A stretch of 64,000 nt of DNA from a bacterium (lineage in GTDB: Bacteria; Bacteroidota; Ignavibacteria; SZUA-365): the NCBI GenBank assembly GCA_020444325.1, contig JAHLLD010000003.1, positions 147,572-211,571 on the forward strand. Reading direction: 5' to 3'. A program made the translations under genes and the position numbers. Below, piece by piece: positions 1-64,000 of this stretch; position 1 is the first letter of the stretch, and each line of letters opens with the position of its first letter. The notes below the pieces were generated by a model. The model worked only from the letters and a program-made list of their open reading frames with translations. It was not told the DNA's origin and searched no databases.

Positions 1-819
1 GAGGATGTTGTCAAAGGCTTCTCGCTCGGGGCGGTTGACTACGTGACAAAGCCCTTCAACAGGCTGGAGTTGCTTGCACGTGTTTCCACGCATCTGGCGC
101 TCCGGTTTTCGAGAGAGGAACTGCAGAAGACCATCAGGGACAAGGATAAGTTCTTCTCCATCATCGCCCACGACCTGCGGGGTCCCCTCGGCAGCTTCAT
201 GAGTATTGCCGAATATGTATCGGAGAACCTGCACGACCTGGATCTCGAGGATGTGCGAACGCTCTTCCGGGAAATGCAGCATACGGGCAAGGGTGTGTAT
301 GTGCTGCTCGAGAATCTGCTCGAGTGGTCGCGGATTCAGCTCGGTACGATTCAGTACAATCCGGAGGATGTCGATATCGCATCCATCGTTGAGAGAACGT
401 ACCGTTTGCTCCGTTCCCAGGCTGAACAGAAAGATGTGACACTCAATGTGGATACGTCTTCACAGCTTGTGCAGGCTGATCGTAACATGGTGTCTACCGT
501 GCTGCGCAATTTGATTTCAAACGCAATCAAGTACACTCCGCGCGGTGGAAGCATCAGCGTCACGCTCATGCCGCGGACGGGTGAAAGGAAACTCTATGTC
601 TCCGTGCAGGATAGCGGGGTGGGGATGGATGAGAAGCGTGTGAAGGACCTGTTCGATATAACGCAGACGAGAAGTACGCCGGGGACGGAGAAAGAGAAGG
701 GATCAGGGTTGGGATTGATTCTCTGCAGAGAGCTGATCGCGCTGCATGGACAGGACTTGCGCGTCGAATCAAAAAAGGGTGAAGGCAGTACGTTTACCTT
801 CACCCTTGCAATGAACTAG
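1..819 (+). CDS. Receiver-histidine kinase hybrid, 3' part
   Basis: The reading frame is open from the first base, so the gene begins before the window. The first residues, ending in DYVTKPF, are the C-terminal end of a receiver domain, including the conserved Lys-Pro. A short helical linker follows, then a HisKA domain with the phospho-accepting His in the box AHDLRGPL at about residue 57 of the visible part. A HATPase domain ends the protein, with N box (NLISNAIKY), G1 box (DSGVGMD) and G2 box (GSGLGL). No membrane segment is visible. The REC-HisKA-HATPase order matches the kinase at 18438-19730, so these may be paralogous cytoplasmic output proteins. The gene converges on the DUF362 gene with 15 bp between them. 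Its signal and partner are unknown. Confidence 0.9.
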   Translation, partial: EDVVKGFSLGAVDYVTKPFNRLELLARVSTHLALRFSREELQKTIRDKDKFFSIIAHDLRGPLGSFMSIAEYVSENLHDLDLEDVRTLFREMQHTGKGVYVLLENLLEWSRIQLGTIQYNPEDVDIASIVERTYRLLRSQAEQKDVTLNVDTSSQLVQADRNMVSTVLRNLISNAIKYTPRGGSISVTLMPRTGERKLYVSVQDSGVGMDEKRVKDLFDITQTRSTPGTEKEKGSGLGLILCRELIALHGQDLRVESKKGEGSTFTFTLAMN

Positions 820-834
820 CACTTCCGTTGCGTG

Positions 835-1953
835 TTATCCGGCGTTTGCGGTCGGATACACGCCATGCTGATGATACTGTTCGAACAGCTTTCCCCAGGC
901 TGTGTTTTTCTTCCATTCCTCAAACACTTTACTGTCTTTGATTGGCCAACGGTAGTAGTCGTGATAGACTTCTGAACCGGCGACGAACATATGCACCAGT
1001 GGGGTGTGGAAGAAGAGCTTCTGAATGCCTTTCAAGGGACCGAACCACAGGAGGTCACCAACGCGACTCGCGCCGTTGTCACCGACCTGGAAGCCCCAGT
1101 TCACATTGCTGATATCATCACCGACGATTTCTATCTCGCGTACGTCGCCGTTACCGAGTCCCCGATCATGTGCCAGGCGCACGTATTTCAGATCACTGAG
1201 CGGATCGAAACCCATCATTTTCGCCGCGACTGCGTCGATGGCAACCTGATCTGCACTGGCGAGAATAACGTTTTTGATTTCGGGGAACATGGTACGCGGA
1301 CCGGGACCGTTTCCGGCTGTCGTACCGTCCATCACCGCAAACACGCCACTGTGAATTTCCTTCTGAATCGCCAGCAGGTCGACCAGCGTTTCATGAATCC
1401 AGGAATGCGTATAGTGACGCTTGGTGTTGAGGAGTCCGCCAAACGCATTTTTCATCGCGCCTGTCGTCGTCGTATAGATGTGGCATTTCACCGTCGGAAG
1501 GTGCACGATGTTTTTGCCGAAAAAATAATCCGGGATATAGATCCCTTCAGGGTAGATTTTGGGAAGTACGAGCATATCGGCTTTCGGCTCGTATTTGACC
1601 CATTTCATGTCCTCATCTTTGAAATTGAAGAGCACGGGGATGTCGTACTCCTTGAAGATGGGGACGTACCCGTTCAGATCTTCACCCTTGAACGCATCCG
1701 TGACAACCGTTTTGTTCTGGACGCAGGTGATGTCCTTGTAATCGTGCTTCCGCAGCCCCTGCACGACGGACTCCATCTGCCACGGCGTGGTATTTGCCCC
1801 GGGAAACGGGAAATGCCAGCTGATATTGTCTTTCAGTATCGTGGTGGAGGATGGGTCGAGAGCTTCCTGCATTCCGGCCATTTCCATCAGGCGGATATGG
1901 TCTTCAATCACCGTCTCAGGTGTTGTGTGCAGTACGGCAACTTTGCTTTTCAT
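835..1953 (-). CDS. DUF362 domain-containing protein
   Basis: A 372-residue protein without a signal peptide or membrane helix. It resembles the DUF362 family: the middle holds the typical stretch with LPTVKCH, TGAMKNAFGG and LLNTKRHYTH, followed by AVMDGT and the segment ASADQVAIDAVAAKMMGFDP. Many DUF362 proteins carry an added ferredoxin-type domain; none is present, and no CxxCxxC cluster is seen. The biochemical role of the family is not established. It lies 13 bp downstream of the UbiA-like prenyltransferase gene on the same strand and is the last gene of the minus-strand cluster. Family assignment is fairly sure; the function is not known. Confidence 0.8.
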   Translation of the reverse strand: MKSKVAVLHTTPETVIEDHIRLMEMAGMQEALDPSSTTILKDNISWHFPFPGANTTPWQMESVVQGLRKHDYKDITCVQNKTVVTDAFKGEDLNGYVPIFKEYDIPVLFNFKDEDMKWVKYEPKADMLVLPKIYPEGIYIPDYFFGKNIVHLPTVKCHIYTTTTGAMKNAFGGLLNTKRHYTHSWIHETLVDLLAIQKEIHSGVFAVMDGTTAGNGPGPRTMFPEIKNVILASADQVAIDAVAAKMMGFDPLSDLKYVRLAHDRGLGNGDVREIEIVGDDISNVNWGFQVGDNGASRVGDLLWFGPLKGIQKLFFHTPLVHMFVAGSEVYHDYYRWPIKDSKVFEEWKKNTAWGKLFEQYHQHGVYPTANAG

Positions 1954-1966
1954 GATTGGTCTTCTT

Positions 1967-2893
1967 TCAGGTCAGGTAGATAATGACAATGATGCTGGCT
2001 GCCCAGAGCATCACGTTAGCCAGCAGCGGTTTGTCGCTGAGGAATTCGGAAGTCGGATCGCCGCCGGTGTGTTTCTGATGCACCAGGTAGTAATACCGGA
2101 ACAACCCGTAGAGTACGAATGGTGCCGTGAACAGCAGTCCTTTTCCGAACTTCATGACTGTTTCGTCGGCCACAGTGTAGAGGATGTAGCAGATGAGCGT
2201 CGATGCCGTGACGAGAGAAATCATCTGATCGAGGAAATACGTGCTGTATTCCTGCAATACGGGACGATGCACGTGGGCATCTTTTTCGAGAATAGTGATC
2301 TCGTGCCGGCGCTTGCTGAACCCGAGAAAGAGCGCGAGCAAGGATGTGCAGATCAGCAGCCATTCGGAAATGGGGACGTCAATAATCACGGCACCGGCCA
2401 CGATACGCAGCACGAAGGACGCCGCAATGGTCATGACGTCAATAATCACTGCTTTCTTCAGCGTGTAGGAGTATACGACGTTCAGCGTGAAATATGAGGC
2501 GAGAACGATAGCGAAACCGCTGTGGACCGCCCAGGCAATGCCGAGTGTGACGGGGACAAGAATCGCAACCGTGATGCCCGCCACGCGCACATTCAGATCG
2601 CCGGACGCAATGGGACGCAACCGTTTGACCGGATGCTCGCGGTCGATCTTTGCGTCAACAATATCATTGAGGACGTAAATCGCGCTGGCAATCATGGAAA
2701 AAAGGAAAAAACCGGCGACGGCGTATTGCACGACATGCAGATCAAACAGATGCCGTGAGAACAGGAGGGGGGAGAGGACGAACACGTTCTTCGTCCACTG
2801 CCTGATGCGCATGGTACGCAGCAAAAGGACGGTCTGTGAATCCCGCTTCCTCACCCGGGTGTTATCGTTGCTGCTCAACGCCGCTTTCGCCAT
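1967..2893 (-). CDS. UbiA-family prenyltransferase, decaprenyl-phosphate phosphoribosyltransferase-like
   Basis: A 308-residue polytopic membrane protein with about eight to nine hydrophobic segments. The first Asp-rich motif is NDIVDAKIDREHPVKRLRP near residue 75, which fits the DPPR-synthase branch of UbiA enzymes; these transfer phosphoribose to a polyprenyl phosphate. A second conserved stretch, YSYTLKK followed by IDVMTIAASFVLRIVAGA, also matches that branch. The N-terminus (MRIRQWTKNVFV) is typical for it. The product would be a lipid-linked sugar precursor for a cell-surface polysaccharide. The start overlaps the end of the preceding DUF948-like gene by 19 bp, suggesting translational coupling. 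The exact lipid and sugar substrate cannot be read from sequence. Confidence 0.85.
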   Translation of the reverse strand: MAKAALSSNDNTRVRKRDSQTVLLLRTMRIRQWTKNVFVLSPLLFSRHLFDLHVVQYAVAGFFLFSMIASAIYVLNDIVDAKIDREHPVKRLRPIASGDLNVRVAGITVAILVPVTLGIAWAVHSGFAIVLASYFTLNVVYSYTLKKAVIIDVMTIAASFVLRIVAGAVIIDVPISEWLLICTSLLALFLGFSKRRHEITILEKDAHVHRPVLQEYSTYFLDQMISLVTASTLICYILYTVADETVMKFGKGLLFTAPFVLYGLFRYYYLVHQKHTGGDPTSEFLSDKPLLANVMLWAASIIVIIYLT

Positions 2894-3267
2894 GTTTCCA
2901 GAAATGTATCGATGCCCCTGCGTAACCCGGCCAGGCGCTGGGCGAGTCCGGTGACGGTAGGTTCTACCTGCTCCTGCAGGATATTCTCGAGACGGTAAAT
3001 GTTCTCCGTGACCTTGCGCAGATTCTCGACGGCATTGGATACCGCTGCCCGGTTGTCGGTGACTACCGTCAACGCCTCATCAGTTCGATCAGTTACCTGC
3101 TGCACGCGTTTGAGCGCCGGAACGGTCTCATCAGTGATACGTCGGACATCTTCACCCAGTCGCAGCACGAGACGGGAAATGCGCAGGGCAACAACGATCA
3201 GAACACAGACGAGCACAATGGAACCGGCGGTCAGGAGGAGATATAGTACGTCCTGTAATGTGGCCAT
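2875..3267 (-). CDS. Small membrane-anchored coiled-coil protein, DUF948-like
   Basis: A 130-residue protein with one N-terminal transmembrane helix (about residues 8-30) followed by a long charged helical region rich in Val, Thr and Arg. This layout is that of DUF948-type general-stress proteins, with the coiled coil on the cytoplasmic side. It lies next to a YtxH-like gene, and DUF948 and YtxH proteins are often neighbours. It overlaps the start of the UbiA-like gene by 19 bp. No catalytic motif is seen. The family call rests on architecture and gene neighbourhood more than on a diagnostic motif. Confidence 0.65.
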   Translation of the reverse strand: MATLQDVLYLLLTAGSIVLVCVLIVVALRISRLVLRLGEDVRRITDETVPALKRVQQVTDRTDEALTVVTDNRAAVSNAVENLRKVTENIYRLENILQEQVEPTVTGLAQRLAGLRRGIDTFLETWRKRR

Positions 3268-3297
3268 GGTGCTTTCCGTTAAGTCTTACATGAAGGC

Positions 3298-3696
3298 TCA
3301 GCTCTGGGGTGCTTGCTGACCCTTGTCGCGTTCGTCTTTGTAGGCATCCACGCCGGCCTTGACCGCTGTTTTCAGCCGGTCGCCTTCGGTGCTGACCCGC
3401 TGTTTTGCGCCGCCGAGTATCGTTTCGGCATCCTGAAGAAGGGAATCGGCCTTTTTCTTCGCATCAGTGATGAGTGCGGCAGATTTTTCCTTGCCTTCGT
3501 TGATGATCGTCTTTGCTTTCTCCTGGGCATCGGCGAGATAGCCCTCGACATCCTCTGCAACCTTACCGCCTTTCACGGCGAGCTCTCCGCGCAATTCTTT
3601 GCCGCTTTTCGGGGCATAGAGCAGCGCGAATACTCCACCGACGAGAGCGCCGGAGAGGAAACCGAGGAGGAGATTACGTGACCCGTTGTCAGCCAT
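3298..3696 (-). CDS. YtxH-domain protein
   Basis: A 132-residue protein starting with a short hydrophobic, glycine-rich segment (LLLGFLSGALVGGVFALLYAP, residues about 8-28) followed by SGKELRGEL. This is the hallmark of YtxH (gas vesicle GvpP-like) proteins. The rest is a Lys/Glu/Ala-rich amphipathic helix likely to form a coiled coil. It has a good ribosome site (AGGAGC) before the start. YtxH proteins are linked to envelope stress but have no defined activity. It is followed 30 bp later by the DUF948-like gene. Confidence 0.85.
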   Translation of the reverse strand: MADNGSRNLLLGFLSGALVGGVFALLYAPKSGKELRGELAVKGGKVAEDVEGYLADAQEKAKTIINEGKEKSAALITDAKKKADSLLQDAETILGGAKQRVSTEGDRLKTAVKAGVDAYKDERDKGQQAPQS

Positions 3697-3728
3697 AGGT
3701 GCTCCTTCCTGTTCTGGATTTCAAAAAA

Positions 3729-4247
3729 TCAGACTGGATCCGAGAACCGCGTTTCCAGGGCATCAAAGCCCTCGCGCAGTTTATGCATGGTGTCTTCCAT
3801 GGACTCGGAAATAACTTTTGTATCCGCGATCACCGGCATGAAGTTCGCATCGCCGTTCCAGCGAGGGACGATGTGCATGTGAATGTGGGAATCGATTCCG
3901 GCTCCACCGACACGGCCGATGTTCGAACCGAAATTGAAACCCTGTGGATGCATCACAGACGCGAACACACGCAGCCAGTCACGTATCACCTCATGCATTT
4001 CCCGGTAGGCGGCATCCTCGAGTTCAAGATAGGAGGAAGTGTGCCGGTTCGGGATGATCAGGAGATGTCCGCTGTTGTACGGATACAGATTCAGCATCGT
4101 GAAGCAATGCCTATGGCGCTTCACGAGATAACGTTGGTCATCGCTGTCGGAAGCAAGGGCTTCGCAGAATACGCAGCCCCTGTCTTCCTCGGCGGTTCCA
4201 AAAGATTGAATGTACTGCGATCTCCAGGGAGACCAGAGTCTATCCAT
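3729..4247 (-). CDS. HIT-family nucleotide hydrolase/transferase
   Basis: A 172-residue protein with the histidine triad motif HIHMHIVPRW near residue 130, preceded by the conserved INPYNSGHLLI-like region (here LYPYNSGHLLIIPNRH). HIT proteins hydrolyse or transfer nucleoside monophosphates using the middle histidine of the triad. The N-terminus (MDRLWSPWRSQYI) and the motif CVFCEA match the Fhit/Ap4A-phosphorylase-like branch common in bacteria. It is cytoplasmic, with no signal. It sits between the mini ribosomal protein gene and the YtxH gene, all on the minus strand. Substrate specificity (AppppA or other adenylated compound) is not determinable here. Confidence 0.9.
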   Translation of the reverse strand: MDRLWSPWRSQYIQSFGTAEEDRGCVFCEALASDSDDQRYLVKRHRHCFTMLNLYPYNSGHLLIIPNRHTSSYLELEDAAYREMHEVIRDWLRVFASVMHPQGFNFGSNIGRVGGAGIDSHIHMHIVPRWNGDANFMPVIADTKVISESMEDTMHKLREGFDALETRFSDPV

Positions 4248-4257
4248 AGGTCAATAT

Positions 4258-4353
4258 CTAGCGGCTTTTCTTCTTATGCCGATTCTTACGCAGACGCTTC
4301 TTGCGCTTGTGCGTCGCCATTTTGTGGCGCTTTCTTTTCTTGCCGCAAGGCAT
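4258..4353 (-). CDS. bS22/mS38-like (AURKAIP1/COX24-domain) mini ribosomal protein
   Basis: A 31-residue, extremely basic protein. It contains GKKRKRHKMATHKRKKRLRK followed by NRHKKKSR and a stop. This matches the AURKAIP1/COX24 domain, found in mitochondrial mS38 and mycobacterial bS22 at the decoding side of the small subunit. Two in-frame ATGs exist, at 4359 and 4353. GGAGGT directly abuts the first but is 6 bp from the second, so the second (MPCGKK) is chosen. It lies 10 bp upstream of the HIT gene. Such genes are usually missed because of their length. Composition and domain match are strong; ribosomal membership is by homology. Confidence 0.85.
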   Translation of the reverse strand: MPCGKKRKRHKMATHKRKKRLRKNRHKKKSR

Positions 4354-4408
4354 GGGCATACCTCCAATTCAAGAATTCGATGAAACAAAAAAGAGTTAGG
4401 TCTTATGA

Positions 4409-5317
4409 TTACTCTGCTTTTTCGAACTGCGTTTTCAGCAGCTCACCGGCATTGATGCCGTACTGTGACGTGGGATCAATATCCCGCGCCCTGGTGAACC
4501 ATTTGCGGGCCTCATCGAGGTTCCCGGCGTTCAGGTTCACAATACCGAGATTGTAATTCCCGAGCTGATGCTCGGGAGCGTCCGCAACCGCGCGTTCCAT
4601 TTCCGCGATGGCAGCGGAGTAGTTTCGCTCTTCAAAATAACAAATTCCGAGATCAACTCTTGCATCCGGGTTATGGGGATTGCGCTCCAGATACGATTTG
4701 TACTGCGCGATCGCTTGATCAAGCAGCTTTGCGTCGTGCAGATCATTCGCGTATCGCAGACGCGCTTCGTCGTCTTCCGGGTTCTCATCGATGAATTTCC
4801 GCATTTCCTCGAGGCGGGCGAAATCGATCTGCGGCTGCTGCTGGGCAGGTGCATCGCCGGTGGACTGTCCGGAAGTCGCCTGCTGAGCCAGAGGAGCGTC
4901 ACCCGTCGGGAGTACGCTTGCAGTGATCACACCACCGAGAACGAACGATGCCACACATAGCACGATCCACTGCGTGGTCGTGAAGAGCGAGTGGGCGGTG
5001 GAAGAAGCACTGCCGCTTTGTGCACTGCCTTTCGGACGCTGCTTCTTTCCTGCAGAGGCTTTTTTGGGTTTACCCGGGGTTGCAGGGGCAGATGCAGTTT
5101 TTCGCGCGGGAGCGTCTTCATTCTGCTGTTCCTCAGCCTTCTGCTGTTCCTCAGCCCTTTGCTCCTCGGCCGCCTCTTGCCTGACAGCCTGCTGCTTTGA
5201 GGCGCTCTCCCTGCGCTCCGCTGCTGCCACGAGGTCTTCGCCACAGATGTCGCAGGAGCGCTGACCGGCATCCACGACGGAGCCGCAGGTGGGACAGGTT
5301 GTTTTTTCTGCCGACAT
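4409..5317 (-). CDS. Zinc-ribbon, single-pass membrane TPR protein
   Basis: A 302-residue protein in three parts. The first 30 residues form a zinc ribbon (CPTCG and CDICG pairs). Residues about 32-110 are a low-complexity Glu/Gln/Ala then Lys/Ala-rich linker; the DNA repeats the unit coding for AEEQQ. A transmembrane helix follows (about 115-135, WIVLCVASFVLGGVITA), then a Gln-rich spacer and tetratricopeptide repeats from about residue 190 to 300. The topology places the ribbon in the cytoplasm and the TPRs outside. The start codon shares one base with the stop of the HU gene (TAATG), implying coupled translation. Its function is unknown; TPRs suggest an assembly or scaffold role. Confidence 0.8.
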   Translation of the reverse strand: MSAEKTTCPTCGSVVDAGQRSCDICGEDLVAAAERRESASKQQAVRQEAAEEQRAEEQQKAEEQQNEDAPARKTASAPATPGKPKKASAGKKQRPKGSAQSGSASSTAHSLFTTTQWIVLCVASFVLGGVITASVLPTGDAPLAQQATSGQSTGDAPAQQQPQIDFARLEEMRKFIDENPEDDEARLRYANDLHDAKLLDQAIAQYKSYLERNPHNPDARVDLGICYFEERNYSAAIAEMERAVADAPEHQLGNYNLGIVNLNAGNLDEARKWFTRARDIDPTSQYGINAGELLKTQFEKAE

Positions 5318-5610
5318 TATTCCTTCGCTTTCAGGTTTTGATCAACACCGGAACGCAGTTCCTTTGAAACCTTGAAAATTGGCACATAGTGTTCATCTAC
5401 GAACACTTCCTCGCCGGTTCGCGGGTTTCTCGCCATGCGCGCCTTGCGCTTTTTCACCTTGAAGCTGCCAAAGCCACGAATCTCGATGGAATGGCCGTCC
5501 TTGAGCGCCTGGCTGACCGTAGCGAGAAAACCGTCCACGACGGCTTCCGTCTCCACCTTGGTCAATCCGGTGGCAGCTGCAATGTTATCGACGATGTCTG
5601 CTTTTGTCAC
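5317..5610 (-). CDS. HU/IHF-family DNA-binding protein
   Basis: A 97-residue nucleoid protein. It opens with MTKADIVDNIAAATGLTK, the usual HU/IHF N-terminal helix. It has the signature IRGFGSFKVKKRKARMARNP near residues 44-63, where the Pro sits at the tip of the DNA-bending arm. The C-terminal part (PIFKVSKELR) is also normal. The length is standard. It is co-transcribed with the zinc-ribbon/TPR gene (1 bp overlap) and follows sppA by 20 bp. HU proteins bend and compact DNA and help architecture-dependent regulation. Confidence 0.95.
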   Translation of the reverse strand: MTKADIVDNIAAATGLTKVETEAVVDGFLATVSQALKDGHSIEIRGFGSFKVKKRKARMARNPRTGEEVFVDEHYVPIFKVSKELRSGVDQNLKAKE

Positions 5611-5630
5611 GACGTTACCTTCCGGAACTG

Positions 5631-6554
5631 TTAATAAAGCAATCTGTATTGAAGCGGGCTGCCCTGCTGCAGCCGTGTTTGTAGTCCTTCAAGCTCTTTG
5701 CGCGCCTTGGCGCCGAGGAGATAGTCGAGAGCATTCGGTACTTCCTCTTCGCGCACGACACGCGGCTCTCCCTGCATTTTCCCGAGGTTTCCTGCCACAA
5801 TAACAGCGGTGTGCAGTGTTCCGAGCGTATCGACGAGTCCAAACCCCAGCGCCTGCTGACCGGTGAACACACGGCCATCAGCCAGCGCAAGAACGCTGTC
5901 GCGGGGGAGATGCCGTCCTTTCACGACCACACTGACGAATTGTTCGTACACGTTGTCGATCGTGTTCTGCAGCTGCAGTTTTTCCTGCTCCTGCATCGGA
6001 CGGGTGGGACTCCCGGTATCCTTGAATTTTCCTGATTTGATCGTTGTGCTGTGTATTCCGACGTTTTCCATCAGTTCGCTGAAATCGGCGAACTGCGAGA
6101 TCACTCCGATGCTGCCCGTCAGTGTACCCGGGTTTGATACGACGTACGACGCCCCGCACGCAATATAATACGCACCGCTCGCCGCCACGGAACCCATGGA
6201 AACGACGACAGGAGTACCGAGCTGCCGTGTGCGCAGTACTTCCCGGTAAATCTCGTGACTCGGAACGACGCCACCACCAGGGGAATCGAGGCGCAGGACG
6301 ATAGCCTTGACAGAACTGCGCCGGCGGTACTTGCGCAGCTGACGGATGACATCTTCGGCATCCGTAATGGGTTCCGATAACTCAATCAAACCGACGCGCC
6401 CCGCACTGCTGCCGCCGTAGCTCTGTTCGTAACTATCGGAGGTGGACGTTGTGACGGCAGTTGCAAGCATGAACACGGACATCGCCAGCACGAGGAATCC
6501 TATCCCCGCGAAGGTGACTGCGATGCCGATAATCCATTTTCCTGCTGTACTCAT
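5631..6554 (-). CDS. sppA: Signal peptide peptidase SppA
   Basis: A 307-residue inner-membrane serine protease of family S49. One transmembrane helix lies near the N-terminus (about residues 8-35). The catalytic Ser is in the motif MGSVAASGAYYIACGA and the catalytic Lys in the stretch STTIKSGKFKDTGSP. The region LRLDSPGGGVVPSHEIYRE is also diagnostic of the family. The length fits the short, single-domain bacterial SppA that assembles as an octamer and degrades cleaved signal peptides. It heads the minus-strand cluster and is divergent from plsY across a 185 bp region in which I see no obvious operator. Confidence 0.93.
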   Translation of the reverse strand: MSTAGKWIIGIAVTFAGIGFLVLAMSVFMLATAVTTSTSDSYEQSYGGSSAGRVGLIELSEPITDAEDVIRQLRKYRRRSSVKAIVLRLDSPGGGVVPSHEIYREVLRTRQLGTPVVVSMGSVAASGAYYIACGASYVVSNPGTLTGSIGVISQFADFSELMENVGIHSTTIKSGKFKDTGSPTRPMQEQEKLQLQNTIDNVYEQFVSVVVKGRHLPRDSVLALADGRVFTGQQALGFGLVDTLGTLHTAVIVAGNLGKMQGEPRVVREEEVPNALDYLLGAKARKELEGLQTRLQQGSPLQYRLLY

Positions 6555-6739
6555 ATCCTGTGATATCCAGTAACTTGTTGAGGATCATAAAGTTACAAAA
6601 AACATGTCCTATTGTCAATGAAAAAGATTTCTGTAAGTGTCACTGCTGCAATACCCTACAGCGATACGGCCCGCAATGTGACGCGTCCCGTACAGCTTCG
6701 CAGGGAGATTCTCATTCCATAAAACCGTATATTTTAAGA

Positions 6740-7396
6740 ATGGAAACGATTCTGTATGGAAGCGGCATTATTCTCGGAGCTTTCCTCGTCGGGTCTTTCC
6801 CCACGGCGTACATTCTCGTACACCGGCAGCACGGGAAGGACCTGCGGAAAGAGGGAAGCGGCAATGTCGGGACGCTGAACGCATACGAGGTCTCCCGCTC
6901 TCGGAGCACCGGTGTGATGGTGCTTCTCATAGACCTGCTGAAAGGTGCATTTCCCGTCGCCGTCGTACATCTCGCCTTTCGAGCGGGACTGCCCGGTGAT
7001 CACGTCATGCTTTACGCGACGCTGGCGCTGCTCGGTGCGGTTGCGGGACACAACTATTCGCCCTGGATCGGCTGGAAGGGAGGACGCGGACTCGCGACCG
7101 CTGCGGGAGCGTCCCTGCTCATCAATCCGCTGCTGCCTGCGATCTGGGGGCTTTTCTGGGGTGCGGGCTTTCTGAAAACTCGGAATGTCCATTTCGGGAA
7201 CATCGCAGCCACCGTACTCCTTCCCTTCGCCGTCCTTCTCGGTGAGTCCACCGTGAACGCGGCAACACTCTTCGCTGATGCAAAGGCCGGTGAAGTGACC
7301 CTGCTTGCCTTCCTGATGAGTTTCCTGGTATTTGTCCGCCATATTGAACCGCTGCGGCAAATGCTGCGTCCTATAAAAAACGATCAATCTGCGTAA
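6740..7396 (+). CDS. plsY: Glycerol-3-phosphate acyltransferase PlsY
   Basis: A 218-residue polytopic membrane enzyme that transfers the acyl group from acyl-phosphate to glycerol-3-phosphate, the first step of phospholipid synthesis. The three PlsY motifs are visible: GSFPTAY near residue 16, the glycine-rich SGNVGTLNAYEV near 38 (usual form GSGNxGaTN), and the segment GHNYSPWIGWKGGRGLATAAG near 98-118. The frame stays open upstream to 6560, but the extra 60 residues are Cys-rich and not membrane-like, so the start at 6740 is preferred. It is followed 17 bp later by the HtrA-like gene. Confidence 0.93.
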   Translation: METILYGSGIILGAFLVGSFPTAYILVHRQHGKDLRKEGSGNVGTLNAYEVSRSRSTGVMVLLIDLLKGAFPVAVVHLAFRAGLPGDHVMLYATLALLGAVAGHNYSPWIGWKGGRGLATAAGASLLINPLLPAIWGLFWGAGFLKTRNVHFGNIAATVLLPFAVLLGESTVNAATLFADAKAGEVTLLAFLMSFLVFVRHIEPLRQMLRPIKNDQSA

Positions 7397-7413
7397 CAGA
7401 AGAGATACCATTC

Positions 7414-8544
7414 ATGAAACGCTATCAGTATTCAATCCTCCTCGGTATGTTTATCGCGCTGTTCTGCACAGGCAGTCTGACAGCCTGCAACACCGAAGTG
7501 CAGGATGCGGCTCCCGCACTTGTCGCGCAGCAGTCTCCCGCCGCACAGGGCGGAGATGAAATCTCCAACTCCCGCAGAAACGCCATCACCCGCGCAATTG
7601 AACGGGTGAGTCCCGCTGTCGTCGGTATCAATGTTACCGTGGAACAGAGGCGCATGGATCCGTTTTTCCGCCTGTTCTACGGAGATCAGACCTACACAAC
7701 CTCCAGTGCCGGAAGCGGTTTCATCATTTCATCCGACGGTTACATTGTCACCAACGACCATGTCGCCGGGGGACAGAACGCCGACATTACCGTAACGATG
7801 ACCGACGGAAGCCGTCACAAGGCGAAGCTGATCGGCACCGATCACGTGACTGATATCGCGCTGATCAAAATCGAGGCCGATCACGATTTGCCGTATCTCG
7901 AACTCGGAAATTCCGACGACGTCATCGTCGGTGAGTGGAGCATAGCTTTCGGAAATCCGTTCGGACTGTTTTTCGCCAGTGCCAAGCCGACGGTGACTGT
8001 TGGTGTGATCAGTGCCACACATGTGTACCTCGAAGAAAGGGATAAGCGTGTGTACAGGGATATGCTGCAGACCGATGCTGCGATTAATCACGGGAATAGC
8101 GGGGGACCCCTCGTCAACAGTGATGGACAGGTCATCGGGATCAATACCGTGATTTTTTCGCCGAATGAAGGGAATATCGGGCTGGGATTCGCCGTGCCGG
8201 TCAACCGGGCAAGAAAGGTCATTGAGTTGCTTCGTGACGACGGTAATGTCGACAGAAACTTTGATCCGGGATTCCGTGTGCAGATGGTCAACGACGCCAT
8301 CGCCCAGGCATACAATCTCGACAAGGTCGAGGGTGTGATCGTTACCCAGATCACCTCGCGTGACGGAGTCGCGTATCGTTCCGGGCTTGAAGTCGCCGAC
8401 ATCATCCTGAAAGCGAACGGGGAGACCGTGTTCAACATCAACGTGTTGCAGTCTATGATCCGGTATTCCCTGCGCGGAGAAACCATTCATCTCAAGATTA
8501 TCCGGAACAACGAAGTCAAATCGCTGGATCTCAAACTGGAATAA
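7414..8544 (+). CDS. HtrA/DegP-family serine protease, lipoprotein
   Basis: A 376-residue protein with a lipoprotein signal peptide (lipobox LTAC, Cys25), so it is probably anchored in an envelope membrane. The trypsin-like domain shows the catalytic triad: His in TNDHVAGG, Asp in TDIALIKIE, Ser in [14 protein letters not shown]. One C-terminal PDZ domain follows (from about residue 280, [19 protein letters not shown]). The single PDZ is the DegS-like count, but the lipid anchor differs from the usual transmembrane anchor of DegS. Its role would be envelope protein quality control or regulated proteolysis. It lies between plsY and purB, with 17 and 16 bp gaps. Confidence 0.92.
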
Positions 8545-8560
8545 ATCACCGAGGAAACAC

Positions 8561-9856
8561 ATGATTCAACGCTATACGCGTCCTGAAATGGGGACGCTGT
8601 GGACTGACGAAGCAAAATTCCAGACCTGGCTGGAAATCGAAGTGCTCGCCTGCGAGGCACAGGCGGAACTCGGCATCGTCCCGAAGGATGCTATCCCCGT
8701 GATACGGGAACGTGCGGATTTTTCCGTCGATCGTATCAATGAACTTGAGCGCACACTCAACCACGATGTTATCGCCTTTCTGACGAATGTCGCGGAAAAC
8801 GTCGGTGAGAATTCCCGCTTCATTCATCTCGGCATGACATCTTCCGATGTCGGGGATACGGCACTTGCCGCAATGACGCGGCGGGCGGGTCTGCTGCTGC
8901 GGGAAGGAGTTGAAGCACTGCTGCCTGTGATCGCGACCAGGGCGAAGGAGCACAAGTACACGCCGATGATCGGGCGCACGCACGGAATTCATGCTGAACC
9001 GATGACGTTCGGACTCAAAATGGCCCTCTGGCATGAGGAAATGAAACGCAACCTCGAACGCCTTGACCGTGCCATCGAGCGCATTTCCTATGGAAAAATC
9101 TCAGGCGCGGTTGGCACCTATGCAAACATCGATCCCTTCGTGGAGAAATACGTATGCGAGCATATGGGCTTGAAACCCTCTCCGATCAGCACCCAGGTGC
9201 TGCAGCGTGACAGGCATGCCGAATTCCTCTCTACACTCGCCATTATCGGCGGGTCGCTTGAGAAGTTCGCCACCGAAATCCGGCATCTGCAGAAAACCGA
9301 GGTTCTTGAAGCTGAAGAGTATTTTGCGAAAGGGCAGAAGGGAAGCAGCGCAATGCCGCACAAGCGCAATCCAATCACCTGTGAACGGGTCGCCGGCATG
9401 TCACGCCTCCTCCGTGGCTACGCGCTCAGCGGTTTCGAAAACCAGGCGCTCTGGCATGAACGCGATATCACGCATTCGTCCGTCGAACGCGTCATCCTGC
9501 CGGACGCCAGCATTGCACTCGATTACATGCTCTCCAAGATGAAAGGCATCATTGAGAATTTCTTCGTTTACCCCGAACATATGCTGCGGAATCTCAATGG
9601 TACGCGTGGACTCATTTTCTCCCAGCAGCTCCTGCTCGCACTGACAAAGAAGGGCATGCTGCGTGAAGATGCCTATCGTATCGTGCAGGGGCACGCCATG
9701 CGGGTATGGAAGGAAGATGTGCATCTCATGGAACTTGTGAAGGCGGATGAGGAGATAACGTCCGTTCTCTCAGACGCTGAAATTGAGGATTGCTTCGACT
9801 ATCAGCGCGGGCTTAAGCACGTCGATCTCATTTTCGAACGACTGGGCCTGGCCTGA
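8561..9856 (+). CDS. purB: Adenylosuccinate lyase
   Basis: A 431-residue enzyme of the fumarase/aspartase superfamily. It cleaves SAICAR and adenylosuccinate in purine synthesis. The superfamily signature is clear: [17 protein letters not shown] near residue 265, the loop holding the catalytic Ser. Other conserved parts are the N-terminal [29 protein letters not shown] and [14 protein letters not shown]. Length and start are standard, and GAGGA lies 6 bp before the ATG. It is the last gene of the plsY-htrA-purB run and is followed by an intrinsic terminator. Confidence 0.96.
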
Positions 9857-9888
9857 TTTCCGTAACTTCTTGCAGTGCAAGTGTTTAA

Positions 9889-9918
9889 AGAACCCCACTC
9901 CGGCGGGGTTCTTTTTTT
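9889..9918 (+). terminator. Rho-independent terminator after purB
   Basis: A perfect 8 bp stem AGAACCCC / GGGGTTCT with an 8 base loop is followed directly by a run of seven T. It ends the plsY-htrA-purB transcript and separates it from the chemosensory operon. Confidence 0.9.
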
Positions 9919-10019
9919 ATCCCGTCGTGTGAGGCAAATCGACGTCTCAAACCATTAATTATTATTAATCCCCCATTCAGACCCTCGAAAGATAGGGAGC
10001 GTATCTTTTCTTCGTACTC

Positions 10020-10562
10020 ATGGCGGAAATCCATACCAACGCCACTTCCAGACACTCCACCCGCGCATCAATGACAGCACCGCATCGCACATATCTCCTT
10101 TTCTCATCCGTGGATCGCACGATGGCCATCCCCGTCGATCAGATAGAGGAGGTGGTTCCCGCCTTCGAAATCCGCAGTACACCCGGACTGACAGGGAATA
10201 TTGTCGGACTCATCAATTTTCGTGGCGGTGTGTTGCCGGTACTCGACTGCCGACGGCTCGTGAGTGGAGAAAGCAGCGAATTGCAGTTGCAGCACAACTT
10301 CATCATTACGCACACGGAAAAGCATCAGGTCGCGCTTCTCATTGAAGAAATCGGAGACCTGGTGCATTTCGATACAGAACTCGAACAGGGTGATCATGTG
10401 CTTGCTGTGAGTGATTGCAGTTTCCGGACGGTGATCATGCATGGCGGAGAAATGGTCTTCGTACTGGATGTCGATGCCTGTTTCAGTGGTATGCCGCCGC
10501 AGGACGCAGCACCGGCTGCCTTCGAATCAATCACGGAGGGAGGATATGTCCATGAGCGCTGA
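10020..10562 (+). CDS. cheW: CheW-like coupling protein (first copy)
   Basis: A 180-residue protein made mainly of one CheW domain (from about residue 25: YLLFSSVDRTMAIPVDQIEEV, then the conserved GLINFRGGVLPVLDCR). CheW links chemoreceptors to the CheA kinase. An in-frame ATG at 10071 would remove 17 residues that are not part of the domain; neither start has a convincing ribosome site, so the start is uncertain. It is the first gene of the chemosensory operon, and cheR starts inside its last 17 bases. A second CheW is encoded at 12177. Confidence 0.9.
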   Translation: MAEIHTNATSRHSTRASMTAPHRTYLLFSSVDRTMAIPVDQIEEVVPAFEIRSTPGLTGNIVGLINFRGGVLPVLDCRRLVSGESSELQLQHNFIITHTEKHQVALLIEEIGDLVHFDTELEQGDHVLAVSDCSFRTVIMHGGEMVFVLDVDACFSGMPPQDAAPAAFESITEGGYVHER

Positions 10563-12180
10563 GGCATTGGATATGGTCCTGAGCAACGCGGCACCGCTCG
10601 AGTCCGCTCTCAAGCGCATTGAAGCCATGCTCGGACTCCGATACCAGCAGCATCAGTGGAGTGATCTGCTGCGGCTGCTGCGTCCCGCAGCGCGGGAGCT
10701 GGGCTTCAAAGACGTCGCGCGCTGTATCAACTGGCTTGCACACGAAGAGGTGCGTCCAGAACAGGTTCGCATCCTCGGGAAACATCTGACCATAGGTGAA
10801 TCGTATTTCTTCCGTGAAATCGTCGTCTTTTCCATTCTGAAATCGCAGCTGCTGCCTGAAATCATAGAGCGAAAGGAAAAGCACGGCGATACGACACTGC
10901 GCATCTGGAGCGCCGGCTGCAGTACAGGAGAGGAAGTATACTCGCTCGCCATTCTGCTCGACAGCTTCCTCGAAGAGAGGGAAGGCTGGGATTATCTCGT
11001 GCATGGAACGGACATCAATCCGAATGCGCTGTCAAAAGCCGCGGTGGGACAGTATCGTGAGTGGTCATTCCGGGATCTACCTGACGGCATCCTCGAGAAG
11101 TACTTCTCCTGTGACGAGGAGGGAAGATACGAGGTATCATCCCGCATCCGTCAGCATACGGAATTTACCTACTGCAATCTCGCGGAAGCACAGATGGACT
11201 ACCCCAAGGGATATGACATCATCTTCTGCCGGAACGTCCTGATGTACTTTACCCGCGCGAAAATTGCTGAAATCGTGCAGGGCTTTCGCAGATCCGTCAG
11301 GGAGTCGGGCTGGCTCATTCCCAGTCTCACCGAAACGACGCTGATCAACAATGCCGGATTTGAGGGCGTACGCTTCGGTGAAGCCACCATGTTCCGCAAG
11401 CAGCCGAACATTCAGAATATCATTCCCATGAAGCAGGAATCGGCGACGCAGCAGTCATCCTCTTCTCCCCAGGATCAGCCCGCAGTCTCGCAGTGGCGCA
11501 GCTCGTTCGCTTCGATACTGCCGTTCGGCGCAAAACAGAAGCGCGCGAAAAACAGCGAGCAGGGCAGGAGCAACGCAGAGCAGCCGACATCGATACACGA
11601 AGCCTCCACGGAGGAAACTACCGATGCTTCGGCAGGTAAAGCACACGATCCGCTGAAGAACGTCAGCACAACACACGCCACCCGGGATGTGACGGATGTG
11701 CTTGTCGATTCGCAAACCAATAGTCCTGCAAAGGAAAAGCAGACAGACGCTGACTCTGCGCCGCACGTGCTGGCGGCAAACGCAGAAAAGAACGCCCTGG
11801 TACAGCTGGCGCAGAAGCTTGCCGATCAGGGGGCGCTTGATGAAGCCCGCTCCACGGCGTGGATGGCAGTAGAGCAGGCAAAGATGGATCCACATGCGCA
11901 TATCATTTACGGAACCATCCTCAGGGAAATTGGTGAGACCAAGAGCGCGATGGACGAGTTTCATCGGGCGCTGTATCTCGACCACGGCTGTGTGCCCGCG
12001 CACTTTTACCTTGGCAGTCTGTACAGCCACATGGGTGAAACGTCGAAGGCACGGCGTCATTTCCGCAATGCGCTCGAGCTGCTTGATACCATGGATGACC
12101 AGGATGCTGTGATCGAGCCGGGGGCACTTACCGTGCGCAGGATGAAAGATATTATCAGAACCATGTCAGGTGAACAGTGA
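10546..12180 (+). CDS. cheR: CheR methyltransferase with C-terminal TPR domain
   Basis: A 544-residue protein. Residues up to about 80 form the small helical CheR N-terminal domain. The SAM-dependent methyltransferase follows, with IWSAGCSTGEEVYSLAI (motif I), HGTDINPNALSKA and DIIFCRNVLMYF. A poorly conserved, polar linker (about 290-400) leads to tetratricopeptide repeats (about 410-530). The TPR-bearing CheR form is typical of non-flagellar systems such as Myxococcus Frz and Pseudomonas Wsp/Chp-like pathways. ATG at 10546 is chosen because GGAGG lies 5 to 10 bp upstream; a longer frame exists but reads through cheW out of frame. It methylates glutamates on the receptor encoded at 12851. 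Confidence 0.93.
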   Translation: MSMSAEALDMVLSNAAPLESALKRIEAMLGLRYQQHQWSDLLRLLRPAARELGFKDVARCINWLAHEEVRPEQVRILGKHLTIGESYFFREIVVFSILKSQLLPEIIERKEKHGDTTLRIWSAGCSTGEEVYSLAILLDSFLEEREGWDYLVHGTDINPNALSKAAVGQYREWSFRDLPDGILEKYFSCDEEGRYEVSSRIRQHTEFTYCNLAEAQMDYPKGYDIIFCRNVLMYFTRAKIAEIVQGFRRSVRESGWLIPSLTETTLINNAGFEGVRFGEATMFRKQPNIQNIIPMKQESATQQSSSSPQDQPAVSQWRSSFASILPFGAKQKRAKNSEQGRSNAEQPTSIHEASTEETTDASAGKAHDPLKNVSTTHATRDVTDVLVDSQTNSPAKEKQTDADSAPHVLAANAEKNALVQLAQKLADQGALDEARSTAWMAVEQAKMDPHAHIIYGTILREIGETKSAMDEFHRALYLDHGCVPAHFYLGSLYSHMGETSKARRHFRNALELLDTMDDQDAVIEPGALTVRRMKDIIRTMSGEQ

Positions 12181-12854
12181 AGTTCGATACAACAGGAACA
12201 CCGGCGAATGGCTCGCCGAGCTGGGACGAGATTCGCACGCTGCTTGCTGGCATTCGCACGAATCTGGAGCGTCCGCAGGGTCCCGCCCAGGAGAACGTCC
12301 AGTCGGTATTCAGGACGCGCGCAGGGCAGTACGCAGTCAGGACCGAGGAACTTGAGGAGGAAACGGACGCGCGCGAGGACGTCCTGCAGTTCTCCCTCGG
12401 CAGTGATGCATACGCCGTGCCATGCGCGTGCATCGAAGAAATCATCCCGATGCAGAACCTCGTCGCGCTTCCGCACACGGCTCGTCCCATACTCGGCATA
12501 TCGAGCAATCGCGGACTGCTTTTCGCCGTCGTGGATCTGAAACGCATTCTCAATATCCCTGCTTCCGACCTGACCACCATGCACCGTTTGATCATCCTCC
12601 GTCACGAAGAGCTGCAGGTGGGATTACTGGTCGATGTCGTGCATGGGATGCGCAGCTTTGATATGGACCGTCTGCGGGATCTGCCGCAGGAATTGCATCA
12701 GACGACACATCGCTTTCTTCGCGGCGTCAGCAGTGACCATGTCCTGCTTCTGCGCTGCGACAAGGTGATGGAGGAAATCCGCCGCCTCAGCGGCAGCACG
12801 GAAACAGCGGACAGTGAACAACATTCCGAACAGCACGAACAGGTGCACGCATGA
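12177..12854 (+). CDS. cheW: CheW-like coupling protein (second copy)
   Basis: A 225-residue CheW-family protein with about 65 extra N-terminal residues before the domain. The domain starts near [22 protein letters not shown] and holds [19 protein letters not shown]. The GTG start overlaps the cheR stop (GTGA), and the stop overlaps the receptor ATG (ATGA). Translation is therefore coupled on both sides. Two different CheW proteins in one operon is seen in Pil-Chp (PilI, ChpC) and Frz systems, and one may load the receptor while the other helps array assembly. The long polar N-terminus has no recognised motif. Confidence 0.9.
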
Positions 12855-14647
12855 AATGGTTTGTCAATCTAAAAACGCGATATAAACTCTTTATCGGATT
12901 CGGTATCGTCATTGCATTTCTCCTGGCACTCATCGGCGTGGAGAATCTGCAGTCGTCCCGATCTCTTGTCGAGTACGAATCCATTTTTACGACACAGGTG
13001 CCGCTCAATCAGCAGGGAAGCGAACTCGTCAGCGAGCTGATGCGGGAGAGATTGCTGTTCGAAAGTATCGTCGAGGATGCCTCGACGGTCACGGGCAGCG
13101 GCGATTTCACCCAGGCACGTGATCTGTTCGTGCGGCAACTGCAGGAGGTCGAGTCGAATCTGCTGCGGAACCAGGCGCAGTTCGAGCGAACCCGCGCAAA
13201 TCTTGCAGGAAATAAACTGATCAAACCGCTGGAAAACGCGTATCAGCAATTCCGGAATATTTCGAAACTGCATGAGGAATACGCACAGCTCAGCGCCAAT
13301 GCACTCGAAAGTCTCGAACATGGCGACACGCTCAGATTCCGTGAGTTCAAAGCCGAGATCGACAAGAATGGCGCCGAATTCCATGGCAGCGTCGATATAT
13401 TTTCCTACGAATTGAAAAATCTGTTTGAAGCGTCGCGGGATCAGCTGACCTCGATCGAGGATACAGCGATGGTTGGACGCATACTTATTTTCAGCATTGG
13501 CATCGCGCTGGTGATATTTTTTGCGACGTTCATCTCACGGCAGATTTCCCAACCGCTGCGGCATGCCACCATGATCGCCGACAAGCTCGGGCAGGGTGAT
13601 ACGTCGGTGTCGATCACCATCGACAGGCAGGATGAAGTCGGGGAACTCCTGAGAACACTCGAAAAACTTCGCTTGAACTCCGAGCACGAAGCGCAGGTCG
13701 CGGCACGCATCGCCGATGGAGACCTGACTGTACAAATCACACCACTCTCGGAACAGGATGTACTCGGGAAAGCGCTGTCTACGATGGTCGAAAGGCTTCG
13801 TACACAGACGCGCGAAATGATAGAAGGAATTAACGTGCTCGCTTCCGCAACCGCGGAACTGTCGTCCACCATGGTGCAGATTGCTGCCGGTGCGCGGGAG
13901 ACAGCATCTGCGGTGAATGAGACCGCGGCAACGCTCGTGGAGGTAAAACAGGCCTCCCAGCTCTCGGATCAGAAAGCCAAAATCATCTCCGACAACACCC
14001 AGCAGACGCTGCGTGTCTCGCGTGATGGCGTCGATTCCATCGAACAGAGTATTTCTTCGATGGAAAACATTCGTGAGCAGATGCGCAGCATCGCGGAAAG
14101 TATCATTAAACTCAGTGAACAGGGACAGGCGATCGGCGACATTGTGACATCAGTCAATGATCTGGCCGAACAGTCAAACATTCTCGCGGTGAATGCCGCG
14201 ATCGAGGCGGCGAAAGCCGGAGAATACGGAAAGGGCTTCACCGTCGTGGCAAAAGAAATTCGCAACCACGCTGAACAGTCGAAGCAGGCCACCGGTAAGG
14301 TGCGTTCCATTCTTGTCGACACGCAGAAGGCTACCGCGTCCGCCGTGATGGTCGCGGAACGGGGGACGAAGCTCGCGGAAGACGGCGCACAGCTGAGCAC
14401 CGTGTCAGGGAAGGCGATACAGACCGTGATGAGCGGGATCAATGAGACCGCGGAGAGCATGCTGCAGATCGCAGCATCCGCCAAAGAACAGGTCGTCGGT
14501 CTCGACCAGGTCACCACGGCCATCACGCATATCAAATCGGCCAGCGAACAGAATGTCGAATCGATTCATCAGGTGGAACTCACAGCACAGAATCTCAAGG
14601 AACTGGGCACAAGACTGCAGCGCTTCGTCGAGCGCTACAAACTCTGA
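12851..14647 (+). CDS. Methyl-accepting chemotaxis protein
   Basis: A 598-residue chemoreceptor. TM1 spans about residues 11-33, a helical periplasmic domain (four-helix-bundle type by its heptad pattern) about 34-205, and TM2 about 210-230. A HAMP domain follows ([20 protein letters not shown]), and a second HAMP-like unit is seen ([15 protein letters not shown]). The signalling hairpin tip reads [20 protein letters not shown] and [20 protein letters not shown], a good match to the receptor consensus. No C-terminal CheR-binding pentapeptide is visible, in line with a CheR that carries its own TPR domain. It is the only receptor in the operon, so it is probably the dedicated input. Confidence 0.95.
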
Positions 14648-14664
14648 GAGTGCGGAGCTGAATT

Positions 14665-17340
14665 GTGATGAACGAAGCGGAATTCCTGGAAAAACTGCGT
14701 GAGGCCTTCTCCGTAGAGTCGGATGAGCATTTCCGGACGATACGAAAAGGACTTGCGGAACTCGAGCAGGATGCTGACGATCCCGTCAGTATCATCGAGC
14801 TCATTTTCAGAGAGGCGCACAGCCTGAAAGGTGCCGCGCGGGCCATTAATCGCGGCGACATCGAACTGCTGTGCCAGGCAATGGAAAGTCTGCTCGCGAT
14901 CTGGAAAAAGGATGCCTCCCTGCGAAGGCCGGAACATTTCAGCATGCTCGAGGATGCAATGGAGCTGCTGGAGGAATTACTGGCGTCAGTGGAGGAATAC
15001 TCACCGAACAGCGAGCCTCTGGCCTCGCTGACGGAAGCGATGAAGACGGAAAGTGATGCACTGAAGAAAGATCAGGGTGGAATTTCCATTTCGCCCATGC
15101 AGGCCTCCGCGTACGGTGGTGCCACGGATGATGGACAGTCTGAAATCATGCCGGCACAGGAATTGACAGAAGAATCTTCCCGGATCGAATCCGACGAGGA
15201 GCCGGACAACAGCTCCGTCGCACATGCACCTGCGGCGGGGCAGTCCGGATTACCGGAAAACCCCGCACTGCCGGGAAACCCCGCACTACCGGAAAGCCTG
15301 CGACACAACACGGCGAACGGGAACGGCTCGTCGAATGCTCAGCCATTCCTGAACCGGGAGCAGCCGCAACCGGGTAAAAGCAATGGCGCCCTGCAGGCCC
15401 CGACATCTGCCACGGCAATGCATGCTGGTAATGGGACTGCGCAAAACGGGAACGGAGGTCAGCATGCGCCTGACACTACCCGGCAGCAGAGCCCTGCGAA
15501 GCAGCAGAGCCCTGCGAAGCAGCAGAGCCCTGCGAAGCAGCAGGGGAAAAACGGACGCGAGGTTGTGCGTGAGACGGTACGCGTCTCGCTGACGGAGCTT
15601 GAAGCGCTGTACCGCCAGACCGAGGAGCTCAGCTCCATCAAGTACATGATCGGACGCAATGCCTCGGACATGCGTCGGGTCATGGATCAATGCAGGGAAT
15701 GGATACGCGAATTTCAAAAGTACCGTCAGCAGTCTATTGAAAGACTCGATACTTCTCCGACTGGCGGTACGGTGCAGCCTGCGGAACATGGAGATTACGA
15801 AAAGCTGCAGCATTTCCTGAAATGGACCGCACGGCAGATTGAGGGCATCGAAGATTCCATCGGAAAATCCATAGAAGACGGCAGGGGCACCATGTATATC
15901 ATGGACACACTAGCCGAGGCCATGATGGATCAGGCCAAACATCTGCTTCTTCTGCCATTCGCATTGCTCAGCGATAGCCTTGTCCCCATGGTGAGGAAAA
16001 TCGCCCGCGATCTCGAAAAAAATGTGCATTTCGATGTCCACGGTGAAGATATTCGTATCGATAAACGCATTCTGGAAATGCTCAAGGATCCGCTGGTGCA
16101 TATCCTCCGCAACAGCCTGGACCATGGGATAGAGTCTGTCGAATCCCGCGTGCGCGCGGGGAAACAGGCGGATGGACGAATCACGCTGCATATTCGTCTT
16201 GCGCAGGACAATAAGGTGGAGATCGTTGTCGAGGACGATGGCGCGGGGATAGATATCGAGAAAATCAGGGCAAAGGCCGTTCAGGAGAAAATCATCACGA
16301 AGCGCGAGGCGGAATCGCTCAGCGAGATGGATACGCTGGATTTGATTTTTCATGCCGGACTGTCGACCAGCCCGATTATCACTGACCTTTCCGGCCGGGG
16401 CGTAGGACTCAATGTCGTTCGGGAGAATATCGCTACGCTGGGCGGAGAGCTGCGTGTTGAAACGGAAAAGGGGAAGTGGACGAGATTCACAATGTCACTT
16501 CCGGTCTCTCTCTCGAATGCCCGTGGTGTGCTCGTGAGGAGTTCAGGGAGGATGTATATCGTTCCGCTGCAGCATGTTGATCGCGGCATGGTCATGCACC
16601 GGGAAGACATTTCACGACTCGACGGCAAATCCGTGATCGAATACAATGACCAGACCGTGACGTTGCAGCGGTTGGACGAGGTGCTCCGCATGCCCTCCGC
16701 AGTCAAACGCGAAGAGAACACGCAGTGCACACTGCTCATGCTGATGCTGGGCGGTTCCTTCCTTGCGGTCGAGGTCGATGAAGTACTCTGGGAACAGGAC
16801 GTTGTTGTCAAATCCCTGCCGGCTCCCATATCTCGTGTCCACACGATCGCCGGTGCCTCCCTGCTCAGTACAGGGGAACTCGTCCCCGTGCTTCACATTC
16901 CTGACCTCTTTTCCGCCGCCCGAGGTGGGGGACATGCCGAGCGGCATGACCGCACCGAGACGGTGGAAAAGGAAAGCAAAAACGTTCTCGTGGTGGATGA
17001 TTCCATCACCTCCCGCGTGCTTCTGCATGACATCCTGCTCTCGAGCGGATACAATGTCACAACAGCCGTGGACGGCATCGACGCGTTGACTTCGCTGCGA
17101 GAGGACCCCTTTGATATTGTCGTCTCCGATGTCGAGATGCCTCGCATGAATGGCTTTGAGCTCACGGAATCCGTGAGAGCGGACGAAAAGCTGCACGATC
17201 TGCCAGTGATACTGGTTACGGGACTCGAAACGAATGAGGACCGGGAGCGGGGCTTCGATGTCGGAGCCAACGCGTACATTATCAAGAGCAGCTTCGATCA
17301 GAGCAACCTCCTTGAAGTTATCACGCGGTTGATCGGATGA
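14665..17340 (+). CDS. cheA: CheA-type hybrid histidine kinase with C-terminal receiver
   Basis: An 891-residue kinase. Domains in order: Hpt (about 1-115) with the phospho-accepting His52 in REAHSLKGAARAIN; a low-complexity Pro/Gln/Gly linker (about 130-300) with tandem repeats; a helical dimerisation region (about 300-430); HATPase with HILRNSLDHGIE (N box), VEDDGAGID and GRGVGLNVV; a CheW-like regulatory domain (about 615-750); and a complete receiver (about 770-891) with VVDDS, phospho-accepting Asp in SDVEMPRMNG, Thr and Lys. The CheA-REC fusion resembles FrzE and ChpA. GTG at 14665 and ATG at 14668 both fit GGAG upstream. The stop overlaps the cheB start (ATGA). Confidence 0.95.
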   Translation: MMNEAEFLEKLREAFSVESDEHFRTIRKGLAELEQDADDPVSIIELIFREAHSLKGAARAINRGDIELLCQAMESLLAIWKKDASLRRPEHFSMLEDAMELLEELLASVEEYSPNSEPLASLTEAMKTESDALKKDQGGISISPMQASAYGGATDDGQSEIMPAQELTEESSRIESDEEPDNSSVAHAPAAGQSGLPENPALPGNPALPESLRHNTANGNGSSNAQPFLNREQPQPGKSNGALQAPTSATAMHAGNGTAQNGNGGQHAPDTTRQQSPAKQQSPAKQQSPAKQQGKNGREVVRETVRVSLTELEALYRQTEELSSIKYMIGRNASDMRRVMDQCREWIREFQKYRQQSIERLDTSPTGGTVQPAEHGDYEKLQHFLKWTARQIEGIEDSIGKSIEDGRGTMYIMDTLAEAMMDQAKHLLLLPFALLSDSLVPMVRKIARDLEKNVHFDVHGEDIRIDKRILEMLKDPLVHILRNSLDHGIESVESRVRAGKQADGRITLHIRLAQDNKVEIVVEDDGAGIDIEKIRAKAVQEKIITKREAESLSEMDTLDLIFHAGLSTSPIITDLSGRGVGLNVVRENIATLGGELRVETEKGKWTRFTMSLPVSLSNARGVLVRSSGRMYIVPLQHVDRGMVMHREDISRLDGKSVIEYNDQTVTLQRLDEVLRMPSAVKREENTQCTLLMLMLGGSFLAVEVDEVLWEQDVVVKSLPAPISRVHTIAGASLLSTGELVPVLHIPDLFSAARGGGHAERHDRTETVEKESKNVLVVDDSITSRVLLHDILLSSGYNVTTAVDGIDALTSLREDPFDIVVSDVEMPRMNGFELTESVRADEKLHDLPVILVTGLETNEDRERGFDVGANAYIIKSSFDQSNLLEVITRLIG
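15484..15543 (+). repeat. Tandem 18-bp repeat in the cheA linker
   Basis: Three identical 18 bp units (CAGCAGAGCCCTGCGAAG) plus a partial fourth encode QQSPAK repeated three times. A second, imperfect repeat just upstream (15254-15298) encodes NPALP units. Both lie in the flexible linker between the Hpt and kinase core, where slippage changes only linker length and keeps the frame because the unit is divisible by three. Confidence 0.95.
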
Positions 17341-18404
17341 CGCGCGTCTTCGTCATAGCGAAGGATGCCGTGCTTGCCGAACTCGCCTCGCGTGTACTCG
17401 GACAGCAATCGGAAATCGAGGTGGTGAAGGTGGTCCTTTTCGGTGAAGAGGTCATGCGTCAGCTGCATCGCGTGAAAGTGGATATCATTGCCGTTGACGG
17501 AGAACTGAATCCGGACGAAATGACGGATCTTACACGCCTGATCATGAATACCGACCCGCAGCCCATTGTGATCCTGGCGCGTTCAAACCGCGCTCCGGCG
17601 ATTCGATCCGCTGTGGATGCAACAGACACAGGAGCACTCGGCGTCCTTGAGATTCCGACGGACAGGGATAACGGCGCTTTCGCTTCGATGTCGGCAGAAC
17701 TCGCGCGAAATCTGCGTCTCATGTCGGAGATCAAGGTGATACGCAGGTGGGACAGCAGCCGCTTCGAGGCGCTTCAACGCATTTTCCATCCGGAGGCGGA
17801 GGAGGATTCTCCGCAGTACAACATCAAGCTCGTCGCCATAGGCGCATCTGCAGGGGGCACCAAGGCCCTTCAGAGCATTTTCCAGCAGCTGCCTGAGGAT
17901 TTTCCCGTTCCTGTACTCGTCGTACAGCATCTTGCCAGGGGATATGTGGGCGGACTCGCGCGTTGGCTTGCCGATCAATGTCCGATGAAATTCGTAATCG
18001 CTGAAGAAGGAATGTCGCTGCGGGCCGGAACGGTGTACCTGGCGTCTGACGACAAACACTTGACTGTGGGGCCAGATCATCGTATTCTGTTGTCCGATGA
18101 GGAATCCGTCAACGGATTCAAGCCCTCCATCGCTCGGCTCTTTTCCAGCGTACATGATACGTTCGGCGCAGATTGCGCCGCGGTACTGCTGTCTGGGATG
18201 GGGAATGACGGGGCGGCTGAAATGCGACGGTTACTTGATGTCGGTGCATGCACTATTGCTCAAGACAAGGAAACATCGCTCATTCATGGCATACCCGGTG
18301 AGGCGATCAAACTTTCAGCAGCCCGATTTATCCTGCCTCTGCAGGAAATTCCAACCGCGCTGCATGCCCTGGCGCTGCGAGGACAGGTATCGAAGCCGGT
18401 CTGA
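17337..18404 (+). CDS. cheB: CheB-type protein-glutamate methylesterase with degenerate receiver
   Basis: A 355-residue protein. The C-terminal esterase domain (from about 160) shows the triad: Ser171 in AIGASAGGTKAL, His in VVQHLARGY and Asp in LLSGMGNDGA. It removes methyl groups from the receptor, opposing CheR. The N-terminal 130 residues have a receiver-like pattern with Asp54 (IIAVDGELN), but the usual acidic pair is reduced to a single Asp (AKD) and the conserved Lys-Pro is replaced (LEIPTD). Phosphoryl control may therefore be lost or altered. It starts within the cheA stop codon. Confidence 0.92.
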   Translation: MTRVFVIAKDAVLAELASRVLGQQSEIEVVKVVLFGEEVMRQLHRVKVDIIAVDGELNPDEMTDLTRLIMNTDPQPIVILARSNRAPAIRSAVDATDTGALGVLEIPTDRDNGAFASMSAELARNLRLMSEIKVIRRWDSSRFEALQRIFHPEAEEDSPQYNIKLVAIGASAGGTKALQSIFQQLPEDFPVPVLVVQHLARGYVGGLARWLADQCPMKFVIAEEGMSLRAGTVYLASDDKHLTVGPDHRILLSDEESVNGFKPSIARLFSSVHDTFGADCAAVLLSGMGNDGAAEMRRLLDVGACTIAQDKETSLIHGIPGEAIKLSAARFILPLQEIPTALHALALRGQVSKPV

Positions 18405-18437
18405 GCATGTATTTCGCAGTTGAAGGATCATACATAG

Positions 18438-19730
18438 ATGACAAGCGGAATTGAAATACTCGTTGTAGAAGACAGTCCCACTCAGGCACTGAAACTGAAA
18501 TATGTCCTTGAAAAACAGGACTATTCCGTTCGTCTGGCTGTCAACGGGCGCGAAGGACTCGAAGCTATTCATCAGCAGCGTCCTACGCTCGTCATTTCTG
18601 ACGTCCTCATGCCCGAGATGGATGGCTATGAGTTCTGCAGCGCCATCAAAAATGACGATGATCTGAAGGAAATCCCTGTCATCCTGCTCACGACGCTGTC
18701 GGACCCGCAGGATATTATACGTGGACTGGAAAGCGGCGCTGATAACTTCCTCAACAAGCCGTACAGTGAAGAAGCACTGCTTTCGCGCATCAAGTACATC
18801 CTCATCAATATGGATGTGCGTACACGCATGCGTACGGGCATGGGAATCGAGATCTATTTTGCGAACAAGAAGCATTACCTGACTTCGGAGCGCATTCAGA
18901 TCATCGACCTTCTGCTGTCCACCTACGAGAACGCGGTTGAGAAAAACCGTGAACTCGAGACCACGAACAAGAAACTTCGGGCCGTACAGGAAGAGGTGGA
19001 GAAAAACAACGACCAGCTCAAACAGCTCAATGAGCAGAAAAACATGCTGCTGGGTATGGCAGCCCATGATCTGCGCAATCCACTCTACCTGATCGAGGGC
19101 TACAGCGATTTTCTTCTCAAGGATGAGAAAGATGAGCTCAGTGCCGAGCAACGCACCATTCTTGGGGCTATCCAGTCAAGCAGCACCTACATGGTGCAGA
19201 TGATCAACGATTTACTTGACGTACACAAGATCGAAACCGGGAAGATGGAAATGAACGTGGAGGAGGCGGATTTCCGTGAACTCGTGGAAGCCTCCATCAA
19301 ACGGCAGGAATTCGCTGCGGGAAAGAAGGGTGTGGATATTTCCTTCCGCCCACCAGAATCCGCTCCGAAAGTGCTGGTCGATCGAGGAAGAATAGAGCAG
19401 GTGATGTCCAATCTGCTCGACAATGCCATCAAATTCTCGTTCAAAGGCGCCGTTATAGAGGTGTATTTCCAGTATGACGAAAATGAGCTCATCTTCTCCG
19501 TACGGGATCATGGTCCCGGCATCCCCGACAAGGAGCAGAGCCGCCTGTTCAAGCCGTTCAGTACGACAAGCGTGAAACCCACAGGGAGCGAACGAAGTAC
19601 CGGACTCGGACTGGCCATCGCAAGGGATATCATTGAAAAGCATCAGGGACGCATCTGGGTGGAGAGTGAAATCGGGAATGGATCCACCTTCTCATTCACA
19701 CTGCCTGTCACCCTTGCCGTAACTTCCTGA
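18438..19730 (+). CDS. Receiver-histidine kinase hybrid, last gene of chemosensory operon
   Basis: A 430-residue soluble protein. An intact receiver domain (1-125; VVEDS, Asp55 in ISDVLMPEMDG, Thr, and Lys in NKPY) is joined by a coiled coil (about 150-205) to HisKA (His210 in AHDLRNPL) and a HATPase domain (NLLDNAIKF, DHGPGIPD, GLGLAI). With no free CheY in the operon, this receiver is a likely target of CheA, so phosphorylation would gate a second kinase. It lies 33 bp after cheB. The same domain order is seen in the partial gene at 1-819. Its downstream partner is unknown; the response regulator at 19823 is the nearest candidate. Confidence 0.92.
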   Translation: MTSGIEILVVEDSPTQALKLKYVLEKQDYSVRLAVNGREGLEAIHQQRPTLVISDVLMPEMDGYEFCSAIKNDDDLKEIPVILLTTLSDPQDIIRGLESGADNFLNKPYSEEALLSRIKYILINMDVRTRMRTGMGIEIYFANKKHYLTSERIQIIDLLLSTYENAVEKNRELETTNKKLRAVQEEVEKNNDQLKQLNEQKNMLLGMAAHDLRNPLYLIEGYSDFLLKDEKDELSAEQRTILGAIQSSSTYMVQMINDLLDVHKIETGKMEMNVEEADFRELVEASIKRQEFAAGKKGVDISFRPPESAPKVLVDRGRIEQVMSNLLDNAIKFSFKGAVIEVYFQYDENELIFSVRDHGPGIPDKEQSRLFKPFSTTSVKPTGSERSTGLGLAIARDIIEKHQGRIWVESEIGNGSTFSFTLPVTLAVTS

Positions 19731-19822
19731 CCGCACCGTCTCCGGTCCCCGTGAACGTATTTGCAAGTTGTCTTTCGTTGCAGTAAACTATCCGCGGTTT
19801 ATCCAACAATTTTTCGGCGGTT

Positions 19823-20500
19823 ATGCGACTACTTATTGTCGAAGACGAAATCAAGGTTTCCCAGTTCCTGCAGAAGGGATTCGAGGAAGAACTGTTCTCC
19901 GTGGATACCGCGGAGGATGGGGACAAGGGGCTTTTCATGGCCCTCACCGAGAGCTACGACGTCATCATTCTCGACCTCATGCTTCCGAAAAAAACCGGCG
20001 TTGAGGTCCTCCGCGAGCTGCGCAAGGAGAAAACGACCCCGGTGCTCGTGCTGACGGCGAAGGGACAGCTCGAAAGCAAGGTGGAAGTTCTCAATATCGG
20101 TGCAGATGACTATCTGACGAAACCGTTTGCCCTCGCGGAGTGTATCGCACGCGTGCGGTCACTGCTGCGGCGTGCGCAGATGGACAAACCGACGAACGTA
20201 CTTACCGCAGACACGCTTGAACTCGATCAGATTCAGCACGTCGTCAAGCGCGATGGGAAGGTCATTGATCTCACCGTCAAGGAATTCAAGCTTCTTGAAT
20301 ACCTGCTGCGCAACAAAAACACCGTCCTTACCCGTTCGGCAATCATCGAGCACATCTGGGAAATTACATTCGACACAGGTACGAATGTGCTCGATGTCTA
20401 TATGACACGACTGCGGAAAAAAGTTGATGACGAGTATGAAGTGCGGCTCATACACACCATCCGTGGTGTGGGATACATTCTCAAGGACGAAGAGGAATGA
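19823..20500 (+). CDS. OmpR/PhoB-family response regulator
   Basis: A 225-residue transcription factor. The receiver holds VEDE, phospho-accepting Asp51 in IILDLMLPKKTG, Thr in VLTAKG and Lys in LTKPF. The C-terminal winged helix has LTVKEFKLLEYLL, the recognition helix region VLDVYMTRLRKKVD, and IHTIRGVGYIL. Such proteins bind as dimers to tandem direct repeats spaced about 11 bp. The kinase gene overlaps its stop by 4 bp (ATGA). Four promoters with exactly such repeats precede the pilus genes just downstream, making this protein the prime candidate activator of the pilus regulon (inference). Confidence 0.95.
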   Translation: MRLLIVEDEIKVSQFLQKGFEEELFSVDTAEDGDKGLFMALTESYDVIILDLMLPKKTGVEVLRELRKEKTTPVLVLTAKGQLESKVEVLNIGADDYLTKPFALAECIARVRSLLRRAQMDKPTNVLTADTLELDQIQHVVKRDGKVIDLTVKEFKLLEYLLRNKNTVLTRSAIIEHIWEITFDTGTNVLDVYMTRLRKKVDDEYEVRLIHTIRGVGYILKDEEE

Positions 20501-21507
20501 TGCCGGGTCCCCGGCAAAAAGCGGTACTTCTTTACGGCTCGACAATCTTCGGGGCGTTCGTCTTTATTTTTCTGATTGTCGTCACCGTCTTTACCCAGCA
20601 ATTTCCATCCTTTAATCTCACGGGCCTCGGGATTCTCTTTATTCCTGCAGGACTGTTCTTCGCATTTACCATCGGCTGGATAATCAGCCAGGAACTGCAT
20701 CCGAAATCCAATAAAGGCGACGGCGGTCTGAAGCCACCCTTGCCCGTTGATGGCGATGCGGATTTTCAGACCAAAATTCACAGCGTGCACAGCACCATTG
20801 AGAACATGCAGGCGGCGTACGAGCAGATTCAGAATTTCTCGGCCAATGCCTCTCATGAATTGCGCACACCGCTGACGATCATGCGTGGGGAAGTGGAACT
20901 CGCCCTGCGCAAGACCAAGACCAAGGAAGAATACCAGGAACTCCTCGGCAGTCTTCTCGAAGAGATCATGCGCCTTTCGCGTATCCTGGATGATCTTCTG
21001 CTTATCGCAAAGACGGAAATCGGGGAACGGCCCATTGAATTGCAGCCCGTCGATCTCGGGGAGCTGGTTGAAGAGATTGCGGATGAAGCAGAGATGTTTG
21101 CTGAACAGGCAGGCATCACGTTTACGCTCGAATCCAGTTTCGAAGTCTTTATCGAGGCCGAACCGCTGCGTATCCGCCGCGTGCTCCTGAACCTGATTGA
21201 TAATGCCGTCAAGTACAATCGAAAAAACGGAACGGTCACACTCAGCATGCGTCCCCGTGGCGACATGGTCGCGGTGTGCGTTTCCGATACAGGAATAGGC
21301 ATTCCGGAAGAAGCCATTCCCAGACTGTTCGAACGCTTCTATCGTGTCAATGACGGCTCAGCCTCCGACGCCAAGGGGACAGGGCTCGGGCTTTACCTGG
21401 TCAAGTGGATCGTCAAGAATCACGGGGGTTCGATCACCGTCGATTCGCAGCCAGGCAAGGGAAGCACCTTCTGCATCACCCTCCCAATCAGGAATAGCGG
21501 GGTATAA
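20497..21507 (+). CDS. Sensor histidine kinase without extracytoplasmic domain
   Basis: A 336-residue kinase. Two transmembrane helices (about 11-33 and 43-64) are separated by only about ten residues, so there is essentially no periplasmic sensor. A linker leads to HisKA (His120 in SHELRTPLT) and a HATPase domain with NLIDNAVKYNR, DTGIGIPEE and GTGLGLYLV. It is the cognate partner of the overlapping response regulator. Kinases of this shape sense within the membrane or through partner proteins. Given the adjacent pilin genes, a PilS-like sensing of membrane-stored pilin is possible but not shown. Confidence 0.93.
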   Translation: MMPGPRQKAVLLYGSTIFGAFVFIFLIVVTVFTQQFPSFNLTGLGILFIPAGLFFAFTIGWIISQELHPKSNKGDGGLKPPLPVDGDADFQTKIHSVHSTIENMQAAYEQIQNFSANASHELRTPLTIMRGEVELALRKTKTKEEYQELLGSLLEEIMRLSRILDDLLLIAKTEIGERPIELQPVDLGELVEEIADEAEMFAEQAGITFTLESSFEVFIEAEPLRIRRVLLNLIDNAVKYNRKNGTVTLSMRPRGDMVAVCVSDTGIGIPEEAIPRLFERFYRVNDGSASDAKGTGLGLYLVKWIVKNHGGSITVDSQPGKGSTFCITLPIRNSGV

Positions 21508-21509
21508 AA

Positions 21510-21537
21510 CATTAATACCGTTATATCGGTATTAATG
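21510..21537. repeat. Perfect inverted repeat after the kinase gene
   Basis: Arms CATTAATACCG and CGGTATTAATG (11 bp, perfect) are separated by TTATAT. It begins 3 bp after the kinase stop. There is no T run after it, so it is not a standard terminator; it could be an operator or an mRNA 3' end stabiliser. It lies about 34 bp upstream of the first pilus promoter repeat. Confidence 0.8.
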
Positions 21538-21570
21538 ACTCCGGCCCTCCCGTTTTCATCCTTTCACTCT

Positions 21571-21614
21571 TGTAATGATGGATTAAGCCGTTTGTAAGAA
21601 TGGCACGCTAGATT
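21571..21614 (+). promoter_or_regulatory. Pilus promoter 1: 11-bp-spaced direct repeats plus -10
   Basis: TGTAA (21571), ATTAA (21582) and TGTAA (21593) lie exactly 11 bp apart. Eleven bases after the last repeat comes TAGATT (21609-21614), a -10-like hexamer. The third repeat occupies the -35 position, as in PhoB-type activated promoters. The first pilin ATG is at 21701, with AGGAG 5 bp before it, so the leader would be about 80 bases. Transcription start and binding are predicted only. Confidence 0.7.
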
Positions 21615-21700
21615 GCGTATCAGAAATTCGAGAGAAAAAACCAGAACGGTTTAGCAGTTTAATTCTCTTTCACTCTCTTCACTTTCTTACAGGAGTTTTT

Positions 21701-22120
21701 ATGGGTACGCAACAGCTTCTTCTCATCGTCCTTGGTGTCATCATCGTCGGTATCGCAGTGGTCGTCGGTATCAACATCTTCGGTACGAACGCCGAGCAGG
21801 CCAACAAAGATGCGATCACGCAGGACTGTCTGCGCCTCGCAGCTGCCGCCCAGGGTTTCTATCGCAAGCCGACCATGCTCGGTGGTGGTAACAATAGCTT
21901 CGTCGGTATTGAAATCGAAGATTGCGGTATGTCCAACAATGGCGACATCATGACTGGCGAAAATGTCAATGGTACGTACGTTCTGAGTGGTGCAACGGCA
22001 ACGGGTCTTGTTGTTACGGGAACATCTCAAACGGACAATACTCAAACGGTCACGTTGACGCTTGACATGACCGGTACCACTGACGACGAGCGTGTCAGCA
22101 TCGCATACGCAGGCTGGTAA
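21701..22120 (+). CDS. Pilin-like protein, first of a tandem pair
   Basis: A 139-residue protein with an N-terminal hydrophobic helix (about residues 5-28, LLLIVLGVIIVGIAVVVGI) that starts right after MGTQQ, then a soluble domain. Cys43 and Cys75 are shared with the next gene and may form a disulfide. The segment MLGGGNNSF and the C-terminus YAGW are also shared. The layout is that of a major pilin, but there is no basic leader, no Gly/Phe prepilin cleavage site and no Glu5. The call rests on gene context (pilC, pilB, pilT, pilQ follow) and on the lollipop architecture. It has its own promoter and a strong terminator. Confidence 0.75.
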   Translation: MGTQQLLLIVLGVIIVGIAVVVGINIFGTNAEQANKDAITQDCLRLAAAAQGFYRKPTMLGGGNNSFVGIEIEDCGMSNNGDIMTGENVNGTYVLSGATATGLVVTGTSQTDNTQTVTLTLDMTGTTDDERVSIAYAGW

Positions 22121-22159
22121 GAGTCGCGATTCTGAAACGCAGAACAACAGTTTTTGTTC

Positions 22160-22192
22160 AACCGTCCCGCGCCTAGCGGGACGGTTTTTTTT
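22160..22192 (+). terminator. Rho-independent terminator after first pilin gene
   Basis: Stem AACCGTCCCGC / GCGGGACGGTT (11 bp, perfect) with a 5 base loop, followed by a T run. It makes the first pilin a monocistronic transcript, as is common for abundant pilin mRNAs. Confidence 0.93.
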
Positions 22193-22200
22193 CATGCAAA

Positions 22201-22244
22201 TGTAATGCGGTATTCATATCGCTGAAAGGTTGTATGAGTATTTT
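22201..22244 (+). promoter_or_regulatory. Pilus promoter 2: 11-bp-spaced direct repeats plus -10
   Basis: TGTAA (22201), ATTCA (22212) and TGAAA (22223) are spaced by 11 bp. Exactly 11 bases later is TATTTT (22239-22244). The geometry is identical to promoters 1 and 3. It begins 8 bp after the terminator of the first pilin gene and precedes the second pilin ATG (22306). Confidence 0.7.
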
Positions 22245-22305
22245 GCGTATCGGTGATAAGAGTAAGTAGGGTACGGGTCTCAACCACATTCTGGAGGACC
22301 GTATC

Positions 22306-22722
22306 ATGGGGACGCAGCAGTTATTACTTGTTGTACTGGGAGTCATCGTCGTCGGTATCGCCGTTTCCATCGCAATCTTCATTTTTGGCAGCAATGCGGA
22401 GCAGGCAAACAAGGATGCGCTCACGCAGGACTGCCTGCATCTTGCCTCCGTTGCGCAGGGTTACTACAAGAAGCCCCGGATGCTTGGTGGGGGAAACAAT
22501 TCATTTACAGGACTGCAGATATCTGATTGCGGCATGGAGGATTTCGGCACCGGGAGCGGTCAGAATCTGAACGGCACCTTCACCATCCAGAAAGCGGACG
22601 GAATGAGCCTCACCATCCAGGCTGTTTCCATTTCCAACAACACACAGACGGTAACGCTGACGCTGGATATGACGGTCATGGAAGGTGAGGAGCGCATAGA
22701 AATACTGTATGCCGGCTGGTAG
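22306..22722 (+). CDS. Pilin-like protein, second of a tandem pair
   Basis: A 138-residue paralogue of the preceding gene. The first 45 residues are nearly identical (MGTQQLLL, NAEQANKDA, TQDC), Cys43 and Cys75 are in the same places, and MLGGGNNSF, the NTQTVTLTLDMT segment and the terminal YAGW are conserved. The surface part between residues 78 and 110 differs most. It has a good ribosome site (GGAGG) and its own promoter. As with its sister, no prepilin leader or Glu5 is present. It may be an alternative major subunit or an antigenic variant. Confidence 0.75.
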   Translation: MGTQQLLLVVLGVIVVGIAVSIAIFIFGSNAEQANKDALTQDCLHLASVAQGYYKKPRMLGGGNNSFTGLQISDCGMEDFGTGSGQNLNGTFTIQKADGMSLTIQAVSISNNTQTVTLTLDMTVMEGEERIEILYAGW

Positions 22723-22776
22723 GGTATCCAGCATGTGTGTCTGCACCGAGGGGCGGGGAAGTGATTCTTTCTCCTT

Positions 22777-22820
22777 TGTAATCCGCAATTAAGCTTCTGT
22801 TAAGTCTGCCGAAGTATCTT
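22777..22820 (+). promoter_or_regulatory. Pilus promoter 3: 11-bp-spaced direct repeats plus -10
   Basis: TGTAA (22777), ATTAA (22788) and GTTAA (22799) are spaced by 11 bp, and TATCTT (22815-22820) follows 11 bases after the last. It shares extra bases with promoter 1 (TTGTAAT then ATTAAGC then a closing AAG). It would drive pilC and pilB. Confidence 0.7.
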
Positions 22821-22824
22821 TCCT

Positions 22825-22871
22825 CCTAGCCATAAGGAGTTCTCCGCTCTCGCTGGAGCAGTTATGGCAGG
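22825..22871 (+). promoter_or_regulatory. Structured leader at the predicted 5' end of the pilC mRNA
   Basis: CCT-A-GCCATAA pairs with TTATGGC-AGG, a ten base-pair stem with one bulged A. The enclosed part holds further complementary segments (CTCC with GGAG around GCTCTCGCT). It starts about 5 bases after the -10 hexamer of promoter 3, so it would lie at the extreme 5' end of the transcript. A role in mRNA stability or control of pilC translation is possible; no known RNA family is recognised. Confidence 0.5.
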
Positions 22872-22897
22872 AAGTAGGAATAGAAAGGAAAGATATC

Positions 22898-24343
22898 ATG
22901 GCGGATTTTCGATTTCAGGGTGTGGTACCATCGGGGAAGATGATACAGGGCACCATCTCGGCCAGTAACGCTGCCGAAGCCAAGAAGAAAATTCAGGACC
23001 TCTCGAAAGGTCGCTCGTTCAAGCTCGACAAGCTCGAGAAGCGGGTGGCCTTTGTGTACAAGGCCACAAAAGGTGAGAAAACTGTCGAAGGCGAGCAGAA
23101 AGCCTACTCGAAGAGCGAAGTTGAAAATGCGCTCACGCAAATGGGCTACAAAATCGTCTTCGTGCGGAAAAAAATGAACCTGAGCGTCGGGAAGCCACCG
23201 GTGGCCGACGTCATCACCTTTGTACGACTGAGCGCCGATCTCCTGCGTGAAAAGCTCCCATTCAATGAAGTACTGAATCTGCTCGCCAACGACATCGACA
23301 ACAAGGTGCTGCGAGAGACGCTGAAGGATATCAACACTGATCTTCGCAAGGGTGCTGAAAGTGAACGCGTCTTCATGAAGTACGAGGGCATTCTCGGGAA
23401 ATTCACCGCAAAGATGCTCGGACTCGCATCCAAGAGCGGTGCCATGGCCGAGATGTATGATTCGACGGCCAAATTCCTTGAACGTCGGCTCGAATTCAAG
23501 AAGAGCATGAAGAGTGCCATGCTCATGCCGATGATTACACTTGTGCTTCTGATTCTTGCCACGATCTTCTACGTCGCCTACATCTTTCCTGAAACCGCAC
23601 GCATGTTCCTGAAATATGGCATTGAACTGCCGCCGATGACGGAAGCAACACTCGAATTTTCCGACTGGCTTGTAGCGAATATCATCTGGTTCGTTATTGC
23701 CTTTATTGGAATGGGCGTCGGTGTGTTCATGATGTTCACCAACGAGAAAAGCAGAAGGTGGGTCGACAAAACCTCTTTCCGCGTTCCAGTAATGGGGGGA
23801 CTCATTCACAAAACCGCAATCGAGGTTTTTTGCCGCGTGTTTTATTCGCTGTACAGCGGGTCAGGTGAAAATATTGATGTTATAAAAACAGCGGCAGAAG
23901 CGACCGGGAATTCGTATTTCGAATACCAGATCAAGACCATAACAATCCCCATGATGCTCAAGCACGGTAAAGGTCTGCATGAGTCCTTTGAGGCATGCGA
24001 GGTATTTACCAAAACAGCGCTTTCGCGATTTCATGCGGGTGCGGAAACCGGCATGGTGCGCGAAACCGCTCTTCAGCTCGCCAACTACTACGAACGTGAG
24101 ACGACGTACAAACTGAAGTCCGTCGTGGATTTCATGCAGCTGTGGGTTGCCATGATTATCATGATCGTCATGACGGCCATCACTATCGTCTCTTCCGAAA
24201 CCGCAGTTATCAAGCCGAAAAGTGCGCCGGGCATGGGGGATCTTCTTCCCGCCATGCTCCTGGCCACCGGTTCGGTCAGAAATTTCCTAAGAAAGGCTAT
24301 GTATGGATGCCGCAGCTTCTTTACTCGAAAGAAAGATCGATAA
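22898..24343 (+). CDS. pilC: Type IV pilus inner-membrane platform protein PilC/GspF
   Basis: A 481-residue platform protein. The N-terminal region carries repeats of the FRFQGVVPSGKMIQGTISA type, common to PilC N-termini. Two GspF domains follow (about 130-250 and 330-450), each with a cytoplasmic helical bundle and a membrane helix; hydrophobic segments lie near 208-232, 264-288 and 420-442. The motif LLREKLPFNEVLNLLA is typical. The protein couples ATPase movement to pilin extraction and filament growth. The ribosome site is AAAGGAAAG. Its 3' end overlaps pilB by 41 bp, so expression of the two is tightly linked. Confidence 0.9.
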   Translation: MADFRFQGVVPSGKMIQGTISASNAAEAKKKIQDLSKGRSFKLDKLEKRVAFVYKATKGEKTVEGEQKAYSKSEVENALTQMGYKIVFVRKKMNLSVGKPPVADVITFVRLSADLLREKLPFNEVLNLLANDIDNKVLRETLKDINTDLRKGAESERVFMKYEGILGKFTAKMLGLASKSGAMAEMYDSTAKFLERRLEFKKSMKSAMLMPMITLVLLILATIFYVAYIFPETARMFLKYGIELPPMTEATLEFSDWLVANIIWFVIAFIGMGVGVFMMFTNEKSRRWVDKTSFRVPVMGGLIHKTAIEVFCRVFYSLYSGSGENIDVIKTAAEATGNSYFEYQIKTITIPMMLKHGKGLHESFEACEVFTKTALSRFHAGAETGMVRETALQLANYYERETTYKLKSVVDFMQLWVAMIIMIVMTAITIVSSETAVIKPKSAPGMGDLLPAMLLATGSVRNFLRKAMYGCRSFFTRKKDR

Positions 24344-26102
24344 GGTCGGCGTAGCCCTTCTTCACAAGGGTATTGTTGACCGCGAAACCGTCTCCAAGGC
24401 ACTGACAACCAAGGAGAAGGAAGCAGGGCGCCGTCACCGGAGCCTGGCTGAAATCCTTGTAGACGATTACAAGCTCGACCACCACACGGTGTTTTCCGAG
24501 GTGGCGCGTATTTATGCGTTCAAGACGCTGAAGATCGACGAGGCGATGACAGAGCGCCGCATCAATCTGATCAAACAGATGATCGAGCAGCTCACACAGG
24601 AACAGAAGGGTATCCTCTTCAAGTCGCGCACACTGCCGCTGCAGTTCGATAGCAGGACGCCGGACAAACTGGTTCTGATTTCGTCGATTCCGATCCACCG
24701 CGACATCCCGCGCATCGCCAACTTTTTCCGCGCGCTCAAGTACGAGGTGTATTATGCGGAGCAGAAGCAACTGCAGCCGCATATCGACAATATTCTCCGC
24801 GGAGACAATGTTTTTCTCGAATCCATCAAGGAGATGGAGGCTGAGCTTCAGGAATCCGACATGGAGTCGACCAACGACATTGATGAAGCTGAGCTCGATC
24901 AGGAAATCAACAAGTCGATGCTGGTCAACCTCTTCGAGGGCTGTCTGGTTGAGGCGGTGCGCATGGGCGTCAGCGATATCCACATCTTTCCGACAACGAG
25001 AACAGTGACGGAGTTTCATTTCCGCGTCGATGGTAAACTTGCGGTGTGGAACAAGGTTGAAGGGACGCGTCCCGAAGCCGTACTGGCTGTTGTCAAGGAT
25101 CGAAGCATGAACATTGATCGCTTCGAGCGTGATGCCGCGCAGGATGGTTTCATTCAGCGTACCATCGACAATACGGTTATTCGATTTCGTGTCTCCGTCC
25201 TGCCGATTGCCGGCTCGGAGTACCAGCAGAAATTTGAAAGTATAGTCATTCGCGTCCTTGACAGCCGCAAGGTGATCAAGGATATCGCGAAAATCGGTTT
25301 CCAGAAGAAAGCGTACGAATGGTTTCAGGATTCCATTTCCAAACCCCAGGGCATGGTGATTCTTACCGGTCCCACCGGAAGCGGTAAAAGTACAACCCTG
25401 GTGGCAGCGCTGTATTCGGTGATCACACCGCAGGTAAATGTCCTTACTGTCGAGGACCCTGTTGAATACGTGATTGACGGTGCCAGGCAGATCAAAATCA
25501 GCCACAAAGTTGATTTCGAGCAAGCCATCCGCGCAATCCTCCGTCACGACCCTGACATCGTCATGGTCGGTGAGATGCGCGATAAACTGACAGCCGACAT
25601 CGCCATCAAGCTGGCGAACACCGGTCACCTCACGTTTTCCACGCTGCATACGAACGATGCTCCCAGTGCCGTCACGCGTCTGTTCAAGATGGGCATCGAG
25701 CCGTTTCTGATCGCATACGCCATTAATCTCGTCGTCGCCCAGCGCCTGATGCGCCGTCTGTGCAACAAGTGCAAGCGTCCTGCCACCGAGCTCAATCATG
25801 CAGAACTGCAGAATGTCGGCTTCACCGAGGAGGAAATCGAGACCGTGACGTTCTATGAACCGGTCGGCTGCAGTGCCTGCGTGAAAGGCTACAAAGGCCG
25901 CGCCGCCATTCATGAAGCACTGTATTTCTCCAAAGCGATCCGGAAGACGATTTTCGAATCCGGTGAAGAAATCGACGAGGATGCTGTTCGCAGAATCGCG
26001 ATCAGCGAAGGAATGCTGACGCTGCGTGCCTCTGCGCGCGAGCGCGTCAAGGAAGGCGTGACCAGCGTCGCGGAAGTGATCTCCGCAACGATGTCGGATT
26101 AA
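24303..26102 (+). CDS. pilB: Type IV pilus extension ATPase PilB/GspE
   Basis: A 599-residue hexameric ATPase. The N-terminal 170 residues resemble the GspE-II/MshEN-type domain. The core has Walker A GPTGSGKSTT (about 356-365), Walker B IVMVGEMRD, the His box STLHTNDAPSAVTRL, and the four-Cys zinc motif CNKC and CSAC near the end, which marks extension-type ATPases. It powers pilus assembly through PilC. The start overlaps pilC. No MshEN c-di-GMP consensus was confirmed by eye. The retraction ATPase is encoded separately at 28703. Confidence 0.95.
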   Translation: MDAAASLLERKIDKVGVALLHKGIVDRETVSKALTTKEKEAGRRHRSLAEILVDDYKLDHHTVFSEVARIYAFKTLKIDEAMTERRINLIKQMIEQLTQEQKGILFKSRTLPLQFDSRTPDKLVLISSIPIHRDIPRIANFFRALKYEVYYAEQKQLQPHIDNILRGDNVFLESIKEMEAELQESDMESTNDIDEAELDQEINKSMLVNLFEGCLVEAVRMGVSDIHIFPTTRTVTEFHFRVDGKLAVWNKVEGTRPEAVLAVVKDRSMNIDRFERDAAQDGFIQRTIDNTVIRFRVSVLPIAGSEYQQKFESIVIRVLDSRKVIKDIAKIGFQKKAYEWFQDSISKPQGMVILTGPTGSGKSTTLVAALYSVITPQVNVLTVEDPVEYVIDGARQIKISHKVDFEQAIRAILRHDPDIVMVGEMRDKLTADIAIKLANTGHLTFSTLHTNDAPSAVTRLFKMGIEPFLIAYAINLVVAQRLMRRLCNKCKRPATELNHAELQNVGFTEEEIETVTFYEPVGCSACVKGYKGRAAIHEALYFSKAIRKTIFESGEEIDEDAVRRIAISEGMLTLRASARERVKEGVTSVAEVISATMSD

Positions 26103-26139
26103 TTACGCGTCGTTTCGCGTCCGCAGAACATTACAAATC

Positions 26140-26194
26140 TGTAATAGTATTGTAATGCGGAGTTCAGGCAGCGCCCGGATGCAGCGGGTATTTT
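26140..26194 (+). promoter_or_regulatory. Pilus promoter 4: direct repeats shifted by one 11-bp unit
   Basis: TGTAA (26140), TGTAA (26151) and GTTCA (26162) are spaced by 11 bp; a fourth, degenerate position would be at 26173. TATTTT lies at 26189-26194, which is where the other promoters predict it when counted from 26173. Thus the whole set is offset by exactly one unit. An inverted copy (CATTACAA against TTGTAATG) also overlaps. It would drive the minor pilin and pilT-pilQ genes. Confidence 0.6.
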
Positions 26195-26285
26195 GAAGAC
26201 GGTACTCTGCAGAATTCTGCATTGAGCCGCATTGACGTGTCAATCATGTTTTCACCAATCCAATGCCCCAGCAAAGAGGAACAGA

Positions 26286-26798
26286 ATGAATACCGGACAG
26301 ATGGCCCTGACAATCGGAGCGTTCATGCTCCTGGGGATGGTGATGCTCAACTTCCGCGGGTTGAATTTTCAGAACGAGGATGTGCTGAATACCAACACGT
26401 ATTCCCAGCAGTCCGTGGCTATCGGACGCACCATGATCGAAGAGATACAGAAATACCCGTTCGACGCAGCATGCAACAGCAAGAAAATTATCCGCCTGGA
26501 GGATCTGACTTCCTGCGGTCCCGGAGGCGGTGATATCTATCCAAACATGAATGATCTCGATGACTTCCACGGGTCGGTGTTCCGCAGTCCCAATCCCGGG
26601 GAGACCCCGACCTCGGCAATCCCGAAATGCCTCTGGGGCACGGAAGGCTTTACGGTTCGCTGTGATGTCCGGTACGTGCAGGAGTGGAATCCCGCCCAGA
26701 CGAGTTATTCGCGGACCTGGTTCAAACTCGTGACCCTTGTGATATCAAATGCATTCTCCGAAGACACCGTAACCATGTCCTATCTCGCAACCTACTAG
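26286..26798 (+). CDS. Minor pilin-like protein (PilV-like position)
   Basis: A 170-residue protein with an N-terminal hydrophobic helix (about residues 6-23, MALTIGAFMLLGMVMLNF) and a soluble domain with four Cys. The start at 26286 has GAGGA 5 bp upstream; the longer frame to 26232 has no site. The segment QQSVAIGRTMIEEIQKYPFD just after the helix resembles PilV-type minor pilins, where an arginine/methionine helix leads to a Pro. The usual prepilin leader and Glu5 are missing. It is the first gene of the minor pilin run and is 10 bp from the next. Confidence 0.65.
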   Translation: MNTGQMALTIGAFMLLGMVMLNFRGLNFQNEDVLNTNTYSQQSVAIGRTMIEEIQKYPFDAACNSKKIIRLEDLTSCGPGGGDIYPNMNDLDDFHGSVFRSPNPGETPTSAIPKCLWGTEGFTVRCDVRYVQEWNPAQTSYSRTWFKLVTLVISNAFSEDTVTMSYLATY

Positions 26799-26808
26799 TG
26801 AGCGCATC

Positions 26809-27483
26809 ATGAGCACCCATCTCGATATTATCGGATCCGTGATCATCGCCGGGATGATAATCCTGAATTTTACCGTTTTCATGGGTGAAAGGCAGGAGTC
26901 CCAGATTGAATCGACCAACAAAATCACCGCGCAGACGGAGATGACGGACATTACCGAGACGCTTCGTCACGATCTTCGCAAGGTCGGCTACGGTTGCGAC
27001 TCCGCGGCCATTCTGCGCGCAGAACCTACTCTGCTCGTGTTCCGCGCCGACCTCGACAATAACGGAAGTATCGACACCGTCGCCTATGCGTTCGTGGAGG
27101 ACAAGGCATCCACGACAAGTACTTCGACTTCCACCACCACAACAACGACGACCACGAGTGTGACGACATCAGAGGAAAGCGGCACGACGTACTACGTCAA
27201 TGATGAAGGGAATATCATTGAGGAGACCAAGGTGCTCACACCGCCCAAGTATCTGCTTTACCGTGTCGTCAACAGCCGGAAGGTGCCCGGGTATGATGTC
27301 GGACTGCAGGGAATGACGTTCAAGTACTACGAAAGCAATAAGTACGGTCAGCTGACGGAAACCACTTCTCTCGCAGCAATCAATGCTATAGCTGTCACGC
27401 TGCGTCTGCGCAGCAAGATGCAGGAGGATGGGAAGTATCAGTACACCGTAAACGAATTTACCGTCACTCCCAAGAATCTCTAA
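26809..27483 (+). CDS. Minor pilin-like protein with Thr-rich insert (PilW-like position)
   Basis: A 224-residue protein with a hydrophobic N-terminal helix beginning at residue 7 and the segment TEMTDITETLRHDLRKVGYG, which matches the post-helix region of PilW-like minor pilins. Residues about 101-125 are almost only Ser and Thr, a flexible and possibly glycosylated linker. As with the other pilins here there is no canonical leader. It ends 9 bp before the next gene, which has a strong GGAGGA site. Confidence 0.65.
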   Translation: MSTHLDIIGSVIIAGMIILNFTVFMGERQESQIESTNKITAQTEMTDITETLRHDLRKVGYGCDSAAILRAEPTLLVFRADLDNNGSIDTVAYAFVEDKASTTSTSTSTTTTTTTTSVTTSEESGTTYYVNDEGNIIEETKVLTPPKYLLYRVVNSRKVPGYDVGLQGMTFKYYESNKYGQLTETTSLAAINAIAVTLRLRSKMQEDGKYQYTVNEFTVTPKNL

Positions 27484-27492
27484 GGAGGAGCC

Positions 27493-28521
27493 ATGGGACA
27501 GCAATCGCTTATCATTGTCGCGCTCTCATCTCTGCTGCTGTCGATATCCGTTCTTGGTATCATGGGAGGGTGGAATTTCTCAAATGAAACGACCGCCGAA
27601 CTTTTCGAAAGGGAACAGGCTCTGAATGTCAGCCGCAGTGGCGTCAACATGGCCGTTTCCAAACTGCGGAAGCAGAAGAGCTGGCGCGCCGGTTTCGCCA
27701 ATTTCCCCGTAGCTGGGGGAGAGGTCTCCGTGCGCGTCGTTGATCTGGGTCCCGATACGGTCCGCATCATGGCAGCCGGTACGGTGAACGGATTCACCCA
27801 TCGCGCGGATGTCGAAGCAAAACTCAGTTCCATTTTCCCCAACGTGGAAAGCGCCCTGACGATCTTCGGAGACTCTGTTGAGTTTTCAAACAACGGCACG
27901 GCATGGGATATCGATGGACGGGATTATCTCGAGGATGGAGTGACACTCGGACCCAGTCCCCCGGTGAGTGGTATTGGCGTCCAGTCCAGCGAAACGGTCG
28001 AGGATTTGAAGGCCATGATAGATCCCAACGTGCATCCCAATATCACGGGTGCAGGTGGTTCTCCATCACTTGGTACAATAGGCACATCAAACCTTGCGAC
28101 GCTGCATGACTTTTATCGCGATCGCGCCACCGTTAAGCTGCCGGCAGGGAAGTATGCGGATAATTCCGTGTTCGGAACACCGAAAGCTCCGGAGATAGTG
28201 TACGTACCTGGCGATCTGGAATGGACGGGAGTCATCAGCGGTGCAGGCATTCTGGTCGTGGACGGCCAGCTGATCATGAAGGGAAAAGTCAGCTGGAAGG
28301 GCATCATTCTCAGCATGTCGGGAGACGTCAAGATCGAGCTTGGAGGTACGGGCACACCGTCCATTTTAGGCACCGTCTGGGTGGGCAATACCTCACCATC
28401 AGATGTGACGCACGTGCATGTCGACGGAAACCCCTCGCTCAAATACAGCTATACGACACTGATGACCATCCTCGGCAACCTCGGACTTCTTGACGTCGAA
28501 ATCTATAAATATTACGAGTAG
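27493..28521 (+). CDS. Minor pilin-like protein (PilX-like position)
   Basis: A 342-residue protein. The N-terminal helix (about 4-24) follows directly on MGQQS and resembles that of the major pilins. The next segment (ALNVSRSGVNMAVSKLRKQ) fits PilX-like proteins, which often have an Ala/Ser-rich helix after the membrane part. The C-terminal half has the repeated form GAGILVVDGQLIMKGKVSWKG, a pattern seen in PilX-like proteins of other phyla and suggestive of a beta-solenoid. It closes the minor pilin group; a 181 bp gap precedes pilT. The PilX assignment is by position and pattern. Confidence 0.6.
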   Translation: MGQQSLIIVALSSLLLSISVLGIMGGWNFSNETTAELFEREQALNVSRSGVNMAVSKLRKQKSWRAGFANFPVAGGEVSVRVVDLGPDTVRIMAAGTVNGFTHRADVEAKLSSIFPNVESALTIFGDSVEFSNNGTAWDIDGRDYLEDGVTLGPSPPVSGIGVQSSETVEDLKAMIDPNVHPNITGAGGSPSLGTIGTSNLATLHDFYRDRATVKLPAGKYADNSVFGTPKAPEIVYVPGDLEWTGVISGAGILVVDGQLIMKGKVSWKGIILSMSGDVKIELGGTGTPSILGTVWVGNTSPSDVTHVHVDGNPSLKYSYTTLMTILGNLGLLDVEIYKYYE

Positions 28522-28702
28522 AAGACGATTTTCGTATGAAATATCACCAAAAGAATTTTTTCTGTTTTTTACGGACCGCTCTTCCCCTGGTTGAATTAAA
28601 TGATTATATTTCAATGAATCCTGATAAAAACATCAAGCACAGGTTGAGAAAAGAGCGCCAAATCGCAACAAGTGAATCTGTGAACAATCGAAAGCTACCT
28701 AC

Positions 28703-30022
28703 ATGAGTCAGGATCCCGTCACAGCCGCCACTCCCGCTACCCACCGGAAAGAGGCTCCATCCAAGGCCTCGAAAGCTCCCGTCATTCCCGAAAAGATTGT
28801 TTCGAACGCGATGAAGGTGCTGGACTTTGTAGTCCGGGACATGCCGCCACATTATTTCGGGACGGAAAAGCAGGAATTCATAGCCAAAAAGCTTGAGACC
28901 ATCGACGAGAAGGCGATTCAGGTGCTGCGAATGTTTTATGAGCGCATTCTGCATCATATGCGCGAACTGGATGCTTCGGATATCGACCTGGGCAGTTTCG
29001 GTACACGTGGTGAAATATGGCTGCGCGTGCACGGCAACAAACTTCCACAGAAGGATCTCCCGGTACTGCCATCCCCGATGGCCGATGTACTCGTGCAGTC
29101 ACTGGTCATGCCGCGTCAACGGCAGAAGCTGATCGAAAAGCGCAGTCTCGACTTTTCCTATCACGTCGAGGAAGACGGTGAGCGTTTCCGCTACCGTGGT
29201 ACGGCCTATTTCGATCTCGATGCGGTGGGAATGAACATGCGTGCCATCACGGCGAACATTCGTCCCTACAGCAGCTATAATTTTCATCCGAACATCACCA
29301 ATATCGTCAACCTGAAAAACACGAAAGAGGGACTGATACTGGTGACGGGTATTACAGGTTCGGGAAAGAGTACGACGCTCGATGCCATTATCGATGCGAA
29401 CAACAATTCGGTAGATGCGCACATTATCATCATTGGTGCACCGATCGAATATGTGCATTCGCCCAATCGTTCCGTGATTCGTCACAGGGAAGTGGGCAGG
29501 GATGTGCTTTCGTTCAAGGACGGGACGGTGCAGGCGTTGCGTCAGGACCCGGATATTGTTATCATCGGTGAGATGCGTGATCCCGAGACGATCATGGCCG
29601 CGTTGGAAATCACAGATTCCGGTCACAAGGTGTTTTCCACGCTGCATACGTCGTCTGCGGTCGAGAGTCTGGACCGTATCATCGGCGAAGTTCCGCCGGT
29701 GGAACAGGATCGCGTGCGCAACCGCCTGGCTGATGTGCTGAAACTCGTTGTCTCCCAGAAACTCGTTCCTACCGTGGACAAAAAGCGTACGCTTGCGAAA
29801 GAAGTGCTGCTTGTCACGCCATCGGTGCGTGCCGCGATCAAGAACGGGAACATAGGCGAAATCTACCAGATGATCACCGAAGGCAGCGCCATCGGCATGA
29901 TTACCATGGAGCAGGATCTGTATCGTCTCTACAGAAACAACATTATCAGCATAGACGAAGCCCTCAACTACGCAAACAACAAAAAGCGGCTCAGGCAGTT
30001 GATCAACAAGCAGGTCAATTGA
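28703..30022 (+). CDS. pilT: Type IV pilus retraction ATPase PilT
   Basis: A 439-residue ATPase. Walker A GITGSGKSTT lies near 215-224, Walker B IVIIGEMRD, and the His box STLHTSSAVESLDRI follows. The C-terminal segment (VRAAIKNGNIGEIYQMI, then GMITMEQDL) is the retraction-type AIRNLIRE-like region; there is no zinc motif. The N-terminal ~100 residues are longer than in standard PilT and hold a charged helical extension. Presence of PilT separates this locus from a type II secretion system. The 181 bp upstream gap shows no promoter repeats. Confidence 0.93.
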   Translation: MSQDPVTAATPATHRKEAPSKASKAPVIPEKIVSNAMKVLDFVVRDMPPHYFGTEKQEFIAKKLETIDEKAIQVLRMFYERILHHMRELDASDIDLGSFGTRGEIWLRVHGNKLPQKDLPVLPSPMADVLVQSLVMPRQRQKLIEKRSLDFSYHVEEDGERFRYRGTAYFDLDAVGMNMRAITANIRPYSSYNFHPNITNIVNLKNTKEGLILVTGITGSGKSTTLDAIIDANNNSVDAHIIIIGAPIEYVHSPNRSVIRHREVGRDVLSFKDGTVQALRQDPDIVIIGEMRDPETIMAALEITDSGHKVFSTLHTSSAVESLDRIIGEVPPVEQDRVRNRLADVLKLVVSQKLVPTVDKKRTLAKEVLLVTPSVRAAIKNGNIGEIYQMITEGSAIGMITMEQDLYRLYRNNIISIDEALNYANNKKRLRQLINKQVN

Positions 30023-30038
30023 TGTTCCTCTTCCGCAC

Positions 30039-31802
30039 ATGCCTATGAGCACACCGGTACGACCACAGCAAATCTGTATAGGACTGTCCATCGAGGGCGC
30101 GATGCTTCGCCTTGCCGTTCTCGGAAAGACAGGACTCAAACTCAATGTGATGGATCTCGCATCCATGCCGCTTCCCATGAAGCAGTTCTCCGCGTCGATG
30201 GATGACGAGGGAGAGCAGGGTGGAGGCGGTTCAAAGGATAATCCTTTCGACGACGTCGGAAGTGCGGAATCCGCTGATGCATCGCCGGAAGACAATATCG
30301 ACTTCAGTTCGATTCGGGAATTCATCGCGACGCATTTCGTGCCTCGTGCCACGTTTTCCCTTGGCTTCGAGGTGCCGAACGTCCGTACCCTGCTGCTGCC
30401 GGTGGACAAAAAAGACACACCTTCGAAAATCCGCAGCAAGGTGATCGAAGAGGTTCAGAAGTCCCTCAACGTCGAGCTCAGCAAGCGCGCGCTCGATTAC
30501 ACCAGGGCGGGGGATAAGCAGGTACTGGCCATCGCAAGGGCGGAAGATCATCCGGTGGTCGAGATCTGCAGTTCACCGCAGGGAAGTGAACGGCGTCCGA
30601 CACGCATCGACAATGTGACGAGCAACGAAATCGCGCTCATCAACATGGTGCGCGTGCATTTCCGTGCGGAAGCCGATCAGCTCGTCCATGTCATTCACGT
30701 CGACGATGACGTGACACATTTCTTCGTCCTTCGCGGACATGATATCGAGTATATCGGTCCGGCCATTCAGCAGGGTGCACACGATGCGCACCTGGTATCC
30801 ACGCTGTACAACCGCATCGAACTCACGGCGGAAAATGCCGGCTACCTGAATCCTGACAAGGTGGTGCTCAGCGGCAAGGCCGAGGAGATCGGACTGAAAG
30901 AGGAAATCCTCGAGAATAACCCGGAAGTCGTGTTCCATTCGCTCAAGCAGCTGCGGGTAGGACATTCCGACGACAATGATATTCTCAGGGATATGAACAA
31001 TTACCTTATCCCGATATCCCTCGCATGGCAGCAGCTGCAGCCGAAAAACACGCATTTCTACCGCCTCGATGTCCTTCCTGAAAAAATCCGCGATAGCCAG
31101 AAACGCTTCAAGCTCGCATGGCATGGAGTACTGCTGTTTGTCCTGCTCTTTGTCGCCGTGACGATACTTACCGTTATCGGACTCCGGAGACAGGCTGAAA
31201 TAAGTCAGCTTGACTCGGCACTGGAATTCGACCGCCAGCAGATGCAGGAACAGAAAATCATCGTCGAGCAGATCGGTGAACTCGAGCAGCGATCCACCTC
31301 CATACGCAATGCCACGACAACGCTCGATACACTGCTGATGAATGCGGAGTTGTGGTCCGAGACGCTTGACACCCTCGCCGTCGGTGCAGCTGCGCTGCAG
31401 GATATCTGGGTCAGTGAAATGAAATATGACAAGGACGGAGCTCTCATCGTCACGGGTTACACGGTGCGGCGGGCAAGCATCCCCGATTTTACGAAAAAGA
31501 TCGGCAAGACGAAGCTCCAGGAAATCACCGTGCAGGAGATTGGCGATCACAAAGTGTATCGCTATGAGATAACGCTCAAGCCTGACAGCCTGTACCCGTA
31601 CAGCAATTCACGCGCCGCACGCTGGCACGATTCCGTGCGTACCGCGCTCGGCGATGTCGTCACGGCACAGCCTGCGGGAGAGGCCGCACCGAGTCCTGGC
31701 GTACAGCGCAGCGCCCCGGCCGGAGAGCAGCCCCCGGAAGGAACGCCGCCCATTCCCTCAGAGGATGAGATGAACGCCGCAACCCCACCGGAAGAACAGT
31801 AA
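30039..31802 (+). CDS. PilM-PilN fusion, pilus alignment complex
   Basis: A 587-residue protein combining two usual genes. Residues 1 to about 335 have a PilM-like, actin-fold pattern: QICIGLSIEGAMLRLAVLG at the start, VPNVRTLLLPVDKK and VIHVDDDVTHFFVLRG later. From about residue 345 the sequence reads FYRLDVLPEKIRDSQKRFK, the PilN opening, then a transmembrane helix (about 365-387), a coiled coil and a ferredoxin-like PilN domain (ALQDIWVSEMKYDKDG). A Pro/Ala/Glu-rich tail closes it. Normally PilM is cytoplasmic and binds the N-terminus of PilN; here they are one chain. It is 12 bp from the PilO-PilP gene. Confidence 0.8.
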   Translation: MPMSTPVRPQQICIGLSIEGAMLRLAVLGKTGLKLNVMDLASMPLPMKQFSASMDDEGEQGGGGSKDNPFDDVGSAESADASPEDNIDFSSIREFIATHFVPRATFSLGFEVPNVRTLLLPVDKKDTPSKIRSKVIEEVQKSLNVELSKRALDYTRAGDKQVLAIARAEDHPVVEICSSPQGSERRPTRIDNVTSNEIALINMVRVHFRAEADQLVHVIHVDDDVTHFFVLRGHDIEYIGPAIQQGAHDAHLVSTLYNRIELTAENAGYLNPDKVVLSGKAEEIGLKEEILENNPEVVFHSLKQLRVGHSDDNDILRDMNNYLIPISLAWQQLQPKNTHFYRLDVLPEKIRDSQKRFKLAWHGVLLFVLLFVAVTILTVIGLRRQAEISQLDSALEFDRQQMQEQKIIVEQIGELEQRSTSIRNATTTLDTLLMNAELWSETLDTLAVGAAALQDIWVSEMKYDKDGALIVTGYTVRRASIPDFTKKIGKTKLQEITVQEIGDHKVYRYEITLKPDSLYPYSNSRAARWHDSVRTALGDVVTAQPAGEAAPSPGVQRSAPAGEQPPEGTPPIPSEDEMNAATPPEEQ

Positions 31803-31814
31803 AGAGATCGAAGC

Positions 31815-32723
31815 ATGCCATATGCCGTCCGCAATAGTATCATCCTGGCTGTGCTCCTCATTCTCGTCGGAGGTGCCGGTGCCGGGTATATTTATTTCTA
31901 TCAGGATTCGACAATCGAGGAACTGCAGGCACAACGCAAGCAGATCCAGGATCAGCTCGGAGATGCAGACGATCTGTTCGATCGCCTGGTCTCCGTGCAG
32001 GAAAAGGTCGAAGTGCTGAACGCCTCCTGGCGTCAGCGTCCGAAAACCCTGCCGCTGCTCGAAGAAGCCAGCAATACGAACATCTATCTCAACGACATTC
32101 TCAATCTCAGTCCGGAACTCGACCTCAACGTGTTTACGGAAGAAGAGGTCGACCAGAATGCCTGCGGCTATGTCCGCTACCATCTGGCGGGACAGGGCCC
32201 CTTCGAAAGTTTTGCCCTGCTGGTTGAATACCTGGAGTTCGGACCGCGCCTGATAAAACTCAGCAATATTGACGTTCGTGAGGTGCATGCCGTCGACGAG
32301 GAGAACGGCAGCATCCGTCACACGGTACAGTTCGATATTGACATGCTTGCCTACTTCTCGACGCAGGAGCCGTTCGCGGATACGCTCGAGGCACGCAATG
32401 TGGCGATGACATACATTCCGCCCATCCAGCACAATCCCTTCCGCTCACTCGTCGTTCCGGACATCCCGCCCAATACCTTCGATCTGCCGAATGTGGAAAA
32501 CTCCACCTTGCTGGCCATCATGAAGGGACGCGCCTTCATCAGCGACCAGAACAATCAGCTGATTATGCTGAGCGAAGGGGATGAAGTCTATCTCGGGTAT
32601 GTGTCGAAAATCATGCCCGAGCGCCGCCAGGTACTGTTCCTGCTCAACAAGGGCGGCATCATCGAGCGCTACATGCTGACGCTGCGCCTCGACAATCAGT
32701 CCTTTGGAAAGAAACGGAAATAA
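31815..32723 (+). CDS. PilO-PilP fusion-like protein, pilus alignment complex
   Basis: A 302-residue protein. An N-terminal transmembrane helix (about 8-29) is followed by a coiled coil (DSTIEELQAQRKQIQDQLGD) and a ferredoxin-like periplasmic domain of PilO type, up to about residue 190. The last 100 residues (VENSTLLAIMKGRAFISDQ and SEGDEVYLGYVSKIMPER) follow the PilP/GspC homology-region pattern that contacts the secretin. No lipobox is present, so the PilP part is tethered through the PilO membrane helix. The PilP half is less certain than the PilO half. Confidence 0.65.
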   Translation: MPYAVRNSIILAVLLILVGGAGAGYIYFYQDSTIEELQAQRKQIQDQLGDADDLFDRLVSVQEKVEVLNASWRQRPKTLPLLEEASNTNIYLNDILNLSPELDLNVFTEEEVDQNACGYVRYHLAGQGPFESFALLVEYLEFGPRLIKLSNIDVREVHAVDEENGSIRHTVQFDIDMLAYFSTQEPFADTLEARNVAMTYIPPIQHNPFRSLVVPDIPPNTFDLPNVENSTLLAIMKGRAFISDQNNQLIMLSEGDEVYLGYVSKIMPERRQVLFLLNKGGIIERYMLTLRLDNQSFGKKRK

Positions 32724-32733
32724 GGTCACTCCC

Positions 32734-34002
32734 ATGAAACATCGATACCAACTTATCCTTCTCAGCTGTGTGCTCCTGTTGTGCGGACTCTCCGCGCAGG
32801 CGCAGGACAGACTGCCGGTACGTGATTACACGGCTCCCGAGGAATTGATTTCCATGGATGCGAACACCACGTTTCAGCAGGCAATCGAAATCTTCAACAA
32901 CGCCAGTAAGCGATTTCGCGGCAAACCGATCATTTATGACGGTGATTCGCGCGACAAAATCGGTGTGAATATCACGCATCAGCACTGGCAGGACGCCATG
33001 GATCTCGTGCTGCGCATCACCGATCACTGGTATCAGGATACCGAAGACTTCACACGCGTCTTTTCATTGAAAGACAAGAAGTACATGAAAGACACCAGCA
33101 GCGTCAAGGCAGAAGAAGCCATTCAGACGCGTGAGGTGCAGATCTCCGCCGTGTTTTTCGAGGCGAACCGCTCCGAACTCGAACGGCTCGGACTCGACTG
33201 GTTCCTCACCAATACCACGGCTTCTGTCGGAATTTCCCAGACCACATCTACGACGGGGACCACGCTGTTTGGCCAGGAAGACAACAACTCCTCCGGCGAA
33301 ACGGAAGTCGAACTCGGAACCATCACCACACTTGCTTACGGAAATGGAACGCTCGAAGTTCTTGCAGCAATGAAGGCGCTCCAGTCGGAGAACCTCGGTG
33401 AGCTCATCTCGAGTCCCAACATCACCGTGCGCAGCGGCGAAACAGGCCGCATCCAGGTGGGACAGGATTTCTCCATCAAACAGAAAGACTTCGCCGGAAA
33501 TACCACCGATAAGTTCTTCAGTACCGGTACCATTATCGAGGTGGAACCCACGGTGCTGGAAAAAGACTCTCTGCAGTTTGTCAACCTGGCAATCACCGCG
33601 GAGAGGAGTACCTTCGTACCCGATCCTGTGACATCGATCATCAACAAGACCACGGCGAACACCTCGGTTATTCTCATGGACGGTGAGGAAACCGTCGTGG
33701 GCGGACTCGTTACCAATGACTACAAGGTCCTTCGCCGCGGCGTGCCCTTCCTGAAAGATCTCCCATGGTGGGTGTTTGGTCTTCGATATATTTTCGGTTA
33801 CGAGGAAACCCAGGTCGACAAACGTGAACTGACCATCATTCTTCGCGCCGATATCGTGCCTTCCGTCGAAAAACGCATGGCACTGAAAATGGAAGAGATT
33901 TCAGAAGGACAGAATGCGCTCCGTCGTGAAAGTGTTCGGATGGAGCGGGTGCGCCAGAGCCTCCTTCGCCAGATCGAGGAAGCCAAAGCCACGAGAGACT
34001 GA
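32734..34002 (+). CDS. pilQ: Short PilQ-type secretin
   Basis: A 422-residue outer-membrane secretin. A signal peptide (cleavage after LSAQAQ region, about residue 23-25) precedes a single N0/STN-like domain (about 40-110) and the secretin domain (about 125-385), with ISSPNITVRSGETGRIQVGQ and VILMDGEETVVGGLV. This is much shorter than usual PilQ (about 700 residues): AMIN and extra N domains are missing. The C-terminal 40 residues form a charged helix. The start at 32734 is chosen because the upstream TTG frame lacks a signal peptide. It is the last pilus gene, 130 bp before the hybrid kinase. Confidence 0.88.
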   Translation: MKHRYQLILLSCVLLLCGLSAQAQDRLPVRDYTAPEELISMDANTTFQQAIEIFNNASKRFRGKPIIYDGDSRDKIGVNITHQHWQDAMDLVLRITDHWYQDTEDFTRVFSLKDKKYMKDTSSVKAEEAIQTREVQISAVFFEANRSELERLGLDWFLTNTTASVGISQTTSTTGTTLFGQEDNNSSGETEVELGTITTLAYGNGTLEVLAAMKALQSENLGELISSPNITVRSGETGRIQVGQDFSIKQKDFAGNTTDKFFSTGTIIEVEPTVLEKDSLQFVNLAITAERSTFVPDPVTSIINKTTANTSVILMDGEETVVGGLVTNDYKVLRRGVPFLKDLPWWVFGLRYIFGYEETQVDKRELTIILRADIVPSVEKRMALKMEEISEGQNALRRESVRMERVRQSLLRQIEEAKATRD

Positions 34003-34132
34003 GAGATCGTATGAAAGTGGAACACGAACCGCTGCTGTTGTTTATCACGCAATGCGTACGTGTAACACCACCAGTACTTATGAGGGGAGGAGAGGGGATT
34101 CGCCCGGAAGTTCCGAGTAAGAGGGGCTGTGC

Positions 34133-36823
34133 ATGAAGCTGTTCGACAATCTTTCGATACGAGCCAAACTCACGGCAGTGATCTCACTGCTGTTCTGGAC
34201 TGTTTCCATATTCATTTTCATTTTTTTTCCTGCCCGGCAGCGCGACCAGGCCAACCATGCGTTGCAGGATCGGGCCACAGCGCTTGCGCTCCGTTCAGCG
34301 CAGCCGTTTTCATTTACGGGTAGTCTGCAGGACGATAAAACGCGGGTAGCCTCCTTTGACGCGGCGAAGACCGACTCACTGGTTCTTTACTATGTCGTCG
34401 TCGATAACCAGGGCAATGTGATCGAAGCCTGGAATCCCGACATCGCCCGGCAGGTCGAATATCGCGACGTTGCAGATCCATTCGGAAGTGATGTCGGCGT
34501 CTGCAAGGCAGCAGCGGAAATATTTCAGGACAAACATCGTCTGGGTACGCTGTACCTCGGACTCTCGACCGAGCAGGTCATTGCGGCGATGGAAGAAACT
34601 CAGACAACCATTGCCATCATCAGTCTGATTATTTTCCTCATCGGTGTCGCAACCGTGATCGGGGTTTCCACCGTGATCACGAATCCCCTGCGTAACATGG
34701 TGCAAACGGTCGAACAGATCGCCAGCGGCGATTATGTGCAGCGCGCCAACGTATCCTCGCAGGATGAGGTCGGACATCTCGCCTTCTCGTTCAACCAGAT
34801 GGTGGGCAATCTCAAGAAAGCCTACGATGAACTCGAGCTTTCAAATACAAACCTTGAACAGCGGGTCGACGAACGCACGAAGGAACTGAATGAGGAAATC
34901 CAGGAGCGCCGACGTGTCGAAGAAGCGCTGCGCGACAGCGAATCCCGTCAGCGAGCCGTCATCAGCGCGCTGCCGGATCTCATGCTGCTGCGGGACGGCA
35001 GCGGCATCTACTCTCCCGACCCTGTGCTGCTCATTCCACCCGGTGAGCTGCAGTCGGACATGACGCGTGAACAGTTCGCGTGGAGCCTGATGGCAAGCTT
35101 CGAACCGCTTTTCGAAACGGCCCAGCGTACCGGTGAAGTGCAGGTGCAGGAGTATTCCATTCCATTCTCGGAGATGCAGCGCTATTTCGAGGCGCGTATC
35201 GCTCCCTGCGGCATCGATCAGACTGTCACCATCGTCCGTGAGATCACCGAGCGCAAGGAAGCGGAATCACAGCTCTCATTGCAGGGTGCCGCTCTCGAGG
35301 CAGCCGCGAACTCCATTCTCATTGCAGACTTCAATGGAACCATCATCTGGGTCAATCCGGCCTACACGGAGCTGACAGGATATTCCTTTGCTGATGTGGT
35401 GGGCAAGAACCTGCAGGAAGTGGACTACGGCGCAGAGCCAACAGAAAGCCTCGAGGCCATGTGGGAAAACATCATCCATGGCAAGGTTTGGAAGGGAGAA
35501 CTCGTCAGGACGCGTAAGAATGGCACGACGTACGATGAGGAACAGACGGTTACGCCCCTTCGCGATCAGCTGGGCAACATCAGTCACTTCATCGCCATAC
35601 AGAACGACATCAGCGAACGCAAGAAATTCGAGCAGTCGCTGATTGCTGCGAAGGAGAGCGTCGAGGCGGCAGACAAGCTGAAAGACGCATTCATCGCGAA
35701 CATTTCTCATGGAATACGGACACCGCTGTACATCATGATCGGCTACCTGAATCATATCTCCTCTGAACTGAAGAGCGGACTGACCCAGGAGCAGGGCAAG
35801 TATTTCGATTTCGTCTTTGAATCCGCTGACCGGCTTACAAACTCCATCGATCTTATCCTGGATATATCACGACTGCAGACTGGCAACATAGAATTCCAGG
35901 ATATCGAGATTTCCCTGCGCAAGGTGATTGAGGACCAGATTCTGCAGATCAAAAACCTGGCGGAGAAGAAAAGCCTGTCCCTCGCCTTCGACAATCAGCT
36001 CGGCGAAGTCCGCGTACGCGCCGATGAAGGCTTCCTCTCGAAATGTATCGGCAGCCTGCTCGAGAATGCGGTGAAATTCACTCGAAAAGGATACGTGGAA
36101 GTGCGTCTGTATCATAGGGATACGGGCGAGCTTTCAATCGATGTCGAGGATACTGGCGTCGGTATCTCCGAAGACTATCAGTCGAAGATGTTCCAGATCA
36201 GCACGCCGTCGAACGATACTTCGGGACATGCGTTCGAGGGGGTGGGACTCGGTCTTGCTCTCGTACGCCGTTATCTCGAGCAGATCGGGGGACGCATCAC
36301 CATCAAGAGTGCACGTGGTGTCGGATCGATATTCACTATCACGTTGCCAGAACATCTGATCGTCTCACAGGAGGACATCCCGACGGTTTCCCGTTTCGTG
36401 AAGAAGGAAAACATCACCACACCGGTGGCGCTGGATGATAACCCGCGCAAACTGCCGAATCTTCTCGTGATTGAGGATGATGCCGACACGAGGCAGTTCA
36501 TGAAAATCACGCTCAAGAAGCACTACAATGTTTTCACCGCAGAAAATGTGACTGAGGCGACAGACGTAGTGACCAACCGCAAAATTCAAATCGTTATCGC
36601 CGATGTCTCTCTCGGCGGGGAAGAGTCCGGTCTCGATTTCGTGAAGGAAATGCGCAAGATCCCGCGCTACAGTAAAGTGCCCGTCATCGCGGTGACTGCC
36701 CACGCATTTGCAACCGATCGCGACCTCTGTCTGTCCGCCGGCTGCAACCGCTATTTCTCAAAACCCGTCGATCATGCCGTCCTGTTGCGCACGATGGAAG
36801 AGCTGCTCGCAGGCGTCATGTAA
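34133..36823 (+). CDS. Membrane-bound hybrid sensor kinase (CHASE-like-HAMP-PAS-HisKA-HATPase-REC)
   Basis: An 896-residue kinase. Two transmembrane helices (about 18-36 and 163-183) enclose a periplasmic domain. HAMP follows (ITNPLRNMVQTVEQIASGDY), then a coiled coil, a divergent PAS (about 280-380), a clear PAS (about 385-500, FNGTIIWVNPAYTELTGYS), HisKA, HATPase (SLLENAVKFTRKG, DTGVGIS, GVGLGLALV) and a C-terminal receiver with Asp824 in IADVSLGG. The H box reads SHGIRTPL: the residue after phospho-accepting His526 is Gly where Glu or Asp is normal. It is in line with the pilus genes but 130 bp after pilQ, so co-transcription is uncertain. Confidence 0.92.
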   Translation: MKLFDNLSIRAKLTAVISLLFWTVSIFIFIFFPARQRDQANHALQDRATALALRSAQPFSFTGSLQDDKTRVASFDAAKTDSLVLYYVVVDNQGNVIEAWNPDIARQVEYRDVADPFGSDVGVCKAAAEIFQDKHRLGTLYLGLSTEQVIAAMEETQTTIAIISLIIFLIGVATVIGVSTVITNPLRNMVQTVEQIASGDYVQRANVSSQDEVGHLAFSFNQMVGNLKKAYDELELSNTNLEQRVDERTKELNEEIQERRRVEEALRDSESRQRAVISALPDLMLLRDGSGIYSPDPVLLIPPGELQSDMTREQFAWSLMASFEPLFETAQRTGEVQVQEYSIPFSEMQRYFEARIAPCGIDQTVTIVREITERKEAESQLSLQGAALEAAANSILIADFNGTIIWVNPAYTELTGYSFADVVGKNLQEVDYGAEPTESLEAMWENIIHGKVWKGELVRTRKNGTTYDEEQTVTPLRDQLGNISHFIAIQNDISERKKFEQSLIAAKESVEAADKLKDAFIANISHGIRTPLYIMIGYLNHISSELKSGLTQEQGKYFDFVFESADRLTNSIDLILDISRLQTGNIEFQDIEISLRKVIEDQILQIKNLAEKKSLSLAFDNQLGEVRVRADEGFLSKCIGSLLENAVKFTRKGYVEVRLYHRDTGELSIDVEDTGVGISEDYQSKMFQISTPSNDTSGHAFEGVGLGLALVRRYLEQIGGRITIKSARGVGSIFTITLPEHLIVSQEDIPTVSRFVKKENITTPVALDDNPRKLPNLLVIEDDADTRQFMKITLKKHYNVFTAENVTEATDVVTNRKIQIVIADVSLGGEESGLDFVKEMRKIPRYSKVPVIAVTAHAFATDRDLCLSAGCNRYFSKPVDHAVLLRTMEELLAGVM

Positions 36824-36874
36824 AAACACATAATTTCTTTTCCCGCGTATTGGAAGCTGTTTCACAAGCTCGTA

Positions 36875-36899
36875 AATTGTCACAGGTTCTGTGACAATT
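36875..36899. promoter_or_regulatory. Perfect palindromic operator before the Rrf2 gene
   Basis: Arms AATTGTCACAG and CTGTGACAATT (11 bp, perfect) flank GTT. It ends 8 bp before the ATG of the regulator and just before its GAGGAC ribosome site. The position suggests autoregulation by the Rrf2 protein. Confidence 0.8.
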
Positions 36900-36907
36900 G
36901 AGGACGT

Positions 36908-37336
36908 ATGTCCGCTTCCACAAAACTCTCCACGGCCATTCAGGCACTCTGCGTTCTCGCATCGGACAGGGAGTCCGCCCACAGCAGCGAAAGTATTTCC
37001 CGCAGTACGGGAATCCATCCCTCGCGTATCCGCGGCATTCTCGGTATGCTGCGGCAGGGGAATATCGTGTGTGCGACAAGAGGACTCAGTGGCGGCTTTG
37101 CGCTGGCACGTGATCCCGGGGATATTCATCTTCAGGAGATCTATTGCACCGTGGAAGTCCGAAAGGCCTTTCACCTCGACGTCAATCGTGCCGGCGGTAC
37201 CGGGTATCCTCTTTCATCGGCGGTGAATACGTGGTTCCTGGCGCTGTTCGCGGATCTGCAGGTGGAAATCGAAGATCGTATGCGGGATATCACACTCGCG
37301 GATATCCTGCGTCACATACAAGCAACACCAACATAA
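36908..37336 (+). CDS. Rrf2-family transcriptional regulator
   Basis: A 142-residue winged-helix regulator. The N-terminus ([19 protein letters not shown]) and helix-turn-helix ([20 protein letters not shown]) with the wing [20 protein letters not shown] are typical of Rrf2. The three Cys that hold an iron-sulfur cluster in IscR/NsrR are absent; only Cys residues at about 15, 57 and 79 occur, none in the C-x5-C-x5-C arrangement. It is therefore probably cluster-free, like YwnA or HypR-type members. A perfect palindrome precedes it. The ALDH7 gene follows by 19 bp and is a likely target. Confidence 0.88.
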
Positions 37337-37355
37337 CCGTTTTTCAGAGGGCAGT

Positions 37356-38885
37356 ATGGACTTTCTCAAGACCCTGGGTATCAAGGAAATGAACTTCGGC
37401 GCTTCCAGCGGCCGTGAATGGATTGAAACGACAGGGAGCGAACTGAGCATTCATTCACCCGCTACCGGAGAATTCATTGCCAAGGTGCGACAGGCGAATG
37501 AAGCTGAGTACGAACAGATTATCGCGCGTGCCGAGAAGGCTTTTGTCGAGTGGCGCACGATACCGGCACCCAAACGTGGTGAAATTGTGCGGCAGGTCGG
37601 ACTCCGCCTGCGAGAATACAAGGAGCCGCTCGGGAAGCTGGTCTCGTTCGAAATGGGCAAGTCCCTGCAGGAAGGACTGGGTGAAGTGCAGGAAATGATC
37701 GACATCTGCGATTTCGCTGTCGGCCTCTCCCGTCAGCTCTATGGCTTCACCATGCACAGCGAACGTCCCGAACATCGCATGTACGATCAGTATCATCCGC
37801 TGGGTATCGTGCTGACAATCTCCGCGTTCAATTTCCCTGTGGCCGTATGGTCGTGGAATGCCATGATCGCGGCAGTCTGTGGAGATGTCAACCTGTGGAA
37901 GCCCTCATCCAAGGTGCCGCTGACGGCCATCGCCTGTCAGAATATCATCGCGGAAGTACTCGAGGAAAACAATCTTCCCGAAGGCCTGTTCTCTCTCGTC
38001 GTGGGTAAGGGCTCGACTATCGGTGAAACCATGCTCAACGACAAGCGCCTGCCGCTGGTTTCCGTTACCGGATCCATCAATGTCGGCCGCCATGCCAACG
38101 AGGTGGTCGCACGCCGTTTCGGCCGCAGCATCCTCGAACTGGGCGGCAACAACGCCATCATCATGACGCCGGATGCGAATCTCAAAATGGCCATTCCAGC
38201 AGTCGTTTTCGGTGCCGTTGGCACGGCGGGACAGCGTTGCACGACTACACGTCGTCTCATCGTGCACGACAGCATTTACGATCAGGTGCGGGACACGCTG
38301 GTGAAGGCGTACGGATCGCTGCGCATCGGTACGCCGATGGATGAAGCGAATCATGTCGGTCCGCTCATCGACAAGGCAGCCGTCGACATGTTCAGCAAAG
38401 CCATCGAAATGGCACAGAAAGAGGGCGGGAAGCTGCTGTATGGCGGTGAAGTACTCGAAGGCGAGGAATATGCGAGCGGCTGCTACGTACGTCCCGCCAT
38501 CATCGAGGCTGAAAACCATTTTGAAATCGTGCAGGAAGAAACCTTCGCACCGATTCTCTATCTGATCCGCTACAAAGGCAATGTGGAAGAGGCGGTCGCC
38601 CTGCAGAACGGTGTGGTGCAGGGACTCTCATCCGCGATATTCACCGATCGCCTGCAGGAAGCCGAGTACTTCCTCTCGCATGCAGGATCGGACTGCGGCA
38701 TCGCAAACGTCAATATCGGGACCTCGGGTGCCGAAATCGGTGGCGCATTCGGCGGGGAAAAGGAAACAGGCGGTGGACGCGAGTCAGGCTCGGACGCCTG
38801 GAAGGCGTACATGCGCCGGCAGACCAATACCATCAATTACGGCAGCAGTCTTCCCCTCGCACAGGGTATCAAGTTCGATCTCTGA
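37356..38885 (+). CDS. Aldehyde dehydrogenase, ALDH7 (aminoadipate-semialdehyde type)
   Basis: A 509-residue NAD(P)-dependent dehydrogenase. The catalytic Cys is in [13 protein letters not shown] and the general base Glu in [10 protein letters not shown]. The C-terminal signature [20 protein letters not shown], then [14 protein letters not shown], is diagnostic of ALDH7 (antiquitin, piperideine-6-carboxylate dehydrogenase), which oxidises alpha-aminoadipate semialdehyde in lysine breakdown. Length is standard. It is 19 bp behind the Rrf2 regulator, so the two are probably one unit. No other lysine-catabolic gene is nearby, so the physiological aldehyde is open. Confidence 0.92.
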
Positions 38886-38931
38886 GCACTTCGGGGCTGA
38901 AAAGTCCCTCAAAACGCTCTGAACCGTTAAA

Positions 38932-39015
38932 AACACGGCCGATTCGTCGAAAATATGCAGAAAGTGCATAAAAATTCACGGATCGGCCGTGTTCATTATG
39001 CAGAAAGTGCATAAT
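38932..39015. repeat. Nested inverted repeats with two copies of a 17-bp palindrome
   Basis: Outer arms AACACGGCCGAT (38932-38943) and ATCGGCCGTGTT (38982-38993) are perfect 12 bp inverted repeats. Inside lies TATGCAGAAAGTGCATA (38954-38970), itself a palindrome with a 5 bp centre. A second copy follows at 38997-39013, extended there to 8 bp arms (38995-39015). The copies share 18 identical bases and are 43 bp apart, about four helical turns. The block lies 102 bp before the flavin reductase gene and is probably a pair of operator sites with an enclosing cruciform. Confidence 0.85.
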
Positions 39016-39117
39016 CATCGTCAGACTGCTGTGAACGCATTGAACCAGAACACAGAAAATTTTGTATGGAATGGAGCATGGTTTGTGCCATGTCCTGTTT
39101 CACACGGTATATAGAAC

Positions 39118-39609
39118 ATGACTGAACGAAGTAAACTGTTTCGCCAGGTACTCGGAAGCTTCGCGACGGGAGTGGCCGTCGTTACATCTCGCTATAACGA
39201 TGAAGATTTCGGATTGACCATCAACTCCTTCACATCGGTTTCCCTCGAGCCCCTGCTCATTCAGATAAACATTGCAAAGAATACCACGTCGCATGATTAT
39301 ATCATGGACAGCAAGGTGTTCGCGGTCAATATTCTTGCGGAGGATCAGCAGCTGATTTCCACGATCTTCAGCGGCGCTCCACCTGCTGAGCGCTTCTGCC
39401 ATGTGGAAACGAGACGGAGCGAGACCGGCTGTCCCATCATCGAGGGCTCTCTTGCCTACATCGACACGCGCGTGGTGGAAACCTATGACGGCGGTGACCA
39501 CACCATCTTTCTTGCGGAAGTACTCGACATGGAGACGCTGAGAGAGGATGCAGCGCCGTTGCTGTACTACCGCGGGAAGTATGCGCGCATGCAGGAAGAC
39601 GAGGGTTAG
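39118..39609 (+). CDS. Flavin reductase-like FMN-binding protein
   Basis: A 163-residue protein of the flavin reductase (DIM6/NTAB) family. It opens with FRQVLGSFATGVAVVTSRYN, then GLTINSFTSVSLEPLLIQI, which form the flavin-binding split barrel. The conserved His in the C-terminal part is present (GGDHTIFLAEV). Such enzymes reduce free FMN with NAD(P)H, often for a partner monooxygenase, but no partner gene is near. Two palindromes lie in its upstream region. It converges with the CDF transporter gene with 20 bp between them. Confidence 0.9.
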   Translation: MTERSKLFRQVLGSFATGVAVVTSRYNDEDFGLTINSFTSVSLEPLLIQINIAKNTTSHDYIMDSKVFAVNILAEDQQLISTIFSGAPPAERFCHVETRRSETGCPIIEGSLAYIDTRVVETYDGGDHTIFLAEVLDMETLREDAAPLLYYRGKYARMQEDEG

Positions 39610-39629
39610 GTCGGGGAATGGCGGGGAAG

Positions 39630-41063
39630 TTACGCTTCGGTGCTGTCACCCGGTTCAGCATGGATGAAGATATCGTCAATGCGTGCATCGAGCAGACGAA
39701 GCCCATTCTCGAGTTGATCGACAATGTGATGCATTTCTGAAAGCGACAATGAAGCGGGAAGGGAAACGGATGCCGAGAGCCTGATGCCGCTTGAGGTGGA
39801 GTAAAGATGGATGCTCCGCACGCCGAGTACACCGGGAGTTTCGTGCATATGCGACGTACAGCGTTCAAGAAGTTGCGCTTCGGCAGCACTCACATCCAGT
39901 GCATTTTCCGCACTGACATGATCTTCCTCCAGATGAATATGGACCTCTCCGACGTTGGCAATGTGTTCGTGTACGCGCTGCTCAACGACGCTCGCAGTTT
40001 CATGCGCGACTTCAAAACTGGTACCCTGGGGATATTCGATATCGAATTCGATGAGATACTGCTCGTTGACCCAGAGAATGGAGATGTTGTGGGCCGTGAG
40101 ATCGGATTGCCGGACAAGCCACTCTATCTTATCGGACAGTTTCTCACGTACCCCGATTACGGGTTCGGCATGGACGAGAATATCCGCCTGCGGAAGTGCA
40201 GCGCGGACGCTTTCTTCGACACCGTCGACAATCGCATGTGCCCGGTCAAAAAATGTCGTGCGCTGGATCCCGATGATGAGGTTCACGAACACCATGCCCC
40301 CTGAGGGCCGCAGCCTCAGGCTGCGGATGCTTTCCACGCCGTCCACTTCATCAACTGCGCGTTCAACCTTTTCCTGCGCACCTTCAGGGACGCGGTCGAG
40401 AAGTCCGTCAATTGTCTGCCTGCCGAGCCGGATACTGATCCAGATGACGATACAGGCGACAATGGCGGCGGCGATGGCGTCCGCCTCCGGGAAGCCCACC
40501 ATAACCGAGACGAGTCCGACCAACACCACTGCGGAGCTGTAAATGTCCGTTCGAAAATGCAGCGCATCCGCTTCGAGGGCCTGACTGTTGTACTTTTTTG
40601 CGATGCGCATCAGCGCGCGGGAGCGGGTCGCATCCACCACGATGGAGATACCGACGACGAGAAACGCCCAGAAGTTCACTTCGATATGCACGACGTCGCC
40701 TGTCAGCCGCTCCCAGGCCTCATAGAGAATCCAGACGCAGGTTACCAGCAGCAGCAGCGTTTCAAACAGGGCGCTGAGGTTTTCAATCTTGCCGTGGCCG
40801 AACTGATGTTCCTTGTCCGCGGGACGATCGGCGATGCGCACGGCGAAGAAGGTGATCATCGCTGCGAGCAGGTCGAGACCCGAATGCAGGGCTTCGGAGA
40901 GAATTCCGAGCGAGCCCGTCCACACGCCCACGACCAGCTTCATCAGAGTGAGCAGAATGGCCGCGAAAACGCTGGTCAGCGCCACGCGACGCTTTTCCAT
41001 CATCATGTGATTGCGGCTGAGCTGCTCAGTGGTATCCTGCGTATGTTCGATAGCGGATCGCAT
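39630..41063 (-). CDS. CDF-family cation transporter with extended C-terminus
   Basis: A 477-residue protein. The first 230 residues are the six-helix cation diffusion facilitator domain with metal-site motifs ALHSGLD (TM2) and LHFRTDIYSS (TM5) and the loop HQFGHGKIEN. A normal CDF has one cytoplasmic metal-binding dimer domain of about 80 residues. Here about 240 residues follow and appear to hold three such domains: residues about 225-300 (VNLIIGIQRTTFFDRAHAI), 310-380 (EFDIEYPQGTSFEVAHETA) and 395-470 (SASVSLPASLSLSEMHHIV), each with a HxE or HAEP end. It exports a divalent metal, probably zinc, cobalt or iron. Confidence 0.9.
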   Translation of the reverse strand: MRSAIEHTQDTTEQLSRNHMMMEKRRVALTSVFAAILLTLMKLVVGVWTGSLGILSEALHSGLDLLAAMITFFAVRIADRPADKEHQFGHGKIENLSALFETLLLLVTCVWILYEAWERLTGDVVHIEVNFWAFLVVGISIVVDATRSRALMRIAKKYNSQALEADALHFRTDIYSSAVVLVGLVSVMVGFPEADAIAAAIVACIVIWISIRLGRQTIDGLLDRVPEGAQEKVERAVDEVDGVESIRSLRLRPSGGMVFVNLIIGIQRTTFFDRAHAIVDGVEESVRAALPQADILVHAEPVIGVREKLSDKIEWLVRQSDLTAHNISILWVNEQYLIEFDIEYPQGTSFEVAHETASVVEQRVHEHIANVGEVHIHLEEDHVSAENALDVSAAEAQLLERCTSHMHETPGVLGVRSIHLYSTSSGIRLSASVSLPASLSLSEMHHIVDQLENGLRLLDARIDDIFIHAEPGDSTEA

Positions 41064-41175
41064 GCGGGAATCTACAGTTTTTACACAAGCGGGAAAAGGT
41101 GTGAAATTCCGTCCCGTCTTGCTGCGTGAAGCGTCATAGCGTATGTTTTACTCAGCCGTACATCAGTGAGGAAGC

Positions 41176-41808
41176 ATGCTGCACGTATCCACCCACCCTG
41201 TCATTCAACGCGATGTTACCATACTTCGGGACGAACATACGTCTTCCGAAGTTTTCCGCGCTGCGCTGAGCCGCGTGTCGCGACTCCTGCTCTATGAAGC
41301 GGGATCGGATCTGCCGGTAAAGTCATGCCGGGTGCAAACGCCACTTGAGCAGTGTGAGGGCAGCGTGCTGGCGAAGCGCATTGTCCTCGTTCCCGTTCTG
41401 AGGGCGGGACTCGGCATGGTCGATGCATTTCTCGAGATGCTGCCGCAGGCGGAAGTCGGTCACATAGGATTATACAGGAACGAGGAAACCCTCGAGCCCG
41501 TGGAATACTATGGAAAATACCCGGTTGCACTTGATGAAGCCGTGGTGTACGTTCTTGACCCGATGCTGGCCACGGGCGGAAGTGCGGTTGCCGCGCTGCG
41601 CGTGCTTCAAACGCACGGAGCGAAAATGATGAGGCTTGTGACCCTGGTCAGCGCACCGGAAGGGGTGCGGCATGTGGAGGAGGCTTTTCCTGAGGTGCCG
41701 ATATATACAGCGGCGCTGGACAGGGGACTCAATGATAAGGGGTATATCATCCCGGGACTGGGTGATGCGGGCGATAGAATTTTTGACACCGGACCGGATA
41801 GCCGTTGA
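41176..41808 (+). CDS. upp: Uracil phosphoribosyltransferase
   Basis: A 210-residue salvage enzyme that makes UMP from uracil and PRPP. The PRPP loop reads VYVLDPMLATGGSAVAALR near residue 125, and the uracil-binding C-terminus ends YIIPGLGDAGDRIFDTG. The N-terminal LHVSTHPVIQRDVTILRDEHT is normal. Length is standard. It is divergent from the CDF gene. Its stop overlaps the start of the unknown membrane protein gene by 4 bp. Confidence 0.96.
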   Translation: MLHVSTHPVIQRDVTILRDEHTSSEVFRAALSRVSRLLLYEAGSDLPVKSCRVQTPLEQCEGSVLAKRIVLVPVLRAGLGMVDAFLEMLPQAEVGHIGLYRNEETLEPVEYYGKYPVALDEAVVYVLDPMLATGGSAVAALRVLQTHGAKMMRLVTLVSAPEGVRHVEEAFPEVPIYTAALDRGLNDKGYIIPGLGDAGDRIFDTGPDSR

Positions 41809-42545
41809 AAGGACGCGAAGAAGATGATGCATTCGTACAGCAGGACAGGCGATCACGGAAGCGTATCGCAGTCATTGCCTGGTCCGGCAGCCTGCTGCTC
41901 CACGCAGCATTCATCTTCACCGCTCTGCTCATCACATTGCAATCACCTGATAAACATGACGCCGCCGTCAGCGTGGATTTCCTGCGTCCATCACCACGCA
42001 ATTCTCAAGCAAAGCTGAACAACCCTGGTCCCGCTGCTGAAGCTGCATCAAGACGCTCAACACAGCAACAGCGAGACAGGGAAGCCGCACCAGAAAAACC
42101 GCGTATTGCACCGAATATTCCCACCACCCTGGTGTTGCCGGATATCAGTACTTCGGGCGACGTGATCGATGCTGACAGCCCCCGGCGTATGAAAATCCCG
42201 CGTTCTCCTCTCGAGAGGGAAATGACATCGGAGCAGGCCTATGCCGAATTGAACAGGCTGCTTGAGGAATACCCGCAGTTCCGTGATCAGATCATGCGCA
42301 AGCTTGTCGCAGGCAGTGGCATGACCCCAGACACCGTTCCAAAATTTGATCTGCGGCTTGAACAGATGCTGGCCAATGGGATCAAGCCTTCGTGGAACAA
42401 TCAGCGGCATCGCGTCGAAGCTGCAAATCAGAGCTTTAACGGCGTGAGTGGCTGGACGCAGAACAGTTACGGCGGGGGCATCAATGTTCTGGGATTGCTC
42501 GGACTCCTTTACGACCTGATCAAAGGGGAAGAGAAGGGCAAATAA
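41805..42545 (+). CDS. Unknown single-pass membrane protein, TonB-like layout
   Basis: A 246-residue protein that I do not recognise. One transmembrane helix (about residues 20-45, IAVIAWSGSLLLHAAFIFTAL) follows a charged N-terminus; a disordered Pro/Arg/Gln-rich region runs to about 100, and a folded, helix-rich C-terminal part (EQAYAELNRLLEEYPQFRDQ) ends with a Gly/Leu-rich tail. The membrane anchor plus Pro-rich linker recalls TonB or energy-transduction proteins, but no TonB C-terminal motif is present. Translation is coupled to upp (4 bp overlap). It is followed by a strong hairpin, which however is oriented for the minus-strand gene. Confidence 0.7.
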   Translation: MKGREEDDAFVQQDRRSRKRIAVIAWSGSLLLHAAFIFTALLITLQSPDKHDAAVSVDFLRPSPRNSQAKLNNPGPAAEAASRRSTQQQRDREAAPEKPRIAPNIPTTLVLPDISTSGDVIDADSPRRMKIPRSPLEREMTSEQAYAELNRLLEEYPQFRDQIMRKLVAGSGMTPDTVPKFDLRLEQMLANGIKPSWNNQRHRVEAANQSFNGVSGWTQNSYGGGINVLGLLGLLYDLIKGEEKGK

Positions 42546-42575
42546 AAAAACGCCCTCCCCGGGAAAGGGAGGGCG
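42544..42575 (-). terminator. Rho-independent terminator for the minus-strand type IX cargo gene
   Basis: Stem CGCCCTCCC / GGGAGGGCG (9 bp, perfect, 7 base loop). The A run at 42544-42550 is a T run on the minus strand, directly after the hairpin. It lies 27 bp after the stop of the gene at 42602. On the plus strand no T run follows the hairpin, so it probably terminates mainly leftward transcription. Confidence 0.9.
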
Positions 42576-42601
42576 CATTGGCAACCCGGAGGTTGCAACG
42601 A

Positions 42602-45600
42602 TTAGCGGGCCAGTGTCATTCGGATGCTGGCCGTTTGCGTTCCGGAGCGCAGCACTGCGATGTAGCTTCCGCTGGGCAGGTCACCTGCATCGAATCCGAC
42701 ATGATATGTGCCTGCATGGCGATAGCCGTCCAACACCGTGGCGACTTTGCGTCCAAGAGCGTCAAATACCTCGAGGCTGACATCACCAGCGTTGGGCAGA
42801 GTGAAACGCAGCGTGGTCGAGGGGTTGAAGGGGTTGGGGAAATTCTGCTCGAGCACAAAGGCGCTCGGTGCAGGCAGGTTCTCGGCATCCGTGGCAACGC
42901 TGAAAGAGACTTCGACCGTGTCGGAAGTGTTGACACCATCGTTGGCGACGACGCGGAGACGGTAGCCAGTCTTGCCCTGCTCGGCGAGGATGGAATCAGC
43001 CATGGCCTTCGACTCGTACTGAATCATAGTCCACGTCGATCCGTTGTTCGTGCTCAGCCAGACAGTGTACCAGAATTCAGTTTCACCGTCTGCATCCGTC
43101 GCGCTCCATTTTGCCTCGAACTTGACACTGTCAACATCGGCACCATTGCTCGGGAAGTCGATGGAAACCACGGGCTTGTTTGCGGAGATGACGCGCTCGG
43201 CTACGATGTTGCCGTCCTTCTCGACGACCACCCGTGATGCTTCGTCGGGACAGGGGACGACGAAGGCGAAGTACTCCGTCTCCATCCGCGGATCCGGTCC
43301 GGTAAGTGCGTCGACTTCATCGAGTCCGAGAGCGCGGAAGGTCGGGTGATAGAGGTAGCTTGCGATTTCCTGGTCGCTGGCATCCAGCACCTTGAAGGTG
43401 TGCGTGGCATACTGGGCGTCCATCATCGAACTGATGGTGGCGTTCTCAAGGCGCATCCAGGGACCAAAATCGATGGCCTTCGTCGTGCTGTCGACACTTC
43501 CTTCGATGTACAGCGCCTTGGCCGTGGTTCCGGTTTTGCTCAGCTGCGTCTTCTGCGAGGTGAATTTCTCCATCGCGGTGAAGAGTTTCGAGTACTCGAC
43601 CTCGGAAATCCAGAGATAGTAGAAGAAGTTATCGCTGGGAACCTGGCTGCCGCCCATGAAGCACTTGACGCGCTGCGGACGGGAGACCTTGTTCTGGATG
43701 CCGGACCATCTCAGCTGCTTGCCGACCACATCAACGCCACCCATGACATCGATGCCGATGAAGTTGTCGAAATACTGCTCGCGCTGATCGGGGTTGTCGG
43801 GATCGAGATCGCCGCGGCGCAGGCCGAAGCTGTGTCCGAGTCCATGCGCACCGTGCTTGAAGTGGTCGGCGCTTGCGACGGTGAAGTCGTAGATACCGGA
43901 CCATGACAGCGTCTGCGATGCGCGGTGATTGAACTCTTCCTTGTCGAGGCGTGTGCCGAACCATGTCGGGTCAACCGCCATGACGTAGCGGTCATAATCG
44001 GGATTCGCGCGGCGCATTTCCTTGTACGCCTTCATCAGGTACGGCTCCCAGGTTTCGGTCAGCAGCGTATCGGCGGCGCCGATGTAACTGTAGTCCGCGA
44101 CTGTGGGAGCAGTGGTAAACTGTGCCTGTCCGTCTTTCATCGGCCACGTCTTCTGCATGAAGGTCGCAATACTGTCGGCCCAGCTGCTGACGCGATTGAT
44201 GTTACCCGGATAATTATCCGCTGCCTGCACGAGCACGTTCACCTCGGCATCGCCTTCGTTGCCGTATGCGGTTGCCGTAGCGGTGGAGTAGAACACCTTG
44301 GTGTTGTTGAACTCATTCGCTTCCTCGATGCGTCCCTTCGGATTCTGCGCGTCCGTGGGATCGACGGTAAGCGACACTTCAACAGTGCCGGCATCGAAGC
44401 CAAGCTCGTCGAGCAGCATCCAGATCACGATCGGCTGTCCAGCGGGCATGGCGACTTCCGTCAGAGGATTCTCAAAGGAATAGTCGACGGCAAAATTGTC
44501 AGGATCGAAAATGTAGAAGGTGTCGTAGGTGTTGCCGTTGGCTTCGGCTTCGATCTTGAACGGCGTGCTGATGCCCTCACTTGCAGAGATCGTCGCCTTG
44601 ACGGCGAAGGCCTTGTTGGGCGCAATAATGTCAACGCCCTGCAGCACCTGGACGATTTCTGCATCGTAAATCTCGAGGTCGGGACCGGTCTGCTGTTCAA
44701 CCGAAAGGAAGAACGCCTTCTCGATGCACTGCAGATCCGTTTCAAAGAACACGGAGAAACCTGTGCTTTGCGAGTAAGCGGGGGGGATCTTGACTTTCAA
44801 TGCAGCACGGCCGGATGCATCGGTGGTCAGCGTCCCCTGCATGATCGTGTCACCCACAATGATCACGTAGTAACGAATCTCCACGCCTGCGCTGTCGGCC
44901 AGCGTGAGGGAGTTGAAGCAATGCGCGTCAAAGGTGATTTCGTCTTCGTCGTTCGCAATGACTTTCTTCTTGTCCGGTTCCAGTTCAAGCCAGTACGATG
45001 CGCCCGGATACTCGACACGAAGGAAGGGATCCAGGAAGACCTTTCCCATGGTTCCACGTTCGCCGGGTTTCGGACCTTCGCATTGACCCCAGTAATTGTA
45101 GCGTACGTCAATGGAATCCGCCTGGAAGTTCGAGACGTTTCCAATCTGTCCGCCCGTTCTCACGAAATGATTGTAGTTGATATGCACGTTATCGATGTCG
45201 GAAGGATCGAATCCGCCGGCGAAGGGGGAGATGTTGATCGTACCGAAGTTTTCGATGGTGTTGTAACGCACCACGGTCCCGTTGCTGATGGTCACGTTGC
45301 CGTCAATGATATGGCAGCCTTCCATCTTCGTCGGGACATCCTTCGGCTGAATCGTGATCTGTCCCATGTTCACTTCACTGTTCGTGATGTTGCTCGTCAC
45401 GATCGTGGAGTTTTCGATCATGCTCATATTGTCGGCTTCCTGCACGCCCCACATCTGACCTTCATGCGTGAGCAGGCAGTTTTTCGCAAAAATCTTGTTG
45501 GAGTGATGCCTGATGTAGGCGTAATCATTCCGTTGATTGTCCGTCACCCAGTCGAGTGTCACGCCATCAAAATGCGATTCCTGATCACTGGTGATGTTCA

Positions 45601-46231
45601 CGTCGGAACCCACGAATGTGAAGTTTTTCAGCGGACCCATAATTCCGCCACACTCGATGTTAATGTCATAAAGACGTCCGCCCGATGCGGAGAACTGTCC
45701 ATGCGGTACCTGACCAGGATCACTGCTGCCGAACACTTTCATGCCGCTGACCGTACCTGCAACACCGAGATCCCAGGTCACATTGGCGCCGTTTGCGAAA
45801 TGCATGTGTCCGCCCGGCCAGACCTCAACGGTGTCATACATGGCCGTCGTGATGTTGATAGTGTCAGGACGCGTCAGAATACCCTGCATGTCTCCGCCCT
45901 GGAAGAACGAGTATCCCTGGAGATTGTCATCGATGGTACCACCGGAAGCCTTGTAGGCCAGGTACTGGTACACGTATGAAGTCCCCTTGTTGAGCCCATA
46001 ATCGGTGACGACTCCACCATCGTCGCCATTGAGTGTTACGGTACCAACAAGCTTGGCTCCACGATAGAATTCAACCTTGGTGAACTTGGTGTCCGTCAGG
46101 TTGTACATCAGGATATCTGCACTGTTGTCGCCAGTGTAGATGACTGCGCCGAAGGGCTGGGCTGTCGCGTTGAACGCGAACAGCATGAGGAACAGCACTG
46201 CAGGCAGAAAAGCGGTCACAGCTTTTCTCAT
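42602..46231 (-). CDS. Large secreted type IX cargo protein with beta-helix and metalloprotease-like region
   Basis: A 1209-residue exported protein. A signal peptide (about 1-25) precedes a right-handed beta-helix region (about 100-400, many short N-G-T-V type turns). CARDB/Ig-like domains follow (about 520-640). A region near residues 780-830 holds HGLGHSFGLRRGD, similar to the metzincin-type HExxHxxG zinc motif but with Gly in place of the catalytic Glu. The last 85 residues form the type IX sorting domain (LEQNFPNPFNPSTTLRFTLP, then DALGRKVATVLDG and YIAVLRSG). It is likely displayed on or released from the cell surface. Function is unknown. Confidence 0.88.
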   Translation of the reverse strand: MRKAVTAFLPAVLFLMLFAFNATAQPFGAVIYTGDNSADILMYNLTDTKFTKVEFYRGAKLVGTVTLNGDDGGVVTDYGLNKGTSYVYQYLAYKASGGTIDDNLQGYSFFQGGDMQGILTRPDTINITTAMYDTVEVWPGGHMHFANGANVTWDLGVAGTVSGMKVFGSSDPGQVPHGQFSASGGRLYDINIECGGIMGPLKNFTFVGSDVNITSDQESHFDGVTLDWVTDNQRNDYAYIRHHSNKIFAKNCLLTHEGQMWGVQEADNMSMIENSTIVTSNITNSEVNMGQITIQPKDVPTKMEGCHIIDGNVTISNGTVVRYNTIENFGTINISPFAGGFDPSDIDNVHINYNHFVRTGGQIGNVSNFQADSIDVRYNYWGQCEGPKPGERGTMGKVFLDPFLRVEYPGASYWLELEPDKKKVIANDEDEITFDAHCFNSLTLADSAGVEIRYYVIIVGDTIMQGTLTTDASGRAALKVKIPPAYSQSTGFSVFFETDLQCIEKAFFLSVEQQTGPDLEIYDAEIVQVLQGVDIIAPNKAFAVKATISASEGISTPFKIEAEANGNTYDTFYIFDPDNFAVDYSFENPLTEVAMPAGQPIVIWMLLDELGFDAGTVEVSLTVDPTDAQNPKGRIEEANEFNNTKVFYSTATATAYGNEGDAEVNVLVQAADNYPGNINRVSSWADSIATFMQKTWPMKDGQAQFTTAPTVADYSYIGAADTLLTETWEPYLMKAYKEMRRANPDYDRYVMAVDPTWFGTRLDKEEFNHRASQTLSWSGIYDFTVASADHFKHGAHGLGHSFGLRRGDLDPDNPDQREQYFDNFIGIDVMGGVDVVGKQLRWSGIQNKVSRPQRVKCFMGGSQVPSDNFFYYLWISEVEYSKLFTAMEKFTSQKTQLSKTGTTAKALYIEGSVDSTTKAIDFGPWMRLENATISSMMDAQYATHTFKVLDASDQEIASYLYHPTFRALGLDEVDALTGPDPRMETEYFAFVVPCPDEASRVVVEKDGNIVAERVISANKPVVSIDFPSNGADVDSVKFEAKWSATDADGETEFWYTVWLSTNNGSTWTMIQYESKAMADSILAEQGKTGYRLRVVANDGVNTSDTVEVSFSVATDAENLPAPSAFVLEQNFPNPFNPSTTLRFTLPNAGDVSLEVFDALGRKVATVLDGYRHAGTYHVGFDAGDLPSGSYIAVLRSGTQTASIRMTLAR

Positions 46232-46250
46232 AGAAAACCTCGAAGTTGAA

Positions 46251-46264
46251 ATAACAGCTGTTAT
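46251..46264. repeat. Short perfect palindrome upstream of the type IX cargo gene
   Basis: ATAACAGCTGTTAT is a 14 bp perfect palindrome 20 bp upstream of the minus-strand start codon at 46231. It may be an operator. The remaining intergenic DNA to 46514 (about 250 bp) shows no RNA gene or other clear element. Confidence 0.5.
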
Positions 46265-46514
46265 CGTATGTTCAATGATAATCGCTTTCCAGGGTAGTGG
46301 AAAAGTGGGACAGGGACCCCCGCGGCGGTATTGAGATCCAATATCCGATACAGGGTGAAAGCTACTCTTTTTCCGGCGTAAAAATCAAGGTGGAAACGGC
46401 GCTTCTACGTGAATTGGGGAGGATTTCCGTGGCTCCGGCGCTTTTTTCGCTGACAGTTGCCGCGGAAGCACGGAGATGCGTAGTTTTAGCTTACATAACG
46501 AAGGAATTCCCGGT

Positions 46515-47303
46515 ATGAATATTACCCGCATCCATTTCGAGAGCACGGATTCAACCAACGCTGAAGCAAAGCGGCGCATCCGCGAAGGCCTGAAGCCTGA
46601 CGCTGCCGACGTGCACCGTGCAGGCTGTGTGGAAGGAACCGTGATCACCGCTGATCATCAGACGTCCGGCAGGGGACGATTTGACAGGCAATGGGAAGAC
46701 ATGGCGGGACAAAGCGTCCTTGCCAGTTATATCCTCTATCCCCGGCGTGCGCCTGAGGAATGGGGCGGACTCCCGCTGCTCGCCGGACTCGCTGTTCAGA
46801 GAGCGCTGTCGCCGCTCCTCCCGGGGGGCGTCCAGCTGAAATGGCCGAATGATGTACTCGTGGATGGAAAAAAAATCTGTGGGATTCTTGTCGAGTCAGG
46901 CATGCTCGGCAATCAGCCATGGGCCGTCGCAGGTATCGGTATCAATGTCCTGCAGCGCGAATTTCCTGGCTCATACCGGTACCCTCCGACGTCATTGCTA
47001 CTCGAACGCGGACAGCTGACGGAAACCGGCGAAGTACTGCAGGCAGTTTCCATGGAACTCGGCGCACTGTATGATCGCTGGCAGAACGAAGGGTCGTCCT
47101 TCGTCATCGAGGAATGGAAAACGCATGCGCAGCATATGCTGCCAGCTGATATCGTGCTTCATCAGGATGGTGCGGACAGGGATGTCCGTGCAATCGGTCT
47201 CGCTCCGTCAGGGGCGCTCATCGTATTGAACGAGAAGGGGGAGCATGAGGAAGTCTATGCGGGTGATGTCAGTCTGCACACAGGCAAGGAAACGGAGGAA
47301 TAA
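46515..47303 (+). CDS. birA: Biotin-[acetyl-CoA-carboxylase] ligase
   Basis: A 262-residue enzyme that makes biotinyl-AMP and transfers biotin to carboxylase carrier proteins. The ATP/biotin site is seen in STDSTNAEAKRR, the glycine-rich loop SGRGRFDRQWED and KWPNDVLVDGKKICGILVE. There is no N-terminal helix-turn-helix, so it is the monofunctional form without repressor activity. The start at 46515 is chosen since AAGGA lies 9 bp upstream; a start at 46476 would add 13 unconserved residues. A biotin-dependent carboxylase subunit is encoded at 55702. Its stop shares bases with the next ATG (TAATG). Confidence 0.93.
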   Translation: MNITRIHFESTDSTNAEAKRRIREGLKPDAADVHRAGCVEGTVITADHQTSGRGRFDRQWEDMAGQSVLASYILYPRRAPEEWGGLPLLAGLAVQRALSPLLPGGVQLKWPNDVLVDGKKICGILVESGMLGNQPWAVAGIGINVLQREFPGSYRYPPTSLLLERGQLTETGEVLQAVSMELGALYDRWQNEGSSFVIEEWKTHAQHMLPADIVLHQDGADRDVRAIGLAPSGALIVLNEKGEHEEVYAGDVSLHTGKETEE

Positions 47304-48463
47304 TGAAGCGGATTTATCTCGACAATGCTGCAACCACCGGACTCCTCCCGGAAGTCGTTGACGCCATGCTTCCATGGCTGCGTGAACAGCACGGCAATCC
47401 CTCCAGCACGCATGCTGATGGACGCACGGCGCGGGTCGCTGTCGAAAAGGCGCGCGAACATGTTGCGCGCATGATCGGGGCGGATCCCCGTGAAATCGTT
47501 TTCACCGCGGGCGGAACCGAAAGCGACAACAGTGCGCTGCATATGGTCATGGAGCAGCAGGACACACTCAACGGCTGCCATATCATCTCTTCTCCCGCCG
47601 AACATCATGCAGTTCACATGCCACTCGATCTGCTTGCAAAGCAGGGCGTAGTGATCGATCAGCTGGGCGTGGACGGCGGGGCAGTGCCGCGTGTCGACAT
47701 GCTCGATGCGTCTGTCAAACCGTCAACGATTCTTTGCACACTGATGCATGTCAATAATGAGACAGGCGGTATCCTGCCCCTGGCTGAGGTAGGACGCAGG
47801 TTGCATGAGCATGATGTGCTGTTTCATTCTGACACCGTGCAGAGCGCAGGCAAGCTGGATATCGCCATCCATGAGGCCGAAGTGGATTTTGCGTCCATGT
47901 CCGCACATAAGATTCACGGTCCGAAAGGCACCGGCGCCCTTTATGTGCGCAGCGGATTGGATGCCCCGGCCTTCATGGTGGGTGGGGGACAGGAACGCGG
48001 TCGGCGGGGAGGAACCGAGAACGTGGCAGGCATCGTGGGCTTCGGAGAGGCGGCACGGCTTGCTCTCCTGCACAGGGAAGAGCGATTGGAACGCTGGAAG
48101 GAATTTCATGCGCTGCTGCGTGGCCGCCTGCTCGAACAGTGGCCCGATCTCATCGTCAACGCATCCTCGGAGTACGACATGCTGCCGAATATTCTGAGCG
48201 TGTCTTTCCCGTCTTCATCATACGAAGTGGACGGTGCGGCACTGCTCATGAACTGTGATCTGGCAGGAGTTTCGGTGAGCGGAGGATCCGCCTGTACGGC
48301 AGGGAGCATCGAGGCATCGCATGTCATGCGAGCGGTGGGACACGATGAAGCAACCGGGGCTGCCACGCTGCGCATGTCATTCGGCGCCACGACGACAAGG
48401 GAAGAGGTGGAGGAAGGCTGCAGCCGCATCCTCGGCGTGCTCGAGGGAATGCTGAAATCCTGA
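47303..48463 (+). CDS. Cysteine desulfurase (NifS/IscS family)
   Basis: A 386-residue PLP enzyme that takes sulfur from cysteine for Fe-S clusters or thio-modification. It starts with IYLDNAATTGLLPEVVDAM. The PLP Lys is in SAHKIHGPKGTGALYVR, the His stacking on PLP in SPAEHHAV, and the active Cys in SGGSACTAGSIEASHVM. The short loop around Cys marks class I (IscS/NifS) enzymes. It is coupled to birA. No IscU/SufU or regulator is adjacent, so whether it serves Fe-S or tRNA thiolation is open. Confidence 0.95.
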   Translation: MKRIYLDNAATTGLLPEVVDAMLPWLREQHGNPSSTHADGRTARVAVEKAREHVARMIGADPREIVFTAGGTESDNSALHMVMEQQDTLNGCHIISSPAEHHAVHMPLDLLAKQGVVIDQLGVDGGAVPRVDMLDASVKPSTILCTLMHVNNETGGILPLAEVGRRLHEHDVLFHSDTVQSAGKLDIAIHEAEVDFASMSAHKIHGPKGTGALYVRSGLDAPAFMVGGGQERGRRGGTENVAGIVGFGEAARLALLHREERLERWKEFHALLRGRLLEQWPDLIVNASSEYDMLPNILSVSFPSSSYEVDGAALLMNCDLAGVSVSGGSACTAGSIEASHVMRAVGHDEATGAATLRMSFGATTTREEVEEGCSRILGVLEGMLKS

Positions 48464-48469
48464 GATCCC

Positions 48470-49408
48470 TCAGGAATGGCTGGAATTTTCGAAACCGCGT
48501 TCCCATTCCCGCATCGCGATGCCATAACGCAGCCCACGTTCTGATACCGTGATACCGTCGAGGTCGCGTTTTTCGGTAAGCCGTTTGAGAATGCCGATGC
48601 CGACGAGAATGATATCGGCACGGCCCGGATCGATATGCATGGCATGCTGCAGTTCGTCGCGCGTCAGTTTGCGGAATTCATCGAAGCGCTGCTGAATCAT
48701 TGCACGCGTGAGGCGGAAGCCGGAAATCGCGGCACCGTCATACTCCTTCAACCCCAGTTCCACTCCGGCAAGCGTGGTTACCGTTCCTGCGACGCCGACG
48801 AAATGCGTCTCCCCGGCGGAAAAGCTCGGATAGCTTTCTATCGCTTCGTCGATGCGCGCTGTCATCGCCGCAATCTCTTCGTCCGTCGGAGGCGTGTGAT
48901 GCAGATATTTCTCGGTGAGACGCACACAGCCGATATCCACACTCTTTCTGTCCAGGATATGGAACCCCTCGCCAACGGTCAGCTCGGTGCTGCCGCCGCC
49001 GATGTCGAGCACGGCAAAGCTGCCGCTGCGATCGGGGAAACCGGAGATGGCGCCGCCGTACGTCCACAGCGCCTCATCCTCGCCGCTGAGTATCTCAATC
49101 TCAAGTCCGAGTTTCTCATGCATGTAATCGAGGTAGTCATCGCCGTTATGGGCGTCCCGCAGTGCACTCGTCCCCGTCGCACGTATCAGCTCCGCACCAT
49201 GCTCCTTCGCGCGCTCCACGAACGAGGCCAGGTACTTCTCGCTGCGTGTAAACGCATCCCATGCGATGGCACCGCTTTTATCGACGCCTTTGCCCACACG
49301 CGCGACCACCTGCTCGTCGAGGATGGGCGTCAGACTGCCGTCGGTGCCGATGTCGGCGACCAGGAGAAGGATGGTGTTCGTTCCGATGTCAATCGTGGCG
49401 ATACGCAT
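48470..49408 (-). CDS. Ppx/GppA-family phosphatase
   Basis: A 312-residue protein of the ASKHA fold. It begins MRIATIDIGTNTILLLVADI, the phosphate-1 motif, and has FAVLDIGGGSTELTVGEG (phosphate-2) and FVGVAGTVTTLAG (adenosine/third loop). Members hydrolyse polyphosphate or pppGpp. The short length without the C-terminal HD-like domain fits the small single-module Ppx/GppA type. Start at 49408 overlaps the prmA stop (ATGA), indicating coupled translation. Substrate cannot be decided. Confidence 0.92.
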   Translation of the reverse strand: MRIATIDIGTNTILLLVADIGTDGSLTPILDEQVVARVGKGVDKSGAIAWDAFTRSEKYLASFVERAKEHGAELIRATGTSALRDAHNGDDYLDYMHEKLGLEIEILSGEDEALWTYGGAISGFPDRSGSFAVLDIGGGSTELTVGEGFHILDRKSVDIGCVRLTEKYLHHTPPTDEEIAAMTARIDEAIESYPSFSAGETHFVGVAGTVTTLAGVELGLKEYDGAAISGFRLTRAMIQQRFDEFRKLTRDELQHAMHIDPGRADIILVGIGILKRLTEKRDLDGITVSERGLRYGIAMREWERGFENSSHS

Positions 49409-50247
49409 CAGGCCTCCCTCCGCGCGGCGATGGATGCCCATTCACCTTCGAGCAGCACTTCATCCACCACGAGTCCCACATGCTCAATCGCCAGGCGCAG
49501 ATCGGCCACGTCCGATTCGTAGAAACCGGCGAGCAGCAGCCTTCCTCCGCCACGCAGCATTTCCGCGTAACGCGGAAGCAGCTGCATGTTGTCGATGCGC
49601 GTGATGTTGGAGAGGATGAGGTCATATCGGCCTTCCGCCTCTTCGAGTGATCCGTGATGGAAGCGGATGTGCTGCTGCACATCATTGCGCTCGGCGTTCT
49701 CCATCGCGTTGTCGTAAGACCATTCATCGATGTCTACACCGACAGCCTTTGCGGCGCCGAGACGGATGGCGGCGATGGCCAGCACGCCCGTGCCGGTGCC
49801 GACATCGAGCACGTTGTCGTTCTCTTTCAGATAGCGCTCGATGAGTCGCAGCATCAGCCGTGTGCTCTCATGGTATCCGGTGCCGAAAGACATTTTCGGA
49901 TCGATGACGAGAACCAGTTCGTCCGCCTTCGCTTCCACCTCATGCCAGGAGGGAGTAATGATGATGTGGTCTGTGATGCTGATGGGACGAATACTCTCTT
50001 CCCACTGCTTGTTCCAGTTCTCCTGCTTCATGCGGGAGATTTCCGGCGCGATGGCTTTCTCCTCGTCGTTGAACGAATTCAGCAGTTCCTCAGAAATTTC
50101 CTGCCAGTCTTCTTCCCGGAAATACACTTCCCACCAGTCATCGTCTTCGAGAAAACCGAGAGGTTCGCGGGCGATAAGCATGGCCTGCAACTCTTCGTCA
50201 CGTGTACTGCGGGAAAAGCGGGCGCGTATGAAAACGATGTCTGTCAT
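49408..50247 (-). CDS. prmA: Ribosomal protein L11 methyltransferase
   Basis: A 279-residue SAM-dependent methyltransferase. The N-terminal substrate-recognition domain is followed by MSFGTGYHESTRLMLRLIE and motif I NVLDVGTGTGVLAIAAIRLG, then VGVDIDEWSYDNA. The NxxPF-like catalytic motif appears as DLILSNIT, less standard than NIL. The start at 50247 overlaps the stop of the M28 peptidase gene by 4 bp and is preferred to the longer frame. It trimethylates L11 of the large subunit; it is coupled to Ppx/GppA. Confidence 0.9.
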   Translation of the reverse strand: MTDIVFIRARFSRSTRDEELQAMLIAREPLGFLEDDDWWEVYFREEDWQEISEELLNSFNDEEKAIAPEISRMKQENWNKQWEESIRPISITDHIIITPSWHEVEAKADELVLVIDPKMSFGTGYHESTRLMLRLIERYLKENDNVLDVGTGTGVLAIAAIRLGAAKAVGVDIDEWSYDNAMENAERNDVQQHIRFHHGSLEEAEGRYDLILSNITRIDNMQLLPRYAEMLRGGGRLLLAGFYESDVADLRLAIEHVGLVVDEVLLEGEWASIAARREA

Positions 50248-51254
50248 GTGTTCGGTGCCTGTTGAATGCCATGGAGTATGTAAAGAAGCAGGGTGCCGAC
50301 ATCCTGCAGCGGTTGCGGAGCGCATTGATCCGGAAGATCGCGCGTCGTGTGCCAGTACTGCCGGCGGGGAGAGGATGTATCGTGTCCCACGAGAGAAGCG
50401 TCGATGATGTCTACCGTCTTGATTCCCGCAACGGTGTTCAGCGGTACGTGGTCATCGAGAATAGGGGAATGCTCCTCCTGCGTAAAGCGGCTGAGTCCGA
50501 GCGTCGCGGCAGCATCCCAGACCATTTTCAGAATGTCGCCTGCGTACTGCCTCGAAAACTCCTCCTGCGGGAAACGTGCATCCCTGTCGCCGACGAGATC
50601 GAGAAGCACGCCGAAGAGCGTGCGCGCTTTTCCTTCGTATGTGGCTGCGTAATAGCGGGAGCCGATCAGGAACATGCTCTCGTCGCCTTCGCGTCCGTAA
50701 TCCTCTCCATCGAAGAGAATGATATCCACTCCAACAGGGGCCGGGTGCTCGCGAAGTACCTCCGCGAGATGCAGCAGCACGGCAACACCGCTTGCACCGT
50801 CGTTGGCGCCCGGCACGGCCTTCAGTGCGCGGTCAGGGTCGTTTTCGGCGTCAGCCCAGGGACGAGAATCCCAGTGCGCACAGAGAAGGACGCGGGAGGG
50901 ATTTTCAGGCTGAAGACTGGCAATGACATTGGTCAGCTCCAGCTTCTCGTTGTCATAGCCGCGCAGCGTGAAATACTGTTCCTGTGTGGGAATGCCGAGG
51001 GAATCGAAGAAGGAGACGAAATATGCAAGACAGGCATCGTGTGCGTCACTGCCAGGGACACGAGGACCGAACGCAACCTGCCGTTCGAGCAGTTCGAATG
51101 CGCGCGCGCCTGAAAACGACGGGTATGCTGCGGGAGGGGAGAACAATTGCTGTTGTCCTTCATTATTTGTTCGCGGGGCGTCTCCGCAGGAGACAGCGAA
51201 GACGAACGCCAGTGCCATGAGACAGACCGTGGATATCCTGCGGATTTTCATCAT
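50244..51254 (-). CDS. M28-family peptidase lipoprotein, glutaminyl cyclase-like
   Basis: A 336-residue exported protein with a lipoprotein signal (lipobox AVSC near residue 23). The zinc site is seen in LLCAHWDSRPWAD, PGANDGASGVAVLLHLAEVL and ILFDGEDYG. The segment LLDLVGDRDARFPQE and the C-terminal VPLNTVAGIKTVDIID match the glutaminyl-peptide cyclotransferase-like branch of M28. It would act at the envelope on peptides or N-terminal Gln of exported proteins; the latter fits type IX cargo maturation in relatives (known for some Bacteroidota). ATG at 51254 or 51251 both possible. It is coupled to prmA. Confidence 0.88.
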   Translation of the reverse strand: MMKIRRISTVCLMALAFVFAVSCGDAPRTNNEGQQQLFSPPAAYPSFSGARAFELLERQVAFGPRVPGSDAHDACLAYFVSFFDSLGIPTQEQYFTLRGYDNEKLELTNVIASLQPENPSRVLLCAHWDSRPWADAENDPDRALKAVPGANDGASGVAVLLHLAEVLREHPAPVGVDIILFDGEDYGREGDESMFLIGSRYYAATYEGKARTLFGVLLDLVGDRDARFPQEEFSRQYAGDILKMVWDAAATLGLSRFTQEEHSPILDDHVPLNTVAGIKTVDIIDASLVGHDTSSPRRQYWHTTRDLPDQCAPQPLQDVGTLLLYILHGIQQAPNT

Positions 51255-51306
51255 CTCCAAAACTAGTGAACCCCCGGCGCGGAAACAAAGCGCCGGGATT
51301 TGATAC

Positions 51307-51342
51307 AAAAAACAGAGGGTCCCGTGTTGTGGGACCCTCTGT
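51307..51342 (-). terminator. Rho-independent terminator after the M36 peptidase gene
   Basis: Stem ACAGAGGGTCCC / GGGACCCTCTGT (12 bp, perfect, 7 base loop), followed on the minus strand by a T run (A run at 51307-51312). It lies 24 bp after the stop at 51366 and upstream of the M28 peptidase gene. Confidence 0.92.
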
Positions 51343-51365
51343 CGTAAACCGATGATAGGCTGGAC

Positions 51366-54300
51366 TTATTCGAGCAGCATCATTTTGCGCGTCAGACGGC
51401 TTCCGCCGCTGCGCAGTTCGTACATGTACAGTCCCGACGACAGCTTGCCCGCGTCGAAAGCAACCGTATGCGTTCCGGCACTCTGCACGCCGCTTTCCAG
51501 TACGCGTACGACGTCGCCCAGCGCGTTGTAGACGGTGAGCGTCATTTCTCCCGTCGTCGGAAGCGTATAGGTGATACTGGTCGTGGGATTGAAGGGATTG
51601 GGATAGTTCTGCCCGAGCGCGAGCGAAACCGGTGCAAGGGCGTCGTCGACGTCGAGTGCCGCGTTGATATCGAGAATTTCGAAATCATCAACGGCAGCTT
51701 CGACCAGCGATCCGGGCTCGTTATCGGCCGCGGTGAATTTCACGACGATCTTGTCGGTGAGGTCCACCATATCCTCGAGTTCGAATACCTTGGCCTTCCA
51801 GGAGGCATCCGACTCAAGCGTACGCTCGAGATACTCGTAATTGCGTCCGCCGTCGGACGAAATCTGTACCGACCAGTAATCCGTTCCCGGTGTTGCACCG
51901 GCGTCGTTCGAGTACCAGCGGTAATAACGCAGCACGGGATGCACCATGTTGGTGACGTCGTAGGAGCGCGTCGTAAGGTAGGTTTCACCGTCGTCAACAT
52001 CATTGGTACCGAGTCCGGAACCCTTTGACGCATTGCCGGTCACCCAGCATTTATCCATGCCGGCGCCAGGAGTGTGGTCCTCATCCGGCTGCACGTAAGG
52101 CACATCGCCTTCGTTGCCGAGTTGTGTGTTCCACGTTCCGACCGGATCCGCGTTGATCCACTCACCGGTGGTGGCGTCGGAGAGCACCGACCAGCCATCC
52201 GCGCTTTCCGCGTCATTGAAGTATTTACGCTCGAAACCGACAAGGAAGAGATAACTCGATTCCGGTGCTTTCATGGGCTCGTGAAGGCTGCTGCCGAAGT
52301 TGTCAAAGGCTTCGACGTAATAGCGCACAATCGTTCCCGCTTTCTGTGCCGGGAATTCACCGGTGAAGGTTTCGCTGCCCGGATCGTAGTTGCAGGTGAA
52401 ACGGGCGTTGTTCTGCCAGTTGTCGGTCGAATACACAATGTCGACGCGTTCGATATGCATGAGATCGGGATTGATCTCGGATCCCACACGCGCGACACCC
52501 GTGATCTGATACGTGCCGCTCGTGGTATGCTGATCTTCCATGCCGGCGTGCACGATGGTGATGGCTGATCCGGGGATGCCATGCGCCGCGAAAGCTTCGA
52601 TGATGGCCTCACTGTTGGGCGTGCCGTTGGAGAGATCGCCGTCATCATCATCCGCGGCGAGGAATTCCACGAAATAATCCGCCAGTGCCACACCCAGCGA
52701 ATTTGCATCGGGTGCACCGTACATGGCGTCGTGATACAGGCGCGTGGCGCGCTGCAGTCCGATGGCTTCACGCACATCCCATACCGCGCCGGTCAGAATC
52801 ATACCGTCGTCGTGAATCTCGTTGACCACGTCGTCGGGGTAGCGCAGGGTGTTGTCGGAGTTGCGGATGATGCCGCCATTGGCGCCACCCTTCATGAAGC
52901 CCACGCCGATGCGCGGATCGTCGGCCAGGAAATTCGAGGTCATGTCGGCGATGGCTTCCTTGAGCGCACCGTTCGAGGGAGCGCGGCCGGTGAGCTTTGC
53001 CGTCAGCCAGATGTGAATGCCATGCCCCATCTCATGATGGATGACAGAGGCGATCTGGCCGGTGTTGCCGCACTGGAGACTGGACTGGAAGAAATTCACA
53101 CCCGTACCGTCAAAAAACGCGTTGCAGGTATTGTCGATTTCTACAAGTCCGGGAATCTGGTCGTCGAGCTTGCTGTTGTTGGGCGAGCTGTCGAGGGCGC
53201 GGGACCAGTCGCGGACCAGATTCATGTGATAAAACGTGTTACGCTCGGAGGCGATGGAATTTTCATCGTCGAACACGATATCGAGATTCTGTCCCGCAGC
53301 CACGGTCTCACTGATATACGCATTTGCAGGTGCTCCGCCGCCGCGTGTCGTGTCGTCGCGGTGTACGAGCACGTGGGGACCACTCAGACGCGCAATCAGC
53401 TGTCCCGTCGTATTGCTGCCGAGATCGGCCGTAAAGCGTCCCTGATCGTCAGTAGTGTACATCGTACCGGCCACCCAGACGTATGCGTTGGCAAGCGGCA
53501 GGGTCTGCGCTTCTTCGGTGTAGGAAAGGTTGTAGACTTTCGCGAGTACGCGTCCGTTGACCACATTGGCGCTGGCATTGGGACCTTCGCCGCCGTGCAG
53601 ATGCGTGATCATGTCGTAGCGCCACGCGATGCTGCCATCATGTGCATCCACGTACATGTCCCAGCGTTCTTCCGGACCGTTCTGCACCTGGAAATTATAC
53701 ACCAGGCGATACTTGATATAGTTGGCGTAACGGACGGGAAGGACGTAGAGTGTTCCGCCTTCGATGTTGTCGTTGGAAGCGCTGTAGGGGAGTCCGACTT
53801 TCGCAAACTCGCGGGCAGCTGCCAGACTGACGGTGGGATTGGTGTCGACGTCGATGGAGGGATTGAAATCAGACCCGAACATGAACACGCGACCCTCTGG
53901 ACTGATACGCAGGTCGACGTACGAATGAAGCACGTCGATACCGTTGTATACCTGAACGTATTTCTGATAGGCTTTTCCACTCACGATCTCGCTGTACAGC
54001 ATGCGCAGCTCGGAGGGACGCACGTTGAGCATGGCTGCGTGCGCCTCGATGAAGGCTTTTCCCGCCTGCGGGGCGTTCAGCAGGTTGATATTGCGAAAGC
54101 CGTCGATCTGAATGCCGGAACCCCATGCGCGATGCGGTGTGTTCCGCAGAGCGTCATAGCGGAAATTCCAGCTCGTATTCTTGTAGACGAATTGCTGAAA
54201 AGCGTTGTGCGCCTTGGATAGCGACATACTCGCCTGCAGTTCATTCTGCGTGAGCACGTAACGCTCTTCGGGAAGTGGGACGGCGATGCCTTCGTCACTG

Positions 54301-54371
54301 TGCATGTACTGCGCGTTCGCGACGGGAAGCGCAGCGATGACGAAAAGCAGCATCACTAGAAATCTTTGCAT
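51366..54371 (-). CDS. Secreted M36 (fungalysin-like) metallopeptidase with type IX sorting domain
   Basis: A 1001-residue exported protease. Signal peptide (about 1-22, ending VANAQ), FTP/PepSY-type propeptide (about 50-270), and peptidase domain with the zinc motif HHEMGHGIHIW near residue 455 and the third ligand Glu in KEAIADMTSNF. A large C-terminal region with Ig/jelly-roll type repeats (ILDINAALDVDDA is its end) leads to the type IX sorting domain (LGQNYPNPFNPTTSITYTLP, VYNALGDVVRVLESG, YMYELRSGG). It is probably processed by propeptide removal and released or bound at the surface. Start at 54371 (MQRFLVML) gives the signal peptide; the upstream frame does not. Confidence 0.92.
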   Translation of the reverse strand: MQRFLVMLLFVIAALPVANAQYMHSDEGIAVPLPEERYVLTQNELQASMSLSKAHNAFQQFVYKNTSWNFRYDALRNTPHRAWGSGIQIDGFRNINLLNAPQAGKAFIEAHAAMLNVRPSELRMLYSEIVSGKAYQKYVQVYNGIDVLHSYVDLRISPEGRVFMFGSDFNPSIDVDTNPTVSLAAAREFAKVGLPYSASNDNIEGGTLYVLPVRYANYIKYRLVYNFQVQNGPEERWDMYVDAHDGSIAWRYDMITHLHGGEGPNASANVVNGRVLAKVYNLSYTEEAQTLPLANAYVWVAGTMYTTDDQGRFTADLGSNTTGQLIARLSGPHVLVHRDDTTRGGGAPANAYISETVAAGQNLDIVFDDENSIASERNTFYHMNLVRDWSRALDSSPNNSKLDDQIPGLVEIDNTCNAFFDGTGVNFFQSSLQCGNTGQIASVIHHEMGHGIHIWLTAKLTGRAPSNGALKEAIADMTSNFLADDPRIGVGFMKGGANGGIIRNSDNTLRYPDDVVNEIHDDGMILTGAVWDVREAIGLQRATRLYHDAMYGAPDANSLGVALADYFVEFLAADDDDGDLSNGTPNSEAIIEAFAAHGIPGSAITIVHAGMEDQHTTSGTYQITGVARVGSEINPDLMHIERVDIVYSTDNWQNNARFTCNYDPGSETFTGEFPAQKAGTIVRYYVEAFDNFGSSLHEPMKAPESSYLFLVGFERKYFNDAESADGWSVLSDATTGEWINADPVGTWNTQLGNEGDVPYVQPDEDHTPGAGMDKCWVTGNASKGSGLGTNDVDDGETYLTTRSYDVTNMVHPVLRYYRWYSNDAGATPGTDYWSVQISSDGGRNYEYLERTLESDASWKAKVFELEDMVDLTDKIVVKFTAADNEPGSLVEAAVDDFEILDINAALDVDDALAPVSLALGQNYPNPFNPTTSITYTLPTTGEMTLTVYNALGDVVRVLESGVQSAGTHTVAFDAGKLSSGLYMYELRSGGSRLTRKMMLLE

Positions 54372-54501
54372 AGTATCCTCGAAGATGTGGGGATCGTGAG
54401 CCGTTTGCGAGATGCAAATCAATACATTGACATAGAATAGCTGGAAATAGTTACAGGATCAAGGGAAAAACCCGGATTCGGGACTGTTTCGGCAGGAATA
54501 C

Positions 54502-55509
54502 TTAAAGTTCGGGACGGCGAACATCCGCGGGAAGCGCAACTTCCTTCCAGTTCCAGCATGCTACCGTATGATGCGCATCTACCGGGAGACGATCCGGTTC
54601 GTGCAGAACGCAGTTTTCGGTCGCGTATTCGCAGCGGGACTGAAAATTGCAGCCCGGGGGATAATGTGTGGGACGCGGAACCTGCCCGGGAATAATCGTC
54701 AACCGGTCCTTACGCGCATGGAAAGAGGGAATGGAGGAGAGGAGTCCGACCGTATAGGGATGCAGGGGACGCTGAAAGATGTCGTGGACACTGCCGCATT
54801 CCACAATATGCGAGGCATACATGATGGCGACACGGTCGCAGACCTCCGCCACCACACCCAGATCATGACTGATCAGCAGCACGGTCATACCGAATTCCAG
54901 CTTCAGATCGTTGATCAGCTTTAGCACCTGCGCCTGCACGGTGACATCAATGGCAGTGGTAGGTTCGTCGAGAATGAGCACTGAGGGACGCGCCACGAGT
55001 CCCATGGCAATAAGCGCACGCTGCCGCATTCCACCCGAAAGCTGATGCGGGTACACGGTCATCACGCTCTCCGGATCGGGAATACCGACTCGGTCGAGCA
55101 TGTCGAGCGATTTCTCGTAGGCTTCCGACCAGTTGTTTTCCGAATGATAGAGCAGCACCTCGGTCATCTGATCCCCGATCGTGAACACCGGGTTGAGCGA
55201 GGTCATGGCTTCCTGGAACACCATCCCGATTTCATTGCCCCGCATCGCACGCATCTCACGCTCCGTCAGATCGAGCAGATTCTGTCCGTGAAACAGCACT
55301 TCCCCCGATGCGATGCGTCCGGGCTTGCGTATCAGTCGCATGATGGACATCGCGGTCACACTTTTCCCGCAGCCCGATTCCCCGACGAGGCCGAGTGTCT
55401 CACCGCGCTCGAGGGAAAACGATACGCCGTCCACTGCGCGCGCGATTCCCTCATCCGTTTCGAAAACGGTGCAGAGATTGCGGACATCGAGAATGGTGGA
55501 TTTCTGCAT
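54502..55509 (-). CDS. Oligopeptide/dipeptide ABC transporter ATP-binding protein
   Basis: A 335-residue ATPase of the DppD/OppD type. Walker A GLVGESGCGKSVTA, signature LSGGMRQRALIAMGL, Walker B LILDEPTTAID and the D/H loop are all present. The C-terminal oligopeptide transporter domain (HPYTVGLLSSIPS) carries Cys residues CNFQSRCEYATENC, typical for Fe-S-like Cys of this group. Only this ATPase gene is in the window; permeases and binding protein may be elsewhere. It is divergent from the carboxylase gene over 192 bp. Confidence 0.93.
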   Translation of the reverse strand: MQKSTILDVRNLCTVFETDEGIARAVDGVSFSLERGETLGLVGESGCGKSVTAMSIMRLIRKPGRIASGEVLFHGQNLLDLTEREMRAMRGNEIGMVFQEAMTSLNPVFTIGDQMTEVLLYHSENNWSEAYEKSLDMLDRVGIPDPESVMTVYPHQLSGGMRQRALIAMGLVARPSVLILDEPTTAIDVTVQAQVLKLINDLKLEFGMTVLLISHDLGVVAEVCDRVAIMYASHIVECGSVHDIFQRPLHPYTVGLLSSIPSFHARKDRLTIIPGQVPRPTHYPPGCNFQSRCEYATENCVLHEPDRLPVDAHHTVACWNWKEVALPADVRRPEL

Positions 55510-55701
55510 GCGACGGCATTGCCTGATGGTGGGGAAACCCTCTTACGCCAAAATACTGCGCGCGCAGGCACGGTTCAACCGTTTTAGCCGCCCGGCGGGA
55601 ATGCGGATTTGCCTTCTGCAGACTCTCCAACCTCCTGTTTGTGAACTGCATGCGCGTGTTATATCTTCATCACCTACGACGTACACATATCTCAGGCCGA
55701 C

Positions 55702-57351
55702 ATGAAGCAGCAAGCCCCATCCCGCGACGACGCATTTCTGGTAAACGAAGACGCCATGAAAAACCTCATCCGTATTCTGCATGCCCGTGAAAAACAGGTG
55801 CAGGCAGGCGGAGGGGAGAAATCCGTTGCGCGGCATCACGATCGCGGAAAGATGACCGCTCGCGAGCGCATCGATGCACTGCTCGATGAGGACAGCCATT
55901 TCCTCGAGATAGGACTGTTCACGGCATGGGAGATGTACGAGGAATACGGCGGTGCGCCTTCAGCGGGAACGGTGTTCGGCATTGGACGCGTGCATGGACG
56001 CGACTGCGTCATCGTCGCTAACGACGCGACCGTGAAGGCCGGAGCATGGTTTCCGATCACGGCGAAGAAAAATCTCCGCGCACAGGAAATCGCGATGGAG
56101 AATCGTCTGCCCATCATTTATCTCGTCGATTCGGCCGGCGTGTTCCTGCCGATGCAGGATGAGATTTTTCCCGACAAAGAGCATTTCGGAAGGATTTTCC
56201 GCAACAACGCCATCATGTCCTCCATGGGCATCCCGCAGATCGCAGCCATCATGGGCTTCTGCGTGGCCGGCGGCGCCTACCTGCCCATCATGAGCGACGA
56301 GGCGCTGATTGTTGAAGGAACGGGCACGGTGTTCCTCGCCGGATCGCATCTCGTGAAATCGGCCATCGGGGAAGTGATACAGAATGAGGAACTGGGCGGT
56401 GCCCGGGTACACAGCGAGCTGAGCGGCGTCACCGACTACCGCATGCCCGATGACGCCACGGCGCTGAAAACCATCCGCGACCTGGTGTCGAAACTCGGCG
56501 ACAGGGGACATGCCGGCTTCAACCGTATCGACGCGGTCGATCCCGCACGTCCGATTACGGACGTCTACGGCATCATGCCGAAAGACCGCTCTCGTCCCTA
56601 CGACGTTCACGCGCTGCTTACCTGCCTGGTCGACGACCACGAATTCGTTGAATACAAAGCCGACTACGGCCGCTCCATCGTTTGCGCATACGCGCGCATT
56701 GACGGCTGGGCCGTGGGCATCGTGGCGAACCAGCGCAGCATCGTCAAGGATGGCAAGGGAGAAATGCAGATCGGGGGTGTGATTTACAGCGACAGCGCGG
56801 ACAAGGCCACGCGCTTTATCCTGAACTGCAATCAGAAGAAAATCCCCCTCGTCTTCCTGCAGGATGTTACCGGCTTCATGATCGGCAGCCGCGCAGAACA
56901 CGGCGGCATTATCAAGGACGGTGCGAAAATGGTCAATGCCGTGGCGAACAGCACGGTGCCGAAAATCACCATCATCACCGGCAATTCATACGGCGCCGGA
57001 AATTACGCCATGTGCGGAAAGGCCTACGACCCGCGTTTCATCTTTGCCTGGCCGTCGGCGCAGATCGCCGTCATGGGCGGAGCGCAGGCGAGCAAGACGC
57101 TGCTCGAAATCCGTCTCTCCCAGCTGAAGCGCGAGGGAAAGGAAATCACAAAGGAGGAACAGGAGGAACTGCTCAAGACGATTCAGGATCGCTACGACAG
57201 TCAGATGAGTCCCTACTACGGCGCCGCCCGTTTGTGGGTAGACGGCATCATCGATCCTGCGGACACGCGCGATGTGATTTCCTCCTGTCTCGCCGCAGCG
57301 GAAAACAATCCTGACATCCCGCAATTCAATCCCGGCGTCATCCAGACATGA
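55702..57351 (+). CDS. Acyl-CoA carboxylase carboxyltransferase subunit (MCC/PCC beta-like)
   Basis: A 549-residue carboxyltransferase. It has two crotonase-type halves: the first with ARERIDALLDEDSHFLEIG, VDSAGVFLPMQDEIFPD and AGGAYLPIMSDEALIV; the second with LVFLQDVTGFMIGSRAEHGG and ITIITGNSYGAGNYAMCGKA, followed by AWPSAQIAVMGGAQASKTL. The pattern is closer to the methylcrotonyl- or geranyl-CoA type than to AccD. It transfers carboxyl from carboxybiotin to an acyl-CoA, so it needs a biotinylated partner modified by the BirA encoded at 46515. A start at 55702 or an ATG at 55756 are both possible. Confidence 0.93.
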   Translation: MKQQAPSRDDAFLVNEDAMKNLIRILHAREKQVQAGGGEKSVARHHDRGKMTARERIDALLDEDSHFLEIGLFTAWEMYEEYGGAPSAGTVFGIGRVHGRDCVIVANDATVKAGAWFPITAKKNLRAQEIAMENRLPIIYLVDSAGVFLPMQDEIFPDKEHFGRIFRNNAIMSSMGIPQIAAIMGFCVAGGAYLPIMSDEALIVEGTGTVFLAGSHLVKSAIGEVIQNEELGGARVHSELSGVTDYRMPDDATALKTIRDLVSKLGDRGHAGFNRIDAVDPARPITDVYGIMPKDRSRPYDVHALLTCLVDDHEFVEYKADYGRSIVCAYARIDGWAVGIVANQRSIVKDGKGEMQIGGVIYSDSADKATRFILNCNQKKIPLVFLQDVTGFMIGSRAEHGGIIKDGAKMVNAVANSTVPKITIITGNSYGAGNYAMCGKAYDPRFIFAWPSAQIAVMGGAQASKTLLEIRLSQLKREGKEITKEEQEELLKTIQDRYDSQMSPYYGAARLWVDGIIDPADTRDVISSCLAAAENNPDIPQFNPGVIQT

Positions 57352-57355
57352 GTGC

Positions 57356-58192
57356 ATGTCCCACACCCATCGCCGCATAACCATATTCGCCCGGAAATTG
57401 CTGCTGCCGGCTCTTGCCGCGCTGCTGCTTTCCGCAACTCCCCTGCATGCCCATATACAGCCGAGAGACACGGCATTGCATGCAGCTGATCACCTGAAGC
57501 AAGCTGCAATGCTCCACTGCGCAGGAGGGGAAGACAGAGATGAAGACGAAGGTTTTTTCACCTCGCTCTGGCTGCTGCTGCGGCATTTCATATTCCCGCA
57601 GGAATTGAATCTGATTTACGATCTCAGGGCATGGATTGCGGAGCTGCCAGCACCCGGGGACAGGACGAGGGAAGGGGATCTGCGTAGGACGGATGAGATT
57701 TACGATCACGCTGTGTATCTTGCCGAGGGCGATGCCGCGCGCGCCATTCTGGCCTGCGCCTGGGCGACGCTGCCGTATCACACGTTTCCTGCGCGCATTC
57801 CGCTGCTCGACATCGGCATCACCGTGCCGGTATCAACGGAAAGCCGTGCGGTGTTCGATCAGCGCATGAAGAATCTCCCGGGAAAGCTGTTCGAGGATTC
57901 GCCGCGCGGACTCGATCGCGACAAGGTGCCGCACTTTTTCGGCAGCGCCTGGCTGCAGCTTGCGACGCGGCAGCCGATGATCGCCGAGGCGGCGGGGGAA
58001 TTGCTCGAACTCAGTGAGGCAGTGTTCAAGCTTGAAGGCTCCCGCGACCCGCGCGACATCGCTGTCAATCGCCTGGGCGTCTGCTTCGCCATCGCGCTGC
58101 AGCGGCAGCAGAATATACATCCATCAGACATACTCAAACGCGGACTGCAACACCATGAGCACTGCGCCGAATCCGAAAATTCTTCTCGTTGA
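57356..58192 (+). CDS. Unknown exported protein upstream of the NtrC-type regulator
   Basis: A 278-residue protein with an N-terminal signal peptide or anchor (about 10-32, FARKLLLPALAALLLSATP). The rest is soluble, with a hydrophobic stretch near 66-80 and the phrases LPYHTFPARIPLLDIGITVPVS and DKVPHFFGSAWLQLATRQ. It resembles no family I can name. It starts 4 bp after the carboxylase stop and its end overlaps the regulator gene by 38 bp, so it is likely part of the same transcript. The Cys residues are few and no catalytic motif is seen. Confidence 0.75.
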   Translation: MSHTHRRITIFARKLLLPALAALLLSATPLHAHIQPRDTALHAADHLKQAAMLHCAGGEDRDEDEGFFTSLWLLLRHFIFPQELNLIYDLRAWIAELPAPGDRTREGDLRRTDEIYDHAVYLAEGDAARAILACAWATLPYHTFPARIPLLDIGITVPVSTESRAVFDQRMKNLPGKLFEDSPRGLDRDKVPHFFGSAWLQLATRQPMIAEAAGELLELSEAVFKLEGSRDPRDIAVNRLGVCFAIALQRQQNIHPSDILKRGLQHHEHCAESENSSR

Positions 58193-59525
58193 CGATGAAC
58201 GCAGCATTCGCGATATGCTGCGCATGACTCTTGAATATGAAGGCTTCGACGTCGCCGATGTCGACAGCGGCATCCGGGCCCTGAAAGAGATTGATGCCAT
58301 TCGTCCCGACGCCGTCATTCTCGACGTCAAAATGTCCGGTCTCGACGGCATGGAAACACTCGAACGCCTGAAAAGCTCTCATGCGCATATCCCTGTCATT
58401 CTGCTCACGGGACACGGCAGCATTGAAACGGCGGTCGAGGCGACGAAAAAAGGCGCATTCGATTTTCTGACCAAGCCGCCGGACAGGGAGAAAATTCTCA
58501 TCACGCTGCGGAATGCGCTCAGGCAGACGTCCCTTCTGCGCGAAAACCTACGCATGCGCGAAGAAATCGAAGGCGCTGACGTCATGGTCGGGAGCACGCC
58601 GGCCATGAAGGCGCTGAAAGACACCATCGCGCGCGTGGCGCCGACGGAAGCCTATGTGCTTATCACCGGTGAAAACGGGACGGGCAAGGAACTCGTGGCC
58701 CGCGCATTGCACCGGCAAAGCACGCGGGCGGACCGCGAGATGGTGGAGGTCAACTGCGCGGCCATTCCGCAGGAGCTGATTGAATCCGAACTTTTCGGAC
58801 ATGAAAAAGGGGCGTTTACCGGGGCGACGGGACAGCGTATCGGGAAGTTCGAGCAGGCCGATGGCGGCACGCTTCTGCTCGATGAGATCGGCGACATGAG
58901 TACGTCCGCACAGGCCAAGGTTCTCCGCGTCCTTGAAGAAGGCGCCTTCGAGCGCGTGGGCGGCAACAAGCGTATCAGCGTCGACGTGCGCGTTATCGCC
59001 GCAACGAACAAAGATCTCAAGCAGGAAATCAAGGACGGCAATTTCCGCGAAGATCTTTACCACCGTCTCAACGTCATCCCGATTCATGTCCCGCCTCTGC
59101 GCGAACGGCGCGACGATATCTCCGACCTCATTCGTTTTTTCCTCACCGAAACCTGCAGGAAAAACAAGCTGCCGCAGCGCACGATCACAGAGGATGCGGT
59201 TACGCGTCTGCAGTCCATGCCCTGGTCCGGCAACGTGCGCGAGCTGCGCAACGTCGTCGAACGTCTCGCGATCATGGTCGCCGAAGCCATCACCGCCGAC
59301 GACGTGGCGCGATTCGTGGTCGGCGGACCCGGCGCCTTCGACGACACGCTTTCGATGGAACTCACGTTTCAGGAATTCAAGGACAGAACCGAAGAGATGT
59401 TCCTGCGCAAACAGCTCGAGCGCTTTGAATGGAACGTCAGCCGCACGGCAGACGAACTGGGCATTCAGCGCAGTCACCTGTACAAGAAAATCAACAAGTA
59501 CGGACTCGAAAGGAAGGAGGGCTAG
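58155..59525 (+). CDS. Sigma-54-dependent NtrC-family response regulator
   Basis: A 456-residue activator. Receiver (1-125, VDDE, Asp57 in VILDVKMSGLDG, Lys in LTKPPD); AAA+ domain with Walker A GENGTGKE, the GAFTGA loop that contacts sigma-54, and LLLDEIGDMS (Walker B); C-terminal Fis-type HTH (WNVSRTADELGIQRSHLYKK). It works with RpoN to open -24/-12 promoters. The ATG at 58155 is chosen since the receiver starts there; the frame upstream is out of the overlapping gene. It is followed by a convergent lipoprotein gene (4 bp stop overlap). Its kinase partner is not adjacent. Confidence 0.95.
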   Translation: MSTAPNPKILLVDDERSIRDMLRMTLEYEGFDVADVDSGIRALKEIDAIRPDAVILDVKMSGLDGMETLERLKSSHAHIPVILLTGHGSIETAVEATKKGAFDFLTKPPDREKILITLRNALRQTSLLRENLRMREEIEGADVMVGSTPAMKALKDTIARVAPTEAYVLITGENGTGKELVARALHRQSTRADREMVEVNCAAIPQELIESELFGHEKGAFTGATGQRIGKFEQADGGTLLLDEIGDMSTSAQAKVLRVLEEGAFERVGGNKRISVDVRVIAATNKDLKQEIKDGNFREDLYHRLNVIPIHVPPLRERRDDISDLIRFFLTETCRKNKLPQRTITEDAVTRLQSMPWSGNVRELRNVVERLAIMVAEAITADDVARFVVGGPGAFDDTLSMELTFQEFKDRTEEMFLRKQLERFEWNVSRTADELGIQRSHLYKKINKYGLERKEG

Positions 59526-59950
59526 AACAGATCGGCATCCCTGCCGAGCGCACGCAGGGAATCAACCCGCCTGAGGGAATCGGCGGCGGTTGAATCCGTT
59601 GTCGACAGCCGTTCGAAGCGTTCGATGGTGACGCGGTACAGCTCTTCGACACTCTCGCGATCGGTCGCCACTTCCCGCGCCATGGCGAACAGTTCGGTGG
59701 TGTCGGTGTGATGCGCTGCGAGAAGGGAATCGAAAGATCGGCGCATACGCAGGGTGTCACCGCGGTAGAGTTCCGACTGGTAAATCATCTCGCCGTATAT
59801 TTCCCTGAAATTACCCTCCGAGAGGGTATGCTCCTTTTTCTCTCCGCACGAAGCCAACAGCACACAGGTCATGCACAGCAGCAACGATACAGACAGCAAC
59901 GAAGGGAAGCGAAGCTTCTTTCCACGGGCCGACCGGTATCTACTTTCCAT
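59522..59950 (-). CDS. Small lipoprotein
   Basis: A 142-residue protein with a lipoprotein signal (LLASC, Cys near residue 35) and a polar helical mature part (EIYGEMIYQSELYRGDT). The pattern recalls DUF4296-type lipoproteins of Bacteroidota, but the match is weak. ATG at 59959 or 59950 both possible. Its stop overlaps the regulator stop by 4 bp on the opposite strand, and its 5' part overlaps the start of the EamA transporter gene (59871-59950). Confidence 0.7.
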   Translation of the reverse strand: MESRYRSARGKKLRFPSLLSVSLLLCMTCVLLASCGEKKEHTLSEGNFREIYGEMIYQSELYRGDTLRMRRSFDSLLAAHHTDTTELFAMAREVATDRESVEELYRVTIERFERLSTTDSTAADSLRRVDSLRALGRDADLF

Positions 59951-60779
59951 TACGCTCATCTGGGGCTCAACATTTTCGGTGACGAAATTCGCACTTGCGG
60001 ATCTGCCGCCGCTCATGCTGCAGGGCATGCGTTTTTCACTCGCTGCCCTGATGGTGGGAATCTATACATGGAAGGATATCAAAACAACCACGCCCGAATC
60101 GCTGCGTGCGGGACTCCTGCTCGGCGTGATGCTCGGACTCGGTTTCGCCTTCCAGACTGTCGGACTGCTGTATACCTCCGCCGGAAAGGCGGGGTTCCTC
60201 ACCGGCACCATGGTCGTGTTCACACCGCTGCTTCAACTCGCCATCGAACGCCGGCGTCCTTCACTCGGCAACGGCATTGGCGTGCTCATCGTGGCTGCGG
60301 GACTCTATCTCTTCACGTCCCCATCGGGCGGGGATTTCAATTTCGGGGATATCCTCATTCTCATTTGCGCCGTGGTATTCGCCTTTTACATCGTCTATCT
60401 CGACGTCTTCACCCGCGCCCGCTTCGACCGCGAAATTGTCTTTTACCAGTTCGTTGCCTCGGCCATTATCGGCTTTGGCCTCGCGCCGTTCTTCGCCCAT
60501 GGGGAAACGACACTCACGCTTACCTCCACCGGAGCCGTGATTTATCTCGCCTTCTTTGCGTCCACCATCGCGATTTTCGTGCAGTCGAAATACCAGAGGG
60601 AAAGCACTCCCACGAAAGCCGCCATCATTTTCACGATGGAACCCGTTTTCGCCGCCATCATTGCCTTCCTCATGCTCTCCGAAACCATGAATGCCCTCGA
60701 AATCACCGGAGCGGCCGTCATGTTCGGCGGATTACTGTTCTCAGAGCTGTATGGAATGCGAAAACCGGCTTCCCACTGA
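59871..60779 (+). CDS. EamA/DMT-superfamily transporter
   Basis: A 302-residue membrane protein with ten predicted helices in two EamA repeats (first half to about 145, second from about 160). Conserved stretches are LIWGSTFSVTKFAL in helix 1 and TMEPVFAAIIAFLMLSETMN in the last repeat. Such proteins export metabolites or amino acids; substrate is unknown. No later Met in frame lies before the first helix, so the start overlaps the divergent lipoprotein gene by 80 bp. Downstream AT-rich DNA to 60823 has no clear terminator. Confidence 0.9.
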   Translation: MHSSNDTDSNEGKRSFFPRADRYLLSITLIWGSTFSVTKFALADLPPLMLQGMRFSLAALMVGIYTWKDIKTTTPESLRAGLLLGVMLGLGFAFQTVGLLYTSAGKAGFLTGTMVVFTPLLQLAIERRRPSLGNGIGVLIVAAGLYLFTSPSGGDFNFGDILILICAVVFAFYIVYLDVFTRARFDREIVFYQFVASAIIGFGLAPFFAHGETTLTLTSTGAVIYLAFFASTIAIFVQSKYQRESTPTKAAIIFTMEPVFAAIIAFLMLSETMNALEITGAAVMFGGLLFSELYGMRKPASH

Positions 60780-60823
60780 TTTTAACATACCCTAAAAAAT
60801 AATTTTAATACGTCCTAAAACTG

Positions 60824-62143
60824 TCAGATTACGCCGCTGCTGCCTGCGTAGAGCACGTCTTTGACGCGGATATGGGGCAGGAGCATGGGGAAGTAGCCAT
60901 CCGTCGTCGAGCAGCGGGAAACGGGACCGAGGTCCTGGATTTCCTTGAACAGGTACACCGGCGTTTCCCGAATGAGGACATTGCGCACGCCTCGCGTGAT
61001 TTTTCCATCCTCGATCATGAAGAGTCCGTCACGCGTCGACCCCGTCAGCAGACAGTTGCGCGGATCGATCATCGAGAGCTGCGCGAAGCCGCTGACCAGC
61101 AGTCCTTTTTCGATACCAGCGATAAGCTGTTCTGCAGGAGTTTCACCGCCCTGCATGATCAGGTTCGTGGGTGAGGCCACGGGATCGCCTTTTTTGGAAA
61201 AGCGTTCGCGTGTGATGGAATCGATCACACCGTTTTTCACCCAGGTGCGGGGATGGACCGGCAGTCCTTCAGCCGTAAAGGGCATGGAAGGCAGCTCTGC
61301 ATACATCGGATCGGATTGCAGGGTGATGCGTTCGTCGAACATTTTCGTACCGACGAAGGATGAGCCGTCGAGGCGGCGCAGGAAGCTCTGATCCTGTTCG
61401 ATCGCGCGTTCGGAAAACTGCGAAAGCATTGGCTGCAGCATGTCTGCCAGCGCACGGGGTTCGAATACGGTGGAGAGCCGTCCCCCTTCAATCTGCACGG
61501 GTTCTTTCCACGCCGCGCATTTCTGCATGGCAACACCGAGCGCGGAACGCACGGCCTCGCGATCAAGTGCTCCGCGGTAGGTCTCCGCGAAACCCGTGCT
61601 CCAGCCATCCTTTGCATACACTCGCAGACTGCTGTGATGAAGGGTGGATTCCTGGTGCAGGAAGAGTCCTGCACTCGAGGCCAGGGCAAGAGAAGAACGG
61701 GTGGATGACAGGCTTCCGCTGAAGCGCATGTCCTTTGCGCGCACATCATCAAGCAACTGCCTGGTCACAGCGCTGTCGATGCCGTCCTCAATACGGAAGC
61801 CGTCCACAACGAGAGGCGCCGCACTGCTCTCGGCGGCGGAGGGGAAGGGATAAATTTCCGGAGACTCCGGCATGCTTGCTGCGAGTGCCACCGCGCGTGA
61901 GATGGCAGAGCGGATACCTTCCGCTGAAAGTTCGTTGCACTGCACGGTCATATACCGTTTGCCGACGCGCACGCTGATCTGCATGGAGGCATCGCTGCTG
62001 TACTGTGCGGGACGCAGTGTGTTGTCCGCCAGTGGCTGACTCATGCCTTCGGCCGAGCGCAGCACCGCGAAACACTCGTCGGCGTCTTTCGCCTGCACAG
62101 CGAGGCCAAGCAATTCCTGGGCTTTGGATCTTGTCATACTCAT
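60824..62143 (-). CDS. pmbA: TldE/PmbA-family metallopeptidase-like protein
   Basis: A 439-residue protein of the TldD/PmbA family. It acts with TldD as a heterodimer in peptide maturation or antitoxin decay. The N-terminal domain has SMQISVRVGKRYMTVQCN; the C-terminal part has AEGLPVHPRTWVKNGVID and LTGSTRDGLFMIEDGKITRGV, typical of TldE. As in all TldE members no HExxxH is present. The start overlaps the stop of the TldD gene by 4 bp. Start at 62143 or 62137 both possible. Confidence 0.9.
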   Translation of the reverse strand: MSMTRSKAQELLGLAVQAKDADECFAVLRSAEGMSQPLADNTLRPAQYSSDASMQISVRVGKRYMTVQCNELSAEGIRSAISRAVALAASMPESPEIYPFPSAAESSAAPLVVDGFRIEDGIDSAVTRQLLDDVRAKDMRFSGSLSSTRSSLALASSAGLFLHQESTLHHSSLRVYAKDGWSTGFAETYRGALDREAVRSALGVAMQKCAAWKEPVQIEGGRLSTVFEPRALADMLQPMLSQFSERAIEQDQSFLRRLDGSSFVGTKMFDERITLQSDPMYAELPSMPFTAEGLPVHPRTWVKNGVIDSITRERFSKKGDPVASPTNLIMQGGETPAEQLIAGIEKGLLVSGFAQLSMIDPRNCLLTGSTRDGLFMIEDGKITRGVRNVLIRETPVYLFKEIQDLGPVSRCSTTDGYFPMLLPHIRVKDVLYAGSSGVI

Positions 62144-63699
62144 GACTGCTCCCTCGCTGCGTAGACGGGCACATCCGCGAAAAGCGTGGGGGGAACGGAA
62201 ACGGAGAAGGGAGCCGACCACAGTGGATTCGCCCGCGAGGGGAAGAGATCTCCCGCCGTCATGGTTTCCTTGCCGCTGCCTATCGCGACGATGGCGTTCC
62301 AGAACTGTTCCACCGAGGTTTCGATTTCCACGCCGCGCACCATGTCCCCGGTTTTACCGCCTTTGATCATCCAGGCCGCCTGGGGTTTGAGACGGAACAG
62401 CGTGCGCTGGGGATTGGTGACGATGCTGCCGCGTCCCTTGACATAGAGTCCATCATCGACACCTGAAATCAGGTCGTTGAGATCGCCGTCCGTTCCTTCC
62501 TGCATGATGATGTTGGGCATGGAAGGACCCGCGGGTTCGCTCCAGTGCGCGGTGCGGGTGCAGGGAAAGCCGATGCCTGCAGGGAGAGCGGGAAGGGTGT
62601 CATCCCACGGCAGATGACTGAACACGCCGTCGGTGAGCAGCGGCATGCGCAGGGCAGGACGACCGCTGTCGTCCCATCCGCCGGTGGCGAGTCCGTCCGC
62701 CAGCGTCATATCCGCCTCGAGCTGAAGGGATGCGGGACCGATGCGTTTGTTGCCGATATCCGCAACGCGGAGCCATGCGTCTCCCGGACGCCGTCCGTCA
62801 ATCTCCATCACGCTGCGCGGATCGAAATGCGGAAGCAGCGTCTCGAACAGTACATCCCACAGCACGCTGGGATGCAGCACCACCTGGTATTTGCCTTCCT
62901 TCACCGGTTCCGCGGTCTGCGTGCGCAGTACTTCCTGCATCGCGGTTTCGAGATCGCTTTTGAAATTCCGTTTCGTGATTTCCCAGCCGCCGGACTGCGC
63001 TTCGAAGCTGCTGCTTCTGCTGTCCATGCGCCGCAGCTTCTGATGAAACGCCGTCACCGCGAAGTTCGGGTAGGTCATCACATGCTTCTGCCGCAGGCGG
63101 GATCCGGCAGAATTCACGAGCAGCCGCGTGCTCTCCTGCATGAAGAGATTCGCGACCGAGTACGGTATCTGCTGAATCTTGAGGGGGTAGGTTGTCAGCT
63201 CTCGAAGGAAGGCGATTTTCTCTTCGACCGGAACTTTGAAAGGATCGATTTCCACCGGTGTTTCCCAGCTTTGTTCGCCCAGATCACCTCGCGTGGAGGC
63301 AGGATCGTTGTCCAGACGCTGCTGCGCCGCAACCGCATCCGCCGCGCTGCAGGCATGCATCGCCAGGTCCTTCGCGCGTCCCGCTTCCCAGGCCGCGGTA
63401 ACCGCCGTGCCCCAGGCGCCATCCTTGAACACGCGGAGACAGTAGCCGCTTTCGCTGCTGTCGCTGAGCGTGTGCACATCCTCTTTCCGAAGCTGTATGC
63501 TTTCGCGATGCTCGTGCATCGAAAGGACTTCGGCGTAGGATGCGCCCTGCGATGTTGCGGCATCCACTGCGTCCTGTATCCAGTCCGCATTCGCCGCGAT
63601 ATCCCCATCGTCCTTCACGCCGCGTGCCTGTATTCCCGCGGGAAGTGTGGCGAGTGTTCCCACGACTGCGCTGCTCTTGAGAAAATCTCTTCTGTCCAT
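62140..63699 (-). CDS. TldD-family protein with Tat signal; HExxxH not seen
   Basis: A 519-residue TldD-like protein. It starts MDRRDFLKSSAVVGTLATLP, a twin-arginine signal, so it would be exported folded. The N-terminal domain has SGYCLRVFKDGAWGTAVTA. The catalytic TldD motif HExxxH should follow a VVLxP strand; here the place reads QVVLHPSVLWDVLFETLLPH, with no HExxxH. It may be inactive, act through another site, or be a diverged subunit. It is coupled to the TldE-type gene. The upstream frame to 63930 is not used because the Tat signal is internal to it. Confidence 0.88.
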   Translation of the reverse strand: MDRRDFLKSSAVVGTLATLPAGIQARGVKDDGDIAANADWIQDAVDAATSQGASYAEVLSMHEHRESIQLRKEDVHTLSDSSESGYCLRVFKDGAWGTAVTAAWEAGRAKDLAMHACSAADAVAAQQRLDNDPASTRGDLGEQSWETPVEIDPFKVPVEEKIAFLRELTTYPLKIQQIPYSVANLFMQESTRLLVNSAGSRLRQKHVMTYPNFAVTAFHQKLRRMDSRSSSFEAQSGGWEITKRNFKSDLETAMQEVLRTQTAEPVKEGKYQVVLHPSVLWDVLFETLLPHFDPRSVMEIDGRRPGDAWLRVADIGNKRIGPASLQLEADMTLADGLATGGWDDSGRPALRMPLLTDGVFSHLPWDDTLPALPAGIGFPCTRTAHWSEPAGPSMPNIIMQEGTDGDLNDLISGVDDGLYVKGRGSIVTNPQRTLFRLKPQAAWMIKGGKTGDMVRGVEIETSVEQFWNAIVAIGSGKETMTAGDLFPSRANPLWSAPFSVSVPPTLFADVPVYAAREQS

Positions 63700-63858
63700 A
63701 CCCTGATGTACTGTTGCCTGTACCAAAAAGTTCATTGCCTGCTGCAATGCGGAAGATACGACATGCGCGGGAAGTTCTGAAAATCGAAGGTTTTGCCTTT
63801 CATATTCCACTGAGAAGGAATGCTTCCGGCCTATGCTTTTTTTCGTATTTTTCCCCTT

Positions 63859-64000
63859 ATGAAAACCATGCATTGCCGCATATCGGGACTGGTACAGGGC
63901 GTGGGTTTCCGCTACTTCGTCCTTCAGCATGCCCGCACACTCGGAGTGCGCGGATACGTGGAAAACGAGTACAGCGGCGACGTCATTGTCGTTGCGCAGG
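63859..64000 (+). CDS. Acylphosphatase, 5' part
   Basis: The visible 47 residues run off the window end. They begin MKTMHCRISGLVQGVGFRYF, the acylphosphatase signature with the phosphate-binding loop GxVQGVGFR and its Arg. A following VRGYVENEYSGDV is normal. It hydrolyses acyl phosphates. It is divergent from the TldD-like gene with 159 bp between. The end is outside the window. Confidence 0.93.
   Translation, partial: MKTMHCRISGLVQGVGFRYFVLQHARTLGVRGYVENEYSGDVIVVAQ

Follow-up and report, generated by a model that had tools for sequence, protein, structure and literature searches.

What are the short direct repeats that precede the pilus genes of this window (the whole 64-kb stretch of DNA that was analysed), and which protein would read them? 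The first-pass annotation had placed such repeats at four promoters and attributed them to the response regulator encoded at 19823. We consider it probable (roughly 0.86, as judged from sequence) that the repeats are operators of this regulator, and that a CusR/HprR-like two-component system has been rewired as a master switch for type IV pili, chemosensory genes and T9SS cargo.

The genes concerned all lie on the + strand. The chemosensory operon (10020-19730, assigned by Pfam and translations) encodes CheW (10020), CheR-TPR (10549), a CheW-like protein (12177, assigned from translation and position alone), an MCP (12851), CheA-REC (14665), CheB (17337) and a REC-histidine kinase (18438). It is followed by the OmpR-type response regulator (19823-20500, with REC and Trans_reg_C domains), which is the proposed activator, and by its partner histidine kinase of 336 aa (20497-21507). 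Major pilin 1 (21701-22120) and major pilin 2 (22306-22722) are conserved in position, the former without a Pfam match, and pilC (22898-24343) and pilB (24303-26102) together span 22898-26102. Minor-pilin-like genes at 26286, 26809 and 27493 (26286-28521) likewise have no Pfam match. Both major pilins start MGTQQLLLIVLGV, and differ from classical type IV pilins in having a leader of about 2 residues and in lacking glutamate at position 5 of the mature protein.

Three of the promoters share a layout, here class 1, in which three 5-mers are set at exact 11-bp spacing and a TAnnTT -10 box lies 38 bp from unit 1. The pilA1 operator (21562-21614, + strand) comprises an inverted half TTTCA (21562), the units TGTAA (21571), ATTAA (21582) and TGTAA (21593), and the -10 box TAGATT (21609). 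In the pilA2 operator (22190-22244, + strand), the direct units are TTTCA (22190), TGTAA (22201), ATTCA (22212) and TGAAA (22223), and the -10 box is TATTTT (22239). The pilC-pilB operator (22768-22820, + strand) contains TTTCT (22768), TGTAA (22777), ATTAA (22788), GTTAA (22799) and the -10 box TATCTT (22815). The minor-pilin operator (26131-26194, + strand) is of a second class, and consists of TTACA (26131), N4, TGTAA (26140), TGTAA (26151) and GTTCA (26162), with GGCAGC (26167) in the -35 slot and a TATTTT -10 box (26189). Its unit 1 (26140) lies 49 bp from the -10 box, so that the array is one 11-bp unit further upstream; this offset had been recognized previously, and the earlier positions of the repeats and hexamers at 21571, 22201, 22777 and 26140 are all correct to the base. 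Two further proposals of the first-pass annotation, that the repeats stand in for a -35 box and that their sequence tunes expression, agree with what we find: no -35-like hexamer occupies its slot at the class-1 promoters of the window, and the third unit is promoter-specific and kept between species (always GTTAA for pilC, mostly TGAAA for pilA2). The -10 consensus is TAnnTT with G or T as the next base, in keeping with the Bacteroidota element TAnnTTTG (PMC6847099).

A fifth operator/promoter (9955-10007, + strand), absent from the first-pass annotation, precedes cheW and is identified by matrix, pattern search and conservation. Here the inverted half TTAAT (9955) is followed by N4, ATTAA (9964), ATTCA (9975), CGAAA (9986) and the -10 box TATCTT (10002). 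This box starts 18 bp 5' of the cheW start codon, from which it is separated by only 12 nt (10007-10020), and the transcript leader would therefore be very short.

The spacing and the positions of these sites are well separated from chance. Under the strict definition, when every spacing from 7 to 15 bp was tried on the two strands of the 64-kb window, matches occur at spacing 11 only; these are the + strand sites 21571, 22201 and 22777 and no others. We also scored the window (about 128,000 positions), a kind of scan that had been suggested as a check, with a weight matrix for which 19 sites, all taken from other genomes, served as the training set. The matrix re-finds all four known sites at ranks 1, 2, 4 and 5 (21571, 47.9; 22777, 44.9; 22201, 26.4; 26151, 10.2) and adds the new site at 9964 at rank 3 (30.5). 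The maximum score in 200 Markov-1 simulated strands is 12.2, so that 26151 is not significant by the matrix alone. Genome-wide counts are based on pattern searches rather than on the matrix. The window's own genome has 14 class-1 matches with up to 2 mismatches (11 with at most one, three with two) and the reversed pattern none, and 3 class-2 sites besides; 12 genomes of the family have 96, versus 5 reversed controls; and 16 genomes of the order have 89 with at most 1 mismatch, versus 0 reversed, with at least one match in 16/16 genomes. Outside the order, genomes of the wider class have the pattern about as often as its reversed control, because many of them are AT-rich.

One part of the operator had been overlooked, namely an inverted half 9 bp upstream of unit 1, which gives the pair TTACA-N4-TGTAA. 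The bases at -9 to -5 relative to unit 1, which lie outside the search pattern, read TTACA/TTTCA. Their complementarity to unit 1 is 3.19 of 5 positions, compared with 1.07-1.56 at 12 other registers. Site-by-site covariation of unit 1 with the inverted half falls short of significance (p ~0.06), and was dropped as a proof of the palindrome. The combination of inverted half and three units occurs at 23/24 pilin, 8/8 pilC, 7/7 cheW and 7/7 heparinase sites. Adhesin (7/8) and protease (9/15) sites have extra direct units at -11, and mostly at -22 too. The shifted-array pattern, in which unit 1 and the -10 box are 49 bp apart, has 29 matches in the order versus 0 controls, where the 29 include some class-1 sites with extra units, counted again. 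In a core group of the shifted-array sites, GGCAGC directly follows unit 3, 16 bp from the -10 box and hence in the -35 slot; the class-2 targets are minor pilin operons and one conserved secreted protein. As a stand-alone pattern, GGCAGC plus a -10 box was dropped, its one-mismatch matches being mostly chance, and GGCAGC sites are counted only when upstream units are present.

Counting the window's own genome, 10/12 genomes of the same family have a PilC relative (72-91% identical). The triplet-plus-38 geometry lies ahead of pilA1 in 9/9 genomes, pilC in 8/10 and pilA2 in 5/6, and stays while the intervening spacers vary between genomes. The 9964-type site is conserved before cheW in about 10 genomes, and the minor-pilin site is present in only 3/7 relatives compared with the window. 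The order regulator-kinase-site-pilin holds in three families of the order. In one complete genome some 190 kb separate the regulator from pilC, and the pilus promoters nevertheless retain their sites.

Assignment of 98 distinct sites to downstream orthologous gene classes gives major pilins (24), protease-like proteins (15), pilC (8), SprB-repeat adhesins (8), cheW (7), heparinase-like secreted proteins (7), a PilX-like minor pilin (6) and a histidine kinase (6). By Pfam, CheW, CheR, MCP, SprB repeats, Por_Secre_tail and a laminin-G domain are recognized, while the heparinase match is weak; the protease-like class has a T9SS sorting tail in the one example examined. Among the examined genes downstream of sites, none is for metal efflux, copper or oxidised-protein repair. 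A single OmpR-type regulon comprising both pilins, pilC-pilB and the minor pilin-to-secretin genes had been proposed. The single regulon holds up, and its extent was drawn too small, since it also takes in the chemosensory operon, a kinase, T9SS-tailed proteins and SprB-type adhesins. The minor pilin-to-secretin stretch finds no support as one unit: a different conserved element, TTGAATTAAATGATTATATTTCA, lies upstream of pilT (28591-28613) in the window and in close relatives, without the triplet, and pilT-to-secretin therefore probably has its own promoter. Since the 9964 site heads an operon that ends just before the regulator gene, autoregulation of the regulator by read-through is plausible.

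The best NCBIfam model for regulator 19823 is TIGR01387 (256.2 bits, top of 96 matching families, and under the curated cut-off of 279.2 bits); the PhoB model TIGR02154 gives 188.3 bits, below its cut-off of 296.2. The protein is 48% identical to E. coli CusR and 42% to HprR, and is the sole CusR-like match at E<=1e-40 in its genome. Its nearest sequence family is thus that of CusRS/HprRS, SilRS, CopRS and CzcRS (TIGR01387/TIGR01386). Regulator 19823 stands as the putative binder, as first suggested, but as a CusR/HprR/CopR-like protein rather than one of PhoB type (256 vs 188 bits). PhoB itself was rejected as the regulator on its weaker family score and its different box, and control by PilR and sigma-54 on a regulator that has REC and Trans_reg_C only and on the presence of a TAnnTT -10 box.

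The operators point to the same family. The E. coli CusR/HprR box is CATTACAAAATTGTAATG (PMC9302797) and the P. aeruginosa CopR consensus is CTGACAn5GTAAT (PMC11195947); the half-site pair of these proteins, TTACA/TGACA-N4-TGTMA, is also found in the operators here, and the heparinase sites, CCTGACAAAATTGTAAG, are a near letter-for-letter match to the CopR consensus. CusR, HprR and CopR operators have been described as the palindrome alone (PMC8249747, PMC9302797, PMC11195947). In E. coli K-12 cusC and hiuH, and in plasmid silC and silE, the inverted pair is accompanied by a direct unit at +11, and a candidate -10 box lies at +39. An Alteromonas plasmid has the pair, the +11 unit and a candidate -10 box at +38, and the Pantoea uraH promoter has a candidate -10 box at +39 with a weaker second unit; at a Vibrio locus, the +11 direct unit was not found. 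These gammaproteobacterial -10 assignments are sequence matches rather than mapped starts. The half-sites exactly 11 bp 3' of the published palindrome can be seen at position 3023 of locus L209 (E. coli cusC) and 4381 of L210 (hiuH); they read TGTCA in cusC and TGTAA in hiuH. The additional half-site 11 bp downstream in cusC and hiuH suggests that the CusR/HprR palindrome is only part of the family operator.

Distant homologues of the regulator (about 50 loci, 51-63% identical, pilus genes not nearby) have the same geometry. Of the spacings compared (7-15 bp), triplets at 11 bp stand out, and do so on the regulator's strand only; the -10 peak falls at the same distance (13, versus 0-5 at other offsets). 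This signal comes from 12/50 loci, several of them 5' of the regulator gene itself, with the half-site TTTAAT. In three genomes (G102, G079 and G138), a conserved TTTAA/TTTCA/TTTAA-type triplet occurs 3' of the kinase beside a distant regulator, with no pili nearby (position 5272 in locus L156, 6166 in L157 and 7595 in L158).

Compared with CusRS-type systems, which target efflux and repair genes through one or few sites per genome, the system described here has about 17 sites, with further direct units, before pili, chemosensory genes and secreted proteins. The kinases differ as well. CusRS-type kinases have a large periplasmic sensor, whereas the window kinase has two membrane helices and a loop of about 16 residues, without a periplasmic sensor domain. 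By hydropathy, 10/10 readable pilus-linked kinases have 333-356 residues, two helices and a loop of 14-24; the kinases of 44 distant systems, judged by hydropathy only, have 470-524 residues and a loop of 130-165. The missing sensor would fit a kinase rewired to a membrane signal.

We infer binding, activation and polymerase contact as follows. The phosphorylated regulator would fill the inverted pair TTACA-N4-TGTAA and then continue head-to-tail onto two further half-sites at 11-bp intervals. Its last subunit would end 11 bp short of a -10 box of the Bacteroidota type, in a promoter with no -35 element. RNA polymerase would be recruited much as by PhoB, with the promoter-proximal subunit presumed, by analogy, to contact the sigma factor (PMC4415409). 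In one variant (adhesins and many proteases), extra direct units upstream replace the inverted half; in the other (minor pilins and one secreted protein), the array sits one turn upstream, with GGCAGC in the -35 slot. Pili, the chemosensory operon and T9SS-exported surface proteins would be switched on jointly, probably along with the regulator itself by read-through, by what would be a metal/redox-type system whose kinase has lost its periplasmic sensor. A more tentative extension, which we think may well prove wrong, is that the two-helix, formerly metal/redox kinase senses something in the membrane, for instance pilin stock or surface contact, and that one regulator reads a three-type operator grammar which gives each group its own expression level. 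Pili and chemosensing would use the inverted pair with direct units, adhesins and proteases five direct units, and minor pilins the shifted array with GGCAGC.

Comparison with PhoB bears on whether 19823 is merely a neighbour of sites bound by another OmpR-type regulator of the genome, for example its PhoB. The PHO box is similar in that an OmpR-type winged helix binds 11-bp head-to-tail units at a fixed distance from a -10 box; PhoB-like regulators as a group use direct repeats in this way (PMC4415409), and the genome has, at first look, 59 candidate places for OmpR-type proteins. The half-site, the inverted first unit and the sequence family (188 vs 256 bits) are unlike PhoB, however. The half-site pair is that of the CusR/HprR box rather than the Pho box, the genome has no second CusR-like regulator at that E value, the distant homologues show the same geometry beside their own genes, and the regulator-kinase-site-pilin adjacency recurs in three families, so that we regard another binder as quite unlikely. 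That the arrays are silencing operators, with the regulator repressing or both repressing and activating, seems unlikely. Repression is possible among OmpR-family regulators, unphosphorylated CusR has been described as repressing its target (PMC8249747), and extended arrays of five units could silence; the lack of a -35 box and the fixed -10 distance in class 1 are nevertheless what one would expect if an activator stands in for the -35 box.

An origin of the repeats as chance AT-rich words, or as a mobile or REP-like repeat with no role in transcription, is exceedingly improbable. The match between pattern and reversed control in AT-rich genomes of the class shows that chance suffices in other orders, but in this order it is ruled out by the 89 vs 0 count, the location before orthologous genes, the strand bias, the variable spacers and the restriction to spacing 11.

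Operation of the sites by the CusR-like regulator would set this lineage apart from the classical case, in which PilR acts with sigma-54 on pilA and PilS senses within the membrane (PMC6058289). PilS-PilR of Pseudomonas and Geobacter is likewise a two-component system that sets pilin expression; it differs from the present one in its use of sigma-54, where we find an OmpR-type regulator and a TAnnTT -10 box, and in the six membrane helices of PilS, where the kinase here has two. A copper/peroxide-family regulator appears to run pili, the chemosensory operon and T9SS-exported adhesins and enzymes as a single programme in this Bacteroidota lineage, which is largely uncultured. In open-licence papers we found nothing specific on pilus control by a CusR/CopR-type regulator, or on pilus control in Ignavibacteria; since only such papers were covered, this silence is weak evidence of novelty. 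The sites yield a precise genome-wide list of targets, which is testable in a heterologous system.

Two smaller features occur in the DNA before pilin genes. An inverted repeat, CATTAATACCG-TTATAT-CGGTATTAATG, lies downstream of the kinase stop codon and ahead of the pilA1 operator (21509-21536); variants of it seem present in close relatives. In several relatives the operator itself occurs in tandem copies ahead of pilin genes, with a separation of 105 bp seen three times in one genome (G005:C14:48964-49217) and one of about 131 bp in three others (G008:C128:83084-83258; G009:C223:27636-27811; G010:C219:425-600), which suggests promoter duplication.
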